A stretch of DNA of 64,000 nt, from NCBI GenBank assembly GCA_012518815.1, contig JAAYRK010000017.1, forward strand, positions 1 through 64,000. Reading direction: 5' to 3'. The notes beneath the pieces are model-generated. The model was not told the DNA's origin. It did no database searches and saw nothing but the letters and a program-made list of their open reading frames with translations. Below, piece by piece: positions 1 through 64,000 of this stretch. Within the stretch, counting starts at the first letter, position 1; every line of letters begins with the position of its first letter. The position numbers were made by a program, and so were the translations under genes. Source of the stretch: Candidatus Epulonipiscium sp. Lineage in GTDB: Bacteria; Bacillota; Clostridia; Lachnospirales; Defluviitaleaceae.

Positions 1-1309
1 CTTCTATATCAATAATGACTCCTTGTTCTTCTTTTAAATCCTTCAAGGTGTTTTCTGGAACTTCTAGCTTTCCTGAAATCAATTCCTGTGCCACATCAAG
101 ATTGATTTCAAAAAACTGTTTAAAGGACTGTTTTAAGGTAAATCTTGAAGGGTCATATAACTTAGTCCATGGATTATCTTGCTTAATAATCAAGTCTTTT
201 ATAATTGAAGCAGATATAATACTGTGTGTCATGCCCCATTTTTTAAATCCTGTAGCAACAAAGATATTTTCCACACCTGCCTTTATCCGTCCTATATAAG
301 GTATATCATCTAATGGCATGCAGTCTTGGGTTGACCATTGATAAGGAATATCTACTACATCATAGTTTTCATAGGCAAACTTTCTTAATTCCCCATAATA
401 ATCTATATTTTCTTTATGTTGCCCGGTTTTATGCTCTTCTCCTATAAGAAGTACTAACTCTCCATCTTCAGTAGGTTGCGAACGAAGGGATCTGCTAGGA
501 CTCTCTGCAGAAAGATACATACCACCAGGAAATTTTTCTTTTATTTTCATCCCAAGAGCATAGCTTCTTGATTCATACATTCTAGCAAAATAAAAACCCA
601 AGCTATCATATACAGGAAAATGAGAAGCAACAATAACATATTTGGCTTTTATCTTAGCTTCATCTGTAATAACAGTATAAGGCTTCTCATCTATTATATC
701 CATCATCGCAGTATTTTCATATATTAAGACACCATCTTCTACAAGTTTTTGAGCTAATGAAAGTAAGTATTTTCTTGGATGAAATTGTGCCTGATTATCA
801 AATTTTATAGCTGCTTTAATAGAAAAAGTCAAAGGCAGTTTATCTTCAAAAGAAGCATTAATGCCTAATTTTTCTGCTGCTTTTACTTCCTTTTCAATTT
901 TTGAGATATATTCATCAGACTGAGTATAAACAAAGGCTGGCTGCCTTGTAAAATCACAATCAATATTATTATCTTTTATTATATTATTAATTTCTTCTAT
1001 AGCCCATAAATTTGCCTCTGCATACTGTCTAGCCTTTTCTATGCCAAAATTATTAATTAACGAATCATATATTAAATGATGTTGTGCAGTTATTTTAGCA
1101 GTAGTATTTCCTGTTACACCTTCTAAAATTCTTTTTCTATCAATAATACATACTTTTAAACCTTCATTTTTTAAATAATAGGCACTGCTAATGCCTACCA
1201 TGCCTCCACCTATGATTGCTACATCTACTGATATTTCTTCAGATAGTTTAGGATAGTTAGTTGCTTTTGTTGATGCAATCCAGTAAGAATTAGATTTTTC
1301 TTTAATCAT
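1..1309 (-). CDS. FAD-dependent oxidoreductase, YhfW-like (3' end cut by window)
   Basis: Partial gene: 436 codons are visible and the reading frame is still open at the window edge. The ATG at 1309 follows AAGGAG at good spacing. Residues 30-39 form the dinucleotide-binding loop (VAIIGGGMVG), and the fold reads as a DAO/glycine-oxidase type flavoprotein with a late FAD-binding stretch (PYIGRI, ATGFKKWGMTHS). The last visible residues (EEQGVIIDIE) are what precedes the C-terminal Rieske [2Fe-2S] domain in B. subtilis YhfW and relatives of about 510 residues, so that domain should lie outside the window. The substrate is not known for this family. The gene is separated from nagB by that gene's terminator region and is not obviously part of the amino-sugar unit. 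Confidence 0.85.
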   Translation of the reverse strand, partial: MIKEKSNSYWIASTKATNYPKLSEEISVDVAIIGGGMVGISSAYYLKNEGLKVCIIDRKRILEGVTGNTTAKITAQHHLIYDSLINNFGIEKARQYAEANLWAIEEINNIIKDNNIDCDFTRQPAFVYTQSDEYISKIEKEVKAAEKLGINASFEDKLPLTFSIKAAIKFDNQAQFHPRKYLLSLAQKLVEDGVLIYENTAMMDIIDEKPYTVITDEAKIKAKYVIVASHFPVYDSLGFYFARMYESRSYALGMKIKEKFPGGMYLSAESPSRSLRSQPTEDGELVLLIGEEHKTGQHKENIDYYGELRKFAYENYDVVDIPYQWSTQDCMPLDDIPYIGRIKAGVENIFVATGFKKWGMTHSIISASIIKDLIIKQDNPWTKLYDPSRFTLKQSFKQFFEINLDVAQELISGKLEVPENTLKDLKEEQGVIIDIE

Positions 1310-1429
1310 AAAAAATAGCTCCTTCAAATAAATATTTTAATTTATTTTGCACAGGAACTATTTTATATATGTATTAAAAAAATATTCTTCATTAAGTTTA
1401 AACTTGTGATGTCCTTTTTTAACGATAAA

Positions 1430-1458
1430 AAATAGGAACAGTTAAACTGCTCCTATTT
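1430..1458 (-). terminator. Rho-independent terminator after nagB
   Basis: Twelve-base-pair stem with a three-base loop (AATAGGAGCAGT / ACTGTTCCTATT as read on the minus strand, one G-U pair) followed by a T run. The stem overlaps the nagB stop codon and closes the nagA-nagB unit. Confidence 0.85.
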
Positions 1459-2214
1459 AAGTAATGGAATTATTTCAGATGCAGCTTCTTCATCAACTAC
1501 AAAGGTAACATCAGGATGAACTTGCAAAATAGATGCCGGAACTTTAGGTGTAATTTCACCAAAAATAGTTTTCTTTATAATAGCTGCTTTATTTTTACCA
1601 TTAGCTAGTAACATAATTTTCTTTGCTAACATAATCGTTTTAATTCCCATACTTATTGCCTTTTTGGGCACTTCGTCAATTGAGTCAAAAAACCTTGAAT
1701 TTGCCTCAATAGTACCTTCATCCAAATATACAAGATGAGTAAAGGCTTCAAACTTATCATCTGGTTCATTAAAACCTATATGTCCATTATTCCCAATGCC
1801 TAATACTTGAAAATCTATTCCTCCGGCTTTAATAATCTTGTTTTCATAATTCTTGCATTCTTCTTCTATGTTTTCAACATTTCCATTAGGAATATTTATC
1901 CTATCTGTATCAATATTAATATGCTTAAATAAATTATCCATCATGTAATAATAGTAGCTTTGTGGATTATCTCTAGAAATAGGACAATATTCATCTAAAT
2001 TAAAGCTTGAAACTTGAGAAAAATCCAAGCCTTCTTCCTTATGCATACGAACCAATTCCTTATACATGCCAACAGGGGTTCCTCCAGTTGCTAAACCAAG
2101 TACACTTTGACTATTAAGACGTATTTGACTTGCTAACAAGTAAGCAGCTTGTTTGCTCATTTTTTCATAATTTGATTCAATATAGATTTGTATATTATTT
2201 AATTTATATTTCAT
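1453..2214 (-). CDS. nagB: Glucosamine-6-phosphate deaminase
   Basis: Converts glucosamine-6-phosphate to fructose-6-phosphate and ammonia, the last step feeding amino sugars into glycolysis. Family marks are present: phosphate-binding loop LGLATGGTP near residue 40, catalytic Asp in NLDEY near 75, and the signature GIGNNGHIGFNEP near 140. The frame is open further upstream, but ATG at 2214 follows GGGAAGGGG at about 9 bases and gives 253 residues, typical of the family. It overlaps nagA by 11 bases, so translation is probably coupled. The nagA-nagB pair completes the route from N-acetylmannosamine or N-acetylglucosamine. Confidence 0.95.
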   Translation of the reverse strand: MKYKLNNIQIYIESNYEKMSKQAAYLLASQIRLNSQSVLGLATGGTPVGMYKELVRMHKEEGLDFSQVSSFNLDEYCPISRDNPQSYYYYMMDNLFKHINIDTDRINIPNGNVENIEEECKNYENKIIKAGGIDFQVLGIGNNGHIGFNEPDDKFEAFTHLVYLDEGTIEANSRFFDSIDEVPKKAISMGIKTIMLAKKIMLLANGKNKAAIIKKTIFGEITPKVPASILQVHPDVTFVVDEEAASEIIPLLK

Positions 2215-3346
2215 ACAAAATTTTCCCCTTCCCAATTGTCATAGCAATGTTGATTTCTTCATCAAACACGGTAATATCCGCATCTTTTCCTATATCAAGA
2301 CTTCCTTTAATACTATCAAGTCCCAATACTTTTGCAGGATTTAAAGTAACAAGTTGAATTAGTTGAGGAATGCTATAATCTGTATGTTTGTAAACATTAT
2401 ATACTGCATTATTTAAATTAAGGACACTTCCTGCTAAAGTATTATCTTCTAATTTTGCTCTTTTATTCTTTACAAAAACTTTTTGACCTCCTAATTCATA
2501 TTCCCCATCTTCTTTTCCCCCTGCTGACATACAATCTGTCACTAGCACTATACCATCTAAGCCTTTTACTTTAAGCAACATGGAAAACAAGCCAGGGTGT
2601 ACATGAATTTCATCAGCTATAAGTTCACAACTAACATTACTAGTAAAAGCTGCACCTACAACTCCCGGATTGCGATGATGAAGCCCGGTCATTGCATTAA
2701 ATAAATGAGTTATATGACTTATGCCGCAAGTAATTCCCTCTAGAGTTTCTTCGAAAGTTGCATCACTATGTCCAATTGATAATACAATATTTGTTTCATT
2801 TTTTACCTTTTTAATAAAATCTAAAGCTCCCTCTAACTCTGGTGCAATTGTAATCAATGAAATTATATCTTTATGATCGTTTATTATATCATAATCAAAA
2901 GGAATTATATACTCTTTTTTTTGTGCTCCTTTAAATTTTTTATTGATAAAAGGCCCCTCTACATGAACCCCTAAAATCTCAGCTCCTTGGACTCCCTTTT
3001 CTTTTATTTTTCTTATATTATCTAATGCACGGTTTATATTTTCTATTGGCATTGACATGGTAGTTGGTAAAAAAGATGTTACACCATTTCTAGCTATTCC
3101 CTTGCTTATTGCTTGCATAGCTTCTTCAGTAGCATCCATTGTGTCAAAGCCATCAAAACCATGAATGTGCATATCAATAAAGCCAGGTGAAATATACTTG
3201 CCCTTTACGTCTATTTTTTCTATACCATCAATATTGTTTATTTCTTCTTCATTTATAATGTTTCTAATTTTTTCATCAAAAAGAATCGCTTTTTTGTGAT
3301 ATAACTTGCCAGAAATTATTATCTTTCCATTATATAAGCACTTCAT
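2204..3346 (-). CDS. nagA: N-acetylglucosamine-6-phosphate deacetylase
   Basis: Removes acetate from GlcNAc-6-P in the cytosol. The 380-residue protein shows the amidohydrolase metal sites GFIDMHIHG (about residue 55), HVEGPF (about 125), SIGHSDAT (about 190), and the downstream HLFNAM and TDCMSAGG motifs. The start at 3346 follows AGGAGGAG at 5 bases. It is first in a two-gene unit with nagB, separated by a terminator from the sialic-acid kinase gene upstream, so it is probably also used for general GlcNAc catabolism. Confidence 0.96.
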   Translation of the reverse strand: MKCLYNGKIIISGKLYHKKAILFDEKIRNIINEEEINNIDGIEKIDVKGKYISPGFIDMHIHGFDGFDTMDATEEAMQAISKGIARNGVTSFLPTTMSMPIENINRALDNIRKIKEKGVQGAEILGVHVEGPFINKKFKGAQKKEYIIPFDYDIINDHKDIISLITIAPELEGALDFIKKVKNETNIVLSIGHSDATFEETLEGITCGISHITHLFNAMTGLHHRNPGVVGAAFTSNVSCELIADEIHVHPGLFSMLLKVKGLDGIVLVTDCMSAGGKEDGEYELGGQKVFVKNKRAKLEDNTLAGSVLNLNNAVYNVYKHTDYSIPQLIQLVTLNPAKVLGLDSIKGSLDIGKDADITVFDEEINIAMTIGKGKILYEI

Positions 3347-3472
3347 ACTTCTCCTCCTAATGCTTTATCTTGTACCAATTTTATCATTAACTAATTTTTT
3401 ATAGAATAATCCATAATAGCATTTAAGCTATAATGTTTGGAAAATATTAAATATAAAATTTAAACAGTTAAC

Positions 3473-3500
3473 AAAAAAAGGACATGAAAAATCATATCCT
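3473..3500 (-). terminator. Rho-independent terminator after the ROK kinase gene
   Basis: Stem GGATATGA / TCATGTCC with a TTTT loop and a run of seven T directly after it on the minus strand. It separates the nanE-rpiR-nanK unit from nagA-nagB. Confidence 0.85.
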
Positions 3501-3505
3501 CCTTT

Positions 3506-4390
3506 CTAAGCTTTCATTGCTATATGTGCTGCTCCCAACAAGCCTGCATTATTTTCAAGTCTAGCCTGTACTAGCTTTACCATACTATGGTTTGGCATTA
3601 TATATCTAGGTAGATTTTCTTTTAAATAATCTATTATATATGTTTGAGACATAATTCCTCCCCCTAACACTATTAAGGAAGGGTTAAAAATATGAATAAG
3701 ACTAACCAAACCTATAATTATTTCATATAACCAGCTGTCAACTATGTTTTTAATATCAGTATTTCCTTCATTGAGATATCTAAATATTACTTTTCCATTT
3801 ATATCTTCTTTAGCCAATTTTTCTTTCACATTTCTTATAAGAGCAGACGTAGAAGCATAAGCTTCATAACATCCTTTCCCTCCACAAGTACAACTTTTTC
3901 CTCCTGCATGGGTAATTATATGTCCAAATTCCCCAGCGGAATTAAAGCATCCTCTATATATATCTCCTTTTTCTACAATAGCTCCACCAATTCCAGTACC
4001 AAAGGTCAGGCATAAAAAACTATCGCTACCAATAGCCGCACCATAATAAGCTTCACCGATAGCTGCTGAATTCACATCATTTTCTACAGTAGTAGGTATC
4101 TTGTATCTTTCTTCAATTCTTTTTTTAATTTCCATCCCAGTCCAACCAGGGATATTGTCTGTTGCAAAAATAATTTTACCTTTGAGAGGGTCTACCTGAC
4201 CTGCAGTACTTATACCTATTCTATCGATATTTTCGTATTCTCCTATAATATTTATAATCTTTTCCATCAAAGCTTCTCCACCAGCTTTTGCCAAGGTGGG
4301 AACTTCTCTTTTTTCAATAATTTCTCCATTTTTATTAATAAGACCTATTTTTATTGCTGTTCCACCAATATCTAAAGCTAATATTCTCAT
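3506..4390 (-). CDS. nanK: ROK-family kinase, probable N-acetylmannosamine kinase
   Basis: The ROK-family sugar kinase shows the ATP-binding start LALDIGGTAIKIG (residues 4-16), the catalytic region ENDVNSAA (about residue 104) and the zinc site GH...CTCGGKGC (about 156-172). Length 294 is usual. ROK kinases are not specific by sequence alone. I assign ManNAc from its neighbours: an RpiR regulator and nanE directly upstream, an N-acetylneuraminate lyase-like gene beyond, and nagA-nagB directly after. Glucokinase or GlcNAc kinase remain possible. ATG at 4390 follows GAGGTG. Confidence 0.8.
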   Translation of the reverse strand: MRILALDIGGTAIKIGLINKNGEIIEKREVPTLAKAGGEALMEKIINIIGEYENIDRIGISTAGQVDPLKGKIIFATDNIPGWTGMEIKKRIEERYKIPTTVENDVNSAAIGEAYYGAAIGSDSFLCLTFGTGIGGAIVEKGDIYRGCFNSAGEFGHIITHAGGKSCTCGGKGCYEAYASTSALIRNVKEKLAKEDINGKVIFRYLNEGNTDIKNIVDSWLYEIIIGLVSLIHIFNPSLIVLGGGIMSQTYIIDYLKENLPRYIMPNHSMVKLVQARLENNAGLLGAAHIAMKA

Positions 4391-4416
4391 ATTGCACCTC
4401 TAAATTATTATTGCTT

Positions 4417-5274
4417 TTAATACATTTTTTCCAAAACAGAACTAGTCGTTTTTTGATTGTTTTCTAAACTAACTTCATAGGTCCTTCGATAATATTCCAT
4501 ATACATTAAATCTAAAATATACAAAAGACTCATTTTAGCTGATGTAGAACCACCTTGTAAGGGACCTTCATTTGCACCACAAAGAATAGTTACATCGGAG
4601 TAATTAGTCAAAGGTGACTTTATAAATCTACTTATTGATATAACTTTAGCACTAGCCTGTTTTGCAATTTTTGCAACATGGATACTGTCTTTCGTAGAGC
4701 CAGAGTATGAAATGATAATTGCCAAGTCATTTTCAGTAAGCATACTTGCTGCCATAGATTGCATATGAGTATCTTGGATGCAATGTACTTTAGGTGTAAT
4801 ACGCAAAAACTTGTTCATTGCTTCCATAGCAGTTAACATTGAAGATCCTACTCCAAAAAAGTATACTTTTTCTGCAGCTTCAAAATAATCCATACCCCTT
4901 GAAAATTCTTCAGGATTTAAAAGGGAATGAGTTTCGTTAATAGCGTCTAAGTTTGACTTTAAAACCTTTTGTGCCATAGAAATAAAAGTATCCTCTGGTG
5001 CAACTTCATCTTCAAGTTCTTCATTAACCTTATCATCACTTGTAATGCTTAAAGAAAGACGCATTTTAAACTCTTGATAGCCCTTTAATTTCATAGTACG
5101 GCAAAAACGAAATACACTTGTATCGCCTACATTACAAGCATCTGCTAAGTCGGTAATAGACATAAATAATACCTTCTTGGGATTTTTTAACACAAAATCT
5201 GCTACCTTTTTTTCGGCCTTTGTGAATTGGTTGTAATGAGATTGTATGCTTAAAAGAAAATCACTATTTGACAT
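4417..5274 (-). CDS. RpiR-family regulator, likely sensing an amino-sugar phosphate
   Basis: This 285-residue protein has the RpiR layout: an N-terminal helix-turn-helix domain (about residues 1-77, containing ITDLADACNVGDTSVFRFC) and a C-terminal SIS sugar-phosphate domain (about 125-250, with FFGVGSS and IIISYSGSTKDS). In sialic-acid clusters of Firmicutes, RpiR-type NanR proteins respond to ManNAc-6-P. Lying between nanE and the kinase gene, it is the obvious candidate regulator of the nan units, possibly at the palindrome 11568-11588. AGGAG precedes ATG at 5274. Confidence 0.88.
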   Translation of the reverse strand: MSNSDFLLSIQSHYNQFTKAEKKVADFVLKNPKKVLFMSITDLADACNVGDTSVFRFCRTMKLKGYQEFKMRLSLSITSDDKVNEELEDEVAPEDTFISMAQKVLKSNLDAINETHSLLNPEEFSRGMDYFEAAEKVYFFGVGSSMLTAMEAMNKFLRITPKVHCIQDTHMQSMAASMLTENDLAIIISYSGSTKDSIHVAKIAKQASAKVISISRFIKSPLTNYSDVTILCGANEGPLQGGSTSAKMSLLYILDLMYMEYYRRTYEVSLENNQKTTSSVLEKMY

Positions 5275-5289
5275 ACCATCTACTCCTTA

Positions 5290-5976
5290 CTAATTTTTAA
5301 TAGCTTCTACGAATCTTTTTGTAATGTCCATAGGTCTAGTAATTGCAGTCCCTACAACAGCAGCAAAAACCCCTGTTTCTAAAGCCATTTTCAACTCTGT
5401 CGGACTCCAAATACCTCCTTCTGCAATTACAGGCTTTCCACAATCTTTGACTAATTTTTTCATCAACTCATAATTGGGCAATTTTTCAAGTCTTGTTTCA
5501 GGAGTATAACCACACAAGGTAGTACCAATGATGTCAAAACCTAGTTTGGCCGCATGTATACCTTCATCGAAGCTAGCACAATCAGCCATAAATAATTGAT
5601 TAGGATATTTTTTTCTCACTTCTAAAAAGAAGCTATCTAAATTTTGTGACTTAGGACGTATACGAAAGGTTGCATCTATAGCAATAATATCAACTCCACA
5701 GTTTACTAAAGCATCTACTTCTTCCATGGTAGGTGTAATATAGACATCACTATCTTTATAAACTTTCTTTATAATTCCTATGATGGGCAAATCTACTACT
5801 TTTTTAATTTCTTTAATATCTTCTACTGTATTGGCTCTTATTCCTACAGCACCGCCTAACATTGCTGCATAAGCCATCCGAGACATAATATAAGAGCTAT
5901 GAAGGGGCTCATCGCTTAGAGCTTGACAAGAAACTATTAGCCCACCTCTAATCTTATTTAGTATATTTTCACTCAC
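5290..5976 (-). CDS. nanE: N-acetylmannosamine-6-phosphate 2-epimerase
   Basis: Interconverts ManNAc-6-P and GlcNAc-6-P, joining sialic-acid breakdown to nagA. A TIM-barrel protein of about 228 residues: GGLIVSCQA near the N-terminus, GAVGIRAN (about 44), the PIIGIIKK strand (about 64), the IAIDAT segment (about 100), MADCAS (about 132), and [10 protein letters not shown] and [10 protein letters not shown] near the end. The start is probably GTG at 5976, seven bases from AGGTG; a TTG at 5979 is possible but too close. It is the strongest single gene for reading this region as sialic acid / ManNAc use. Confidence 0.92.
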
Positions 5977-5979
5977 CAA

Positions 5980-6341
5980 ATCTCACCTACTATCTAAAAA
6001 CTCTTATATCCTCATTCCTCCTAAAATATAATAGCATATAAAAGTTTTTTTATATATTATTAAATTAATAAATTATTTTCATTTATCAAATATATTTAAA
6101 TTTTTATATATATTAAAATAAATCCAAATTATAATAACGCAATTATTTAATATTATGATAAGGAGAAAGGAAGAACTGTGTTCTTCACTTTCTCAATCTA
6201 ATATTTGTAAAAATATATTCTAGCTATAAATTACGTCAAATAAACAAAATACTTTAATAAATTATTTAGATGCGAAAATACCAATTCTCTTTTTTTAAAC
6301 TATTATTTTCCCAACAATTAAATCAAACACTCTCTTTACAA
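5980..6341 (-). other. AT-rich gap between nanA-like and nanE genes, with one hairpin
   Basis: No credible gene. A hairpin lies at 6163-6194 (GAGAAAG / CTTTCTC outer stem, AGAAC / GTTCT inner stem) but has no T run on either strand, so it is not a standard terminator; it may be a processing or weak termination site. A possible -10 (TATAAT, read on minus) lies near 6130 without a good -35 element. The gap suggests that nanE-rpiR-nanK can be transcribed apart from the transporter unit. Confidence 0.4.
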
Positions 6342-7253
6342 TTAACAAAATTTCTTCTTAGCCTTTTCAATCATATCAACACATTCTAAAATAGTTGGTA
6401 AATCCTCTTGTATAAACCGTGGTAGTGGTAATCTTGCTTCACCAATATCAATACCTTGTCTTCTTAATATTTCTTTAGCCACAGAATACAAATTCCCATG
6501 ACATGAGAGCATAGCAAATATAATCTTGTTAATTTCAAATTGGATTTCTTTAGCAGTAACAAAATCCCCGTTATTAATCAATTCGTCTGCTTTTATAAAC
6601 AATTCTGGCATTACTGCATAAGTGCCCCCAATACCGCCATCAGCACCAATTGCCCTCCCAGATACAAATTGTTCGTCAGGTCCGTTAAAGACTATAAAAT
6701 CTTCTCCAGCAGCTGCTTTAAATATTTGAATATCCTGGGTAGGCATTGAGGAGTTCTTTATACCTATAACTTTTTTATTTGTAATCATTTTTTTAAATAA
6801 GTCTAAAGTTAAAGCATATCCTGTTGTCCCTGGAATGTTATAAATTACAAAATCTAAATCTGTTGCATCAACCATATCGTTCCAATACTTTTCAATTGCA
6901 TAGTCAGGCAATCTAAAATAAATTGGGGGAATGGCAGCTACAGCATCTACTCCACACTTTTCTGCATGTTTAGCAAGCTCAACACTGTCCCTAGTAGATG
7001 GTGCCGCAACATGAGCAATAATAGTAATCTTTCCTTTTGCAACTTCCATTACATTCTCTAGTATTAATTTTCTTTCTTCTACATTTTGATAAATACATTC
7101 TCCTGAACTTCCACAAACATATAAACCTTTAACCCCTTTATCAATTAAGTACTGTGTAAATAATCTTGTACGCTCGGGGCTAACATCTCCCTTGTCATCA
7201 TAGCATGCATAAAATGCTGGGAAAATGCCTTTGTATTTATCCAATCTACTCAT
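6342..7253 (-). CDS. nanA: N-acetylneuraminate lyase-like aldolase (DapA superfamily)
   Basis: Class I aldolase of 303 residues. Visible: GLYVCGSSGE (about residues 43-52, substrate carboxylate loop), the catalytic Tyr in VIYNIPG (about 138), the Schiff-base Lys in IGIKNSS (about 166), and GADGGIGGTYAVMPE (about 204), which is closer to N-acetylneuraminate lyase (DGGIGSTYN) than to dihydrodipicolinate synthase. The expected product is ManNAc plus pyruvate. AGGAGG precedes ATG at 7253, which overlaps the dehydrogenase stop by 8 bases. The family contains other aldolases of similar sequence, so the substrate rests on the presence of nanE, the kinase and nagAB. Confidence 0.8.
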   Translation of the reverse strand: MSRLDKYKGIFPAFYACYDDKGDVSPERTRLFTQYLIDKGVKGLYVCGSSGECIYQNVEERKLILENVMEVAKGKITIIAHVAAPSTRDSVELAKHAEKCGVDAVAAIPPIYFRLPDYAIEKYWNDMVDATDLDFVIYNIPGTTGYALTLDLFKKMITNKKVIGIKNSSMPTQDIQIFKAAAGEDFIVFNGPDEQFVSGRAIGADGGIGGTYAVMPELFIKADELINNGDFVTAKEIQFEINKIIFAMLSCHGNLYSVAKEILRRQGIDIGEARLPLPRFIQEDLPTILECVDMIEKAKKKFC

Positions 7254-8235
7254 GATGTTTCCCTCCTACTAGTTCTTTGTTCATTATGTTAGATGGAGCT
7301 TTGCCTGAAAAGAAAGCTTCTATAGTATCTGCCATAATCTTTTGTGAACGTTGTCCTGATTCTGCTGTTTCGGCTCCCATATGGGATGTAACAAATACAT
7401 TGTCCATAGATAATAAAGGATTATCTTGACTTGGGGGTTCTATACTTAATACATCAAGTCCTGCCCCACGAATCTTTTTCTCACGAAGTATATCTATCAA
7501 ATCTTCTTCATTAATTACAGCACCACGACAAGTGTTAACTAGATAAGCAGAAGGTTTCATAAGACTTAACAGGCTTTTATCAATAATTCCTTTTGTCTCC
7601 TTGTTAAGAGGTATATGAAGGCTTACAATATCACTTTGTGAGAATAATTCTTCCATTGAATCAACAGCCTCCACATTATACTTGGATGTATCTGGTCTTG
7701 CATAAGAATCATAAACAAGGATTTTTACATCAAAGCCTGACATCATCCTAGCTAATTGTTTTGCAATATTTCCAAAACCCACTAAGCCTACTGTTTTCCC
7801 ATCTAACTCATTTCCAGTAATTTCGCAAGGCCAAATACCTTTCTTTGTATCATCAATACATGTCTTAAATCTTCTTCCAAGATTTAAAATGTGCAGTAAT
7901 GCTAATTCCGCTACTGCGGCGGAATTAGCCCCCGGTACATTGGCAACGGGAATTCCAACCTCAGTAGCTAGTTTAAGATTAATATTATCGATACCTGCAC
8001 CATATCTTTGAATAAATTTCAAATTATCTTTTACTGCAGGAAGTGTTCTTTCATTCCATTGTTCAAATACACTTACAACTGCATCTACTTTATTTCCCAA
8101 TTCAATTGTCCCTGCTTCGTCATCGGCATAAATAACCTTATATATGACATCAAAACCACTGTCTTTTAGGCGCTTTTCTAGATATGAGACATCAACCTTA
8201 TTGGGATCTAAATTAATCCATACCTTTTTCCTCAT
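7246..8235 (-). CDS. D-isomer-specific 2-hydroxyacid dehydrogenase family protein
   Basis: NAD-dependent dehydrogenase, 329 residues from ATG 8235 (AAAGGAG, 9 bases); an upstream in-frame Met lacks a binding site. The Rossmann loop VGLVGFGNIAK is present. The three usual active-site residues are visible: Arg in NTCRGAVI, Glu in LDVLSIEPP and His in TSHMGAE (the family more often has PH). It resembles the phosphoglycerate / hydroxypyruvate group. Position between the binding-protein gene and the aldolase gene, with an 8-base overlap into the latter, says it belongs to the same pathway, but no step of standard sialic-acid breakdown needs it. It may act on a modified sugar acid or reduce a 2-keto acid. 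Confidence 0.85.
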   Translation of the reverse strand: MRKKVWINLDPNKVDVSYLEKRLKDSGFDVIYKVIYADDEAGTIELGNKVDAVVSVFEQWNERTLPAVKDNLKFIQRYGAGIDNINLKLATEVGIPVANVPGANSAAVAELALLHILNLGRRFKTCIDDTKKGIWPCEITGNELDGKTVGLVGFGNIAKQLARMMSGFDVKILVYDSYARPDTSKYNVEAVDSMEELFSQSDIVSLHIPLNKETKGIIDKSLLSLMKPSAYLVNTCRGAVINEEDLIDILREKKIRGAGLDVLSIEPPSQDNPLLSMDNVFVTSHMGAETAESGQRSQKIMADTIEAFFSGKAPSNIMNKELVGGKHHE

Positions 8236-8271
8236 GATAATTTGCTCCTTTAGGAAATTAAACAATTGGTT

Positions 8272-9645
8272 TTATTTTAATTCTGAAGTTATTTGATTAA
8301 TATCTGCTTCCATCTTAGAAATTGCTTCATCTACAGATCTGGTTCCTGTAACAACTGAATTCAATAACTCAGCAACAGGATATGTGAAGTAATGCTTTGC
8401 AGCAACTACTCTACCTTCAATATTCTTCACAGGATATCCATAATAGCCAGATGCATTTTTAGCGTAATTAACTACTTCTTTGTTTATGCCTTCAGACCAG
8501 AATTCGTCATTTTCAGCATCTTGGAATATTGGTGCAAATACAGGAGCTGTAATTTTAAAGTAAGAATCATACCATTCTTGGTCTAACATATACTTAATAA
8601 AGAGTTCTGCAGATTCTACATCTTTACATGTATTCATAATTGCAAATCCACTAATAAACTCCATAACTGCTGAATTAACAGTTCCTGCAGGTGGTGCTAA
8701 AGCAACTGTATTTTCAAGTATATCAGCGTAAGCTTCGTCTCCTTTTAATGCATTATATAATGTTGGAGCATTAAATACGATAGCTGATTCACCCATTAAG
8801 TAAGTACTGTTATTTCCACCTGGATCCCAAGTAGTTGCTGAAGGAGGAATGATTTCTTTCTCATACATCTCAGCATATTTATTAATCATTTTTCTTGCGT
8901 TTTCACTGTCAATTGCTACAGTACCATCTTCATTAAATATATTTGCTCCATTGTTCCACATAATCATTCTAAATGTATTTTCACAGTCTTCATCAGTAGG
9001 TCCACAGCCAACACCTAGGCCATAAAATCCATTCTTAGGATCAGAAACTGCTTCTGCAACTTCAAATACTTCTTCCCATGTAGTTGGATAATCTGTAATA
9101 CCCTTTTCTGCTAATTTATCTGTACGGATAAACATTAGAGTTGAAGAACTATAAAATGGTACAAAATAGTTTACACCATCAATTTTTGATCCTTCGATAA
9201 TAGACTCAAAATAAGGTCTTGATGCATGAATTTCACTTACTAAATTTGTTACATCCATATTAGGAATGTTTGGATAATAGTTTAAAACTTTTGTAATTGC
9301 ACCTGATGTTAATGTAACATCTGGAACATTACTACCTGCTTCGATAGCCGCATTTAGTTTTGGTACAAAATCTGTAGCAGCTAAAAGTTCAAATTTAACT
9401 TCAATTCCTGTTTCCTCTGCAAATGCCTTAACTCTTTCTTGAAGTTCTGCATTAGCATCATCACTAAATACTTTTTCTAACCAAACGGTTAATTTCTTAT
9501 CTTGTGACTTTGAATCATCTTTACTGGTATTTTCTCCTTGACTAGTATTTTCTCCTGTAGTGTTGTCTTTAGTTCCTCCACCACAAGCTGCTAGAGAAAC
9601 TACTAAAACTAACATTAATAAAATTGAAACTAGCCTTTTCTTCAT
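8272..9645 (-). CDS. Carbohydrate ABC transporter substrate-binding lipoprotein (family 1)
   Basis: Extracellular sugar-binding protein of 457 residues. A lipoprotein signal peptide ends in LAAC (Cys21), followed by a Gly- and Asp/Ser-rich tether to about residue 50. The body has the family-1 pattern (LTVWLEKVF, aromatic-rich C-terminal half). It sits directly after two permease genes and before the aldolase unit, so the ligand is expected to be sialic acid, ManNAc or a related sugar. AGGAGGGATCTT precedes ATG. The intercistronic hairpin upstream may give this gene a higher message level than the permeases. Confidence 0.92.
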   Translation of the reverse strand: MKKRLVSILLMLVLVVSLAACGGGTKDNTTGENTSQGENTSKDDSKSQDKKLTVWLEKVFSDDANAELQERVKAFAEETGIEVKFELLAATDFVPKLNAAIEAGSNVPDVTLTSGAITKVLNYYPNIPNMDVTNLVSEIHASRPYFESIIEGSKIDGVNYFVPFYSSSTLMFIRTDKLAEKGITDYPTTWEEVFEVAEAVSDPKNGFYGLGVGCGPTDEDCENTFRMIMWNNGANIFNEDGTVAIDSENARKMINKYAEMYEKEIIPPSATTWDPGGNNSTYLMGESAIVFNAPTLYNALKGDEAYADILENTVALAPPAGTVNSAVMEFISGFAIMNTCKDVESAELFIKYMLDQEWYDSYFKITAPVFAPIFQDAENDEFWSEGINKEVVNYAKNASGYYGYPVKNIEGRVVAAKHYFTYPVAELLNSVVTGTRSVDEAISKMEADINQITSELK

Positions 9646-9703
9646 AAGATCCCTCCTAAAAATTATATGTCTTATAACTTTTTGTGAAAAAGTTCTATAT
9701 AAA

Positions 9704-9745
9704 TTTCCAACGATACAACTATTATTAGTTGTATACTGTTGGAAA
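9704..9745 (-). other. Intercistronic hairpin upstream of the binding-protein gene
   Basis: Long inverted repeat (TTTCCAAC...ATACAACT, six-base loop, AGTTGTAT...GTTGGAAA) between the second permease and the binding-protein gene, with an internal bulge. There is no T run, so it is not a terminator. Such structures in transporter operons often mark processing sites that stabilise the downstream message. Confidence 0.6.
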
Positions 9746-9776
9746 ATTTATCAAAAATAATTTATTGAAATAATGT

Positions 9777-10604
9777 TTAACCTTTTACTCCTCCGGCAGT
9801 TGCACCACCTGTTAAAAATCTTGATGATGCTATATAAATTATTAGAATTGGAATACATCCTATTATAGAACCTGCCATAATCTGACCCCAAGGATATAAG
9901 TCTCCATAAATCAAGCCTGATATTATCAATGGGAATGTCTTTGCTTGGGTATCTGTTATATTTACTAATGCATATAGATACTCACCCCAGCACATGGCAA
10001 AAGCAAAGATAGCTGTTGAAATAACTCCTGGTATAGTAAGTGGAAAAATTATCTGATACATTATTTTGAATTTGCTACATCCATCTACTAAAGCTGCCTC
10101 CTCTATGTCATATGGAATGGATGATATATGAGGTATCAAAATCCAAGCTACATAGGGCAATGTAAAAGTCGGGTATATTAGCATCAAGCCCATAATATTA
10201 TCTGATAGGCCCACTCTGGATACAAATATATATAATGGAATATATAGCACTGAGGAAGGCAGCAGGTAACAAAACAATATTAATTTTGCAAAACTATTTC
10301 TTCCTTTAAACTTTAACCGTGATATTGAATATGCTGTTGGGTAAGCAATTAATATTGAAAGTAAAGTCACAACAAGTGCAATTAATAAACTGTTTTTTAA
10401 TGCACCCATAAAAGGCGTTTCAAAAATTAAGTAGTTAAAATTATCTAAAGTTGGATTGTTGGGTAGAAAGGTAGGTACCTTACTATATACTTCACCTTGT
10501 GTCTTTAAAGAAGTATTGAGCATCCAATATATAGGAAATAGTGCAACGATTAAAAATATCGCTACTGTTATCCGGTGTAATATCGTCACAAACTTATTAT
10601 TCAT
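9777..10604 (-). CDS. Carbohydrate ABC transporter permease (MalG type)
   Basis: Inner-membrane permease of 275 residues with about six hydrophobic segments. The loop for ATPase docking is seen as EEAALVDGCSKFKI (about residue 185). It pairs with the upstream MalF-type permease. ATG at 10604 follows AAGGAGGG by about 9 bases; a GTG at 10613 touches the ribosome-binding site and is unlikely. No ATPase gene is in the region, so a shared MsmX/MalK-type ATPase from elsewhere would be needed. Confidence 0.93.
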   Translation of the reverse strand: MNNKFVTILHRITVAIFLIVALFPIYWMLNTSLKTQGEVYSKVPTFLPNNPTLDNFNYLIFETPFMGALKNSLLIALVVTLLSILIAYPTAYSISRLKFKGRNSFAKLILFCYLLPSSVLYIPLYIFVSRVGLSDNIMGLMLIYPTFTLPYVAWILIPHISSIPYDIEEAALVDGCSKFKIMYQIIFPLTIPGVISTAIFAFAMCWGEYLYALVNITDTQAKTFPLIISGLIYGDLYPWGQIMAGSIIGCIPILIIYIASSRFLTGGATAGGVKG

Positions 10605-10618
10605 ACCTCTCACCCTCC

Positions 10619-11539
10619 TTACATATTTTCATCTGAAAGAGATTTTTTTGTTATTAAGCTAATAATGAGTAAGAATACTGGCATTGCCAATACTGAAACA
10701 GCTATACCTCGACCTATTTGCATACTTGCCATCGCTGTCTTATAACTATATACATTCATTACTTGTGTTTGACCATTTGGTCCTCCTCCAGTAAGCAACC
10801 AAACAGTTTCAAATTCATTAATAGTCCAAATACTTGACATTAATGTGGTTAAGAAAATCGTATCCATTATAGAAGGAATAGTAATATATAAAAACTTCTG
10901 CCACACCTTAGCTCCATCGATATCTGCTGCTTCATAATAGTCTTTAGAAATTGTTTGTAACTTAGCTAAGATTGAAATTCCAAAGAAAGGTGTCCCTCTC
11001 CATACATTGGCTACTATGATTGTAGTTAAAGCTAAGCTTGCTGTTCCAAACCATACAATATCTTTCTCAATAAGTCCTGCTAATTTCATTATGTGATTAA
11101 TAATTCCACCTGTTGAGGCAAAAAGCCATTTCCAGTTTAATACTGCAACAACGTTAGGAAGGGTCCATGGTACTAACAATAATGCCCTTGCAATATTTCT
11201 GCCCTTAAATTCAACATTTAATACCACAGCCATTAAAACACCTAAAATTAATTTAAAAAAAAGTGAGATTGTAGCAAATTGAACTGTCTTCCACAAAGAT
11301 AATAAATATTCTTTGTCATTAATTAATTTAATATAATTCCCTAAGCCAATAAAACTTGCTTCTCCTCCGATAGCCTTATCTGTAAAACTTAGAGAAATAC
11401 CCCATATCATAGGAACAAATAAGACACATGCTAAATATAAAAACATAGGTATGTTAAGCAAATAAGGAAAAGATTTTTTTGAACCTGGTAAAGCTCTCTC
11501 TGTGCTTTTTTGCCGGAATTTACTAGTTATATTTCCCAT
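10619..11539 (-). CDS. Carbohydrate ABC transporter permease (MalF type)
   Basis: First gene of the transporter unit, 306 residues with about six membrane segments after a basic N-terminus. The coupling loop appears as YYEAADIDGAKVWQKF (about residue 205). ATG at 11539 follows GGGAGG at 5 bases; the ATG at 11554 has no site. The MalG-type partner starts 14 bases after its stop. A strong promoter (11638-11666) and a palindrome (11568-11588) lie upstream. Confidence 0.93.
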   Translation of the reverse strand: MGNITSKFRQKSTERALPGSKKSFPYLLNIPMFLYLACVLFVPMIWGISLSFTDKAIGGEASFIGLGNYIKLINDKEYLLSLWKTVQFATISLFFKLILGVLMAVVLNVEFKGRNIARALLLVPWTLPNVVAVLNWKWLFASTGGIINHIMKLAGLIEKDIVWFGTASLALTTIIVANVWRGTPFFGISILAKLQTISKDYYEAADIDGAKVWQKFLYITIPSIMDTIFLTTLMSSIWTINEFETVWLLTGGGPNGQTQVMNVYSYKTAMASMQIGRGIAVSVLAMPVFLLIISLITKKSLSDENM

Positions 11540-11567
11540 GTTATCCTCCCACATATTTATTAATATT

Positions 11568-11588
11568 GATTATATTTTTGTTATAATC
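11568..11588 (-). promoter_or_regulatory. Palindrome in the leader of the transporter unit, possible operator
   Basis: Perfect inverted repeat GATTATA-N7-TATAATC located between the promoter and the first permease gene, about 29 bases before its ATG. The location suits a repressor site. RpiR (4417-5274) is the local candidate, which is an inference. Confidence 0.45.
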
Positions 11589-11637
11589 GACAATAATTAT
11601 ACCGATTGATTTGATTGCTTAACTATAATTTAATTAT

Positions 11638-11666
11638 ATTGTATTGTCAGCTTATTAATTTGTCAA
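11638..11666 (-). promoter_or_regulatory. Sigma-A type promoter for the sialic-acid transporter unit
   Basis: Read on minus: TTGACA at 11666-11661, 17-base spacer, TACAAT at 11643-11638. A perfect -35 and a one-mismatch -10 about 100 bases before the first permease start. Confidence 0.8.
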
Positions 11667-11727
11667 TAGAAAAAGAGAAATTTTTTTTATTTTTTATTTT
11701 GACGAGAAAAAATTTTTTATTTTTTAA

Positions 11728-11760
11728 TAAAAAATAAGCGGTTTTTATTTTAACCGCTTA
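11728..11760 (-). terminator. Rho-independent terminator after glnS
   Basis: Nine-pair stem TAAGCGGTT / AACCGCTTA with an A-rich loop and a T run on the minus strand, just after the glnS stop. It insulates glnS from the transporter promoter. Confidence 0.9.
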
Positions 11761-11771
11761 CTTTTATTTCT

Positions 11772-13436
11772 TTACTTCTTCCATGAACTTTTTAAAGATA
11801 CAATTCTATTAAATACAAGCTTCTCTTTTGTAGAATCCTTAGTATCTACACAAAAATAACCATGGCGTAAAAATTGGAATTTATCACCTTTCTTAACTTC
11901 TTTCATTGAAGGCTCAATTATACAATTTTTTAAAACCTTTAAGGAATCAGGATTTACTATTAATTCACCGCTTTCTTCATCTTCTATAAACAGATAATCA
12001 TATAATCTTACTTCTGCTGGAATTCCATGAGAAGCCGAAACCCAATGAATGGTTCCTTTTACTTTTCTTCCTGTAAAACCACTTCCACTTTTGGTTTCTG
12101 GATCATAAGTACAACGCAATTCAATAATTTCTCCAGTTTTTTCGTCTTTTATAACTTCTTCGCATTTAATAAAATAAGCATTCCTTAACCTTACTTCTTT
12201 ACCAGGAGATAAACGGAAGAATTTCTTTGGTGGATCTTCCATAAAATCTTCTCTCTCAATATATATTTCTCTAGAAAATGGAAGCTGTCTTGTTCCCATT
12301 TCTGGATTTTCAGCATTATTCTCAACATCAAGCATTTCTATTTGTCCTTCGGGATAATTAGTTATAACAACTTTAAGAGGATCTAACACAGCCATAACTC
12401 TTGGTTTTTTTAATTTTAAATCTTCACGGATACAATGTTCCAAAAATGAGATATCCACTATTCCTTTGTTTTTAGCAACACCTGTTTTATAGCAAAATTC
12501 CTTTATAGCTTCAGGAGTATAGCCCCTTCTTCTTAAACCTGAAATTGTAGGCATACGTGGGTCATCCCAACCGTCTACAATATTTTCTTCTACTAAACTT
12601 CGAAGTTTTCTCTTACTCGTTACCATGTTTGAAATTTCAAGTCTTGCAAACTCTATCTGCTTAGGAGGATTCTTAATATTAAGTTCTTCTAAAAACCAAT
12701 TGTATAAAGGCCTGTGATCTTCAAATTCTAATGTACAAATAGAATGAGTTATCCCTTCAATTGCATCAGATAGGGGATGTGCAAAATCATACATAGGATA
12801 AATGCACCATTTATCACCTGTATTATGATGACTTACATGAGCGATACGATAAATAACAGGATCTCTCATATTTATATTAGGAGAAGCCATATCAATTTTA
12901 GCCCTAAGTACCTTTGCACCATCAGGAAATTCCCCATTTTTCATTCTAACAAATAAGTCAAGATTTTCTTCTACTGAACGATTTCTATAAGGACTTTCTT
13001 TTCCTGGTTCCGTTAAGGTACCTCTATATTCTCTAATTTCTTCAGCAGTTAAATCATCTACATATGCCTTTCCTTTCTTAATAAGCTCTATAGCATACTC
13101 ATAAAGCTTATCAAAATACCAAGAAGCATAATAAAGCCTATCTTCCCAGTCATAACCTAACCATTTTACATCTTCTTTAATTGACTCCACGTATTCTACA
13201 TCTTCTTTAGTAGGATTTGTATCATCAAATCTTAAATTACACAGGCCGCCATATTTTTCTGCAGTACTAAAATCTAGCCAAATTGCTTTAGCATGTCCTA
13301 TATGTAAATACCCATTAGGCTCAGGAGGGAAACGTGTATGAACTTTTTTACACACACCTTCTTCTAAATCTTTATCAATTATGTCATGAATAAAATTAGT
13401 AAACTCTTCATTCATTAAATTTTTATTAGACTCCAT
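11772..13436 (-). CDS. glnS: Glutaminyl-tRNA synthetase
   Basis: Charges tRNA-Gln directly with glutamine. The 554-residue protein resembles E. coli GlnRS throughout: [15 protein letters not shown] (HIGH motif, about residue 46), [35 protein letters not shown] (KMSKS region, about 270), [16 protein letters not shown], and the two C-terminal beta-barrels. The C-terminal half and the sequence separate it from GluRS. AGGAGG lies 10 bases before ATG 13436; a TTG at 13439 is also spaced well. Most Firmicutes make Gln-tRNA through GatCAB instead, so this gene suggests past transfer or a dual system. Confidence 0.95.
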
Positions 13437-13500
13437 CAACAGCCGTCCTCCTTATAGTAAATATTACTATTATTAGCTCATAATATTTATATCATACTCA

Positions 13501-13529
13501 ATCCTAACATAAATTATTATCTCTTTCAA
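13501..13529 (-). promoter_or_regulatory. Probable promoter for glnS
   Basis: Read on minus: TTGAAA, 17-base spacer, TAGGAT, about 65 bases before the glnS start and after the terminator of the upstream gene. Confidence 0.5.
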
Positions 13530-13540
13530 TCTATCTTCAT

Positions 13541-13578
13541 AATAAAAAATAAGTTGCACAAATTATGTGCAACTTATT
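13541..13578 (-). terminator. Rho-independent terminator after the ferredoxin-like gene
   Basis: Thirteen-pair perfect stem AATAAGTTGCACA / TGTGCAACTTATT with a five-base loop, then a T run on minus. Overlaps the end of the gene. Confidence 0.9.
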
Positions 13579-14302
13579 TTATCTCACCCGATGTACTAAT
13601 GATAATTTCTCTATAATTAACAATTTTTTCAGCTTTAAGCATTGCTTTTTTAACAGCTGCTACAATTCCTGTACAACAAGGAACTTCCATCCTAACCACC
13701 GTAATGCTTTTAGGCTCATGCTTTTGTAAGATTTCAGTAAGCTTGTCAGTATAATATTCTATATCATCTAATTTGGGACAACCAATCATTGTAATATGAT
13801 TCTTAATAAAATCCTCATGGAAATTTCCATAAGCAAATGCAGTGCAGTCTGCTGCTATAAGCCAATTAGGATGTTCTAGATAGGATGCATCTGGATTAAT
13901 TAAACTCAGTTGTACCGGCCATTGCATTAATTGAGATTGAAGTTCAACCTTAGTTTCATCTTTAACTTCATCTTCTTTAATAGCAGCTTGTTTTCTTTCT
14001 ATAGTTTTTGCCATTGTTCCTGGACAGCCACAAGGCATTGGAGCTTTTTTAGCCTTTTGTATTTCTTCCATTCTTTCTTTAACTAATTCTTCATCAAAAG
14101 GTTTACTTTCTCTTTCAATAATCTCTATAGCACCTACAGGACATGCTGGTAAACAGTCTCCCAACCCGTCACAATATTCATCAGAAACAAGTCTTGCTTT
14201 ACCATCAACCATTTCAATGGCTCCTTCATGACATGCCTCAACACATAAGCCACAGCCGTTACATTTATCTTCATGAATATGAACAATCTTTCTTCTAACC
14301 AT
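13574..14302 (-). CDS. 4Fe-4S dicluster protein with extra cysteine motifs, function unknown
   Basis: A 242-residue cytosolic protein. Residues 10-65 form a two-cluster ferredoxin domain (CNGCGLCVEACHEG and CDGLGDCLPACPVG). A charged linker follows, then CGCPG near residue 93, and a C-terminal domain with DCTAFAYG, IGCPKLDD and VPCCTG, which could bind another metal centre. This arrangement recurs in anaerobes, but I know no proven function. It is monocistronic: it has its own terminator, AAAGGAGG before ATG, and is divergent from azlCD. Confidence 0.85.
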   Translation of the reverse strand: MVRRKIVHIHEDKCNGCGLCVEACHEGAIEMVDGKARLVSDEYCDGLGDCLPACPVGAIEIIERESKPFDEELVKERMEEIQKAKKAPMPCGCPGTMAKTIERKQAAIKEDEVKDETKVELQSQLMQWPVQLSLINPDASYLEHPNWLIAADCTAFAYGNFHEDFIKNHITMIGCPKLDDIEYYTDKLTEILQKHEPKSITVVRMEVPCCTGIVAAVKKAMLKAEKIVNYREIIISTSGEIK

Positions 14303-14389
14303 TATTCATTCCTCCTTTATTCTTTAACTTAATTATAGCCCCTTATTTAATTCAATTCTGTGATTTAAATTACATTTAATTAATAAATA

Positions 14390-14417
14390 TTGACTATTTA
14401 TCTTATTGAGATATAAT
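14390..14417 (+). promoter_or_regulatory. Promoter for azlCD
   Basis: TTGACT, 16-base spacer, TATAAT, 34 bases before the azlC start. Confidence 0.75.
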
Positions 14418-14451
14418 ATTTTCAATTGATTATTAGAATTGGGGCGACATT

Positions 14452-15150
14452 ATGAATTCTGATTTTTCTCGAGGATTTAAAGCCGGAATTCCTATTGCAC
14501 TAGGATATTTTCCAGTATCCTTTACCTTTGGATTAATAGCAGTAAATGGTGGAATTCCTGTTTGGCTTACAATATTTATTTCTTTTTCGAATCTTACTTC
14601 TGCAGGACAATTTGCAGGAACTAATTTAATTATTGCAAATGTACCTTTTATAGAAATTGCTTTAACAACTTTTGTTATAAATATCCGCTATATGTTGATG
14701 TCCTTATCACTTTCTCAAAAAATTAAAGCAAATATGCCTATGCTTCATAGATGCATTATTGCCTTTGGAATAACTGATGAAACTTTTGCCGTTGCATCCC
14801 TTGAAAAAAAAGAATTAACTTTTTCTTATATGATAGGGCTTATAGTAGGACCTTTTGCAGGCTGGGTTCTGGGAACTGCTACAGGAGCAATGGTTTGTTC
14901 AGTACTTCCTGAGCAAGTTCAAAGTGCTATGGGCATTGCCTTATATGCTATGTTTATTGCTTTGGTAATTCCTCCGTCAAAAAAATCAAAAGCGGCTCTA
15001 ACAGTTACTAGTATTGGAATAGTTATAAGTTCAATTTTTAAATGGACTCCATATATTAATCAAATATCTGACGGTTTTAGAATTATTATTGCAACAATTG
15101 TTGCTTCTACTATTGGAGCACTATTATTTCCTAAAGGAGAAGAATTATGA
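14452..15150 (+). CDS. azlC: Branched-chain amino acid exporter, large subunit
   Basis: A 232-residue membrane protein with several hydrophobic segments. The AzlC signature is near the start (RGFKAGIPIALGYFPVSF), followed by FSNLTSAGQFAG and the SLSLSQKI region. With AzlD it forms an exporter for branched-chain amino acids and analogues. The stop overlaps the azlD start by four bases (ATGA), so the two are translated together. The ribosome-binding site (GGGGCG) is weak. Confidence 0.93.
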   Translation: MNSDFSRGFKAGIPIALGYFPVSFTFGLIAVNGGIPVWLTIFISFSNLTSAGQFAGTNLIIANVPFIEIALTTFVINIRYMLMSLSLSQKIKANMPMLHRCIIAFGITDETFAVASLEKKELTFSYMIGLIVGPFAGWVLGTATGAMVCSVLPEQVQSAMGIALYAMFIALVIPPSKKSKAALTVTSIGIVISSIFKWTPYINQISDGFRIIIATIVASTIGALLFPKGEEL

Positions 15151-15449
15151 GTTATGCTTTTACTGCAGTTATTATTATGGCTATCGTAACCTATATCCCA
15201 AGAGTTTTACCTATTGCTATATTTAGAAAAAAAATTAAATCAAAATTTGTTCTCTCTTTTTTATCTTATGTCCCTTTTGCTGTTTTAGGGGCTATGACTT
15301 TTCCTGATATACTTTACTCCACAAATCATATGTATTCTGCTGTGGCAGGCATGATAACAGCATTGCTTTTGTCATATTTTGAAAAAGGACTTATGACAGT
15401 TGCTTTATGCAGCATTATTGTAGTTTATCTTTGTGAAATAGTAATATAA
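15147..15449 (+). CDS. azlD: Branched-chain amino acid exporter, small subunit
   Basis: A 100-residue membrane protein with the AzlD pattern: ITYIPRVLPI-like segment (residues 11-20 here TYIPRVLPIA), SYVPFAVLGAM in the middle and a hydrophobic C-terminus. Translationally coupled to azlC and followed directly by a terminator. Confidence 0.92.
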   Translation: MSYAFTAVIIMAIVTYIPRVLPIAIFRKKIKSKFVLSFLSYVPFAVLGAMTFPDILYSTNHMYSAVAGMITALLLSYFEKGLMTVALCSIIVVYLCEIVI

Positions 15450-15476
15450 AAAAAGCCTGCAAGTTCAGGCTTTTTT
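15449..15476. terminator. Bidirectional terminator between azlD and the glycosidase gene
   Basis: Stem AGCCTG / CAGGCT with a CAAGTT loop, flanked by an A run and a T run, so it can stop transcription from both convergent genes. Confidence 0.9.
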
Positions 15477-15477
15477 A

Positions 15478-17313
15478 TTAATTTAAGGTTATTAAGTTAA
15501 GTTCTCTATCAATTTGACTTTTTAAACTTTTTGGCGGATTCCACAAGGAATCATATCTAAATATTATAAATCCCTTATAGTTACTATTTTCTCTTCCTTC
15601 ATCTATCATCCTCTTAAGCATATCATTAGTGCCAATCCATTCATGCTTTCCGTCTCCTGCCCAAGCATCTTCTTGACCTAGTTTATATGCTGCCAGGCCT
15701 ATATAAAGATCAATATCATCATTCTTTATTAAATCATTCCATTCTTTAACTACTTTATCATAAGGAAATGAAGAATGATTAAATCCAAAGTATACCTGTG
15801 GGCAAATGTAATCAATATATTCAGAGCTAGAAAGCCACTTTTCTACATCAATATACTGATTATTATAGTTTCTACTAATAATTCCTTGAGGACTTATACC
15901 AAACTTTATATTAGGATTATAAGACTTTATTGTCTTATATACCTTTCTAACCAATTGATTTACATTTTCTCTTCTCCAGGCAGCTTGACTAAGAGATCCG
16001 CCTTCTAGTAAATAATTTTGATAATCTACAGCATCAAAGCTCATATCTGTAGTAGGATAAAAATAATCATCGAAATGAATCCCATCTACATCATAATTTT
16101 GAATAATTTCTTCAATACCCTTAACAATTAAATTCTGAACGTCTTCGTTGGCAGGATTATAATAAATCCCACTATTTATCTTTATTACTCTATTGCTTCC
16201 ATCATTTAACCATTGCAAGGCTTGATTATTAGTACTTAAAGCTTTATTATTATTTCTAACACGGTAAGGATTAATCCAAGCTTCAATCTTTAAACCTTGA
16301 GAATGAGCTTCATCTGTCATAATTTCAAGAGGATCATAAAAAGGATTTACCCCCTCTGTCCCTGAAATAATATATGACCAAGGAAAATAATTAGAAGGAT
16401 ATATTGCATCTCCAAAAGGCCTAACTTGGACAAAAACAGTATTAAAACCGGCATCTTTAACATTTTTAAACATTTTGCTTATAGTTTCTTTAAATTGAGC
16501 TTCTGTCTTATTAGGAAAAATATTTTGCAATTCCAAATAAGAAATCCAAACTCCCTTTATTTCTCCTTCTACAGTATTATTCACATTTTTACTTTCTTCA
16601 AGATAAGCTTTCTCTATCAAAAACTGCTTTAAATAATTATCATATTTAGATGCATTCTCAAAATTTTTACGTGAAATAACCCCTTTATCAGTTAAACTAA
16701 TTAGTAAGCTAGTTTCTTCATTTTTCATTTTTGTAAAAAGACAATTATATGACATCATAACTATATAATCTCTTAATATTCCAGTTTTCTCTTTAGACTT
16801 TAACAATGATAACTCATTATTATTAATCATGCCAATTTGATGTGCAAAATCTAAAGAATTATTTAGGTGAAAATCTCCATCCTTATCGCTATACCCCAAA
16901 GCTCTAAGTAAAAAAGTCATATATTGTTCAGGTGTAATATCATTTTTAGAACCATACAATGTATCACTAATACCATAGGTCAATTCATTATTATATAAAT
17001 AAGAAACACTTGAACTTGCCCATTCTGGTACATCTACAAAAGGATGCGGTTTTGTTTTATCTTCTTTTAATGCCGTTTCTTCAGCTCCTAGCAATCTTAC
17101 TAACATAACTGCAGCTTCAACCCGATTAGATTTTCTGTTTAACTCAAAACCCTTATTAGTTCCTAAAAATAGTCCCAGTGCTTTTAAGCTTTCAGCATTC
17201 TTTACATAATCACCTTTTTCTTTAGCAAAACTTAAGCTAATACTTGATAAAGATATGGATAAAATTAAAGTTAACATCATTAAATTCTTAATAAATAACT
17301 TTATTCTTTGCAT
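15478..17313 (-). CDS. Secreted family-10-like glycosyl hydrolase (GHL10/DUF187) with SLH-like N-terminus
   Basis: An exported protein of 611 residues. A signal peptide (about 1-30, ending SLSFA) is followed by repeats resembling S-layer homology modules (about 35-150; GLFLGTN, RVEAAVMLVRLLG, FVDVPEWA, ITPEQYMTFLLRALG). A GHL10 barrel runs from about residue 250 to the end (IKGVWISYLE, FNTVFVQVRPFGDA, KIEAWINPYR, GIHFDDYFYP, DYICPQVYFGF). Related proteins are cell-surface glycosidases with poorly known substrates, possibly peptidoglycan. AGGAGG precedes ATG. It is monocistronic with a terminator shared with azlD. Confidence 0.9.
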   Translation of the reverse strand: MQRIKLFIKNLMMLTLILSISLSSISLSFAKEKGDYVKNAESLKALGLFLGTNKGFELNRKSNRVEAAVMLVRLLGAEETALKEDKTKPHPFVDVPEWASSSVSYLYNNELTYGISDTLYGSKNDITPEQYMTFLLRALGYSDKDGDFHLNNSLDFAHQIGMINNNELSLLKSKEKTGILRDYIVMMSYNCLFTKMKNEETSLLISLTDKGVISRKNFENASKYDNYLKQFLIEKAYLEESKNVNNTVEGEIKGVWISYLELQNIFPNKTEAQFKETISKMFKNVKDAGFNTVFVQVRPFGDAIYPSNYFPWSYIISGTEGVNPFYDPLEIMTDEAHSQGLKIEAWINPYRVRNNNKALSTNNQALQWLNDGSNRVIKINSGIYYNPANEDVQNLIVKGIEEIIQNYDVDGIHFDDYFYPTTDMSFDAVDYQNYLLEGGSLSQAAWRRENVNQLVRKVYKTIKSYNPNIKFGISPQGIISRNYNNQYIDVEKWLSSSEYIDYICPQVYFGFNHSSFPYDKVVKEWNDLIKNDDIDLYIGLAAYKLGQEDAWAGDGKHEWIGTNDMLKRMIDEGRENSNYKGFIIFRYDSLWNPPKSLKSQIDRELNLITLN

Positions 17314-17530
17314 ATTATCCTCCTAAATAAATAGATATAAATACATATGGTATTATAACATATTCTGTCAAATTTCTTCTTTAAGAATATGTTAAAAAGA
17401 TGTGACATCTGTATGAATATTATTTCAATTTATTTTATCCTTGTAAATATAAACAATTTTTTAAGAATCTACTTAAAAATAGTCTAGTTTTTTATAATTT
17501 TATTAAGACTTGCTAGACTTTGCTTTTTTA

Positions 17531-17570
17531 ATAAAAAATACTTCCAAATAAATATGTGATTTGGAAGTAT
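17531..17570 (-). terminator. Rho-independent terminator after the iron alcohol dehydrogenase gene
   Basis: Twelve-pair stem ATACTTCCAAAT / ATTTGGAAGTAT followed by a T run on minus. A second weaker repeat (AGTCTAG / CTAGACT, 17481-17519) lies further downstream. Confidence 0.88.
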
Positions 17571-17588
17571 CATAGCTATAATAACTTT

Positions 17589-18692
17589 TTATTGTACATT
17601 TAAACTTTTTTCATACATTATATAAAATTCCTTTTTTGTAACTTTGCCGGGGTGATTTTTAAGTTTTAAGTCATTTGTAACCATATCTTCTGCATAAGCA
17701 TTTATTTCTTCTTTAGTAACTTTTTCTTTTTCTCCTAATAAATCATCTATAAATTTTCCTAACTCTTCAAGGTTTTTAAATCCTAAACAAGTTAGTATAT
17801 TATCTACTCTTTCTTTATTTGGATATATTTCTAGATATGCCTTCATCAAAAGAGCATTAGCCCTTCCATGGGCTATATTATGAAAATAAGTAAGGTGATA
17901 ACCCATACCATGAGGTAAAGAAGTTCCTGTTTGAGCAATAACCACTCCTGCAATTGTAGAAATAAGTATCAGCTTTTCTCTTAGTTCATAAGTAAAATTC
18001 TCTTTTTTTAGGTCGTCAATACATTCTGCAAAAAGCTTGAGACCTTTTTCTGCCCATGTATCACTAAACAAATTAGCTTTTACAGTCAAATAACCTTCTA
18101 CTAAATGAGAAAGGGCATCTAAAGCCGTGTTAATTGTAATAGACAAGGGCATATTCATCATATACTTTGGGTCTAAGAATGCAACATCAAAAAATACTTT
18201 ATGAACTATATTTACTTTTGTTTTCTTTTGATGATTAGTTAATATTGCATAGGGTGTTGTTTCTGAGCCTGTTCCAGCAGTTGTAGCAACTGCAATAGCA
18301 GGTAAAAGTTTCATAGCTTTTAAAATATACAAATCTTCTATTGTAGCATCTTCATTAGCTACTAAAATATTTATAGCTTTTGCTGCATCAAGAGGAGAAC
18401 CTCCTCCTATTGCAATTATAAAATCTATTTTTTCCTTCTTGCCCAAGTTTGCACCTTTTTCTACGGTCTCCAGGGAAGGATTTTCTTCTATCTCGTCAAA
18501 AATGCAGTAGTCTATTCCATTAATATTTAAGACTTCTAATATATCATCTAAAGAACCATTTTTCTTAGCTGAGTTCTTTCCTGTTACAATCATAGCTTTA
18601 CTTCCATACTCTTTAAATAAAGATGAATTATTTTTAATAACTTCTTTCCCAAATATTATTTGTGTAGGCATAAAATACTGAAAATCTTTCAT
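17589..18692 (-). CDS. Iron-containing alcohol dehydrogenase
   Basis: A group-III dehydrogenase of 367 residues using NAD(P)H to interconvert an aldehyde or ketone and an alcohol. Visible: IIAIGGGSPLDAAKAI (about residue 83-98, cofactor loop), TTAGTGSE (about 137), and the metal-binding segment DALSHLVEG (about 190) with HGMGYH and HGRANALLM further on. ATG at 18692 follows AAGGAG at 10 bases; upstream in-frame starts have no site. Substrate cannot be read from the sequence; fermentation of acetyl- or butyryl-derived aldehydes is plausible. Confidence 0.92.
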   Translation of the reverse strand: MKDFQYFMPTQIIFGKEVIKNNSSLFKEYGSKAMIVTGKNSAKKNGSLDDILEVLNINGIDYCIFDEIEENPSLETVEKGANLGKKEKIDFIIAIGGGSPLDAAKAINILVANEDATIEDLYILKAMKLLPAIAVATTAGTGSETTPYAILTNHQKKTKVNIVHKVFFDVAFLDPKYMMNMPLSITINTALDALSHLVEGYLTVKANLFSDTWAEKGLKLFAECIDDLKKENFTYELREKLILISTIAGVVIAQTGTSLPHGMGYHLTYFHNIAHGRANALLMKAYLEIYPNKERVDNILTCLGFKNLEELGKFIDDLLGEKEKVTKEEINAYAEDMVTNDLKLKNHPGKVTKKEFYIMYEKSLNVQ

Positions 18693-18828
18693 CAACCATC
18701 TTCTCCTTCTATTCATATATACCATTATTATGGATTATTATATTCTATATTATAATAAAAGTCTATTTTTTAAACAATTGCATCCATATATATAAAGGTA
18801 TTAGATTGATTTAAAGATCTTTCTAATT

Positions 18829-18856
18829 AAAAAAGTCATGGCTTACGCCATGACTT
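18829..18856 (-). terminator. Rho-independent terminator after purL
   Basis: Perfect stem AAAAGTCATGGC / GCCATGACTTTT with a four-base loop and flanking T run, right after the purL stop. Confidence 0.92.
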
Positions 18857-18858
18857 TT

Positions 18859-21800
18859 TTATGCAAAGTAATCTATTCCTGCTTTAAATAATTTTTGATT
18901 TTTTTCTCCAACTATATTTTTAGCTACATTACTGCCTATTCTTTCTGAATGTCCCATCTTACCTAAAATTCTTCCATCTGGGCTTGTTATCGCTTCTATA
19001 GCATTCATGGAACCATTAGGATTATAGGCAATATCATAACTAGGATTTCCTTCAAAATCTACATATTGACTTGCTACTTGTCCATTTTCAAAAAGACTAT
19101 TCATCATTTCTTCATCTGCAACAAATCTTCCTTCTCCATGAGCTACAGCAATAGTATGCAAATCTCCTAATTCTACATTAGCAAACCATGGTGATTTAAC
19201 AGATACAATTTTAGTAGTAACCATAGTAGATACTGTACGGCCTAATGTGTTAAAAGTAAGTGTTGGAGAACTATTGTCAATATCTCTTATTTCCCCATAA
19301 GGTACTAAGCCTAATTTAATAAGAGCTTGGAATCCACTACCTATTCCTAGAATTAATCCATCCCTCTTATTTAAAAGATTCATAACTGCTTCTTTAACCT
19401 TAGGATTTTTAAATACAGTAACTATAAACCTTCCGCTACCTTCCAACTTATCTCCTGCATTATAACCACCAGGAAGAGCAATGATTTGAGAATTATTAAT
19501 TTCTTCTGCCAAACGATTGATAGAATCTTCAATATGAGAAGGAGTCAAATTCTTAAATACAAATATATTTCCTATGCCACCTGCATTCTCAAAGGCTTTT
19601 TGAGTTTCATACTCGGCATTAGTTCCTGGGAATAAAGGAATAATTACTCTTGGTTTTGCTATTTTCACTTTAGCTTTTTCGATGTTTCTAATAGAATAAG
19701 TTTTACTAATAGGTTTAACATTGGTTGTTTCTACCTTAGTTGGGAATACTTTTTCTAAAGTTTCTGTCCATGCTCCAATCATTTCTTCTATAGCAATTTC
19801 CTTATTATTAAGCTTAATATAAGGACTTTCCTGTGTTTGTCCAAGAACAATGTAACTGATATCATCAAAAAGATTTTCGTCAGCTTTATTTATCTCAAGA
19901 ATAAGAGATCCATAATTAGGTTCAAATAAAGCTTCTTTATCCATTTCTGCTGTAAAAATCATTCCAATTTTATTACCAAAACTCATTTTACTAATTGCCT
20001 CTGCAATTCCACCTAGCCTAATTGTATGAGCTGATAATACTTTTCCCTTTTGAATTAATTCTGTTACCTTAGAATATACTTTATCTAATTCATCAAAATC
20101 TGGAAGCTCATACTTGTCCCTCTTTAAAGGAATATAAATAACTGTGCTGTTAGCTTTTTTAAACTCTGGTGAAATTATCTTATCTGCTTTAGCAACATTA
20201 ACTGCAAAAGCTGTCAAGGTTGGTGGTACATCTAAGTCTTCAAAGGTACCAGACATACTATCTTTTCCACCAATAGAACCAGTTCCTAATCTTTTTTGAA
20301 CCAAGTATGCTCCAAGAACCGCACTAAAAGGTTTTCCCCATCTTTTAGGATCTTCACCTAAACGTTCAAAGTATTCTTGAAGAGTAAAACGAATAGTTTT
20401 ATAATCTCCACCGACTGCCACGACCTTAGCTGCTGCTTCTATCATCGCATATACTGCACCATGGAAAGGACTCCATCTCGACATTTTAGGATTGTAGCCA
20501 TGGCTCATAATTGTTGCTGTATTGGTATCTCCTTCTAAAACAGGAACCTTTGCAACCATACATTCCGCTGGAGTTAATTGATATTTACCACCATAAGGTA
20601 AAAGTACTGTACCTGCCCCTATAGTGCTATCAAACATTTCGACAAGACCTTTTTGACTACATATATTTAAATCTTTAAGATTTGCAAGCCAAGCTTCTTT
20701 AATATCTTCAAGCTTTTCCTTAACTTCAGGTAAAATAGTATTAAAGTAATTATCCTTAGCTTCAGGATTAACTACGTGAACATCTGCGTAATGGACCGCA
20801 CCATTACTATTTAAGAAAGCTCTGCTAATATCAACTATAGCATTACCCTTCCAAAACATCGTTAATCTTTTTTCTGATGTAACTTCTGCTACTACTGTAG
20901 CTTCTAAGTTTTCTTCTTCAGCAAGAGCTATAAACTCATTTACCTTATCTTTTTCAATAACAACTGCCATTCTCTCTTGAGATTCAGAGATAGCTAGTTC
21001 TGTTCCATCTAAACCTTCATATTTTGTAGGTACTAAATCAAGATTTATCTTAAGTCCGTCAGCCAATTCCCCAATAGCAACGGATACTCCACCTGCACCA
21101 AAGTCATTACAACGTTTTATCATCTTACTTACTTTTGGATTTCTAAAGAGTCTTTGAATGTGTCTTTCTATAGGAGGGTTTCCTTTTTGTACTTCTGCAC
21201 CACAAGATGTAAGGGATTCCTCAGTATGTTCCCTAGAAGAACCTGTTGCTCCTCCGCAACCATCTCTACCAGTTCTACCACCTAAAATAATGATGATATC
21301 TCCTTCTTCTGGAACACCTCTTAAAACATTTTCCCTGGGAATTGCTGAAATAACTGCACCTAGCTCCATTCTCTTTGCTACATAACCTTCATCATATATT
21401 TCTGCAACATGACCTGTAGTAAGACCTATTTGATTACCATAAGAACTATATCCTTGTGCTGCTTCTATAGTAATTTTTCTTTGAGGTAGTTTTCCTGGCA
21501 ATGTGTCTTTTACCAAAGTTCTAGGATCTCCACTACCTGTTATACGCATAGCTTGATAAACATAAGAACGTCCTGATAAGGGGTCTCTTATTGCTCCTCC
21601 AAGACAAGTATGAGCTCCACCAAAAGGCTCTATCTCTGTTGGATGGTTATGAGTTTCATTCTTAAACATTATAAGCCATTCTTCATCTTTTCCATCAACA
21701 TCAACATTAACTATAATGCTGCAAGCATTTATTTCATCAGATTCTTCAAGATCATCTAATTTGCCTAATTTCTTTAATTCTTTCATTCCCATTAAAGCAA

Positions 21801-22629
21801 TATCCATTAAAGTTATACTCTTTTTATTTTCTCCATAAATTTTTTCTCTTCCTGCTAAATATTCTTCATAAGCTTCTTTAATAGGAACTGTAAATTCTCC
21901 ATCTTCAATCTTTATATTTTTAATATTAGTCAAGAATGTAGTATGTCTACAGTGGTCTGACCAATAAGTATCTAAAACTCTTATTTCTGTAATGCTAGGA
22001 TCTCTTTTTTCTTCGTTTTTAAAGTAATCTTGACAGAATTTAAAATCATCATAATTCATTGCTAATCCTAATTCTTTTCTTAAAGCTTCTAACTCTTCTT
22101 CATTACAATTAATAAAGCCTTCTAGATATTCTATTTGTTGGGGACTAGCAAATTCCATCTTTAAAGATGTTGGTTTTTCTAAAGCAGATTCTCTTGAATC
22201 AACAGGGTTAATACAATAGCTTTTAATTTTCTTAAATTCTTCATCAGATATATTACCTTTTACAATTATTACTTTTGCTACACGAACTGTAGGTTTTTCT
22301 TTACAAGTTAATAATTGAAGACATTGTGAAACAAAATCAGCTCTTTGGTCATATTGTCCTGGAAGGAATTCTGCTGCAAATATTTTTTCGTCTTTATCAA
22401 TTGTAATTTCCTCATCAAAAACCATATCTACCGGAGGTTCGGAAAAAATTGTGTTACGAGCTTTTAAGTAAGTTTCCTCATCAATATCTTCAATATCATA
22501 ACGATAGATAATTTTTAAATCCTTTAATGAATCAATTAGTAAATTTTCTTTTATGTCTTTTAATAAATTAGTAGCTTCAATGTCAAGTTCAGCTTTTCTT
22601 TGAACAAAAATTCTTCTTACTTCTTTCAT
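18859..22629 (-). CDS. purL: Phosphoribosylformylglycinamidine synthase, single chain, glutaminase cysteine missing
   Basis: ATP-dependent amidation of FGAR to FGAM, step four of purine synthesis. The 1256-residue chain has an N-terminal PurS-like region, two AIRS-type halves (HTTFLTNIKN, NETHNHPTEIEPFGGAHTC, GRTGRDGCGGATGSS, NDFGAGG) and a C-terminal class-I glutaminase (from about residue 1000; PLFPGTN, LPGGYNAGD, AHGEGRF). At the nucleophile elbow, where the family has GICNGFQ, this protein reads GIGSGFQ (codon GGT at 19339-19341), so the cysteine is absent although His and Glu in AHGEG remain. It may depend on free ammonia. It lies apart from the other pur genes, with a possible promoter (TTGTAA-N16-TATTAT) just upstream. 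Confidence 0.95.
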   Translation of the reverse strand: MKEVRRIFVQRKAELDIEATNLLKDIKENLLIDSLKDLKIIYRYDIEDIDEETYLKARNTIFSEPPVDMVFDEEITIDKDEKIFAAEFLPGQYDQRADFVSQCLQLLTCKEKPTVRVAKVIIVKGNISDEEFKKIKSYCINPVDSRESALEKPTSLKMEFASPQQIEYLEGFINCNEEELEALRKELGLAMNYDDFKFCQDYFKNEEKRDPSITEIRVLDTYWSDHCRHTTFLTNIKNIKIEDGEFTVPIKEAYEEYLAGREKIYGENKKSITLMDIALMGMKELKKLGKLDDLEESDEINACSIIVNVDVDGKDEEWLIMFKNETHNHPTEIEPFGGAHTCLGGAIRDPLSGRSYVYQAMRITGSGDPRTLVKDTLPGKLPQRKITIEAAQGYSSYGNQIGLTTGHVAEIYDEGYVAKRMELGAVISAIPRENVLRGVPEEGDIIIILGGRTGRDGCGGATGSSREHTEESLTSCGAEVQKGNPPIERHIQRLFRNPKVSKMIKRCNDFGAGGVSVAIGELADGLKINLDLVPTKYEGLDGTELAISESQERMAVVIEKDKVNEFIALAEEENLEATVVAEVTSEKRLTMFWKGNAIVDISRAFLNSNGAVHYADVHVVNPEAKDNYFNTILPEVKEKLEDIKEAWLANLKDLNICSQKGLVEMFDSTIGAGTVLLPYGGKYQLTPAECMVAKVPVLEGDTNTATIMSHGYNPKMSRWSPFHGAVYAMIEAAAKVVAVGGDYKTIRFTLQEYFERLGEDPKRWGKPFSAVLGAYLVQKRLGTGSIGGKDSMSGTFEDLDVPPTLTAFAVNVAKADKIISPEFKKANSTVIYIPLKRDKYELPDFDELDKVYSKVTELIQKGKVLSAHTIRLGGIAEAISKMSFGNKIGMIFTAEMDKEALFEPNYGSLILEINKADENLFDDISYIVLGQTQESPYIKLNNKEIAIEEMIGAWTETLEKVFPTKVETTNVKPISKTYSIRNIEKAKVKIAKPRVIIPLFPGTNAEYETQKAFENAGGIGNIFVFKNLTPSHIEDSINRLAEEINNSQIIALPGGYNAGDKLEGSGRFIVTVFKNPKVKEAVMNLLNKRDGLILGIGSGFQALIKLGLVPYGEIRDIDNSSPTLTFNTLGRTVSTMVTTKIVSVKSPWFANVELGDLHTIAVAHGEGRFVADEEMMNSLFENGQVASQYVDFEGNPSYDIAYNPNGSMNAIEAITSPDGRILGKMGHSERIGSNVAKNIVGEKNQKLFKAGIDYFA

Positions 22630-22749
22630 TTTCCTACCTCCAATTATTAATAATATATAGTTTAAATTTATTTACAATTTAATATTAACATGATATTATT
22701 AATAAATAAAATTAATAATTCTAATAAGATTTATAAGGTGGTTTAATAA

Positions 22750-23634
22750 ATGGATATTAACTTTGAACTTTATAAAATTTTTTATTATGTAGCCGATAGC
22801 CTAAGCTTTTCTAAAGCTGCATCAAAGCTTTATATTTCTCAATCAGCTGTTAGCCAAGCTATTAAAACTTTGGAAAGTAAATTAAATATTAAATTATTTT
22901 TTAGAAACACAAAACAAGTAAAGTTAACAAATGATGGTGAAATATTATTTAGACATATAGAACAAGCTTATAATCTTATTAAAAATGGTGAAAGAATTAT
23001 AGATGAAATCAACTCACTTGAAAAAGGAGAAATCCGTATTGGTGCCAGTGACACCATATGTAAGTATTATCTGCTTAATTATTTTAAAGAATTCCATAAA
23101 CTATATCCAAATGTAAAAATTCATGTTACTAATGGAACTTCTCCTAAGTGTGTAGAACTACTTAAACAAGGTAGTGTTGATTTCATTATATCAAATATTC
23201 CAAATAGATATACAGATTCTTCTATGAAAATAAAGGAAATAAAACCTATTCAAGATGTTTTTATAGCAGGCAATCAGTTTAAAGAAATAAAAAATAGGGA
23301 AATATCTTTAAAGGATTTAGAAAAATATCCTTTTCTTATGCTAGAAAAACAAACATCTACAAGAGAATTTTTTGATAATATGTTATTAGAAAATAATACA
23401 GATATAACTCCAGAAATTGAATTAGGCAGTACGGATCTTTTAGTTGAAATGACAAAAATCGGCCTTGGTATTACTTTTGTTTGGAAAAAATGTATCGAAG
23501 AACAATTAAAATCAAAAGAAGTATTTATAGTAAATATAAAAGAAAAAATTCCTGAAAGATATTTAGGGATTGTAACTCATAAGCAAATTCCTCTTTCTAT
23601 TGGTGCAAAAAAGTTTATTGAGCTACTTCACTAA
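22750..23634 (+). CDS. LysR-family transcriptional regulator
   Basis: A 294-residue regulator with an N-terminal winged helix-turn-helix (residues 1-60; FSKAASKLYISQSAVSQAI) and a periplasmic-binding-type effector domain (about 90-290; IRIGASDTICKYYL). Divergent from purL, and directly upstream in the same direction as a nitronate monooxygenase gene that has its own promoter, which is its likeliest target. AAGGTGG precedes ATG. Confidence 0.93.
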   Translation: MDINFELYKIFYYVADSLSFSKAASKLYISQSAVSQAIKTLESKLNIKLFFRNTKQVKLTNDGEILFRHIEQAYNLIKNGERIIDEINSLEKGEIRIGASDTICKYYLLNYFKEFHKLYPNVKIHVTNGTSPKCVELLKQGSVDFIISNIPNRYTDSSMKIKEIKPIQDVFIAGNQFKEIKNREISLKDLEKYPFLMLEKQTSTREFFDNMLLENNTDITPEIELGSTDLLVEMTKIGLGITFVWKKCIEEQLKSKEVFIVNIKEKIPERYLGIVTHKQIPLSIGAKKFIELLH

Positions 23635-23673
23635 TTGTTATAACAAAAAGTAAAAATCTATATTTTAATTTGA

Positions 23674-23702
23674 TTGACTTAGGCTTCTTTTTCTTATATA
23701 CT
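23674..23702 (+). promoter_or_regulatory. Promoter for the nitronate monooxygenase gene
   Basis: TTGACT, 17-base spacer, TATACT, 44 bases before the ATG, in the gap after the LysR gene. Confidence 0.75.
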
Positions 23703-23746
23703 TTGAATATCAAAATATTTGTATGTCAAATAAAAGGAGTGGTGTA

Positions 23747-24829
23747 ATGAAGCTTCCTTCACTTAAAATAGGAGATCTTATTGCTGATATTCCTATAATT
23801 CAAGGCGGCATGGGAATTGGGGTATCAAGATCAAAATTAGCTTCTGCAGTTGCTAATGAAGGCGGAATTGGCGTTATTTCAGGAGTTCAAATTGGTTTTA
23901 ATGAGTCTGATTTTGAAACAAATAATAAAGAAGCTAATATAAGGGGCCTTAAAAAAGAAATAAAAAAAGCAAGAGAATTATGTCCTAAGGGTATTATTGG
24001 AGTAAATATCTTAACAGCAATGAATAATTATAAAGAATTGGTATTGACTGCTGTTAAAGAAAAAATTGATCTTATAATATGTGGAGCAGGATTACCTATT
24101 GACTTACCCGAATTAGTTAAAAACTCCGCTTCAAAAATCATTCCTATAGTATCCTCTGCTAAGGCTGCATCGGTAATAATTAAAATGTGGGATAAAAAAT
24201 ACCAATATCTTCCCGATGCTCTTATTGTCGAAGGTCCTAAAGCTGGTGGACATTTAGGTTTTTCTTTAGAAATCCTTAATAGTAAACCCCTTCCTAGTTT
24301 AATAGATATTTTAAAAGAAGTATTATTAGCAATTAAACCTTTTGAAGAAAAATATAATAAAAAAATACCAATCATTGCAGCAGGAGGCATTTTTGATGGA
24401 AAAGATATAGCAAAATGCATTAAAGAAGGTGCATCCGGAGTACAAATGGCAACACGATTTGTTACAACTCATGAATGTGATGCTCATACTAATTTTAAAA
24501 CTGCATATCTTAATGCTACAAAAGACAATATCCAAATAATAAAAAGCCCGGTTGGAATGCCTGGCCGTGCCCTTAGAAATGAATTAATAATATCTTTAGA
24601 AGAAGCTAATCAAAAAGTTGTCAGATGTTATAATTGTTTAAAACCCTGCAATCCTGCCACCACTCCATATTGTATTTCGCAAGCATTGATTAAAGCAGTT
24701 AATGGTGATACTGATAAAGGATTAATCTTTGCAGGTACTAATACGTATAAATTAAATAAAATTGTTTCTGTTAAAGAATTAATAAAAGAACTAGTCCAAG
24801 AAGCAGAAACAGCCCTTGCGTGTATTTAA
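23747..24829 (+). CDS. Nitronate monooxygenase / FabK-like flavoprotein
   Basis: An FMN-dependent TIM-barrel enzyme of 360 residues: IIQGGMGIGVS near the start, GVISGVQIGF, GVNILTAM, IICGAGLP, EGPKAGGHLGF (the barrel His), IIAAGGIFDG and GVQMATRFVTT (flavin phosphate site). A C-terminal CYNCLKPCNP motif, found in clostridial members, may bind metal. It could detoxify alkyl nitronates or act as an enoyl-ACP reductase; without fab neighbours I prefer the former. ATG at 23747 follows AAAGGAG at 7 bases; an ATG at 23723 has no site. It follows its probable LysR regulator. Confidence 0.85.
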   Translation: MKLPSLKIGDLIADIPIIQGGMGIGVSRSKLASAVANEGGIGVISGVQIGFNESDFETNNKEANIRGLKKEIKKARELCPKGIIGVNILTAMNNYKELVLTAVKEKIDLIICGAGLPIDLPELVKNSASKIIPIVSSAKAASVIIKMWDKKYQYLPDALIVEGPKAGGHLGFSLEILNSKPLPSLIDILKEVLLAIKPFEEKYNKKIPIIAAGGIFDGKDIAKCIKEGASGVQMATRFVTTHECDAHTNFKTAYLNATKDNIQIIKSPVGMPGRALRNELIISLEEANQKVVRCYNCLKPCNPATTPYCISQALIKAVNGDTDKGLIFAGTNTYKLNKIVSVKELIKELVQEAETALACI

Positions 24830-24842
24830 ATATTATATTAAC

Positions 24843-24895
24843 AAAAAAAATCTACTAACTAATATTAACTACAACAGATAATATTAGTTAGTAGA
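24843..24895 (-). terminator. Terminator between the nitronate monooxygenase and Spo0E-like genes
   Basis: Sixteen-pair stem (TCTACTAACTAATATT and its complement) with a 13-base loop. The T run is on the minus strand, so it serves the Spo0E-like gene; on the plus strand the hairpin lacks a T run. Confidence 0.85.
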
Positions 24896-24903
24896 AATCC
24901 CTT

Positions 24904-25086
24904 TCATACTTCATCTTTATCTAATTCTTTAAGATACTCTACTAGTAAGTCATCTAATACTTGACTTACTATCATTACGTCGTTGCTAGAAATGCTTTCC
25001 TCTCCCAAAATAATTAAGTCATTTAAGTGTTCCCTAGTCTGCTCAATTCTTGCCTTTAGTGTCTCTAGCCTTCTACTATATGACAT
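24904..25086 (-). CDS. Spo0E-like aspartyl-phosphate phosphatase
   Basis: A 60-residue, two-helix protein with the Spo0E family motif SQVLDDLLVEYL near the C-terminus (family form SQxLDxLI). Members remove phosphate from Spo0A~P and delay sporulation. The size, helical hairpin layout and motif match well. It indicates a spore former. A GTGGGG sequence precedes the ATG. It is transcribed alone, with its own terminator. Confidence 0.88.
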   Translation of the reverse strand: MSYSRRLETLKARIEQTREHLNDLIILGEESISSNDVMIVSQVLDDLLVEYLKELDKDEV

Positions 25087-25275
25087 TTAAATTCCCCACT
25101 TTTAAATTCTTATAGTATAACTAAATAAGCCTAATGTTATTCCTAGCAAGCACAAGATAAGCAATAACCCATATGTAGTTTTAAAATTTAAAAATTTATA
25201 GAAATTTTTAATAAGACTTCTATTTAATAATAACTCCTAAATAAAAATAGTGCAATAGTTAATAATTACTAATTA

Positions 25276-26532
25276 TTACTTTATCCCTATATCTTTTCTA
25301 TAATGCATGTTTTCAAAGCTAATCATTTCAACTCCCTCGTAAGCCGTACGAATTGCTTCATCAAGGTTTTGTGCAATCCCTGTAACTCCAAGCACTCTTC
25401 CTCCGTTAGTAACAATATTATCTCCTTCTTTTGCTGTCCCCGCATGGAATACAATTATATTATTATCTTTAAATTTATCTAATCCATAGATTGGATATCC
25501 CTTTTTATATGAAAGTGGATATCCCCCTGAAGCTAATACTACACACACTGCCGCATTATCTTCCCATTCTACCTTTAACTCATGAAGTCTTTTATCAACA
25601 CAGGCTTCAAGTACTTCTAAAAGATCTCCCTTTAATCTTGGAAGCACAACTTGAGCTTCAGGATCTCCAAATCTAGCATTATATTCTAATACTTTAACTC
25701 CCTCATCTGTAAGCATAAGGCCAAAAAATAATATACCCGTAAAAGGTCTTCCTTCTTTTTTCATGGCATCTAAAGTAGCTTTATAGACTTTTTCCATACA
25801 ATACTCATGAATTTCGGGAGTATAAATCCTACTTGGAGAAAAAGTTCCCATGCCTCCTGTATTTAAACCTTCATCATTGTCTAAGGCTCTTTTATGGTCT
25901 TGGGCACTAACCATGGGTACGATAGTATCCCCATCACAAAAAGATAATACTGAAACTTCTTGTCCAACTAAGAATTCTTCAATGACTACTCTATTTCCTG
26001 CTTCACCAAACTTTTTCTCTTCCATGATTTCATAAATAGCTTCTTTTGCTTCTTCATATGTATTACAAATTAAAACACCCTTACCTAAAGCAAGGCCATC
26101 AGCTTTAACTACTATAGGAAAAGATTGTGTCTTTAGATATTCTATGGCATCCTCTGAATTATCAAATACTTCATAATTGGCTGTTGGGATATTGTATTTT
26201 TTCATAAGGTTCTTTGAAAAAGACTTACTGCCTTCAATAATAGCTGCATTTTTTCTAGGACCAAAAATCTTAAGTCCTCTTTCTTGGAAAACATCAACAA
26301 TACCAAGCATTAAAGGGTCATCCATACCGACAATTGTAAAATCAATTGCCTTATCTTGAGCAAAATCTGCTAAAGCTTCTATATCTGTAGCTTTTATATC
26401 AACACACTCAGCTAATTCGGCTATTCCTGCATTACCAGGAGCACAAAAAATTTTATTTATTTTTTTACTTTGAGCTAGCTTCCAAACTATTGTATGCTCT
26501 CTTCCGCCTCCGCCAACTACTAATACTTTCAT
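25276..26532 (-). CDS. purD: Phosphoribosylamine-glycine ligase
   Basis: ATP-grasp enzyme joining glycine to phosphoribosylamine. The 418-residue chain starts with VLVVGGGGREH, then shows the ATP-grasp segments IVVKADGLALGKGV (about 135), EFLVGQEVSVL (about 187), GGMGTFSP and EYNARFGDPEAQV (about 285). Last gene of the riboswitch-controlled purF-purM-purN-purD unit, 18 bases after purN. No clear terminator follows. Confidence 0.97.
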   Translation of the reverse strand: MKVLVVGGGGREHTIVWKLAQSKKINKIFCAPGNAGIAELAECVDIKATDIEALADFAQDKAIDFTIVGMDDPLMLGIVDVFQERGLKIFGPRKNAAIIEGSKSFSKNLMKKYNIPTANYEVFDNSEDAIEYLKTQSFPIVVKADGLALGKGVLICNTYEEAKEAIYEIMEEKKFGEAGNRVVIEEFLVGQEVSVLSFCDGDTIVPMVSAQDHKRALDNDEGLNTGGMGTFSPSRIYTPEIHEYCMEKVYKATLDAMKKEGRPFTGILFFGLMLTDEGVKVLEYNARFGDPEAQVVLPRLKGDLLEVLEACVDKRLHELKVEWEDNAAVCVVLASGGYPLSYKKGYPIYGLDKFKDNNIIVFHAGTAKEGDNIVTNGGRVLGVTGIAQNLDEAIRTAYEGVEMISFENMHYRKDIGIK

Positions 26533-26550
26533 AGCTTTACCTCCATTTAC

Positions 26551-27180
26551 TTAATCACTAAGTATTATCACTTTATTATCCTTTACTATTAATTTATCTT
26601 CACAAAACAATCGAATTGCTTTAGGATATATTTCCCATTCTGCTTCTTCCATAACCCTTTTTTGAAGGGTTTGAGGAGTATCTTCAGCTTTTACATTAAC
26701 TGCTTTTTGTAAAATAATTGGACCAGTATCTGTTCCTTCATCTACAAAATGAACTGTTGCCCCTGTTATTTTAACTCCCCTATCAAGTGCAGCTTGATGA
26801 ACTTTAAGTCCATAATATCCATCTCCACAAAAAGAAGGAATTAAAGACGGATGAATATTCATAATTCTATTTTCAAAATGCTTCACAAATTTTTTATCTA
26901 ATACTAATAAATATCCTGCTAATACTATAAGTTCTACTTTTCTTTCTTCAAAATGATTGATTAAGCTGTCGGTAAATTCCTCTTTTGTATTAAAATCCTT
27001 TGGAGAGATACAAACTCCTTCTATCTGATGATTTTGAGCCCTTTTTAAGGCATATGCATCTGCTTTATTACTTACAACCGTTGCAATTTCACCATTCTTA
27101 ATTTTGCCATTTTCTATGGCATCTATTATTGCTTGAAGATTTGTTCCTCCTCCAGAAACCAAAACCCCTATTTTGTACAT
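26551..27180 (-). CDS. purN: Phosphoribosylglycinamide formyltransferase (folate-dependent)
   Basis: Transfers formyl from 10-formyl-THF to GAR. 209 residues with [15 protein letters not shown] at the start, [11 protein letters not shown], the catalytic [10 protein letters not shown] region (Asn-His, about 107) and [17 protein letters not shown] with the catalytic Asp. It overlaps purM by 13 bases, so the two are coupled. Confidence 0.97.
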
Positions 27181-28199
27181 ATCTCCACCCCTGTCTCACT
27201 TTCAACAACTTCTCCTATAAGATAAGCTTTTTCTCCAATACTTGAAAGTATAGAAAGGGCTTTTTCTTTTTCACTTTCATCAATAATTATAACCATTCCT
27301 ATTCCCATATTAAAAGTATTATACATGCTCATTCTGCTGACATTGCCAAGTTCTTCAGTTAATTTAAAGATGGGAAGTATCTCCCAAGTTCCTTCATAAA
27401 CTTTTGCTCCAAGTCCCTTTGGAAATGCTCTAGGGATATTTTCAATAAAGCCTCCACCTGTAATATGACTAATCCCTTTTATATCAACAGCTTCTTTTAA
27501 TTTATTAATAGTATTTACATATATCTTAGTAGGTTTTAATAGTTCTTCACCTAAAGTACAACCTAAAAGTTCTATATATTCATTAACATTATCTTTGTTG
27601 GGATTAAATATTTTCCTGATAAGAGAATATCCATTGCTATGAATTCCACTTGAAGCTAAACCAATTAAAATATCACCTTTTTTAATTCTGCTTCCATCAA
27701 TAATTTTTTCTTTATCAACTATACCTACACAAAAGCCTGCCAGATCATATTCATCTTCAGGATAAAAGCCTGGCATTTCTGCAGTTTCTCCTCCTATTAA
27801 TGCTGCTCCTGCTTGTTTACAACCTTCTGCAACTCCCTTAACAATTTCAGCAATTTTCTTAGGTATATTTTTGCCACACGCAATATAATCTAAGAAAAAC
27901 AGGGGTTCTGCTCCAGAACATGCAACATCATTAGCACACATTGCAACACAATCTATGCCTATAGTATCATGTTTGTCAGTAACAAAAGCTATCTTAAGCT
28001 TAGTACCAACGCCATCTGTACCAGAAACTAAAACAGGCTCCTTCATTTTATTTTTTGCAATAGAAAATAAGCCTCCAAAACCACCAATATCCGTTAATAC
28101 TTCAGGCCTGTAAGTACTCTTTACATAGTCCTTCATTAAGCGAACTGCTTCATAACCTGCTTCTACATCAACACCAGCACTTTTATAATCCATACTCAT
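27168..28199 (-). CDS. purM: Phosphoribosylformylglycinamidine cyclo-ligase
   Basis: Makes AIR from FGAM. 343 residues: [13 protein letters not shown] near the N-terminus, [15 protein letters not shown] (about 57), [18 protein letters not shown] (about 88), [11 protein letters not shown] (about 137) and [13 protein letters not shown] (about 243). It overlaps purF by 4 bases and purN by 13 bases. Confidence 0.97.
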
Positions 28200-29599
28200 T
28201 TTTCTTCCTCCTTATCAACTTTTATAGGATAATTTCCGTCAAAACAAGCAGTACAAAAACCACATTTAGCTCCAATAGGTGTTTTCTTAAGACCTTCAAT
28301 GGATAAAAAGGCAAGGCTGTCAGCACCTATTAACTTGGCTATTTCTTCTATGGAATAATGATTTGCAATTAGATTTTTCCTGTGTGGAGTATCAATTCCA
28401 AAATAACATGGGTAATACACAGGTGGAGAACTTATTCTAATATGAACTTCTTTGGCTCCTGCATCTTTTAGCATTTTAACAATTCTCTTACTAGTTGTTC
28501 CCCTTACTATAGAATCATCTATCATAATAATTCTTTTACCTTCAACTTGACTTTTAAAAGGATTTAATTTTAATCTTACGGCTTGCTCTCTCATTTCTTG
28601 ACTAGGTTGTATGAAAGTTCTTCCGATATATCTGTTTTTCATTAGCCCATCCCCATAGGGAATTCCACTTTCTCTTGCATAACCTATCGCAGCAGTAAGC
28701 CCAGAATCTGGTACCCCTATAACCAAATCTGCATCTACAGGTTGTTCTTTTGCAAGGATTTTACCAGCTTCTAATCTCGCCTCATATACATAGGCTCCGT
28801 CAATAATACTATCTGGTCTTGCAAAATAAACAAACTCAAAAATACACATTTTAGATTCTTTAGGTGCTTCAGTTTGTATGGATTTCATACCTTCTTCATT
28901 AGCAATTACAATTTCCCCAGGCTTTACATCTCTAATAAATTTTGCACCTACTGTTTCAAGAGCTGCTGTTTCAGAAGAAAAGATATAGGAATCATCTTTC
29001 TTTCCAATGCATAAAGGTCTCATACCTAATGGATCCCTAGCTGCAATTAATTTGTGAGGAGTCATAATTAAAAGAGAATAAGAGCCCTTAATTTGTTTCA
29101 TTACCTCAACCAATGACTCTTCTATACTGTGATGTTTAATTCTTTCACTTGAAAGAAGAGCTGCAATAACCTCTGCATCACTATAAGATTGAAATAAAAA
29201 TCCCCTTTCTTCCAAATCATTTCTTATTTTATTTGCATTTATCAAACTTCCATTATGAGCAAGTGCCATATGTCCCTTAGTATATTTTAGCACTAAAGGT
29301 TGGGCATTTTCTCTTTGACTTTCTCCAGATATAGTAGCTCTTACATGTCCAATTGACATTTTGCCATGTAAATGGCTAAGAATCACATCATCAAATACTT
29401 CCGATACCATTCCCATTTCTTTGTGATAAATAATAGTTCCGTTATCGTTAATAGCAATTCCTGCACTTTCTTGTCCCCGATGTTGTAATGCATATAATCC
29501 GAAATAAGTCATTTCTGCTGTATTCCAGTTATTACTGTTATAGATACCAAAGACACCACATTCATCATGAAACTTATCATCTACAAATTCCTGATGCAT
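28196..29599 (-). CDS. purF: Amidophosphoribosyltransferase with altered glutamine loop
   Basis: First committed purine step, PRPP plus glutamine to phosphoribosylamine. 467 residues of the B. subtilis type: a short propeptide ending at HDE before the catalytic Cys of [16 protein letters not shown] (oxyanion Asn), PRPP loop [13 protein letters not shown] (about 345), and cysteines for a [4Fe-4S] cluster ([21 protein letters not shown]). The glutamine loop, GHVRYxT in the family, is GHVRATISG here: Arg is kept but the Tyr is Ala (codon at 29336-29338). AAAGGAG precedes ATG. First gene after the guanine riboswitch. Confidence 0.96.
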
Positions 29600-29689
29600 A
29601 ATATAGCTCCTTTCAAAAAAATGAGTAGCTAGATTTCTTAATAAGATTTTTTACCTTATGCTCAAATTATCCATGATGTCTATTTTTTG

Positions 29690-29857
29690 TAAAAATAATT
29701 AAAAACAGATTCCATATGCATGAAATCTGTCCAAATTTATTCCTTTGAAATATTGTTGCCATCGAACATTTCTTTTAGACACTTCCACCCATAGTCAGGA
29801 AATTTACGGTTTCCTGGTAGAGACACTCAAACCATATTATTGAGTATATATGAGTAT
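29690..29857 (-). ncRNA. Guanine riboswitch with terminator, upstream of purF
   Basis: Read on minus, the aptamer spans 29857-29785: P1 ACTCATA / TATGGGT, P2 CTCAA...TTTGAG, and the conserved core GTCTCTACCAGG...CCGTAAAT...CTGACTATGGG. The C in GACTAT is the position that selects guanine over adenine. The expression platform is a terminator at 29705-29730 (ACAGATTTCAT / ATGGAATCTGT) with a long T run to 29690. Guanine or hypoxanthine binding should stop transcription before purF. Confidence 0.95.
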
Positions 29858-29873
29858 TAATTTGATATCTATA

Positions 29874-29902
29874 TTTGTACCATAGCTAATAATTGCTGTC
29901 AA
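29874..29902 (-). promoter_or_regulatory. Promoter for the riboswitch and purFMND
   Basis: Read on minus: TTGACA, 17-base spacer, TACAAA, ending about 17 bases before the aptamer. It shows that purFMND has a start separate from purK-purE. Confidence 0.8.
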
Positions 29903-29948
29903 TATCAATCGCGAATTTTATCTTAAATTATTGTAAAAACGTTCGGAT

Positions 29949-30467
29949 TTATTTTTTCATTTTTGATAAATATTCCTCTCCACCTATTTTTTCTAGCTCC
30001 TCAGCTTTTTCTTCAACCATATTTTTTAGACTTTCTTTATATTCTTCTACTTTTTTTCCAACTTCCAAATCAAAAGAGCCAATAATTTGAGCAGCCAATA
30101 TTCCTGCATTCTTTGCACCATTTATGGCAACAGTTGCTACAGGAATTCCTGGAGGCATTTGTACAATTGAATATAAAGAATCAACACCACTTAATGTAGA
30201 AGTCTTAACTGGAACACCTATAACTGGAACAGTAGTAATAGAAGCAACCATACCTGGAAGATGTGCTGCTCCTCCTGCTCCTGCAATTATTACTTTTAAG
30301 CCTTTTTCTTTTGCAGTTTTTGCATATTCATATAATCTTTGAGGTGTCCTGTGAGCAGATACAATAGTAAGCTCATATTTAATATTAAATTCATCTAAAA
30401 TTCTAGCTGCTTCAATCATAACTGGAAGATCAGAATCACTTCCCATAATTATTCCAACTTCAATCAT
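29949..30467 (-). CDS. purE: N5-carboxyaminoimidazole ribonucleotide mutase
   Basis: Class-I PurE, 172 residues. Motifs: [14 protein letters not shown] (residues 4-17), [13 protein letters not shown] (about 40), [13 protein letters not shown] (about 65) and the [14 protein letters not shown] loop. Works with PurK, which lies 14 bases upstream. The C-terminus carries an extra charged helix. The stop precedes the purF promoter and riboswitch. Confidence 0.97.
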
Positions 30468-30481
30468 GCTTCCAATCCTTT

Positions 30482-31651
30482 CTACTTATAGTTTGACGGA
30501 TATACTTTTACGAACTCTGCTGCTTTATCGGCTTTTTCTATTGCTTCTTCCAAAGTTTCTGCAACAGCTGTTATATGTCCCATTTTTCTTTTTGGGCTAG
30601 TTTTTTCCTTTCCGTAAATATGCAAAGAAACTCCATCTATACTTAATGCTTCCTTTACTCCACAAACTTCAGCTATACCTATTCCTTCTTCTTCTCCTAA
30701 GATGTTTCTCATAACGGTTGGATGAATAAGAGCAGTATCTCCTAAAGGAATACCAGTAATTGCTCGTATATGTTGTTCAAATTGAGAAGTCACACAACCT
30801 TCAATAGAATAATGTCCTGAATTATGAGGCCTTGGAGCAACTTCATTAACTAATAACTTTTTATCTTCTGTTACAAACATTTCAACACAAAACATGCCTA
30901 CCCCTTCAAAGACTTTCATAACCCTATTAGCCAAAGTCATACCCCGATTGGTTAGGGTTTTTGTTATTTGTGCAGGAACCATAGTCTTTATTAATATATT
31001 ATCTTTGTGTATATTTTCACCTACAGGATAAACTGCAATTTCGCCATCTATTCCCCTACAAGCCAAAACGGATATTTCTTTTGTGAAGTGAATATATTCC
31101 TCTGCCATTAATTCTTCTTTTTCTCCGCCAAGACTTTCAAAAGCAAATTGAATATCCTCAGGGCTATTAACAACCATATTTCCTTTTCCGTCATATCCCC
31201 CTGTGCAGCTTTTTAGTATAAAGGGATAACCAAATCTTTCACCTGCTTCTTTCATGTCATTTATATTTGAAACATAAATAAAATCAGGAACTGGTATTCT
31301 CTTTTTCTTTAATAATTCCTTTTGTTTATATTTATTTTGAATAATTTCAAGACTCTTAGGAGTAGGATATATTGTATGTCCCTTTTCTTCTAAATCCTTT
31401 AATACTTGAACTCCAATATGCTCAAATTCATATGTTATAACGTCTACTCTGTCAGCCAGTTTCCTAATAGCAACCTCATCATCAAAAGCTGCTACAATAT
31501 GCTCATCTGCTAAACTATGAGCAGGACAATTAAAAGTTGGATCAAGAATAACTGCATAAAAGCCCATTTTCTTAGCTTCAAGCAACATCATCTTTCCTAA
31601 TTGTCCACCACCAATAATTCCAATAGTTTGATTTAATAATACAAATGTCAT
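30482..31651 (-). CDS. purK: 5-(carboxyamino)imidazole ribonucleotide synthase
   Basis: ATP-grasp carboxylation of AIR, 389 residues. The start shows [13 protein letters not shown], then YEFEHI (about 75), [14 protein letters not shown] (about 147), [13 protein letters not shown] (about 185) and [14 protein letters not shown] (about 268). AGAGGTGG precedes ATG. First gene of purK-purE; the 61-base gap upstream shows no clear riboswitch, so this pair may be controlled differently from purF. Confidence 0.97.
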
Positions 31652-31712
31652 ATTTCCACCTCTATATATTAAAATGAATATTTAGTACCTATTTTATAAT
31701 ATTAAACAATTA

Positions 31713-32363
31713 TTATTCAAATACAAGCTTAAAAGCTTCAACAGTGTAATCAATTCTCTTAGTGCCAGAAGAAATTCCTATTATTTTTCCTGTCACATCA
31801 TATTCAAGTTCTTTAAAAATTTTAATGTCATCTGCTCTAATTCCATAAATATGACTTTCTTTTTGGCCATCTTCTAATACATATGTTACAATCTTGTCCT
31901 TGTTTTCCTCAATCACAGACGATAATTTATCTATTGTATCTATAGGCAAAAATGCTCCAATTTTCATTTGTTCTATATAATAATCTTCATTCAAACAGAT
32001 GATATCCAACTCTCCTACAGCAGAATAAGTTGCAAGTTTTTGAATACTTATATTAGTAGCTTCATTAGGTTCTTCTGTGTTAATAGGATAAAAATCAACT
32101 CTAACTGTTCTTCCTATATCTTCTTCCTTAACTATTTTTTCAGAAAACTTCTTTTCCCAATCCTCTTTTTTCTGATAATCTACAAATTCCCCACCCTGTA
32201 AAGAAAAAGTCATTAAAGGGATGTTTTTATCTGCTTCTAGAATACTTTGAAAGATATTGATTGAAAAAACTAAAATCACAATCCCAAAAATAATATGCCA
32301 TTTATAATAGTATATAATGTGTTCAATTTTTTCTTTAAATGTCATGTCTTTAAAAGCTGCCAA
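31713..32363 (-). CDS. Membrane-anchored protein of unknown function
   Basis: 216 residues from a TTG start at 32363, eight bases after GGAG. The N-terminus is basic and aromatic (KEKIEHIIYYYKWH), then one membrane segment (about residues 24-42, IIFGIVILVFSINIF), then an outer domain with no cysteines. The outer part has short stretches (GELDIICLNEDYYIEQM, GAFLPID) like solute-binding proteins. The KEKIxxIxYYYKWH pattern recurs in clostridial hypothetical proteins. The function is unknown. It lies just upstream of purK. Confidence 0.75.
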   Translation of the reverse strand: MAAFKDMTFKEKIEHIIYYYKWHIIFGIVILVFSINIFQSILEADKNIPLMTFSLQGGEFVDYQKKEDWEKKFSEKIVKEEDIGRTVRVDFYPINTEEPNEATNISIQKLATYSAVGELDIICLNEDYYIEQMKIGAFLPIDTIDKLSSVIEENKDKIVTYVLEDGQKESHIYGIRADDIKIFKELEYDVTGKIIGISSGTKRIDYTVEAFKLVFE

Positions 32364-32585
32364 AACTCATCACTCCATGTCAAATTTTAATGTACTTTAC
32401 CATTATAACAAATTTTTTATAAATAATTAAGATTATTGTATTATTTTAGCCATTATTATTTATATCATTTTTTATTTAAATATTCACTAATTATTTTATT
32501 TTAAGATTACTGTTTGACATAGAAAATCAATATCTAACGATAAAAAAGAATAATATCTTGTCCAATTAATTTCAGAAAAAAATAT

Positions 32586-32616
32586 GAAAAATCACATGTC
32601 CTTTTTGGCATGTGAC
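32586..32616 (-). terminator. Rho-independent terminator after the YwaF-like gene
   Basis: Stem TCACATG / CATGTGA with inner pairs and an A-rich loop, T run on minus; overlaps the stop codon. Confidence 0.85.
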
Positions 32617-33335
32617 TTTTTTAATTTTAATCTAATTTTAAATGGTAAATAAGCAATGCTAAATCCAACTAAAGCCACTAACTCTAAAGAAAATATATAC
32701 CAAGGCCAAGGGCCTAAAAAATCCATAATACTAGGAACCTTAGGCTTCTTGCAAATAAAAAGATAATTCCCTCCCGTCAAAATATTGACTATAGCAACAA
32801 AAAACATATACACATTACTTATTAACATACTTTTTAATATAGAAAATGCCCTAGGCTGATATCCATTAACAAAAGTCATAAACATAATTGCCATGACAAC
32901 AAGTCCATGACTGATAAAAAAATGATAAAATATAAAATGATGTGAATTATAGCCATTAAGTTCTGGTGTAATTATTGCTGACAAAACTCCGCAAATCGTC
33001 CAAAAATATAAAAACTCATATAAGAAATAAGACTTACTCAATAATAAGATAATAGATAATATAACCGCAGCTTCACATAGATGTAGAGGTAAGCCCTCTG
33101 AAAAAGACCATAAATTATTAACATAAAGCCATATATAATAAATTATTTTTACAAAAATTAAAATAAGTGCAAAGCTATATCTAAAATAAAGGTTAACTTT
33201 TTCTTTTTTTAATTTATTATTAAATAAATAAATCATGATACAGCAAAAAAATATTACCGAAATAGCATTAATATGGGCAGTTGAAAAAATTTCGAAAGGC
33301 TCTCCTGTATAGTTTTCTCCAAAAAATTTTTCCAT
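32592..33335 (-). CDS. YwaF-like integral membrane protein (TIGR02206 family)
   Basis: 247 residues with about six to seven hydrophobic segments. Family marks: HINAISVIFFCC near the start, GLPLHLCEAAVILS (about 80), HHFIFYHFFISHG (about 130; conserved histidines) and a GPWPWYIFSLE segment near the end. No biochemical role is established for bacterial members. Monocistronic, with its own terminator. Confidence 0.85.
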   Translation of the reverse strand: MEKFFGENYTGEPFEIFSTAHINAISVIFFCCIMIYLFNNKLKKEKVNLYFRYSFALILIFVKIIYYIWLYVNNLWSFSEGLPLHLCEAAVILSIILLLSKSYFLYEFLYFWTICGVLSAIITPELNGYNSHHFIFYHFFISHGLVVMAIMFMTFVNGYQPRAFSILKSMLISNVYMFFVAIVNILTGGNYLFICKKPKVPSIMDFLGPWPWYIFSLELVALVGFSIAYLPFKIRLKLKKSHAKKDM

Positions 33336-33428
33336 TTAATATTCTACTCCTAAAAAAGCTTTGTATTTTTAAATTATTATATGCTAATAATTATTTTTAT
33401 AGACATGGTATTCTAAGCATTTTTTTGC

Positions 33429-33463
33429 AAATAAATTAAGGATTACCAATAGGCAATCCTTAA
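33429..33463 (-). terminator. Terminator of the pyr operon
   Basis: Twelve-pair stem TTAAGGATTGCC / GGTAATCCTTAA (one G-U) with a TATT loop, followed by TTTATTT on minus, after pyrE. Confidence 0.8.
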
Positions 33464-33472
33464 TAAAAATTA

Positions 33473-34054
33473 TTATTTTATTTTTCGACTTCCAGGCTTT
33501 ATTAAAGCCATCTTTCCTTCTTTACAAATTGGACATTCTTCTGCTTCATAAGACACTACATCTACAGTTAAAGCTGCTCTAAGTTTTGTCCCAAAATCAA
33601 CTTTTCCATTGCTCCTATCTACTAAAACAGCTACTCCTGCCAATTCTCCACCTTGTTCTTTAACTATATCTATAACTTCCATGACAGAACCTCCAGTTGT
33701 AATAACATCTTCTGCTACAAGTACTCTAGTTCCTTTTGGAATAGTAAAGCCCCTTCTTAAGGTCATTTTTCCATCTTCTCTTTCTGCAAATAAGTTTTTA
33801 CATTTTAATTGTCTTGCTAATTCATAGGCTATAATAATTCCACCCATAGCAGGCCCTACAACCATATCTATATTGTCATCTTTAAATTCTTCTGCTAAAC
33901 CTTTTGCAATTTCTTCAGCATAATTTGGATATTGTAAAATTTTTGCACACTGCATATATTGATTACTGTGTCTTCCTGAAGTTAATTGAAAATGACCTTC
34001 AAGTAAAACTTCTGTTTCTTTAAAAATTTCTATAACTCGGTCTTTACTTAACAT
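33473..34054 (-). CDS. pyrE: Orotate phosphoribosyltransferase
   Basis: Converts orotate plus PRPP to OMP. 193 residues: HFQLTSGRHSNQYMQCAK (about residue 21), VVGPAMGGIIIAYELA (about 61), and the PRPP loop VLVAEDVITTGGSV (about 111). The CPIC segment near the C-terminus is common in the clostridial group. Last gene of the operon, 43 bases after pyrD. Confidence 0.96.
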   Translation of the reverse strand: MLSKDRVIEIFKETEVLLEGHFQLTSGRHSNQYMQCAKILQYPNYAEEIAKGLAEEFKDDNIDMVVGPAMGGIIIAYELARQLKCKNLFAEREDGKMTLRRGFTIPKGTRVLVAEDVITTGGSVMEVIDIVKEQGGELAGVAVLVDRSNGKVDFGTKLRAALTVDVVSYEAEECPICKEGKMALIKPGSRKIK

Positions 34055-34097
34055 CTATAATCCTCCATCATTATATATTATTCTTTATAAAAGCATA

Positions 34098-35012
34098 TTA
34101 AATAATAGCTCGAATTTCATCTAAAGACTTTATACCATAAAGTTTCATGTATTCTTTAATACCTTCTAGTACATCTATGCTTGCCCTTGGATTTCTAAAA
34201 TTAGCAGTGCCTACAGCTACTGCCTTAGCCCCAGCTAATAAAAATTCTATAGCATCTTCTCCTGTTGCTATACCTCCCATCCCAATTATGGGTACAGATA
34301 CTGCCTTAGCTACTTGATAAACCATTCTAAGAGCAACGGGCTTTATGGCTGGCCCAGAAAAGCCACCTACAACATTAGCAAGAATAGGTTTTCTTTTATG
34401 GATATCTATTGCCATTCCAAGCAAAGTATTAATAAGTGATATGGCATCTGCTCCCCCTTCTACTACTGCCCTTGCTATTTCTGTAATGTCCGTTACATTT
34501 GGACTTAATTTAACTATAAGGGGTTGTTTTGCGTAACGTTTTACTTCTTTGGTAACTTTATGTGCCATTTTTACATCAGTTCCAAAGGTTACTCCACCTT
34601 CTTTTACATTAGGACAAGAAATATTAAGCTCAATTAAATCAATATCTGCACTAGATAATCTTTCTACTACCTCGCAATATTCTGGTATAGACTTACCAGC
34701 AACATTTACTATAATTTTTGTGTCATATTGGCGAAGAAAAGGAATATCATTTTTTATAAATTCTTCTACACCAGGATTTTGCAAACCTACGCTATTTAAC
34801 ATACCACCATAGGTTTCTGCAATTCTTGGAGCAGGATTTCCTTTCCATGGAATACTGGACACTCCTTTTACTGTCACTGCTCCTAATTGATTAAGATCTA
34901 TAAATTCTCCATATTCCCTACCAGAGCCAAAAGTCCCAGAAGCTGTGGTGATGGGATTTTTTAATTCTACTCCTGCAATATCAACTTTAAGATTAAGATT
35001 TTCTTTATTCAT
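34098..35012 (-). CDS. pyrD: Dihydroorotate dehydrogenase, class 1B catalytic subunit
   Basis: FMN subunit that oxidises dihydroorotate using NAD through PyrK. 304 residues from ATG 35012 (GAGGTGG, 6 bases); the longer open frame has no site and lies in pyrK. Motifs: [11 protein letters not shown] (about 21), the catalytic Cys in [11 protein letters not shown] (about 131), [12 protein letters not shown] and [16 protein letters not shown] near the end. It overlaps pyrK by 8 bases. Confidence 0.97.
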
Positions 35013-35778
35013 CCCATACCACCTCATCACTCCAAAATACTGGACCGTCTTTGCAGACCTTTTTATGCTGCCAGTCCTGTTCATCTTTTTCTTTAACTTT
35101 ACATACACAGCCTACACAAGCCCCTATACCACATGCCATTCTTTCTTCTAAGGATACTTGCATAGGAATATTATTATTTTTTGCCCATCCTGCAACAGCT
35201 TTTAACATTGGTTTAGGGCCACAACTGTATATAATATCCCCAACTGCATTATTGTTTTTTAGAAGTTCTAAAACATTTCCCTTAAAGCCTTCCAAGCCGT
35301 CATCTGTAGCTATGTGAACCCTTGCTCCAATTTTTTCGAATTCTTCTATTAGCATAGCTTGACTTCTAAAGCCTAAATATACATCTACTTCACCTTTTAA
35401 ATGCTTGACAAGCTCTACTAATGGAGGAGTTCCTAAGCCTCCTCCTACAATTATATTTTTTCTTTTTGTCTCATCAATCATAAAGCCATTACCTAAAGGC
35501 CCTAATACTTCTATACTTTCTCCTCTTTTGATATTACCAAATTCCTCTGTCCCTTTTCCAACTACTCCATAAACAAGAACTATTCTGCCTTTTTCTTTAT
35601 CTATTTCACAAATACTTATAGGTCTTGGTAAAAGCCTTGACTCTGCCTTGCAATATAAGTTTACAAATTGGCCTGCCTTTGCTTTTTGGGCAATATCTTT
35701 TATATCTAAAGTCATACTGTATATGTTTGGCGATATTAATTTATTGTCAACTACAAGAGCATTTTTAATTTCCTTCAT
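35005..35778 (-). CDS. pyrK: Dihydroorotate dehydrogenase electron-transfer subunit
   Basis: FAD and [2Fe-2S] partner of PyrD, 257 residues. FAD-binding RPISI (about residue 53) and GVVGKGT, NAD-binding [13 protein letters not shown] (about 112), and a C-terminal cluster site [14 protein letters not shown] plus a later Cys in [10 protein letters not shown]. It overlaps carB by 14 bases and pyrD by 8 bases. AGGAGG precedes ATG. Confidence 0.97.
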
Positions 35779-38700
35779 GACTTCCTCCTAAGTTATATAC
35801 ATCAATATCTTTAAAATCAATCTTAGAATCCATAACCATAAGCAGAGCCTTAACAGTATCTAAAGAAGTAAACAAATCAACAGAAGCTTCAATGGCTGCT
35901 CTTCTTATTCTAAATCCATCTCTTTTAGAATCATTACCTTTAGTTGGCGTATTAATAACTATATCAATCATACCGCTTCTTATAATATCTAATATATTAG
36001 GAACTCCTTCACTAATCTTTTTAACTTCAGAAACTGGAATATTTTCTTTTTCTAATAATTTTGCTGTTCCTTCTGTTGCTACAAAGCGGTATCCGTATTC
36101 TACAAAAGCCTTCGCTATAGGTAAAAATTCTTTTTGGTCATAGGGTTTAATAGTTGCAAGAATGGTACCATTTCCTTTAGGAATTTTCCCACCTGCTGCT
36201 AAAAAGCCCTTATATAAAGCTTCATTAAGAGTTCTGCCAACTCCTAGAACTTCTCCTGTAGAACGCATTTCTGGACCTAAGCTCACCTCTACCCTTGGAA
36301 GCTTTTCTGTTGAAAATATAGGAACTTTAACTGCTATTAATTCTGCTTCCTTATAAATATCTGTACCATAACCCAAGTCTCTTAAATTTTCTCCTAACAT
36401 TACCCTTGTTGCAATATCAATAACTGGCACTCCTGTTACCTTACTAATATATGGCACTGTACGGCTTGAACGAGGATTAACTTCTATTATATATAATTCA
36501 TTTTCAAATTCAATAAACTGAATATTTACCATCCCTATAACATTTAAAGCAAGGGAAACTCTTTTGGTATAATCTAATATTTTTTCTTTTATCTCTTGTG
36601 ATACATTTTGACTTGGATAGATAGTAATACTGTCACCTGAATGTACTCCAGCCCTTTCTAGATGCTCCATGATACCAGGTATTAATATATCCTTACCATC
36701 ACAAATTGCATCAACTTCAATTTCTCGTCCAATTAAGTATCTATCAATTAATACGGGATTTTTTGAATCTCTTTCAAAAGCCTCTCCTAAATACTGTTTT
36801 AATTCTTCCTCATGATAGGTTATTTCCATCCCTTGCCCCCCCAAAACATATGAAGGACGAACCAGTACAGGATAACCTAAATTTTCAGCTTCTTTTAAAC
36901 CTTCTTCAAGGCTCCATACTGCCTTACCTTTTGGTCTTTTAATGCCTAGTTCTTCTAATAGAGCATCAAATTTTTCTCTATCTTCTGCTGCGTCAATTTG
37001 TTCAGGTTTTGTTCCATAAATGGGTATATTCATTTCTCTAAAAAATTTTGCTAGTTTAATTGCAGTTTGTCCTCCAAATTGAAGAACAACACCGTCAGGT
37101 TTTTCTTTTTCTACTATATTTAAAACATCTTCTTCTGTTAAAGGTTCAAAATATAATTTATCCGATATATTAAAGTCTGTACTTACTGTTTCAGGATTAT
37201 TGTTTACAATAATTGTTTCTAATCCTGCTTTCTTTAAGGATAGTACACTGTGAACAGAACAATAGTCAAATTCAATTCCTTGTCCAATTCTAATAGGTCC
37301 AGAACCAATTACCATTACTTTTTTCTTATTGGATACTTCCACTTCATCATATTCATCATAAGTTGAATAATAATAGGGTGATTCTGCATTAAACTCACCT
37401 GCACAGGTATCTACCATTTTATAAACAGGATTAATACCCCATTCTTCCCTTAACTTATAGATTAACTGAGGACTAACCCCCATAAAATCTGCAATACCTT
37501 TATCTGAAAAACCTTTTTTCTTAAGCATATAAAGATAATCTCTAGTTAAATCTTCAATCCTCATTTGCTTTAAGTTTTCTTCTTGCTCAACAATCCACTT
37601 GATTTTTTCCACAAAAAAGGGATCTATCCCAGTAATTTTACACACTTTTTCCACACGATAGCTTCTTCTTATCATTTCTGCTAAATCAAAAATTCTTTCA
37701 TCATCAGGAACTTGAACCCTTTGCTTTAATTCATCTAAATTTCTTTTTGAAGATGATTTTTTATTTAAAGAATACTGACCTATTTCCAAGGAACGAATTC
37801 CTTTTAAAAGGGCAGCTTCAAAATTATTTCCTATAGCCATTACTTCCCCTGTTGCCATCATTTTAGTTCCAAGAGAACGTTTAGCACCATGGAATTTATC
37901 AAAAGGCCACTTTGGTATTTTTATAACAACATAGTCCAGGGTAGGTTCAGAACAAGCATAAGTCTTGCCTGTTACAGTATTTTTAATCTCATCTAATCTA
38001 TATCCTAAAGCAATTTTTGTTGCTACCTTTGCAATTGGATAACCTGTAGCTTTTGAAGCAAGGGCAGAAGAACGGCTAACTCTAGGATTAATTTCTATAA
38101 CTGCATATTCAAAGCTTTCGGGATTAAGGGCAAATTGTACATTACAGCCACCCTTAATTCCAACTGCATCAATAATATCTAGGGCCGCATCCCTTAACAT
38201 TTTATTTTCTTTATCTGATAATGTTTGACTTGGAGCAACTACTATACTATCACCTGTATGTACTCCTACAGGATCGATATTTTCCATATTACATACAACG
38301 ATACTATTACCATCTTCATCTCTAATAACTTCATACTCTATTTCTTTCCAGCCTTTAATACTTCTTTCAAGAAGTACTTGGCCTACTCGGCTTAAATGTA
38401 AGCCATGACCTAATATTTCTTTTAATTCCTCTAAATTATTGGCTATTCCCCCTCCTGTACCCCCCAAGGTATAAGCAGGACGAACAATTAAAGGGTATCC
38501 TATTTTATCAGCAAATTTTATCCCGTCTTCTATATTGGTGACAATTTCACTTTCAACTAAGGGTTGACCAATTCTTTCCATTAAGTTCTTAAAACCTTCT
38601 CTGTCTTCCCCTTCTTTTATAGATTCTATAGAGGTTCCAATAATTTTAACCCCATATTTATCAAGGATTCCTTTATCATAAAGTTCTACAGCCAGGTTTA

Positions 38701-38986
38701 ATCCTGTCTGACCTCCCATCCCTGCCAACAAGCTGTCTGGCCTTTCTTTTTGGATAATCCTTTCAATGACTTCAGTAGTTAAAGGCTCTATATAAATACT
38801 ATCTGCAATTTCTTTGTCTGTCATAATAGTTGCAGGATTACTATTAATCAGTACAACTTCCACTCCTTCTTCTCTTAAAGCCTGACAAGCTTGAGTTCCG
38901 GAGTAATCAAATTCTGCCGCCTGGCCTATTACAATAGGACCGGAACCGATTACCATTACTTTTTTTATGCTTTTATCCCTTGGCAT
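35765..38986 (-). CDS. carB: Carbamoyl-phosphate synthase large subunit
   Basis: Makes carbamoyl phosphate from bicarbonate, two ATP and ammonia. The 1073-residue chain has two homologous ATP-grasp halves ([17 protein letters not shown] at the start and [17 protein letters not shown] at about 563), an oligomerisation part between, and an allosteric MGS-like domain at the end (about 935-1060). ATP sites look intact ([32 protein letters not shown]). Its usual ammonia source, CarA, lacks a glutaminase triad here. It overlaps carA by 22 bases. Confidence 0.97.
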
Positions 38987-40032
38987 ACTGCTTCTCCTTC
39001 CATTGCATTGATAAACCAGTTATAAATATTGCCTATATCTCTATATCCGGGATAGAATTGAATCCCTACAAGCGGCAATTCTTTATGGACAAAACCTTCA
39101 ATTGTATTATCATTTATATTTACATGAGTCTTTATTGCATTTTCTGGCAACTCTACTATGTCGTAAGAATGATTTTGAGCAGTTATAAGTACTTTATTAG
39201 TATTTAAATCTTTTACAGGATGATTTGCTCCTCTGTGTCCATGTTTTGATTTTTTTATAGTACCACCAAGACTTTTAGCTAAAAGTTGACAACCTAAATC
39301 AATAGCTAATATAGGTTTTTTACCAACTAACTGTTTGATATTTTCAACTGCCCACGGAACATCTAAAGGACTACCAGGTCCGTTAGATAAAAGAATTCCC
39401 TCGGGATTTGTTTTTAAAAGCTCTTCTGGAGTTGTGGTTGCTGGGAAAACAGTCATAAAACAATTTCTTTCCTTTAAAAAATTGATAATACTTTGTTTTA
39501 TTCCATAATCTATAATTGCAATATGATGTCCTGTACCTTCTATTTCATATTTTTCCTTTGTTGTTACTTCAGCAACTGCATTTATATTATGATAGCTGTT
39601 TATTTTTTGCTCAATTTGGCTTTTTGTAAGCTCTCTTACAGTAATAATCCCTCTCATACTGCCGTGATTTCTTAAACTTCTTGTTAGTGCCCTTGTATCT
39701 ATGCCTTCTATTCCAATAACCTTGTTTTGTTTTAAGAATCCATCCAATTCCATTTCACAACGCCAGTTATTAGGAAAGTCTGCCTTTTCTCTAACAATAA
39801 GACCTCTTACTTTTACATTTTGGGATTCCATGTCTTCTAAATTGATACCGTAATTACCTATAAGAGGATAAGTCATGGTTACAATTTGTCCATAGTAAGA
39901 AGGATCTGTCAATACTTCTTGATATCCTGTCATTTCTGTATTAAATACAACTTCTCCGATAGTTTCCTTTATATATCCAAAGGCAGTTCCATTAAATATT
40001 GTTCCATCCTCCAATATCAATGTTGCTTTCAT
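38965..40032 (-). CDS. carA: Carbamoyl-phosphate synthase small subunit with degenerate glutaminase triad
   Basis: 355 residues with normal N-terminal CarA domain ([27 protein letters not shown]) and a class-I glutaminase fold ([26 protein letters not shown]). All three catalytic residues are changed. The family ICLGHQL elbow reads IDLGCQL (Asp in place of the nucleophilic Cys, codon 39298-39300), and the family QYHPE reads QFYPG (His to Tyr, Glu to Gly, codons near 39046-39054). The protein should not hydrolyse glutamine but may still cap CarB. It overlaps pyrF by 4 bases. Confidence 0.95.
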
Positions 40033-40955
40033 GCTAATGCCCCCTGCAAATCTTTTTTCATATCTAATACTGCTTGCTTTGAAGCAAGAGCAAATTCTTT
40101 TTCAGTAAAATCTTTTTTATATTTTTCTAACTTATAAGCTCCAATAATCCCTCTGGATGAATTTACGATTGCTCCTAATCCATTTTTGTCAAAACAAACT
40201 GCCAAGTCTTTTGCTGTTCCACCCTGAGCTCCATAACCAGGTACTAAGAAAAATGTATGAGGCATAAGTTCTCTAAGTCTTTTAGCTTGTTCTGGGTGAG
40301 TAGCACCAACAACTGCTCCTACATGACTGTAGCCTCTTTTTCCCATTACTTCTTCTCCCCAGTTAGAAACCAGTTTACCAACTCTTTCGTATAATTTTTC
40401 CTTTCCAACTTCTAAATCTTGAATTTCTCCACTATTAGGATTAGAAGTTTTAACTAAAATAAATAAACCTTTATCATAATCTTTACAATGTTTTATATAT
40501 GGCTCTATTGAATCATAGCCTAAATAAGGATTAAGGGTAATACTATCTTCATGATAAACTTCAAAGCTTTCATCTTCTACTTTAACCCTTCCTATATGAC
40601 CATCAGCATACGCCTGTGCAGTTGAAGCAATATCACTTCTTTTAACATCCCCAATTATTATAAGTCCCTTTTCTTTAGCATATTTAATTGTATCAATATA
40701 AGCTTGTATTCCTTCAGGTCCAAATTGCTCGTACATAGCTACTTGAGGTTTAACAGCAGGCACAAAGTCATATATCTCATCAATAATTGTTTTATTAAAT
40801 TTTAGAAAAGCCTCTGCTACTGCCTTAGGAGTTTTCCCCCACTTTTCATAAGCTTCTTCTTTTATAAAAGTTGGTATCATATCTAACCTTGGATCCAAAC
40901 CTACTACTGTAGGATTTTCTTTAGTTTCTATTTGATTTATTAATCTGTCAATCAC
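40029..40955 (-). CDS. pyrF: Orotidine-5'-phosphate decarboxylase (long type)
   Basis: Last UMP step. 308 residues, the longer type found in clostridia. Motifs: TVVGLDPRLDMIP (about 17), the catalytic GDVKRSDIAST (about 100), LNPYLGYDS, GAVVGATHP (about 211) and VPGYGAQGG (about 231). Fifteen bases after pyrC, with a 4-base overlap into carA. Confidence 0.96.
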   Translation of the reverse strand: MIDRLINQIETKENPTVVGLDPRLDMIPTFIKEEAYEKWGKTPKAVAEAFLKFNKTIIDEIYDFVPAVKPQVAMYEQFGPEGIQAYIDTIKYAKEKGLIIIGDVKRSDIASTAQAYADGHIGRVKVEDESFEVYHEDSITLNPYLGYDSIEPYIKHCKDYDKGLFILVKTSNPNSGEIQDLEVGKEKLYERVGKLVSNWGEEVMGKRGYSHVGAVVGATHPEQAKRLRELMPHTFFLVPGYGAQGGTAKDLAVCFDKNGLGAIVNSSRGIIGAYKLEKYKKDFTEKEFALASKQAVLDMKKDLQGALA

Positions 40956-40970
40956 TCTTATCCTTCCCTT

Positions 40971-42260
40971 CTAATCCATTAACTCTCCATTATCAACAAC
41001 TATTTTGCCAGCTACAATTGTATATTTAACTTTCCCTTTAACTTTGTGACCATTAAAAGGAGTGTTTTTACTCTTGGAAACAAAAGAATTTGCATCAATT
41101 AGGTATTCTTCATTAGGATCAACTATGGTTATGTCTGCAACCTTTCCAACTTCTAATGAACCTTTATCTATTCCTAAAAGTTTTGCAGGATTTGTACTCA
41201 TTTTTTCTATTAATTCTAATGGACTTATTATATCTTCTTCCACTAAATGAGTGATTCCTAAGGCTAAAGCTGTCTCTAAACCTACAATTCCAAAGGCAGC
41301 CTTATCATATTCACAATTTTTTTCATCTATATGGTGGGGTGCATGGTCTGTTGCAATGATTTCAATAATATTATCTTTTAGGGCCTTTTTAATACTTTCT
41401 ACATCTTTTTTAGCCCTAAGAGGTGGATTCATTTTGGTATTAGCATCATATCCTTCCACTGCTTCATCTGTTAGAGAAAAATGATGTGGACAAACTTCAG
41501 CAGTAACTTTTTCTCCCCGCAATTTTGCTTCTCTAATTAACTGAACACTACCCTCTGTACTAATATGGCAAATGTGTAGCTTTACCCCTGTACTACGAGC
41601 TAAAATAATATCTCTTGCTACAATCACTTCTTCTGAATCAGCACTTATGCCTTTCATCCCTATTCTTTGAGCCATTTCTCCTGCATTCATAACACCGCCT
41701 CCAACAAGACTCATATCTTCACAGTGAGAAAAAACTGGGAGATTAAACATACTTGCATATTTCATAGCTTTCTTAAGAAGACCTGCATTTTCAACGGATT
41801 TTCCGTCTTCGCTTATGGCGCATATACCAGCTTGTGCCATCAAGCCAATGTTTGAAAGTTCTTCTCCCTTTTGCCCTTTAGTAATACTGCCAATAGGAAG
41901 CACATTTACCACTGCTTCTCTTTCTGCTTTCATTTTTATATATTCTACTAGAATTTCGTTATCAACTACTGGATTTGTATTGGGCATACAGCATATAGTA
42001 GTAAATCCTCCTTTAGCTGCCGCCATACTTCCTGTTTTTATTGTTTCTTTATATTCATAACCAGGTTCTCTTAAATGAACATGAACATCTATAAAACCTG
42101 GGCTAACCCAAAGACCTTGGGCATCTATTACTTTGTCTGCCTTTTCCTCTATCTTATCTTCAATTGCTATTATAATTCCATCCTCAACCAGTATATCTTT
42201 TTTCCCATCTATCTTGGATAAAGGATTCAGAAGCCGACCATTTTGTATTAGTAACCTCAT
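40971..42260 (-). CDS. pyrC: Dihydroorotase
   Basis: Cyclises carbamoyl aspartate. Class-I enzyme of 429 residues: metal site DVHVHLREPG (about 58), CMPNTNPV, HCEDMSL (about 180), LHICHIST (about 232) and ATDHAPHH (about 304). ATG at 42260 follows AAAGGAG at 8 bases. The start lies 77 bases inside pyrB, whose frame runs on past it. Confidence 0.96.
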   Translation of the reverse strand: MRLLIQNGRLLNPLSKIDGKKDILVEDGIIIAIEDKIEEKADKVIDAQGLWVSPGFIDVHVHLREPGYEYKETIKTGSMAAAKGGFTTICCMPNTNPVVDNEILVEYIKMKAEREAVVNVLPIGSITKGQKGEELSNIGLMAQAGICAISEDGKSVENAGLLKKAMKYASMFNLPVFSHCEDMSLVGGGVMNAGEMAQRIGMKGISADSEEVIVARDIILARSTGVKLHICHISTEGSVQLIREAKLRGEKVTAEVCPHHFSLTDEAVEGYDANTKMNPPLRAKKDVESIKKALKDNIIEIIATDHAPHHIDEKNCEYDKAAFGIVGLETALALGITHLVEEDIISPLELIEKMSTNPAKLLGIDKGSLEVGKVADITIVDPNEEYLIDANSFVSKSKNTPFNGHKVKGKVKYTIVAGKIVVDNGELMD

Positions 42261-43182
42261 CTTTCTTTCTCCTTTCAATCAATAAATCTATAATTGCCAT
42301 TCTAACTGCAACTCCGTTTTTTACCTGTTCATTAATAAGAGATTGTTCTCCATCAATAATATCTGTACTTAATTCAACCCCTCTGTTAACAGGTCCAGGA
42401 TGTAAGAGTATCGCATCTTCTTTTGCATATTTCATTAAATCTTTATTAACTCCAAAAATTTGACTATATTCTCTAAGGTCAGGAAAGAGCCCTCCTTTTT
42501 GTCTTTCCAATTGAATACGTAATCCCATTACTACATCTGCATCTTTTAGAGCTTCTTTTAGATCTGTTGTTACCTTTGCCCCAAGACATTCGATGTTTTT
42601 ATCAATTAAAGTAGCTGGACCACACACTACTACTTCAGCTCCTAATTTCTTAAGCCCAAAAATATTACTTCTTGCTACCCGACTATGAGCTATATCTCCA
42701 ATGATTGCTACTTTTAAATCTTTAAAATTCTTTTTCTTTTCATATATAGTAAAGAGATCTAATAAGGCTTGGGTAGGGTGTTCATTTATTCCATCCCCTG
42801 CATTTATTACAGAAGCATTTACATTTCTAGCTAATAGGTTAGCTGTCCCTGTCATACTATGACGGATAACCATTATATCAAAACCCATTTGGTCTAAGGT
42901 AACTCCTGTATCTACTAAACTTTCACCTTTATTAACACTACTAGTTGCAACACCTAAATCAGTAACTCTGGCTCCTGTATATTTTCCTGCCATAGTAAAA
43001 GACATTTTTGTTCTTGTACTATTTTCATAAAAAAGTGTTACCATATTATAATTTTCAAGAGTATTTTCTCTTAACTTTTTATTATTAATCCTTAACTTCA
43101 TCTTTTCTGCCGTATGGATAATTGACAGAATTTCGAAAGGACTTAAATTCTTAATTCCTAATAAATCCTTATTTTCTAACAT
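42184..43182 (-). CDS. pyrB: Aspartate carbamoyltransferase with C-terminal extension
   Basis: Catalytic chain, 332 residues; the family is usually near 305-310. Motifs: YENSTRTKMSF (about 51, carbamoyl-phosphate loop), VIRHSMTGTANLLA (about 102), GDGINEHPTQALLD (about 128), HSRVARSN, and LHPGPVNRGVEL (about 260). The conserved core ends near IIDLLIERR; about 25 further residues (TKWSASESFIQDRW...) are encoded over the pyrC ribosome site and start. No pyrI follows. First gene of the operon, behind a PyrR-type leader. Confidence 0.95.
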   Translation of the reverse strand: MLENKDLLGIKNLSPFEILSIIHTAEKMKLRINNKKLRENTLENYNMVTLFYENSTRTKMSFTMAGKYTGARVTDLGVATSSVNKGESLVDTGVTLDQMGFDIMVIRHSMTGTANLLARNVNASVINAGDGINEHPTQALLDLFTIYEKKKNFKDLKVAIIGDIAHSRVARSNIFGLKKLGAEVVVCGPATLIDKNIECLGAKVTTDLKEALKDADVVMGLRIQLERQKGGLFPDLREYSQIFGVNKDLMKYAKEDAILLHPGPVNRGVELSTDIIDGEQSLINEQVKNGVAVRMAIIDLLIERRKKDEVTNTKWSASESFIQDRWEKRYTG

Positions 43183-43210
43183 AATTCATTTCCTCCTTTT
43201 TATTATTCCA

Positions 43211-43396
43211 TTAAAAAAAGCAATAAAGAGAATAATTTATTCTCCTTATTGCTTTATTGGAAATATCTAAAAATGAAAATATGAAGCCAGGTAGAAAATC
43301 TAAAACAAAAGCTACTTCTACCCCGCTTTTTTCATAATTAACAAACTTATTAACTACTTTTTTTACATAATAAAAAAACGCACCGATGTCTCGCAT
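43211..43396 (-). CDS. Putative leader peptide of the pyr operon
   Basis: A 61-residue frame (63 from GTG 43402) in the pyr leader. ATG 43396 follows AAGGA at 9 bases, immediately after the PyrR hairpin. The peptide is basic then hydrophobic (DIGAFFYYVKKVVNKFV, VAFVLDFLPGFIFSFL) and has no family I recognise. It crosses a T-rich tract near its start, and its last codons run through the attenuator hairpin, with the TAA inside the T run. This is the geometry of a leader whose translation would block termination, as in E. coli pyrBI. It may instead be chance in an AT-rich leader. Confidence 0.45.
   Translation of the reverse strand: MRDIGAFFYYVKKVVNKFVNYEKSGVEVAFVLDFLPGFIFSFLDISNKAIRRINYSLYCFF
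43213..43253 (-). terminator. Attenuator terminator upstream of pyrB
   Basis: Seventeen-pair stem AGCAATAAGGAGAATAA / TTATTCTCTTTATTGCT (with G-U pairs) and a run of seven T, 30 bases before the pyrB start and after the promoter and PyrR hairpin. It must be bypassed for the operon to be expressed. Confidence 0.88.
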
Positions 43397-43406
43397 CTTC
43401 ACTCTT

Positions 43407-43437
43407 CCTTTCCGGCCTCACAGGACCAATTTAAAGG
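43407..43437 (-). promoter_or_regulatory. PyrR-binding hairpin in the pyr leader
   Basis: Read on minus: CCTTT, TTGGTCC-TGTG-AGGCCGG, AAAGG. The loop and flank (GGTCCTGTGAGGCC) match the PyrR RNA consensus (UCCNGNGAGGCU type). UMP-bound PyrR should hold this anti-antiterminator. No pyrR gene lies in the window. Confidence 0.88.
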
Positions 43438-43491
43438 TCAATATGCGTTCAAGAAAATTTCTAATTTATTGTCCTATTAATTGTCTCCATA

Positions 43492-43520
43492 ATGATATCA
43501 CGGCAAGTTTGCTTTGTCAA
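43492..43520 (-). promoter_or_regulatory. Promoter of the pyr operon
   Basis: Read on minus: TTGACA, 17-base spacer, TATCAT. Predicts a leader of about 300 bases before pyrB, which is long for a simple PyrR attenuator. Confidence 0.82.
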
Positions 43521-43605
43521 TGAAGATAAGGAAATTAGCATATGTTTTTATTTTTAGACTTTTTAGATATTTGTTTGCTTATTAACTATAGCTCTTTATA
43601 ATATA

Positions 43606-44316
43606 TTATAAATTATACTTTTCATCGTTTATATTTTCAATTTGTAGATTGGATTTTAATGATATTGTGTTCAATAATTCCAGATCATCTTCAAAGAGCA
43701 AACAAAAATTATACCACTCCTCAAAGGTATGTGTAGTATAAATTCTATCATAATCCCTTGAAGTTTGATTAAAAGTATATTTACAATCTAAATGTAAATA
43801 ATGATCTGCTAAACTATATACTATTCTTTTTATGTCAGAATAATATATAGTATCCATACCATAAGCAAGGCTTCCCATATCTCCTGGCCCATCAAAGTAC
43901 TCATACCAAATAATAATTTTATCATCTGATAACAATAGCTTTATTTTACTCTTCCAACTGAAATTATTTGTATAATATGACTGCATTTCTTCTGGTTCTG
44001 ATTCTCTTTCAATCCTTAAAATTTTGTAAAGAATACTTTTAATAATTGCTACTATAAGACGTAATAAGAGCCATAACAAAGCAACTACACCAAATGATGC
44101 TATAAAAATAATTATATTTATTATAACTAAAGAAATAATACTTTCGTCACTATCATTGATTAGCATATTTTTACTTATAAAATATGTAGCTACAAGAGCT
44201 AATACAATCATTAAAATAGTAGATATAAAAGCTCTTATACTTGCTTTTTTACTTTCTTTAGATTGTTTTACTTTTTTCTTTAACAATTTAGGGTTATAAT
44301 AATAAAACTTTGCCAT
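43606..44316 (-). CDS. YcxB-like membrane protein, paralogue 1
   Basis: 236 residues. A basic N-terminal tail (KKKVKQSKESKK), two to three membrane segments (about 28-50 and 62-92), and a cytosolic C-terminal domain of beta strands (LLLSDDKIIIWYEYF, DTIYYSDIKRIVYSL, HYLHLDCKYTF) ending EKYNL. The C-terminal half resembles the YcxB-like / PH-like domain. It has the same order and end motif as the neighbour at 44368-45063. GGGGGG precedes ATG. The function is unknown; position next to the hscC / J-TPR genes suggests a link. Confidence 0.75.
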   Translation of the reverse strand: MAKFYYYNPKLLKKKVKQSKESKKASIRAFISTILMIVLALVATYFISKNMLINDSDESIISLVIINIIIFIASFGVVALLWLLLRLIVAIIKSILYKILRIERESEPEEMQSYYTNNFSWKSKIKLLLSDDKIIIWYEYFDGPGDMGSLAYGMDTIYYSDIKRIVYSLADHYLHLDCKYTFNQTSRDYDRIYTTHTFEEWYNFCLLFEDDLELLNTISLKSNLQIENINDEKYNL

Positions 44317-44367
44317 ATCTACCCCCCTATTATAAGCTTAACTACAAAAATTTAAATCTAGTAATTA

Positions 44368-45063
44368 TTAATTTAATGAATATCTTTCATGTTCAATTAT
44401 CTCGCAACTTTTACCGGTCTTTTCAACTAATGTATTAACAAAAGAATTGTTTTCACAAAATATTAATGGGAAATGATACCAGCCTTTTCCTTCAATAATA
44501 TTTTTGTCTGTTTCTTCTTTATAATTACAATAAATATGTAATACATCATCAATAGTAGTCCGTACTATCCTTTCAACATCAGTATATTTAATTTCGAGCT
44601 CTATACTATTTATCAAATAAGTGTTATTACCACCATTGTTATTGTTGTATTTATCATAATTATAAATTATGCTTGTATCAGTTAAAAATGTTTTTATATT
44701 TTCCCTTCTGCCGACATCACAATTAAAATATCTAAAATTTTCCCTATCTCTTTTTGCTAAATTTTTTTTATAAACAAATTGAGAAATAAACTTAATTACA
44801 AAGCCAAAAAAGAGTGCTCTAAAAAAAACTGTAACTAAATATAATGCCATATAAATCATAATATTATTACCATATTGTTCAAAAAGAAAATCTGAACTCT
44901 CATCCGCAAATAAAATTAAGGCTATTCCTACTCCAATAAGTAATGTTACAATTGCTGGAAAAATAATAGCTAATAGAGTTAGCATTTTCTTAGCACTTTT
45001 ATATTTATCTTTTAAATAATTATCTCTAATTGCATATTTATTTATTTTGAATTCTTTAATCAT
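44368..45063 (-). CDS. YcxB-like membrane protein, paralogue 2
   Basis: 231 residues from ATG 45063 (GGTGG, 5 bases); an ATG at 45081 has no site. A charged N-terminal tail, two long membrane regions (about 28-54 and 68-100), and a C-terminal domain aligned with its neighbour: FLTDTSIIYNYD, ELEIKYTDVERIVRT, DVLHIYCNYKE, then FPLIFCENNSFVNTL and HERYSLN. It lies 51 bases from the other paralogue, and downstream of hscC after a terminator. Gene duplication with strong divergence is likely. Confidence 0.75.
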   Translation of the reverse strand: MIKEFKINKYAIRDNYLKDKYKSAKKMLTLLAIIFPAIVTLLIGVGIALILFADESSDFLFEQYGNNIMIYMALYLVTVFFRALFFGFVIKFISQFVYKKNLAKRDRENFRYFNCDVGRRENIKTFLTDTSIIYNYDKYNNNNGGNNTYLINSIELEIKYTDVERIVRTTIDDVLHIYCNYKEETDKNIIEGKGWYHFPLIFCENNSFVNTLVEKTGKSCEIIEHERYSLN

Positions 45064-45147
45064 CTTTTCCACCGCTTTCATATATTTTTCTATATAATAA
45101 TATCTTATACTTTAATAATAAAATAATCAAATTAATTTAAATAGTAG

Positions 45148-45182
45148 AAAAAAAACAATACAGAAATAATTTCTGTATTGTT
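45148..45182 (-). terminator. Rho-independent terminator after the hscC-like gene
   Basis: Perfect 13-pair stem AACAATACAGAAA / TTTCTGTATTGTT with a three-base loop and a long T run on minus. It separates the two chaperone genes from the two membrane-protein genes. Confidence 0.9.
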
Positions 45183-45183
45183 T

Positions 45184-46881
45184 TTAAAAGTCATTTTCGC
45201 CAATCATTTTATCTAAAATAGCTTGAAGTCTTTCTCGGCCTTCTTCTATTCTTGCTTTATCTCTACTATTAAGAGCAGCGTCAAATTTTAGAAGTTCATA
45301 TTCTAAGCGTCTTCTCCTATCTCCTATGCTTTCTTCATAAAGCCTTTCTGCCTTTAATAATAATAGCTTATTAGCTTCTTCTTCTCTTGGATGTATCTTT
45401 AGATATGCCAATTCTTGCATACGTCTTTCTATTTCTTCATCTGTCATATCTACATCTTGACCTTTTATTATCATTCTTTTTTTCTTTCCTGTAGATACAA
45501 CTTGAACTTCAACTTCTAATATCGAGTTAATATCATATGTATAAGTGACATCTACAGATTCTTCTCCTGCTTTGCTCTTAGGAACCTCTATGGTTAATTC
45601 TCCAATTAAAATATTGTTAGCTGCAAAACGGCTTTCTCCTTGAAGAACTTTTATCCTTATTGATGTTTGATTATCATAAGTGGTACATAGCCTTTCAGTT
45701 CTACTAGCAGGAATAACTGTATTACGTTCAATTATGGGACAATAATAACCGGATTCATATCGATTTTCTTCAATTTCTCTTACTACTTCAGTTCCTAAGG
45801 TAAAAGGACATACATCTGTTAAAATTACTTCTTTAACAGCCTGATTTCTTTCTTTCATTGCTCCCTGGATTGCTGCTCCTAAAGCAACTGCTTCATCAGG
45901 ATTAACACTCGTATTAGGTATTATCCTAAAAAGTTTAGTAACCATTTTATGTATAATAGGAAGTTTTGTTGAACCCCCTATCATAACTACTTGATCTATG
46001 TCTGTGAGCTTTAAGTTAGCATCAGATAAACTTCTTTTTATTGGTTGTTTAATACGCTCTAAAAGTTTCTCACATTTTTTTTCATATCTATCAATATCAA
46101 CTTTCATTTCAATTATTTCTTTATTTATATTGCATGTCATTACTGGATTTCTGTCTATTGCAAATTTTTTCTTACATTCTTCCGCTTGTTTTATAATATG
46201 TGTTAAGGTCTTTAAATCTAACTCTTCTGCATTTAAATTATTTTCCTTCATAAACATATCTACTAGTACTTGTGTAAAGTCTTCTCCCCCAAGAAAATTA
46301 TCTCCAGCAACTGCATGTACTTCTAAAATATTATTAAAAAGTTCTAAAATAGATACATCAAAAGTCCCGCCGCCTAAATCAAAAACCAAAAATCTCATAT
46401 CTTTATTACTTTGATAAAGGCCGTAAGCTATAGCCGCAGCTGTCGGCTCGCTAATGATGCGTTCTACCTTTAAGCCTGCTAATTCACCAGCTCTTTTAGT
46501 CGCCTTTCTCCTTGCGTCATTGAAATAAGCCGGCACACTAATTATTGCTTCTGTTACTTCTTCTCCCAAATATACTTCTGCATCTTCTTTTAAAGAACGA
46601 AGTACAAAAGAAGACAATTCCTCAGGTAAAAAAACCTTATCTCCTAAAGTGTATTGCTTTTTTGTCCCCATATCTCTTTTGAATACATAAGCACAAGTAT
46701 CAGGATATAATATCGCCCGTTCCCTAGCTGTCTCACCAACATACACTTGTTCATTTTCATCAATACTCACTATAGATGGAGTAAGTTTTTTCCCTAAACG
46801 ATTGGGGATTATTACAGGTCCGTCTTCTGAAAAATAACTAACCAGACTATTTGTTGTACCTAAATCTATTCCAATAATCAT
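45184..46881 (-). CDS. hscC: HscC-like Hsp70 chaperone
   Basis: An Hsp70 of 565 residues, close in length and sequence to E. coli HscC (556). The ATPase domain shows IGIDLGTTNSLVSYF (2-16), IISVPAYFNDARRKATKRA (about 113), EPTAAAIAYGL, FDLGGGTFDVSILE (about 170) and MIGGSTKLP (about 300). The substrate domain starts with LTDVCPFTLG, and the C-terminal lid is short. There is no DnaK-type acidic tail. It starts two bases after the J-TPR gene, so the two are made together; no grpE or dnaJ is nearby. It differs from the housekeeping DnaK, whose genes are elsewhere. Confidence 0.9.
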   Translation of the reverse strand: MIIGIDLGTTNSLVSYFSEDGPVIIPNRLGKKLTPSIVSIDENEQVYVGETARERAILYPDTCAYVFKRDMGTKKQYTLGDKVFLPEELSSFVLRSLKEDAEVYLGEEVTEAIISVPAYFNDARRKATKRAGELAGLKVERIISEPTAAAIAYGLYQSNKDMRFLVFDLGGGTFDVSILELFNNILEVHAVAGDNFLGGEDFTQVLVDMFMKENNLNAEELDLKTLTHIIKQAEECKKKFAIDRNPVMTCNINKEIIEMKVDIDRYEKKCEKLLERIKQPIKRSLSDANLKLTDIDQVVMIGGSTKLPIIHKMVTKLFRIIPNTSVNPDEAVALGAAIQGAMKERNQAVKEVILTDVCPFTLGTEVVREIEENRYESGYYCPIIERNTVIPASRTERLCTTYDNQTSIRIKVLQGESRFAANNILIGELTIEVPKSKAGEESVDVTYTYDINSILEVEVQVVSTGKKKRMIIKGQDVDMTDEEIERRMQELAYLKIHPREEEANKLLLLKAERLYEESIGDRRRRLEYELLKFDAALNSRDKARIEEGRERLQAILDKMIGENDF

Positions 46882-46883
46882 AA

Positions 46884-49800
46884 TTACTTCTCTCCTACTT
46901 TTTCTCTAATTTCTTTTACTTTGCTTATAAATTTTATATCAGTATCATCAATTTCTAAGGCAATCTGATATTTTTCTAATGCAGCTAAATAATATTTTTC
47001 TTCTTCTAGAAACAGTCCTTCTAAAAAGTACATGTTGGCACACTTTGACAAAGAACACCTTTCGCAATTTAAGCATTCTTTCATAAGCTCCAAATAATGC
47101 TTTGCTTTTTCATATTGACCAATAAAATAATTCCAAGAAGCTAAATAATATAATCTTTCTTTACGGTTATTGGGGTCATTTAGCCAATTTTCTACACTCT
47201 TGTATTTCTTTTTAATATAGTTATAAGTGTTTTCTAAGTATTTTTCAGCCTTTTTTTCTTTTCCTAAAGATTTATAAATATATAGTATACATTCTGTCAA
47301 ATCCTCAAAACAAACATCATCGTATTTATAATGTTCAAAATACATATATGCTTTTTTATAATATTTTAATGCCTTCTTAATGTCACCCAATACCCAAAGT
47401 ATATGATCACCCATATACCTATAAGGTTCGCAACCTATTACATCTTGAACAATGCCCTTTTTATAACATTTTATTGCTTTATCACTATCACCTGCACAAG
47501 AATATACATAACCAAGATCTAACCAGTATTGAGATACATACCTCTTATCAAGTTCTTTTTTACGTTGATAATATTCTATGGCCTTATCCCAGTTTTTTAA
47601 CCGCAAATATAAATACGCTATGTTTTTAAGAAAGTTACTATTATTAGTTTTTTCAAATATCTCTTCATAAATTTCAATAGCTTTTTCATATTCCCTCATA
47701 ATTCTATAATAAGTAGCCAAATTTCTATGGGTAATAAAGTCATCATTGGTACGGTGTTCAAGGGCTAATTTATAGTACTTATAGGCCTCATCAAAATTTC
47801 CAAGTACTTTATATGCCCATCCTGCATTGTTATAAGGATACATGTCCTCTTCATCATATTCAATAGCTTTCTTGAATGCATCTATGGCAGTTTCTAATTC
47901 ATATCCATCAGAATATATCAGACCTAATTCGTTATAATAATAACAATTCGGAAGTAACTCTATTTGACGTTCTGCATGTTTTACAGCTAAATCATAATAC
48001 TCTTTATTAAAATATTTGTTATACCACTTTCTGTAAATATTCATAATTTTATTATTAACATAAAGATGGTCTGGGTACAATTCAAGAGCTTTTAAAAAAT
48101 TATCAAGAGCCTTTTTATCATCATTGAGCTTTTCGTAACAAAATCCTATTGCATAATATGCATGATGATATTGTGGTTCTCTCTTTATAATTTCTTTAAA
48201 GACATTAATCGAATCTTTATATCTCTTAAGATAATAGAGTATATCAGCTTTTAATTCAATACTATCAATACTATCATTAATCTTTAATTTTTCTTCTATT
48301 GTTTTAAGTGCCAATTCATATTCATTCATATTATTATAACAAAGAGCCAATTCATGCAATAAGATTGAGGTATCTTCCAAATCCCCTTTTTCTTCTTGAA
48401 CTTTATCATATAATTTTTTTATTTTATCAGCAAGTTCTTTTCTTTCATCATCTGTAGTTGATAAAATTCTTTTTAACCTTAATTCCTGATATTTAAGTTC
48501 GTTGCTTTCAAGATTTGCTTCTTTAGCTCTGTCAATAACACTTTTTGCTTCATCATATCTTTCAAATGCTATTAACACATTAACTGCTAATATATAAAGC
48601 CTTGGATATCCATTATAAATTTCTACTGCCCTATAAAAATCATCGATAACTTCCTTCCCCATCTTCAAATTGTAAAAGGCTTCTTGCCTATGTACATATG
48701 CTGGGAAGTAATTGCTGTCCATAGCTATTATCTTATCACATACATCTATACAAAGTTCATTTTTTCCAAGTTCTAAATACATTTGAGCCTTTTCTAATAA
48801 AAATCTTAGTAAATCAGCTACATCTGTCTCTGTTTCTATAGCTAAATCAAAATACTCCATACATTTATCAATATAACTTTCGTCTTTTTTAGTCTGAGCA
48901 AAACTATAATAACATTTTGCAATAAAATAATAAGCAAGAGGTAATCTTCTAACTATTTTTTTATCTTCATCACAAATATTCTCTTCATCTTTAACTTTAT
49001 CTTTTGCTTTAAGTATTTCTTCCAACCAGATTTTTGCACAAGGATATGCCTTTTCATAATCCTCCATTACCATGTAAGTACGTGTCAGCAAATTATAATA
49101 TTCATAATAAATCTTATCATCTAGTTCTAAATGCTCTAATATAGATAAGCATTCTTGATATAAATTATTCTGAAATAAACTCCAGCCTAATTCGAGTTTT
49201 ATCTTTTTGTTATCTGGTTCTTCAAGCATCTTCTCTTTATAGATTTTTATTAAATAATCATTTACTTTTTTCAATTCTTCTATTAAACTTTGGTCATAGC
49301 TCCATTCTTCAAGTAAATCAAGTAGCTTATCTTTTGCCTTTTTATACTCTCCCTTTTCAAAATAATATCTATAAATAATTTTCCTTGCTCCATAATGACC
49401 AGAAAATTTATTTAAAAGGTCTTTAGCTTCTATATATGCTTTTTCAAATTCTCCTAACTCCATTGTTAATAAGGCAAGATAATATTTTATATATAAATCA
49501 TCATATTCTTTTTCCCAGAGTCTTTGTCCAATTTCACTAGCAAGCTCGAGTTCTTTTAAGCTAATATGATATCTAATCTTTTCAATATCTAAATAAGGAT
49601 GCCATAAATTAGTTTTTTCTAATTCTTCTAGTACTTTATCGATTCCTTCATAATCCTTATAGTCATTCATTCTTCTTAATGATAAATAACGGCTAATAAA
49701 TTCGTCTATATTCCCTTCTTCTTCCCCTTCAAAAAGATTGTAATCAAACCATCCTTCCGTTTCAGGAGCATTTACTACAAAATCTACAAAGTCTCTTGGA

Positions 49801-50246
49801 AATTTTTCATATACTTCTTCTTTTATATATGATAGATTAAAAGTATCATTTATTAGTTTCCAAATCTCTGCTCCTAAACGATAATTATCCATTAAAAACA
49901 CAAGAAGAGCATCCCTGGCCTCTTCATTTGTATCAAAATTAATACAAATATCTTCTTGAAATAATCTCTTCCAAGAGTCAAGATTTCCTCTATTAGATAA
50001 ACTATTATAGACTTTTTCAACTTTCTTTATCCACCTGCCAATGGGAGTATATGCTTCTTCTATCTCATCATCCTCAATTTTACTAAGCCTAAGAGCTTCT
50101 TCATATGCTTGCCTTAAAGCCTTAAATTCTTCTGGCTTATCTTCAGGATTTGTAACAACCAGTTTTTTTCTATATGCGGATTTAATTATTGCTTCATCTT
50201 TTGTTTCTTCAATTTCTAAAATTTCAAAGACTGTTTTTTTGTTCAT
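46884..50246 (-). CDS. Giant J-like domain and TPR protein, probable HscC partner
   Basis: 1120 residues. The first 55 resemble a J domain of the DjlB/DjlC kind (FEILEIEETKDEAIIKSAYR, then EFKALRQAYEEAL), but the HPD motif is replaced by NPED (33-36). From about residue 190 to the end the chain is made of helical repeats, clearly TPR in the second half (SKAIxxYxKAIEYDEED pattern, for example AIDAFKKAIEYDEEDMYPYN and ALEKYQIALEID). Near residue 1065 there is a cysteine group CLNCERCSLSKC that could hold a metal. No signal peptide or membrane segment. It is directly upstream of hscC with two bases between. It probably recruits clients or partners for HscC. Confidence 0.85.
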   Translation of the reverse strand: MNKKTVFEILEIEETKDEAIIKSAYRKKLVVTNPEDKPEEFKALRQAYEEALRLSKIEDDEIEEAYTPIGRWIKKVEKVYNSLSNRGNLDSWKRLFQEDICINFDTNEEARDALLVFLMDNYRLGAEIWKLINDTFNLSYIKEEVYEKFPRDFVDFVVNAPETEGWFDYNLFEGEEEGNIDEFISRYLSLRRMNDYKDYEGIDKVLEELEKTNLWHPYLDIEKIRYHISLKELELASEIGQRLWEKEYDDLYIKYYLALLTMELGEFEKAYIEAKDLLNKFSGHYGARKIIYRYYFEKGEYKKAKDKLLDLLEEWSYDQSLIEELKKVNDYLIKIYKEKMLEEPDNKKIKLELGWSLFQNNLYQECLSILEHLELDDKIYYEYYNLLTRTYMVMEDYEKAYPCAKIWLEEILKAKDKVKDEENICDEDKKIVRRLPLAYYFIAKCYYSFAQTKKDESYIDKCMEYFDLAIETETDVADLLRFLLEKAQMYLELGKNELCIDVCDKIIAMDSNYFPAYVHRQEAFYNLKMGKEVIDDFYRAVEIYNGYPRLYILAVNVLIAFERYDEAKSVIDRAKEANLESNELKYQELRLKRILSTTDDERKELADKIKKLYDKVQEEKGDLEDTSILLHELALCYNNMNEYELALKTIEEKLKINDSIDSIELKADILYYLKRYKDSINVFKEIIKREPQYHHAYYAIGFCYEKLNDDKKALDNFLKALELYPDHLYVNNKIMNIYRKWYNKYFNKEYYDLAVKHAERQIELLPNCYYYNELGLIYSDGYELETAIDAFKKAIEYDEEDMYPYNNAGWAYKVLGNFDEAYKYYKLALEHRTNDDFITHRNLATYYRIMREYEKAIEIYEEIFEKTNNSNFLKNIAYLYLRLKNWDKAIEYYQRKKELDKRYVSQYWLDLGYVYSCAGDSDKAIKCYKKGIVQDVIGCEPYRYMGDHILWVLGDIKKALKYYKKAYMYFEHYKYDDVCFEDLTECILYIYKSLGKEKKAEKYLENTYNYIKKKYKSVENWLNDPNNRKERLYYLASWNYFIGQYEKAKHYLELMKECLNCERCSLSKCANMYFLEGLFLEEEKYYLAALEKYQIALEIDDTDIKFISKVKEIREKVGEK

Positions 50247-50277
50247 TTATACCCCACCTTGCTAATTGTATGCTAAA

Positions 50278-50286
50278 ATTATACCA
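50278..50286 (-). promoter_or_regulatory. Extended -10 promoter for the J-TPR / hscC unit
   Basis: Read on minus: TGGTATAAT (TGN plus perfect -10), about 32 bases before the J-TPR start. No good -35 is visible. The rest of the 250-base gap upstream holds only the terminator at 50422-50479. Confidence 0.6.
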
Positions 50287-50421
50287 TTAATATGATAAAA
50301 TTCACATATTTATTATAAAAGTAAATTTTATAATTATTTTTCCTTTGTCTTAATTCTAACAAAGTGATATTCAAAACATAATAATTAAAATAAATTAGAT
50401 TATTCTTCATATATGGTTTTT

Positions 50422-50479
50422 CAAAAAAAAACTACATGTTAAATATCTCAAAACACAAACTATTTAACAATGTAGTTTT
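50422..50479 (-). terminator. Terminator after the four-helix membrane protein gene
   Basis: Long stem (AAACTACAT, TTAAATA and complements) with a 15-base loop and a run of nine T on minus. Confidence 0.8.
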
Positions 50480-50497
50480 ATCTTATTTATAATAAAT

Positions 50498-50917
50498 TTA
50501 TTTTCCTAATAAGCCTCTTAAAACTAATCCTAAACCAGCAGCTGTCATTCCATACATTAGTATAGCTTCATATAAAGTAACAGGCATAAACCTTATTTTT
50601 AAGCCCATTAATATTCCTAATAGTATAATTAGCATTCCAAAAACAATAAAGAGCCAACCTACCCATGACTTTGAATTGAAAAAAAGTACTACTATTCCTA
50701 TAATCAGAGGCAAAAGAACCAACCCAAATGATGGTGTAAAACCAATAACTTTTTCTAATGAAAAGTTACTGCTTATAATTGTATTTTGAAATATTAAATA
50801 AATACCAGCACATAATAAAATCAAACCTAGAAAAAAACTTCCTAATGAGCTTTTAGAACTGCGGTTAACATACACTAACTCCTGATTATCTTGAATTGCA
50901 TTCTTTTTTTTAGCCAT
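50498..50917 (-). CDS. Small integral membrane protein of unknown function
   Basis: 139 residues with about four hydrophobic segments (about 27-45, 62-82, 86-106 and 114-136) after a polar, lysine-containing N-terminus. No motif I recognise. GGAGGG precedes ATG. It is monocistronic, between its own promoter and terminator, and downstream of prfA. Confidence 0.75.
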   Translation of the reverse strand: MAKKKNAIQDNQELVYVNRSSKSSLGSFFLGLILLCAGIYLIFQNTIISSNFSLEKVIGFTPSFGLVLLPLIIGIVVLFFNSKSWVGWLFIVFGMLIILLGILMGLKIRFMPVTLYEAILMYGMTAAGLGLVLRGLLGK

Positions 50918-50956
50918 AAATCGCCCTCCATATGAAATTAAAACATTTTTTATCTA

Positions 50957-50984
50957 TTATATCATAAAAATCATAATGTCCAAT
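50957..50984 (-). promoter_or_regulatory. Promoter for the small membrane protein gene
   Basis: Read on minus: TTGGAC, 16-base spacer, TATAAT, about 40 bases before the ATG at 50917. Confidence 0.65.
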
Positions 50985-50998
50985 AAAGTTTTGAATAA

Positions 50999-52066
50999 TT
51001 AAATACCTTGTTTAAGTTTCTCCATTTGATCAACAGTAATTAGATTGTCAATAATTTCATCTAAATCTCCATCTAAAATACTATCTAATTTGTGGAGGGT
51101 AAGGCCTATTCTATGATCAGTTACTCTTCCTTGTGGGAAGTTATAAGTTCTAATTCTTTCATTTCTATTACCAGTCCCTACTTGACTTTTTCTTGTAGCT
51201 GCTAGCTCTTTTTCTAGTTTTTCCTGTTCAATCTCATATAATTTTGCCCTAAGGACTTTTAATGCCTTTTCTTTATTTTTTAGTTGTGATTTCTCATCTT
51301 GACAAGTAACAACTATATTAGTAGGCAGGTGGGTAATTCTTACCGCTGAGTCAGTTGTGTTAACACTTTGACCACCGTGACCTGAAGAACGGAAAACATC
51401 AATTCTTAAATCATTCATATTGATTTCTACATCTACTTCTTCAGCTTCAGGAAGTACTGCAACTGTTACAGTTGAAGTATGAATTCTTCCCCCAGACTCA
51501 GTTATAGGAATTCTTTGAACTCGATGAACTCCACTTTCATATTTAAGCTTAGAATATGCTCCATTTCCTTGTATCATAAATATTATTTCCTTAAAGCCAC
51601 CTACCCCTATTTCATTGCTGTCCATAATCTCAACTTTCCAATTATTCCTTTCAGCATACATTGAATACATTCTGAAAAGGTCCCCAGCAAAAAGGGCCGC
51701 TTCATCTCCGCCTGCTCCACCACGTATCTCAACAATTACATTCTTTTCATCGTTGGGGTCTTTAGGCAACAATAATATTTTCAATTCTTCTTCTATCTCT
51801 ATTATTTTTTGTTTGTTTGAAGATAACTCTTCTTTTACAAGATGTTTAAAATCCTCTTCTAGATTATCTTCTAAAAGTAAGTTTGCTTCTTCTATCTCTT
51901 CTTTAACTTTTTTATATTCATTATACTTTTCTACTAAAGGTTTAAGTTCTCCGTATTCTTTCATCAGCTTTTGCCATTCTGCTTGATTGCTGATTACTTC
52001 AGGGTCACTAACCTTTTTTGAAAGCACTTTATATTTTTCATTTATTTCTTCTAATTTACTAAACAT
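50999..52066 (-). CDS. prfA: Peptide chain release factor 1
   Basis: Reads UAA and UAG. 355 residues, with the stop-codon recognition PxT element (RIPITESGG, about 189-197) and the peptidyl-hydrolysis GGQ in [13 protein letters not shown] (about 228). The PxT tripeptide and length mark RF1 rather than RF2. It is 26 bases downstream of prmC, which methylates the GGQ glutamine. Confidence 0.97.
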
Positions 52067-52092
52067 CTCTTCACCTCTATTATATCCTTAAA

Positions 52093-52953
52093 TTATTTAA
52101 TGTTACTTCCAAAGACAACCCTGTCTAATCCAGCTAAATCTTTCTTTATATTAATATTAGAAAATCCATTATTTCTTAATAGTTCTCCTACTGCTTCACC
52201 TTGATTATATCCTATTTCAAAAATAAGTGTACCTTTATCTTTAAGGTAAGCCTTGCTTTTTTCTGTAATTATGCGGTAAAAATCCAAGCCGTCTTTTCCA
52301 CCATCTAAAGCTATAAGCGGCTCATAATCTTTAACTTCAACTTCAAGCTTAGCTATATCCTCTGTAGGAATATAAGGAGGATTAGATATAATCATATCGA
52401 ATTTCCCTAAAAAATCTTCTTCTAATTTTTCAAATAAATTACTTTGCATAAAAAAGACTCTGTTTTCTACTTCATTTAATTTAGCATTATATTGAGCAAC
52501 TTTTAAAGCTGAAGCTGACAAATCCAAAGCAAATACTTTAGTTTCAGGCCTATAATAAGCAATGCTAACAGCTATGCAGCCTGAACCAGTACACATATCC
52601 AATATAATACTATCTTTTTTATCAATTAGCTCTAAAGCATTTTCAACCAATATTTCTGTATCATTTCTAGGAATTAATACGCTTTTATCCACATAAAAAG
52701 ATAAAGACATAAATTCCTTAGTATTTGTTAAATATTGAACCGGAACTCCTTTTATTCGTTTAGATATTAAATTATTATATTTTTCTTGAATATCTTCCTC
52801 TAATTCTTTTTTGGAATGGGTGTACAGTTGAACCCTTGAAAAGGAAAGAATATGGGATAAAAGAACCTCACTATCTAATGCCCAACTTTTAATTCCTTCA
52901 TCCTTTAATTTTCTTTTAGCTTCTTTTAGGAGTTCTTCAATGTTTTTCTTCAT
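52093..52953 (-). CDS. prmC: Release factor glutamine methyltransferase
   Basis: Methylates the GGQ glutamine of release factors. 286 residues: N-terminal helical domain, SAM-binding ILDMCTGSGCIAVSIA (about 115) and catalytic IISNPPYIP (about 184). It lies just upstream of its substrate gene prfA and overlaps the DUF1385 gene by 17 bases. Confidence 0.96.
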   Translation of the reverse strand: MKKNIEELLKEAKRKLKDEGIKSWALDSEVLLSHILSFSRVQLYTHSKKELEEDIQEKYNNLISKRIKGVPVQYLTNTKEFMSLSFYVDKSVLIPRNDTEILVENALELIDKKDSIILDMCTGSGCIAVSIAYYRPETKVFALDLSASALKVAQYNAKLNEVENRVFFMQSNLFEKLEEDFLGKFDMIISNPPYIPTEDIAKLEVEVKDYEPLIALDGGKDGLDFYRIITEKSKAYLKDKGTLIFEIGYNQGEAVGELLRNNGFSNINIKKDLAGLDRVVFGSNIK

Positions 52954-53857
52954 CCTCTAAAACTCCCTTCAAGGCAGCGATTGCTACTTCGATCTGGGCA
53001 TCATCAGGTTCTCTTGTAGTAAAGGCTCTTTGAAGCCACATACCTGGAACACTAACTATTCCAGCTAGTTTAGATTTAGACTTTCTTGCCCATCTTATTA
53101 TTTCATAAGATATCCCTGCAATTAAAGGAACAAGTATTACCCTACTCATTATACGAATCCAAATATTTTCAACATTAAATATTATAAAGGTTATAACACT
53201 AACAAGCACAACAATAAAAAGAAAACTAGTGCCACAACTTTTATGAAGCCTGCTGTGTTTTTTTACATTTTCTACTGTTAACTCTTCCTCTTTTTCAAAA
53301 CAATTAATAGTCTTATGCTCTGCTCCATGATACTCAAACACCCGTTGAATATCTTTCATCTTAGATACTAAATAAATATATGAAAGAAAAATTATAATTC
53401 TAATTAATCCCTCAAGTAAATTAATTATCCATACATTATTAATAAATCTTTTAAATGCCCTGGATACCAAAAGAGGAGTTACCATAAACAAAGCAATGCC
53501 TAAAATAATGGATATAAATATAGTAAATCCTATTATAAAATCTTCTATTTTTTTACTTCCAAATTTATTTTCCAGATACTTTTCAAATTTTGATGGTTCA
53601 ACCTCTTCATCTGTTTCAAAAAACTGTGCAGAATATGTCAAAGTCCTAATTCCTACTATCATAGAATCAATGAATGTAGCTACTCCTCTAAATAAAGGCA
53701 ACCTAAATAAAGCATATTTATCTGTTAAAGCTTTTACAGCCTTTTTTTCTAATACAATTTCTTTATCAGGCTTTCTTACCGCTACTGCATAAGATTTCGG
53801 GCTTCTCATCATTACACCTTCAATAACAGCCTGACCACCAACATTTGTCCGTTTCAT
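52937..53857 (-). CDS. DUF1385 membrane protein
   Basis: 306 residues from ATG 53857 (GGGGGTGA). Family marks: VGGQAVIEGVMMRSP at the start, three to four membrane segments (about 105-135, 143-163, 205-235), EYHGAEHKTINCFE (about 175) and HSRLHKSCGTSFLF (about 194), with conserved His and Cys residues. Biochemical role unknown; in Clostridia it is almost always found between rpmE and prmC, as here. Confidence 0.9.
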   Translation of the reverse strand: MKRTNVGGQAVIEGVMMRSPKSYAVAVRKPDKEIVLEKKAVKALTDKYALFRLPLFRGVATFIDSMIVGIRTLTYSAQFFETDEEVEPSKFEKYLENKFGSKKIEDFIIGFTIFISIILGIALFMVTPLLVSRAFKRFINNVWIINLLEGLIRIIIFLSYIYLVSKMKDIQRVFEYHGAEHKTINCFEKEEELTVENVKKHSRLHKSCGTSFLFIVVLVSVITFIIFNVENIWIRIMSRVILVPLIAGISYEIIRWARKSKSKLAGIVSVPGMWLQRAFTTREPDDAQIEVAIAALKGVLEDEEKH

Positions 53858-53927
53858 CAATTCACCCCCTAAGTTTAAATATTGAGCAAATAATATATGT
53901 TAAAATTAAGAAATTAAATTTTCACTT

Positions 53928-53959
53928 AAAAAAAAAGGTTGAGTACAACCGCCTCAACC
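53928..53959 (-). terminator. Rho-independent terminator after rpmE
   Basis: Stem GGTTGAG / CTCAACC with a nine-base loop and a run of nine T on minus, directly after the rpmE stop. Confidence 0.9.
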
Positions 53960-53961
53960 CC

Positions 53962-54171
53962 TTACTGTTCTTGCTTAATTCCATATTTTTTATTGAACAT
54001 ATCTATACGACCTTTAGCCGCAGTTGTCTTTTGTCTTCCAGTATAAAATGGATGACAATTAGAACATACTTCTACTCGTATTTCTTTCTTTACAGAACCT
54101 GTCTTAAAAGAATTACCACAGTTACAAACTACTGAAGCTTCTTCATAATTAGGATGAATTTCTGCCTTCAT
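53962..54171 (-). CDS. rpmE: 50S ribosomal protein L31 (zinc-binding form)
   Basis: 69 residues. The zinc ligands are kept (VCNCGNSF near 16-23 and VCSNCHPFY near 35-43), which marks the C+ form used under zinc-replete conditions, followed by [20 protein letters not shown]. Own promoter and terminator. Confidence 0.97.
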
Positions 54172-54263
54172 TTATTTCACCTCTTTCAAGAAAAATATCA
54201 AATATCTCAATCTGCTCTTTCTCTATTATAATTATTAAGCTTAGTTATAACGACAACATTCGT

Positions 54264-54292
54264 ATTATAACATATACATTTTATTGTTTCAA
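54264..54292 (-). promoter_or_regulatory. Promoter for rpmE
   Basis: Read on minus: TTGAAA, 17-base spacer, TATAAT. It lies between the rho stop and rpmE, where I see no rho terminator. Confidence 0.8.
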
Positions 54293-54311
54293 GAGTATGA
54301 TGTTTAGTTTT

Positions 54312-55613
54312 TTACAATTTTTTTTCGATTAGTGTGATAAATTCTTCATTAGATTTTGTATGCATTAAAGTTTCAATAATACTTTCTGTCACATCCGCAG
54401 GAGTCATACGGCTCATAGCTTTTCGAATTCCATAAACTACTTCCAATTCACTTTGTTTTAAAAGCAACTCTTCTTTTCTTGTTCCTGATTTATAAATATC
54501 AATGGCAGGAAAAATCCGTTTTTCAGATAACCTTCTATCTAAAACTAACTCCATATTTCCCGTTCCCTTAAATTCTTCAAATATAACTTCATCCATTTTA
54601 CTGCCTGTTTCTATAAGAGCAGTGCCAAGTATGGTTAAACTACCGCCTTCTTGAATATTCCTAGCAGCACCAAAGAATTTTTTTGGCATGTGAAGAGCTG
54701 CAGGATCAAGACCACCAGATAAAGTCCTCCCGCTAGGAGGAATAGTTAAATTATATGCTCTTGCCAATCTAGTAATACTATCTAATAAAATAATCAAGTC
54801 TTTTTTTTGTTCAACTAATCTTTTTGCTCTTTCTAAAACCATCTCGGCCACTCTTTTATGATGTTCAGGTTGTTCATCAAAAGTTGAATATACAACTTCA
54901 ACATTCTCACCACTTATAGAATTTTTCATATCTGTAACTTCTTCAGGTCTTTCATCTATTAATAAAACAATTAAACTTGCTTCAGGATGATTCTTAGTAA
55001 TGGCATTGGCAATCTTTTTAAGAAGTACTGTTTTGCCTGCCTTAGGAGGTGCTACTATCATACCTCTTTGCCCCTTACCAATGGGCGCAATTAAGTCAAT
55101 AAGCCTAGTAGACAAATCTAATTGATCATATTCCAAATTTAATTTTTCTTTTGGATATATTGGAGTTAAATCCTCAAAATTTGGCCTCTTTGATGCAACC
55201 TCAGGATTATCTCCATTTACCTCTTTAACATATAATAATGCACTAAATTTTTCCCCTTCTTTTGGAATACGGATATTTCCTTTTACTAAATCTCCTGTTT
55301 TTAAATTAAAACGTCGTATTTGAGAAGGTGAAACATAGATATCCTTAGTACCAGGAAGATAGTTTTCTGAACGTAAAAAACCATACCCGTCAACTAAAAC
55401 TTCTAATACTCCTTCTTCAACAATTCCACTATCTAACTGCTCAATAGAAGAAGGAACTTTAGTTTTTTCTATATAATTATTTTCAGAAGCATCTTCTTTA
55501 AGAATTTCTTCAATTAATTCTTGCTTTTTATATTTTGTTATATTTTTTATTCCTAAATCTTTAGCAATTTCTCTTAATTCTGATAGAGTCTTATTATTAT
55601 AATCATTTTCCAT
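54312..55613 (-). CDS. rho: Transcription termination factor Rho
   Basis: RNA-dependent helicase, 433 residues from ATG 55613 (AAAGGTGG); a GTG at 55622 is open but less likely. N-terminal Rho_N helices ([14 protein letters not shown]), a short acidic insert, the cold-shock-like RNA domain ([25 protein letters not shown]-type, about 75-110), the Walker A loop [12 protein letters not shown] (about 186), Walker [13 protein letters not shown] and the Q/R loop region GRTLSGG. Confidence 0.97.
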
Positions 55614-55631
55614 GGTTACCACCTTTATGTT

Positions 55632-56549
55632 CTACAAATTTGGTATTTTTATTTTTTTGCCAACATATAATTCACTTTCACTTTTCATATTATTATATTG
55701 CATTATCTTTTTATAGTATTGCCCAGAACCATAAAAGTCTGTACTTATACTCCATAAAGTATCTCCAGATTTAACAGTATAGTATGTAACTTGACTATCA
55801 TTATTTGTTGTTTGGGTAGTGTTGGATGAATTGTTTTGGTTGCTTTGGCTACTTTGATTATTTTTGTTGCTTTGGTTGTTTTTATTAGTTTGCTTGTTCT
55901 GATTGGTCTGATTTGTGATTGGCTTTTCTTGACTTACTTGAGTTGAATTATTTGTATTGGAATTATCATTAGGTCGAATAGAATTAGCGGATAAAGAATC
56001 TTCCAATTCCTTAGTATCTTTATTTTCTCCAAGAGAGTTTTCTTGAAACTGAGCCTTTAATGCTTCTAATTCAATATCAACTATAGTCCTTAATTCTTGC
56101 AATTTTTTACGAAGCTCTGTGTTTTCAGCTAATAATTCTTGATTTTTTTCTTTTAATCCACTTATTTCCTTTTTTAATAATGCTACTTCTTCACTATCTT
56201 CTTCTATTACTACAAGACTATCATCTTTTTGGGTAAAAAGCTTAATTAAACTATAGCCACCCCATACAACTCCTACAACAAGAACTAATGCTGTAATTAT
56301 AATAACTGAAGTAATAATTCGGTCCATAATAATATTCTTCTTTTTCCTTCTATATTTAGTTTTAACAGAAGGTCGAAGAATATCTTCATTTTTTTCAATT
56401 TTTTTATTTGTTTCGTCAAAATTGTCATCAAAAGGATTGGGATTATTAAATAAATCCTCTAATTCGTCTAGAATCTTCCTTTTTTCTTCTTCATCAAGAT
56501 TTTCTAAATCTTCAAACTCATCCTCTTCAATCCAATCTTTTGTTTCCAC
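55632..56549 (-). CDS. Single-pass membrane protein with coiled coil, Asn/Gln-rich linker and LysM
   Basis: 305 residues from GTG 56549, nine bases after AAGGGG; the ATG at 56558 touches the site. Order: acidic cytosolic N-terminus (to about 60), basic KYRRKKK stop, membrane segment (about 75-100), acidic coiled coil (about 115-165, ALLKKEISGLKEKNQELL), a low-complexity linker of N, Q, S, T and K (about 185-250), and a C-terminal LysM (YTVKSGDTLWSIS to KIKIPN). The LysM would bind peptidoglycan from outside. It resembles membrane-tethering wall-binding proteins; precise role unknown. It is 10-20 bases upstream of rho. Confidence 0.85.
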   Translation of the reverse strand: METKDWIEEDEFEDLENLDEEEKRKILDELEDLFNNPNPFDDNFDETNKKIEKNEDILRPSVKTKYRRKKKNIIMDRIITSVIIITALVLVVGVVWGGYSLIKLFTQKDDSLVVIEEDSEEVALLKKEISGLKEKNQELLAENTELRKKLQELRTIVDIELEALKAQFQENSLGENKDTKELEDSLSANSIRPNDNSNTNNSTQVSQEKPITNQTNQNKQTNKNNQSNKNNQSSQSNQNNSSNTTQTTNNDSQVTYYTVKSGDTLWSISTDFYGSGQYYKKIMQYNNMKSESELYVGKKIKIPNL

Positions 56550-56662
56550 AAAATACATCCCCTTAACTTTGTTTCTATTTATAGTAAGAATATACCATCA
56601 TTTTTCAAAAATGTCTACTATATCAGACAAATAACTACACTTCTACTAGAGCAATGGTAAAC

Positions 56663-57280
56663 TTAGTAAACCTGTATGCTTTTTAAGAAAATATTGGATT
56701 GACTTTTTAAATGTTTAAGATCTTCGTTATTTCTAGTTAATAAAAAAATCTCGTTACCGCAATAAATACATCTTAACTTTACTTTATTAGTCAAAAGATC
56801 CATTTCAATTTTATTGCTTCCACATTCACAATTTATTTTGCCCAATTCAGCTAAATCATGAATATAATTAATACTTTCAATGGCAACTTCAATATTATTG
56901 CATAAATTAGAAATTCCCATTTCTTTTAAAATTTCATTTAAAGAATTCTCATGAGAATCCAATGCATTTCTAACCTGGCTATCATTTCCTATAAAGCCTA
57001 TTTTCATATTTTTCTTAGGACATTGTAGAATTTTTAAAGTATCTGAAAAAAATTGATTAATTTTATAAGTATAGGCATGTGTTTGGCTACATAAAAAGCA
57101 AGGAATAGATATCACTATTTGTTTATTAACTAAGGTAAGCCTAACAGAACTCTGAGAACACTTGCATACTATATGCTGTTCTTTTTTACCGGAAAAATCA
57201 AATAAAGATATAACATCAAAGCAAAAACTGCCACAGGATGCACATTGAAATACTATGGTTTGCATTTCATTTATCAACAT
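56663..57280 (-). CDS. Cysteine-rich multi-zinc-ribbon protein, unknown function
   Basis: 205 residues from ATG 57280 (AGGTG, 6 bases); a GTG at 57289 is possible. Five cysteine pairs are visible: FQCASCGSF, IVCKCS, IPCFLCSQ (N-terminal half) and NCECGSN, RCIYCGNE (C-terminal half), with a middle region without cysteines (about 90-145). The pairs suggest two or more zinc ribbons. No enzyme motif. Homologues seem confined to Clostridia; I know no function. It lies between degV and the LysM gene. Confidence 0.75.
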   Translation of the reverse strand: MLINEMQTIVFQCASCGSFCFDVISLFDFSGKKEQHIVCKCSQSSVRLTLVNKQIVISIPCFLCSQTHAYTYKINQFFSDTLKILQCPKKNMKIGFIGNDSQVRNALDSHENSLNEILKEMGISNLCNNIEVAIESINYIHDLAELGKINCECGSNKIEMDLLTNKVKLRCIYCGNEIFLLTRNNEDLKHLKSQSNIFLKSIQVY

Positions 57281-57370
57281 CCCTATCACCTACCTTTTAT
57301 AATTAATTCTTCAAATATTATTGAATTCCTTCTTAGGTGATAGAAATTTGTATTAACAGAATGTCTTCTG

Positions 57371-58207
57371 TCAAAATGCAATTACCAGACCTCCCTCATT
57401 AGCATAGGAGGAACTTAATCCTTTCATTTCTACAATAATAATATCTTTAAATTTATATTTTTTCATTACTTCTTCTTTGAATTGCAAAGCCCTTTCGATA
57501 CAATTACAATGAGCAATTCCTAGAATCTTTTCTTCTAGATTTTTACCTTCTTCTCCAATAATATCTACTAATTTATTAAAAGCCCTTTTATATCCTCTTA
57601 CTTTCTCAACTAGCTTAATAGTACCTTCCTCCGTTGCACCCATTATTGGTTTTATAGATAAAACAGAGGCTAGTTTTGCAATTATAGGATTTAATCGTCC
57701 TGCCTTGGCTAAATTGTCTAAGCTCTCTAATAAAAAGAATGTTTTCATTTCTTTAATATAATTATTAACTCTTTTAACTATCTCCATTTCTCCAATGTTT
57801 AATTTTGATAATTCATGTATTTTTAAACTAATAAGAGTTTCTCCCGAAGCTGCACTACGGGAATCAAAAATGTGAATAAACTTATTTGTAACTTCTTCTA
57901 AAAACATATCTTTCGCCAATACTGCACTATTATAAGTTCCGCTTATTGCTGAAGATAAAGTTACCACAAAAGTACTTTCTTTCCCTTCATAGCTTTTCAT
58001 AAATTGTTCTGGAGAAGGACATGCTGTTTTAGGCGAAACTTCGCAATTTTTCATTTCACGAAGGTATTCTTTTATATCTAAACTTTCATCGTCTATATAT
58101 ATTTTGTCTCCTAATTGAAGAGTTAACGGTACTATTTCGATATTCATTTCTTTTTTCATTTCATCAGTTAAATCACAGCTGCTGTCTGCAACAATTTTAA
58201 TTTCCAT
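57371..58207 (-). CDS. DegV-family fatty-acid-binding protein
   Basis: 278 residues: KIVADSSCDLT at the start, the phosphate/carboxylate loops SPKTACPSPEQF (about 56) and VTLSSAISGTYNSA (about 82), and DSRSAASGET. DegV/FakB proteins bind a fatty acid and present it to the FakA kinase; fakA is not in the window. AGGAGG precedes ATG. A small hairpin (ACAGAA / TTCTGT near 57356-57371) may end it. Confidence 0.93.
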   Translation of the reverse strand: MEIKIVADSSCDLTDEMKKEMNIEIVPLTLQLGDKIYIDDESLDIKEYLREMKNCEVSPKTACPSPEQFMKSYEGKESTFVVTLSSAISGTYNSAVLAKDMFLEEVTNKFIHIFDSRSAASGETLISLKIHELSKLNIGEMEIVKRVNNYIKEMKTFFLLESLDNLAKAGRLNPIIAKLASVLSIKPIMGATEEGTIKLVEKVRGYKRAFNKLVDIIGEEGKNLEEKILGIAHCNCIERALQFKEEVMKKYKFKDIIIVEMKGLSSSYANEGGLVIAF

Positions 58208-58449
58208 TAAATTTCCTCCTAATAATTATTATATTTTTATATTAATAGAATTAACTTAATAGTGCAAGTATATATATCTTGAAAACTAAAAAAATAATAA
58301 GTAGTAATTAATACTCTATTATGTATATCATAAGGTGTTTTTCTCTTGACTATAATATTCATAACTAAATAGGGATTATCACATATTAGTATTATTTTTC
58401 ATAGATTAAAATATATTCCTAGTAATATCTTTAAGGAGGTGACCTTCCA

Positions 58450-58569
58450 ATGGTAGATTCTCAATCTAGATTCTTTAAGAATGATTTATTATTATGGATA
58501 ATTATTATTATCTTATTCATCCCATACTTTGGCAGAAGAGGCTTTTGGGGACATGAAAAAGACAATTAA
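58450..58569 (+). CDS. 39-residue hydrophobic peptide
   Basis: Short gene with an exceptionally strong ribosome site (AAGGAGGTGA, 7 bases before ATG). The peptide has a polar start (MVDSQSRFFKND), one membrane segment (LLLWIIIIILFIPYF) and a basic, aromatic end (GRRGFWGHEKDN). No family recognised. Similar tiny membrane peptides in spore formers are often missed by gene callers. It stands alone between degV (divergent) and a ferredoxin gene. Confidence 0.65.
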   Translation: MVDSQSRFFKNDLLLWIIIIILFIPYFGRRGFWGHEKDN

Positions 58570-58705
58570 ACTTAAATATTAACTCTATCTATAGCAATCA
58601 ATCTAATAAAAATCCCTTTTAAAACAAGCAAAAATTAATTAGAATAATAGTATATCCTTTTGGATAAAATATGAAATAAATCTTATTAGAAGAAAGGGGA
58701 TTAAG

Positions 58706-58897
58706 ATGATAGCAAAGATTGATAGAGATGGTTGTATTGGCTGTGGAACTTGCCCAGGAGTATGTCCCGAAGTATTTAGAATGGATGATGACGGTCTAGC
58801 AGAAGTATATGTGGATGAAGTCCCAGAAGAAGCAAAAGATTCCGCTATTCAAGCACAAGAAGAATGCCCTGTATCTGTAATTACTGTTGAAGAATAA
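58706..58897 (+). CDS. Ferredoxin, single [4Fe-4S] cluster
   Basis: 63 residues: DGCIGCGTCPGVCPEVF gives three ligands and the late CPVSVI gives the fourth; the second cluster of clostridial 2[4Fe-4S] ferredoxins is absent. Acidic overall, as for an electron carrier. GAAAGGGG precedes ATG. Monocistronic, with a strong terminator. Confidence 0.93.
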   Translation: MIAKIDRDGCIGCGTCPGVCPEVFRMDDDGLAEVYVDEVPEEAKDSAIQAQEECPVSVITVEE

Positions 58898-58931
58898 AAT
58901 TAATCTTGTAACAATAGAAAAATTATAAGCT

Positions 58932-58975
58932 AAAAATGAGTGTTTTAAGGTAGTTTTTAAAACACTCATTTTTTA
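58932..58975 (+). terminator. Rho-independent terminator after the ferredoxin gene
   Basis: Fourteen-pair stem AATGAGTGTTTTAA / TTAAAACACTCATT with an eight-base loop and a T run. Confidence 0.9.
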
Positions 58976-59081
58976 TGCAATAAAATCTATCTTAACCAAT
59001 TAAGCGGTTCTATTATTTAAATACTTAAAATAAAATATATAAGTCTAACTATGACTTTTATCATTATAGGAGGTGAATACT

Positions 59082-59945
59082 ATTAAAAAACTATTTTATA
59101 GTATTATATTTATTAGTATAATCCTATATATTATGCAGCCAAACAAACCTGATATTGCTAGATACGAAACTTTTGATGACACTCCTTTAATTACTGTTAA
59201 TTATGATGAAACAGTAATTGCAAGTGCTCAAAACTATCCTTATCTATATGCAAAAGGAGGTATTGTATTAAAACGCACCTTATATCAATGGCAAGTTGGT
59301 GAAGATGTCTTGCAAATTAAGAAAGCTCTAAAAAAAATAGGTTATCCCATTAATACAAGTTCTTATATTTTTGATAATAACATGAAAGATATTGTTATGC
59401 AATTTCAATCAGAACATGATTTAAACACTGATGGAATTGTTGGTAAATCAACAGTCAATGCCATTAATAAAATCCTAATTGAAAATAAAATGACTTCTCC
59501 TGTTATTAATACTGTAGTAACCAACGCTCCTACTAGTGGATATTGGATTACAATTAATAAATCTTCTAATACACTCACATTGCTAAAAGGCAAGCAAGTC
59601 ATTGAAAAATTTCCTGTAGCTACAGGAAAAGAGCCAAAACTTACTCCTGAAGGCAAATGGGTAATAAATAATAAAGTAGTTAATCCTGCCTGGAAAAATA
59701 TCAAAGGAGGAGTGCCTGAAAATCCCTTAGGATATAGATGGATGGGACTTAATATTGGCGACGGATATATCTATGGAATTCACGGCACAAATAATGAAAG
59801 AAGCATTGGATACTTTGTTTCAAAAGGATGTATTAGAATGGATAATAATGATGTTGACAAACTATTTACTCTAGTAAAAAATGGAACACCTGTATGGATT
59901 GGCAGTCAAAAGCAACTTAGCCAATGGGGCTTTATCGTAAAATAA
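59082..59945 (+). CDS. L,D-transpeptidase (YkuD) with peptidoglycan-binding domain, probable ATT start
   Basis: Cross-links peptidoglycan or attaches to it. An N-terminal membrane/signal segment (LFYSIIFISIILYIM), a PG_binding_1 domain (about 75-135; GEDVLQIKKALKKIGY, DGIVGKSTVNAI), then a YkuD domain (about 150-285) with HGTNN and the catalytic Cys in SKGCIRM, the same form as in B. subtilis YkuD. The AGGAGGTGA site is eight bases from ATT 59082, while the only standard start, GTG 59073, is part of that site. I therefore take ATT as the likely start. No terminator is visible before the convergent phosphodiesterase gene. Confidence 0.88.
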   Translation: MKKLFYSIIFISIILYIMQPNKPDIARYETFDDTPLITVNYDETVIASAQNYPYLYAKGGIVLKRTLYQWQVGEDVLQIKKALKKIGYPINTSSYIFDNNMKDIVMQFQSEHDLNTDGIVGKSTVNAINKILIENKMTSPVINTVVTNAPTSGYWITINKSSNTLTLLKGKQVIEKFPVATGKEPKLTPEGKWVINNKVVNPAWKNIKGGVPENPLGYRWMGLNIGDGYIYGIHGTNNERSIGYFVSKGCIRMDNNDVDKLFTLVKNGTPVWIGSQKQLSQWGFIVK

Positions 59946-59970
59946 ATAATCTAAAAGCTTAATTACTATT

Positions 59971-60516
59971 TTAATCTAATAATATTTCTTTAAATATATT
60001 TCCTTCTAAATCTTTAATTCTAAATATCTTATCTTCCAATATTCCATAGGAATTAGGGCTATCTTCTTTAGGTAAAGTAATCGACCCTGGATTAATTATA
60101 TAAATATCATTGACTTTCTTTGCCACTGGTATATGAGTATGACCATAGATAAAAACATCTCCTTGGCTAAGCTTTGGAAGATTATCTTCATTATAAATAT
60201 GCCCATGACTTATAAATAATCTTCTATTATCATATAAAATATTAGAATAACTAGACATAATAGGATAATCCAACACCATTGCATCTACTTCGCTATCACA
60301 ATTTCCCCTTATGGCTATTATTTTATCTTTCATTTTATTTAGTAAGTTTATTACTTCTTGGGGATTATATTCTTTTGGCAGTGGATTTCTCGCTCCATGA
60401 TATAGCTGATCTCCTAATATTACTAAATAATCTGCACTTTCTTTATTAAAAATATCTATAGCCTTTTTTGCATAAAAGGCAGAACCATGAATGTCAGATA
60501 CAAAAAATAACTTCAT
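59971..60516 (-). CDS. yfcE: YfcE-type metallophosphoesterase
   Basis: 181 residues with the calcineurin-like metal motifs SDIHGS (7-12), LGDQLYHG (about 35), RGNCDSEVD (about 70), SHGHIY (about 103) and YGHTHIP (about 124). E. coli YfcE hydrolyses phosphodiester model substrates; the natural substrate is not known. AGGAGG precedes ATG. The gene is convergent with the L,D-transpeptidase. Confidence 0.92.
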   Translation of the reverse strand: MKLFFVSDIHGSAFYAKKAIDIFNKESADYLVILGDQLYHGARNPLPKEYNPQEVINLLNKMKDKIIAIRGNCDSEVDAMVLDYPIMSSYSNILYDNRRLFISHGHIYNEDNLPKLSQGDVFIYGHTHIPVAKKVNDIYIINPGSITLPKEDSPNSYGILEDKIFRIKDLEGNIFKEILLD

Positions 60517-60565
60517 TTTTATATTCCTCCTAAAAACAATCTTTATACTTTTATATTTTTACCTT

Positions 60566-61591
60566 TTAAATAATTATATACAAAATCACTAAACTAGCAA
60601 AACAATCCTCTGAATTTCTCAGAGGATTGTTGATTTTTGTTATTTGCTTCTTAGGAACGGTTTCAATTTTTCCATTTTCCCTTTTAATCCTGTATTGATT
60701 TTGCTCAAATCCGGCTAACTGAAAAGGATTAAGAGATAAGTCTTCAATAATAGCTACTTTCTCTCCAGTTTTTATATCCTTGCCTTCAGCTAAAACAAAA
60801 TGTTGGTATTTTTCATTCCAATAATAAGTTTGAAGGACTTCTTTTGAACTTATTAATTGAAAATCATCTTCTTTTGGTAATTCCTTGATATTAGCCATCT
60901 TTGATTTATAATAAAATTGATTTTCTAATACTCTAATTACAGGATAAGGACCATTTTCCCATTTTATTGTTGATTTCTCTTCTACTTTAAGCCATAAAGG
61001 ATCAAGTTTTTGTGGGTTATCCCACATTTCATTCCAATAAGCAAGATAATCTTCAATAAGAGAAAGAACCATATCAAACTGTCCATTCTCCCAAAGATAA
61101 GCCCTTATATATGTACCTTTTTCAAAAGCTCCTAACATTTGATCAACAAATTCTCTAACTACAATAAGTTTTTTACCTTTTGAACCTATAGATATTAATT
61201 GAATATCTTTTATATCAAAAAATTCATCTACTAAATCAAGATATTTATAATCGCCTTCTTCATCTTCTTGATAAACTGCAATAATTGATTTTTTGGGTGT
61301 AAAACTAATATACATCATTAATTCTTCTTTAGAATCTCCCAATAAATCTACCTTGTTAATATTTAAATCAATGCTATCTTTTTTATCATTCCACTGTGAA
61401 TAATTTATATCCTTTAATACAATTTCTAAAATTTTATTTTTACTAGTGATTAAATCAATTCCTTCGATATAATCATTAATCCATTTGGCCTTTAATGTTC
61501 TGTTTGCTTCAGCCTTATTAATAATAAAAAAAATAACAAGCACTGCTAATAAAAGCAAAGCAATAAAGATATTTTTTCTATGCCTTTGCAT
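60566..61591 (-). CDS. Single-pass membrane protein of unknown function
   Basis: 341 residues from ATG 61591 (GGGGG, 7 bases). A basic start (MQRHRKN), one membrane segment (about 8-24), then an outer domain of about 300 residues rich in Lys, Asp, Trp and Tyr, without cysteine pairs; it has repeated strand-like pieces (DSIDLNINKVDLLGDSKEEL, ISIGSKGKKLIVV) typical of surface beta proteins. The last 20 residues are read through a hairpin at 60602-60630, so the original stop may have been lost. Function not recognised. Confidence 0.75.
   Translation of the reverse strand: MQRHRKNIFIALLLLAVLVIFFIINKAEANRTLKAKWINDYIEGIDLITSKNKILEIVLKDINYSQWNDKKDSIDLNINKVDLLGDSKEELMMYISFTPKKSIIAVYQEDEEGDYKYLDLVDEFFDIKDIQLISIGSKGKKLIVVREFVDQMLGAFEKGTYIRAYLWENGQFDMVLSLIEDYLAYWNEMWDNPQKLDPLWLKVEEKSTIKWENGPYPVIRVLENQFYYKSKMANIKELPKEDDFQLISSKEVLQTYYWNEKYQHFVLAEGKDIKTGEKVAIIEDLSLNPFQLAGFEQNQYRIKRENGKIETVPKKQITKINNPLRNSEDCFASLVILYIII
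60597..60630 (-). terminator. Weak terminator-like hairpin inside the 3' end of the membrane protein gene
   Basis: Twelve-pair stem ACAATCCTCTGA / TCAGAGGATTGT followed by only four T on minus. It lies inside the reading frame, 30 bases before the stop. Confidence 0.55.
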
Positions 61592-61694
61592 GTTTTTCCC
61601 CCATAATAAAATGCTTGATTTATTTATATGAGGAATCAAATAAAAAAATGTCTATATAAAAATAGACATTTCTAAAACATAATTAATATACTTT

Positions 61695-62123
61695 TTAATC
61701 TCTTTTAAGATGATGTCTTAAATGCATTTTAGAATTATAATTTGTTTTTTTAATATCTAATATATCCTCTTTATCTTTATCATCATTTAAACTACTAAAC
61801 TCACTAAGATTGTTCTTTAGTTTAAGGGTACATTCTTTGCAAAATCTTCCGGTATTTATGTCTGCACCACATGATTCACAAGTTAACCAGCCTACAGAAC
61901 CGTCAACAACTTCTAAGCGTTCTTCCCTTAAAAACTTAGTAATTTTTTTAACTGAAACTCCTGTTTGCTTAGAAACTTCAGTAATTGTAGCTTTAGGGTG
62001 GTCATATATATATTCTTTTACTTTTTCAAAATCCTTTTCATCTTGTTGAATACATTCGTAACATATAGGTTTTCCTATATAATTAAATAATTTGCCACAT
62101 CTTATACAATTCCTAACCTGCAT
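61695..62123 (-). CDS. Flagellar-operon-type zinc protein (TIGR03826 / YvyF-like)
   Basis: 142 residues. N-terminal zinc ribbon (NCIRCGKLF...CYEC), a helix-turn-helix-like middle (TITEVSKQTGVSVKKITKFLREERL, about 46-70), a second ribbon (CESCGADI...FCKEC, about 82-98) and a charged tail. Homologues such as B. subtilis YvyF sit in flagellar operons and are involved in late flagellar control, but no flagellar gene is near here. AGGGGTGA precedes ATG. Confidence 0.82.
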   Translation of the reverse strand: MQVRNCIRCGKLFNYIGKPICYECIQQDEKDFEKVKEYIYDHPKATITEVSKQTGVSVKKITKFLREERLEVVDGSVGWLTCESCGADINTGRFCKECTLKLKNNLSEFSSLNDDKDKEDILDIKKTNYNSKMHLRHHLKRD

Positions 62124-62193
62124 AACATCACCCCTCTTTATTATAACACATAATAAAGAAATGTTTAATGATTTGACATAATTTAAAAAGTTT

Positions 62194-63210
62194 TTATCTT
62201 ATTTTTGCAGGTAATCCAACCTTCTTTTGAACTTTTCTTAAAGTTTTAGTTGCAATATAAGATGCTTTTTCAGCATTATTCTTAATTATAGAATCAATAT
62301 AGCTTTTATCTTTTTCTAATTGATAAAATCTCTCTTGTATAGGCCTTAATTCTTCTACAACTACTTCAGCAACTTTTGATTTTAATTCCCCATAGCCCAA
62401 GCTAGAAAATCTTTCTACTGTTTCTTCAACAGGCTCTTCTGTAATACTGCAATAAATATTTAATAAGTTTTTAATTCCTGGCTGATTATCATTATATGAT
62501 ATTTTAGCTTCTGAATCGGTTACAGCCCTTTTTAACTTTCTTACAATTGTATCAGGAGAGTCTAAAAGACTAATATATGCATTTTCATTTTCATCAGACT
62601 TAGACATTTTTTTAGTAGGCTCCTGTAAACTCATAATTCTTGCCCCTACTTTAGGAAAGTATGCCTCAGGAACTGTAAAGGTTTCCCCATAAAGATTATT
62701 AAATCTAATTGCAATATCCCTAGTAAGCTCTAAGTGTTGATTTTGGTCATTGCCTACAGGTACTAAATTCGCTTGATAAAGAAGAATATCCGCTGCCATA
62801 AGGACAGGATAGGTAAACAAACCAGCATTAATATTTTCGCTATGCTTTTGGGACTTTTCTTTAAATTGTGTCATACGGTTTAATTCGCCCATATAAGTAA
62901 AGCAATTAAGAATCCAAGCTAATTCTGCATGGGCATTAACATGAGACTGATAATATATGATATTTTCTTCAGGATCCAAACCTGCGGCAATATATAACAT
63001 TAAAACTTCCCTAGAACGCTTTCTTAATTCTGCAGGATTTTGCCTAACAGTTAAAGCATGAAGGTCTACAATACAAAATACGCAATTATATTCATCTTGA
63101 AGCTTAGTCCAATTTTTTAATGCTCCTAAGTAATTTCCTAAAGTTATATTTCCTGAAGGCTGCATTCCACTAAAAATAACCTTCTTTTCTTTTTGATTAT
63201 CTGCAGTCAT
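62194..63210 (-). CDS. trpS: Tryptophanyl-tRNA synthetase
   Basis: Class-I synthetase, 338 residues. SGMQPSGNITLGNYLGA (about 14-30; the HIGH equivalent), VGNDQNQHLELTRDIA (about 153), and KKMSKSDEN (about 201). GAGGTG precedes ATG. It follows trpP on the same strand, so a T-box read-through would raise both uptake and charging of tryptophan. Confidence 0.97.
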   Translation of the reverse strand: MTADNQKEKKVIFSGMQPSGNITLGNYLGALKNWTKLQDEYNCVFCIVDLHALTVRQNPAELRKRSREVLMLYIAAGLDPEENIIYYQSHVNAHAELAWILNCFTYMGELNRMTQFKEKSQKHSENINAGLFTYPVLMAADILLYQANLVPVGNDQNQHLELTRDIAIRFNNLYGETFTVPEAYFPKVGARIMSLQEPTKKMSKSDENENAYISLLDSPDTIVRKLKRAVTDSEAKISYNDNQPGIKNLLNIYCSITEEPVEETVERFSSLGYGELKSKVAEVVVEELRPIQERFYQLEKDKSYIDSIIKNNAEKASYIATKTLRKVQKKVGLPAKIR

Positions 63211-63299
63211 TTGTTTTCACCTCATTTGTTTTATAGGACTTCACTTAAATAAGTATATAATTTAAAAGTGAAAACATCAAGTAGTACTAAGCTCCATTA

Positions 63300-63833
63300 T
63301 TAATCAATTTTTTCTTGTGATTGTGATAATGTAAGTCTGCTTAATCCTGCACGAGTAATTATTTGATATAGCATTACAACAAAAATAACATTCCCAATGG
63401 ATGCAACAATTACACCAGTATATAATACAGCAAAAGGTCCAGGCAATCCAACTAACAAGAGTGCACTAGCTAAGAAAGTAGTTCCGCTTACAATTGTTCC
63501 AACAAATCCAACAACCCCCATCTTAACAGTTTCAGAAATGGATAGCTTTTTAAGGGCATAAATCATCAGTCCAACTACTATACCAGTAACACATTTATCA
63601 ATAATATTAGGAAGCTGGCCTCCTGGGAATTGTGTTGTCATGGCAGATATTAATCCACATACAATTGAAGTTGCAGCTAAATTAGTTGGATTAAAATTAA
63701 TAAATATAGCTAAAAACATCATAGATAATAAGAAATCTGGTTTAAGACCTGCAAATGTTCCTGGTACAATATAGTGTAAAATTGCTCCTATTGCTAATAA
63801 GATTGCTGACATAGTTAATTGTTTTACTTTCAT
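63300..63833 (-). CDS. trpP: Tryptophan transport protein TrpP
   Basis: 177 residues from ATG 63833 (AAAGGGG, 7 bases); the longer open frame runs into the T-box terminator. Mostly hydrophobic, with about five to six membrane segments, starting KQLTMSAILLAIGAILHYIVPG. It matches the TrpP family of substrate-specific components. Context (tryptophan T-box upstream, trpS downstream) supports tryptophan uptake. Confidence 0.9.
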   Translation of the reverse strand: MKVKQLTMSAILLAIGAILHYIVPGTFAGLKPDFLLSMMFLAIFINFNPTNLAATSIVCGLISAMTTQFPGGQLPNIIDKCVTGIVVGLMIYALKKLSISETVKMGVVGFVGTIVSGTTFLASALLLVGLPGPFAVLYTGVIVASIGNVIFVVMLYQIITRAGLSRLTLSQSQEKID

Positions 63834-63867
63834 TATAAATTCCCCTTTCATTTTTAAAATATAAAAT

Positions 63868-64000
63868 AAAAAAAGCACTTCATCCCTACTAAGGGACGAA
63901 ATGCTATTATTCCGCGGTACCACCCTGATTAGATAGTAAAACTATCTCACTCACCCAGATACGGAGTTGCTACTCGATATCCTGCTCCTGTAACGGGAAG
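63868..64000 (-). ncRNA. T-box riboswitch (3' part), upstream of trpP-trpS
   Basis: Read on minus: stem III AGATAGT / ACTATCT, the T-box AGGGTGGTACCGCGG (63926-63912), and the terminator AGCATTTCGTCCCT / AGGGATGAAGTGCT (63873-63905) with a long T run to 63868. The specifier loop lies beyond the window edge, so tRNA-Trp is inferred from the downstream genes. Uncharged tRNA would form the antiterminator and allow expression. Confidence 0.95.

Follow-up and report, generated by a model that had tools for sequence, protein, structure and literature searches.

The 64,000-nucleotide stretch of Candidatus Epulonipiscium sp. DNA analysed here (the window) carries a gene for single-chain FGAM synthase, purL, along with the other features collected in Table 1. 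The purL reading frame is free of interruptions. Its product matched the TIGR01857 equivalog over its full length (residues 5-1255), with a score well above the cut-off of 1057 bits. A LysR-type regulator is encoded divergently to purL (22750-23634), and this arrangement recurs in an unrelated genome with a Cys-less PurL (G008, locus L032, 342-1226).

Table 1. Features of the window, with positions counted from its first nucleotide.
Feature	Position	Strand	Basis
nagB, glucosamine-6-phosphate deaminase	1453..2235	minus	Pfam Glucosamine_iso; 39% to E. coli NagB
Glutaminyl-tRNA synthetase	11772..13439	minus	60% identity to E. coli GlnS; Pfam
purL, single-chain FGAM synthase, 1256 aa	18859..22629	minus	ORF; TIGR01857 1855 bits
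PurL class-I glutaminase domain, putatively disarmed (by sequence), predicted fold kept	18862..19656	minus	PF13507 262 bits; AlphaFold2 model
Nucleophile elbow GIGSGFQ replacing GICNGFQ	19327..19347	minus	Sequence, alignments
AHGEG with kept triad His1164 and Glu1166	19129..19143	minus	Sequence
purF, class-II; retains its Cys but differs at the glutamine site (HVRYST>HVRATI, HNGN>HNGS)	28196..29599	minus	Comparison with two relatives (L302, L303)
UMP biosynthesis genes pyrB, pyrC, pyrF, carA, carB, pyrK, pyrD, pyrE	33473..43182	minus	ORFs, named by sequence
carB, large ammonia-using subunit, full-length 1073-aa frame	35765..38986	minus	ORF; named by sequence and operon position
carA, carbamoyl phosphate synthase small subunit, glutaminase half putatively dead (by sequence)	38965..40032	minus	
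CarA AIDLGCQ, nucleophile Cys>Asp245 (codon 39300-39298)	39286..39306	minus	
CarA altered triad, HPE>YPG (His>Tyr327, Glu>Gly329)	39037..39066	minus	

The original prediction held that the PurL glutaminase domain lacks its nucleophilic cysteine while the rest of its catalytic triad and the synthetase halves remain intact. Our alignments agree. The nucleophile position is occupied by Gly1097 (codon GGT, 19341-19339), which aligns with the Cys of GVCNGCQ in the solved structures of Salmonella PurL. It is followed by Ser1098 (codon AGT, 19338-19336). As had been noted, each codon is one base from the usual one (TGT and AAT, respectively). Of the residues expected of an active class-I glutaminase, the domain thus lacks the Cys of GxCxGxQ and retains both His (19140-19138) and Glu (19134-19132). 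Among 89 aligned single-chain PurLs, the nucleophile site was Cys in 79, Gly in 9, and Ser in 1.

Erosion extends beyond the nucleophile. At positions conserved among Cys-intact PurLs, the window PurL had changed at 13 of 104 glutaminase-domain sites, as against 7 of 275 synthetase sites (Fisher p 0.0003). By comparison, PurLs with an intact Cys departed from the same 104 sites at a mean of 0.9 positions (maximum 4). The changed sites include 1005, 1056, 1057, 1061, 1098, and 1163, several of them within active-site motifs. A convergent second change in this domain was seen at position 1123, where Thr is replaced by Ala in 7 of 10 Cys-less PurLs and by Ile in an eighth. An AlphaFold2 model of the domain (pLDDT 83, pTM 0.86) adopts the class-I GATase fold and keeps the strand-turn-helix at the nucleophile point (strand 108-112, helix 114-122). 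Its best Foldseek matches were PurL structures from Salmonella and human (E 7e-15).

A genome-wide search for a separate purQ or second GATase_5 gene, the check that had been proposed, returned PurL itself as the sole match. The genome therefore lacks the separate purQ that characterizes three-component PurL/PurQ/PurS systems. With an intact synthetase, a predicted fold that is kept, and no second PurQ, the sequence supports the proposal that this enzyme is probably an ammonia-dependent FGAM synthase.

A parallel with CarA had also been drawn, and it proved to be understated. Besides the loss of all three triad residues in CarA (Table 1), the change reaches TrpG, GuaA, HisH, PyrG, GlmS, and GOGAT, with AsnB and PurF partly affected. 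The genome of the window (G000) is a draft of 2.19 Mb in 117 contigs, estimated to be 92% complete, of which 1.72 Mb (79%) was read letter by letter. It contains three PF00117 loci (TrpG, CarA, and GuaA), none with a usable triad, and the whole-genome search found no intact class-I glutaminase that could supply ammonia. TrpG reads GISLGHQ (Cys>Ser) with a second triad substitution, His>Asn (NPE), while the glutaminase domain of GuaA is truncated and has neither Cys nor His. In the his operon (hisG-D-B-A-F-IE, contig C13), hisH is cleanly missing from between hisB and hisA, which are separated by 30 bases (L255, 2356-3708), and the rest of the operon is intact. Four relatives (G001, G002, G003, and G005) carry hisH at this position, and its Cys was seen in the sequences of G003 and G005. 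Class-II glutaminase searches matched only AsnB and PurF, so neither GlmS nor the GOGAT glutaminase was found in G000. AsnB retains Cys1, but its glutamine pocket, like that of PurF, has changed, with FRCLS for FRRLS and SNSKIYN for FNGEIYN. Any single gene absence could reflect an assembly gap in a 92% draft, although its repetition in other genomes makes this unlikely.

Total abandonment of glutamine was considered and rejected. NadE (L203, contig C68) is an exception to the general loss: the enzyme has two domains, is of the glutamine-dependent type, and keeps its E/K/C triad; together with the retained Cys of PurF, it shows that the switch is not total. The presence of glutaminyl-tRNA synthetase indicates that glutamine is still needed for protein. 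Glutamine synthetase I (GSI) has been lost but GSIII is kept, and with GlnRS and a glutamine-type NadE also remaining, glutamine is evidently still made. Glutamate dehydrogenase (GDH) is present. MetA, which shares the class-I fold and a Cys nucleophile but does not hydrolyze glutamine, retains its Cys, which points to a loss confined to glutamine hydrolysis.

Cys-less PurLs were found in nine genomes besides G000, of which eight have Gly and the ninth Ser. Within the window's own family, G001-G005 keep the Cys and G007 has Gly. The alignment called for by the original prediction thus rejects a clade-wide Cys-less state of single-chain PurL, as most same-family relatives have a normal Cys. Scanning 393 Clostridia genomes with a sequence pattern recovered five further Gly PurLs from four families, or approximately 1.5% of genomes when the window is included.

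In G006, the only other genome of the window's genus that was compared, CarA and GuaA carry the losses seen in G000, and TrpG reads GVGLGHQ. The G006 PurL, however, is Cys-intact, so a working glutaminase is not harmful there. The synthetase part of this PurL shares only ~63-69% identity with its counterparts in the family, and the tree places it apart from them (a joint grouping was disfavoured, AU p 0.013), whereas CarA and the GuaA synthetase are ~80% and 89% identical between G006 and G000. The G006 enzyme (L092/L006) therefore looks like a replacement through horizontal transfer.

Further changes were read in other genomes. G007 reads GIGLGHQ in TrpG and GINLGYLL in CarA, with GuaA intact. 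G008, an AS-series MAG, has GIGLGHQ in CarA, and G163 has GINYG in GuaA and GIGLGM in TrpG. GuaA is truncated in G009, G010, G160, and G347, and PF00117 had no match in G199. PurF of both G008 and G009 lacks the N-terminal catalytic Cys; the N-termini (MGGLF, L295, and MLGIF, L293, respectively) represent the equivalent change in a class-II enzyme. GatD-like proteins possibly involved in peptidoglycan amidation keep a Cys-containing AVCGG in two genomes with Cys-less PurL (L328 of G120 and L330 of G160).

The fewest independent PurL losses numbered five on a synthetase-only mixture tree and three on a rougher full-length FastTree. A topology uniting in one clade the eight Cys-less PurLs from beyond the window's family was not rejected (AU p 0.235), and the losses in G000 and G007 may go back to one event (support 41). 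As judged from these trees, the PurL Cys was probably lost independently three to five times or more. One shared origin of all losses was rejected, as the trees need from three to at least five changes.

PyrG (PF06418) was absent from G000 in a whole-genome search, even though the UMP pathway is complete within the window. It was also absent from G006, G007, G008, G009, G120, G160, G163, G199, and G347, and was kept in G010. Overall, PyrG was missing from 9 of 10 genomes with a Cys-less PurL versus 5 of 27 others (Fisher p 0.0001, uncorrected for relatedness; controls came from the same families where possible, and their PurL nucleophile was judged solely by absence from the pattern search, which is blind to TCN serine codons). 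Further Clostridia without PyrG were G150, G074, G389, G175, and G332. We know of no CTP synthase other than PyrG. G000 encodes a cytidine deaminase and a protein resembling uridine kinase, and neither nupC nor cmk was matched within the 79% of the sequence read; full replacement of PyrG by cytidine salvage is conceivable. Tentatively, and with less than even odds, PyrG may have given way in these lineages to a hitherto unnoticed ammonia-dependent conversion of uridine into cytidine nucleotides, belonging to a convergent amidation metabolism that does without glutamine. Such a route could take the form of a new enzyme or of a known deaminase run backwards. For amino sugars, the window holds a nagB-nagA-ROK-RpiR-nanE-nanA-like operon for amino-sugar and sialic acid catabolism (1453-7253). 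At a guess, NagB in reverse could fix ammonia to make glucosamine-6-phosphate in place of the absent GlmS.

Constraint on the Cys-less domains was estimated from G000 and G006, which share the losses. Values of dN/dS were 0.17 for the CarA GATase half and 0.12 for TrpG, compared with 0.41 for the GuaA remnant, 0.06 for the GuaA synthetase, and 0.09 for the CarA N half. As 0.12-0.17 indicates purifying selection, the Cys-less CarA and TrpG domains appear to be kept as scaffolds. In this fold the nucleophile occupies a strained turn, into which Gly, Asn, and Asp fit best. Across enzymes, Gly was the commonest replacement for Cys, followed by Ser, Asn, and Asp. Arg, Tyr, Phe, and Trp were never seen at this position among the enzymes read, though they are also one base away. 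This choice of elbow residues, together with the retained fold of the model, suggests selection for fold rather than chemistry.

Given the observed sequence changes, their spread across the genome, their recurrence, and the purifying selection on Cys-less CarA and TrpG, we consider it very probable that PurL depends on ammonia, as one element of a convergent change that runs through the genome and puts free ammonia in the place of glutamine as amide donor. Free NH3 would reach the synthetase site of PurL directly, and the glutaminase domain at the C terminus would persist purely as a structural element of the polypeptide. The fellow enzymes would likewise be expected, from their sequences, to depend on ammonia. 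This lineage and several others would have convergently dropped the glutamine donor in most amidotransferase reactions. With catalysis dispensable, the strained elbow position would be free to drift to residues that fit (Gly, Asn, Asp, and Ser), which may explain the prevalence of glycine. Free-standing glutaminases such as HisH would be deleted and some domains, as in GuaA, truncated. The most likely cause of the switch is life in ammonia-rich anaerobic habitats. We infer such a niche from the congener, whose record name, AS20ysBPTH, fits the MAGs of a biogas-reactor catalogue (PMC7038595).

Other explanations were also weighed. An assembly or sequencing error might be suspected in a draft of 117 contigs; open reading frames, and recurrence in ten genomes and several genes with varied codons and residues, refute this, leaving it a negligible chance. 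Pseudogene decay of purL and its fellow genes, in an organism that scavenges nucleotides and amino acids, would be in keeping with the several genes that are wholly missing and with the lack of a purB match within the 79% of G000 that was read. We rejected this reading, which we regard as highly unlikely, on grounds of constraint: the frames are full-length, few conserved PurL synthetase sites deviate, and dN/dS is lowest in the GuaA synthetase and CarA N half. In addition, the pyr set is complete and the his and pur sets are nearly so. Equally hard to credit is a second protein, either a separate PurQ or an unrecognised glutaminase, that provides channelled ammonia in trans. Three-component PurL/PurQ/PurS systems do use a separate glutaminase (PMC3815217), but the single GATase_5 locus and the lack of an intact class-I supplier largely refute such an arrangement here.

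A different cause for the same losses would be selection by natural glutamine antimetabolites, with resistance driving the change and ammonia use following as a consequence. Compounds resembling azaserine, DON, or acivicin alkylate the nucleophile and strike several amidotransferases at once, which would account for both the co-loss and the retention of scaffolds. An acivicin-bound CTP synthase glutaminase domain is also among the structural neighbours of the PurL domain. Nevertheless, HisH deletion, GuaA truncation, and the loss of PyrG, GlmS, and GOGAT exceed target-site resistance, and PurF and NadE, also targets of such drugs, keep their nucleophiles. We consider this explanation improbable.

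Biosynthesis is generally held to use glutamine as its universal amide donor, and ammonia-only amidotransferases have been known one at a time (CPS I and type N NadE). Our literature search, which left most subscription papers outside its reach, found no published report of genome-wide, recurrent glutaminase loss, nor of PurL in a Cys-less, ammonia-only state. If a general switch to free ammonia is correct, bacteria that repeatedly gave up glutamine in nucleotide, tryptophan, histidine, and amino-sugar synthesis would serve as nature's own test of what glutaminase domains are for. They would also provide native scaffold-only amidotransferases for the study of ammonia channels, and strict ammonium dependence would be predicted for some hard-to-grow anaerobes. 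The pattern also directs attention to the source of CTP and, in some of these cells, of glucosamine-6-phosphate.

The closest known systems each share part of this picture. The best PDB sequence match of the window CarA was E. coli CarA in 1c30, whose chain reads GISLGHQ at the nucleophile and which we take to be the engineered C269S variant. The window CarA, in contrast, is natural and has also lost His and Glu. The window PurL resembles the clostridial TIGR01857 enzymes in length, domain order, and score, but differs in its Cys>Gly change and eroded glutamine pocket, where close relatives keep the Cys. Type N NAD synthetase is a single-domain, ammonia-dependent enzyme with no glutaminase and is regarded as ancestral (PMC3376133). 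It likewise amidates with free ammonia, but not through secondary loss, and the NadE of G000 is itself of the glutamine type. A further likeness is to vertebrate CPS I, which uses ammonia and lacks the catalytic Cys (PMC7657897), and whose structures from human the window CarA also matches. In CPS I the glutaminase domain serves as a scaffold, its Cys lost and free ammonia used. The same pattern of a lost catalytic Cys with the synthetase kept is found in the sequences of the window PurL and CarA. CPS I, however, is one enzyme of one animal pathway, whereas here the change encompasses most amidotransferases of a bacterial genome.

Follow-up and report, generated by a model that had tools for sequence, protein, structure and literature searches.

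The window, a stretch of 64,000 nucleotides from Candidatus Epulonipiscium sp. in the family Defluviitaleaceae, belongs to a MAG (G000) of 117 contigs and 2.19 Mb that is 92% complete. On its minus strand lies a pyr operon, pyrB-pyrC-pyrF-carA-carB-pyrK-pyrD-pyrE (33473..43182), whose gene order is identical at locus L034 (JAAYML010000039) of a congeneric MAG (G001, 85% complete). The open reading frame at 38965..40032 (minus strand; 355 amino acid residues) was identified by profiles and alignment as carA, which encodes the small subunit of carbamoyl-phosphate synthase (CPS); it scored 412 bits against NCBIfam PRK12838 and 400 bits against TIGR01368, both exceeding the cut-off, it matched PDB structures of the E. 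coli CPS small subunit and of human CPS1, and a fold search agreed. The product has a CPSase_sm_chain domain and a class I GATase fold (the AlphaFold model, moderate at pLDDT 67, served solely to confirm the fold), and the gene shares the operon with carB (35765..38986, minus strand), which encodes the CPS large subunit. The Cys-His-Glu triad of the GATase, however, is represented by Asp, Tyr and a deletion, and CarA is thus predicted to be glutaminase-dead.

The nucleophile elbow (39283..39303, minus strand) aligns as IDLGCQL, with Cys269 replaced by Asp and the adjacent His272 by Cys (E. coli numbering). The replacement of the nucleophile, which the original prediction had pointed out, was confirmed by the alignment and recurs in the congener (LDLGCQL); the Asp codon, GAT, is two base changes away from Cys. 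The motif QFYPG (39046..39060, minus strand) had been read earlier as a substitution of both remaining triad residues. Alignment with E. coli CarA and 60 or more relatives upheld the change of His353 to Tyr but not that of Glu to Gly: QFHPEACPGP has become QFY----PG by a 4-codon deletion, with which Glu355 and about three neighbours are gone. In addition, G313, beside N311, has become Ser, and residues S47, N311, L270 and Q273 are unchanged.

These changes are not confined to the window genome. The CarA of the congener (81% identical) carries both LDLGCQL and QFYPG, and the deletion extends to a MAG of another genus of the same family (G003, 98% complete), which holds two CarAs, both damaged: one reads INLGYLL (Cys to Asn) and has the same 4-codon deletion, and in the other His is replaced by Gln. 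Since the window genus and G003 did not group together in a tree of the 168-residue N-domain of CarA, a common origin of their loss rests on the shared deletion. The relatives in other genera of the family include Defluviitalea phaphyphila, which identifies the family as Defluviitaleaceae of the order Lachnospirales, and those in genera g2 and g4 have at least two carA copies with intact Cys-His-Glu. A search for a second, normal carA, as had been proposed earlier, found one copy each and no further one in the window genome (92% complete) and in the congener (85%). Because argG was not found in these two genomes either, an arginine-specific carA copy is not to be expected in the genus.

To define near-invariant columns of CarA, we required at least 95% conservation among 42 CarAs treated as intact; one of these rows (L033, a G047 protein) turned out to be a dead CarA. 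None of the 39 such columns in the N-domain was altered in the window CarA, and 10 of the 45 in the GATase domain were, all 10 being altered in the congener too. Identity to an intact relative was 56% in the GATase domain and 79% in the N-domain, intact pairs being equal in both, whereas between the two congeners it was 80% and 83%, suggesting a burst of change after which constraint was renewed. The Nei-Gojobori dN/dS between the congeners was 0.13/0.75 (about 0.17) for the GATase domain, 0.092/1.16 (about 0.08) for the N-domain and 0.04/0.96 (about 0.04) for CarB. Judged by these ratios, selection on the GATase domain is relaxed, yet not neutral, and the N-domain and CarB are still under purifying selection. 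The pathways might instead be decaying to auxotrophy, with CarA on its way out, as the absence of ArgG, HisH and PyrG from the genus and the drift of GATase sites could be taken to indicate. We regard this as quite unlikely, given that dN/dS lies at about 0.03-0.07 for CarB, PyrB, PyrC, PyrD, PyrE and PyrF, that both species have the whole operon in colinear order, and that CarA is in frame with a constrained N-domain.

The original prediction had also described carB as looking intact. This holds for the ATP-grasp residues and for the catalytic and tunnel positions examined, as known for the E. coli enzyme, but not for the patch 258-265 (38192..38215, minus strand), which reads DKENKMLR, with Y261 replaced by N and Q262 by K, both at positions invariant in 30 CarBs paired with an intact CarA; the patch has changed together with CarA. 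In those 30 CarBs, E. coli included, 270 positions are invariant, and each lineage with a dead CarA alters 3-16 of them; some residue of the patch (D258, Y261, Q262, R265) is altered in every such lineage. When the changes were placed at random in 20,000 trials, in a simulation with equal site rates, 13 hits within any 8-residue window of CarB occurred 0 times, and five lineages sharing one window occurred 46 times; the patch was spotted post hoc, for which the scan over any window allows. We infer that it is a candidate element coupling CarB to the glutaminase. Residues 258-265 show strong conservation over the range from E. coli to the Clostridia.

CarA is one of several unrelated GATases in the window genome in which some catalytic or glutamine-binding residues have been lost. 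All three PF00117 matches (CarA, TrpG and GuaA) appear dead. TrpG, in the trp operon (L001:1495-2073), reads ILGISLGHQ (Cys to Ser) and LQFNPES (His to Asn), and the congener (L069) has GVGLGHQ (Cys to Gly) with the same His to Asn change in QFNPES. In GuaA (L003:3-1352, minus strand) the GATase domain is about 75 residues shorter and has neither elbow nor His-Glu motif, and the congener (L174) shares this shortening and likewise has no triad. In both GuaAs the synthetase loop VDHGLLRKNEG appears as VDTGLMRKNER. Within the window, the fused FGAM synthase gene purL (18859..22629, minus strand) has a GATase elbow (19327-19350) of LGIGSGFQ for LGICNGFQ, again a Cys to Gly change. The congeneric PurL (L114) keeps its Cys and is unusually divergent, and was perhaps acquired from elsewhere. 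PurF (28196..29599, minus strand) and AsnB both keep Cys1, with erosion of the glutamine site in PurF (VRYST to VRATI at 29318-29350, NGN to NGS) and changes from RRLS to RCLS and from NGE to NSK in AsnB.

Several glutamine-dependent sites persist. The E-K-C triad of NadE is present in all genomes compared. Directly after the Cys stands a Glu to Gln change, at a residue to which a role in glutamine gating has been ascribed (PMC6946656). The congener retains an intact-looking GlmS in addition to the Cys of PurL, and the GuaA and AsnB motifs of G003 are intact. A PF07685 match in the congener was rejected as a GATase, its sequence reading as DJ-1/PfpI-like. Because GlmS, PurL Cys and the NadE triad are kept, glutamine use is apparently reduced, not abolished.

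The inventory of nitrogen metabolism genes is consistent with a diminished role of glutamine. In the window genome we did not find PyrG, GlmS, GltB (GOGAT), HisH, GatA, AmtB or GSI; all of these except GlmS were likewise absent from G001 and G003, whereas G002 and G004 have them. Single absences could be gaps, since the two MAGs of the window genus are 92% and 85% complete. PyrG loss by itself was rejected as a special mark, because it is absent from 9 of 57 relatives; besides G000, G001 and G003, six other relatives of the order gave no match. GlmS was not found in G003 (98% complete) either, where glucosamine-6-phosphate perhaps comes from NagB in the amination direction; in the window, a nagB-like gene for glucosamine-6-P deaminase (1453..2235, minus strand; sequence reading) might offer a way to GlcN-6-P from ammonia in the absence of GlmS. 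GSIII is kept and well conserved in the window genome, and retention of a gene read as glutaminyl-tRNA synthetase (11772..13439, minus strand) indicates that translation still needs free glutamine. With GSIII, glutamine is still made, and a separate, diffusing glutaminase could supply ammonia in trans to all the synthetases with dead amidotransferases together. We nevertheless consider a supply in trans very improbable: no GlsA-type glutaminase was found in five genomes, the pyr operon has no other glutaminase gene, and an excess of ammonia agrees better with the GDH-like genes and with the lost AmtB.

Most relatives in our census of CarAs from the order were intact. Besides the window genus and G003, triad-less CarAs occurred in G014 and G035 (Cys to Gly in both), in G200 (Cys to Gly, His to Thr, Glu to Asp) and in one of the two CarAs of G047 (Cys to Asp, His to Arg, Glu to Gly; the Cys to Asp change and the loss of Glu are as in the window), the second CarA of the same genome being intact. 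The losses in other families of Lachnospirales (L255, L256, L258 and L033) are independent. On the N-domain tree, five triad-loss changes were required and at least four were forced by well supported branches. Other amidotransferases are affected in these lineages as well: G014 and G035 also have a Cys to Gly change in PurL, and G200 has Cys1 to Ser in AsnB and motif changes in PurF and GuaA. Since G200 entered through a pattern survey, the list of lineages is a biased sample. The sequences themselves document the loss of sites, the retention and constraint of the synthetase parts, and the parallel losses.

The original prediction compared this enzyme to vertebrate CPS I. Human CPS1 has no nucleophile Cys (PMC4655335), and vertebrate CPS1 retains an inactive glutaminase-like domain as structure and uses ammonia as its substrate (PMC4655335); the window CPS likewise has a retained GATase domain with the Cys replaced. 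CPS1, however, is one fused chain, requires N-acetylglutamate and serves the urea cycle, whereas here a pyr operon holds carA and carB as separate genes, and none of the three triad residues is left. Our best reading is that the window CPS works like CPS I without being a member of that type. With bacterial CarAB (CPS II; E. coli 1a9x) it shares the fold, the operon, the CarA N-domain and, in CarB, the residues of catalysis and of the tunnel, and it differs in the missing Cys-His-Glu and the eroded CarB patch. E. coli CPS variants whose glutamine tunnel was blocked or perforated kept normal function when ammonia was supplied from outside; a second way in for ammonia has been suggested for CPS1 and, with less clarity, for the E. 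coli enzyme (PMC4655335).

The resemblance to CPS I and the loss of all three triad residues could also mean that CPS alone was selected for ammonia, for instance in detoxification or regulation. This is highly doubtful, as erosion within this one genome extends to TrpG, GuaA, PurL, PurF and AsnB, and the missing argG leaves no sign of a urea-type cycle in the genus. Ammonia feeding as originally predicted is still the best reading, in view of the missing triad, the only CarA found, the kept CarB residues and purifying selection; its restriction to CPS has given way to a genome-wide loss. Similarly, a structural CarA under purifying selection agrees with the role suggested earlier, but losses in at least four lineages point to a relaxed need for glutamine, with abundant ammonia, rather than to a selected change in CPS alone. 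A sequencing or assembly error, for which one might cite the fragmented assembly, is refuted by the identical changes in the independently assembled congener, the deletion common to another genus and the number of separate genes affected.

We therefore favor, with a probability of roughly 0.8, the reading that CarA is glutaminase-dead but structurally retained and that CarAB uses free ammonia, as one case of a cell-wide switch. The substrates of CarAB would be free ammonia, bicarbonate and two ATP, and its product carbamoyl phosphate. In this Defluviitaleaceae genus, nearly all amidotransferases (CarA, TrpG, GuaA, PurL and, in part, PurF and AsnB) have lost their glutamine-hydrolysing sites and kept the synthetase parts, and free ammonia, abundant in anaerobic digesters, would be the direct nitrogen donor. 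Under constantly high ammonia, glutamine hydrolysis, AmtB and GS-GOGAT would no longer be needed, and the glutaminase parts would have decayed wherever the synthetase can take ammonia directly, leaving the glutamine made by GSIII mainly for protein (through GlnRS) and for the few enzymes still hydrolysing it. That ammonia is the donor in vivo, that an ammonia-rich habitat is the cause and that CarA has a structural role we infer; anaerobic digesters with 2.3-2.7 g/L ammonium and a Defluviitaleaceae MAG have been described (PMC8067321). The results thus suggest that a lineage of anaerobic bacteria feeds free ammonia into nucleotide, tryptophan and asparagine biosynthesis. It seems reasonably probable, with less confidence, that this lineage, with partial parallels elsewhere in Lachnospirales, swapped glutamine for ammonia in nearly all amidotransferase reactions, that its glutaminase domains are structural remnants, and that coupling to a working glutaminase explains the conservation of CarB 258-265 elsewhere.

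Cells are usually taught to hold too little free ammonia for biosynthesis, hence the use of glutamine and channelled ammonia. If our reading is true, a lineage in which unrelated enzymes have lost their glutaminase sites would put this scarcity rule to a natural test, and the repeated natural knock-outs would allow one to ask why dead GATase subunits persist, besides bringing to light a patch of CarB that is tied to coupling with the glutaminase. Annotation pipelines label such proteins 'glutamine-hydrolyzing', of which they are very probably incapable.

Partial precedents are known. Single-domain NadE (type N) performs ATP-dependent amidation with free ammonia in vivo (PMC3376133), but unlike the window CPS has no glutaminase whatsoever. 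The same work, which surveyed about 600-800 genomes by counting genes and not catalytic residues, found CarAB, GuaA, PyrG, PurL, anthranilate synthase and AsnB never without a glutaminase component (PMC3376133). CPS III of Alcolapia fish has shifted convergently toward ammonia in an extreme nitrogen setting, although there the triad is kept, only one glutamine-binding residue is changed and a single enzyme is concerned (PMC7657897). We found no report of genome-wide amidotransferase loss in the open-access literature, an absence that weighs little.

An initial pattern search of the DNA for GxxLGHQ elbows without Cys was discarded because of interfering matches to ribosomal protein S2 (GVHFGHQ). 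The repeat survey, a lower bound because the pattern is blind to substitutions outside it, such as that in the window CarA, returned mostly Obg and chance frames together with at least four true cases, namely TrpG of G001, TrpG of G003, CarA of G014 and CarA of G200.
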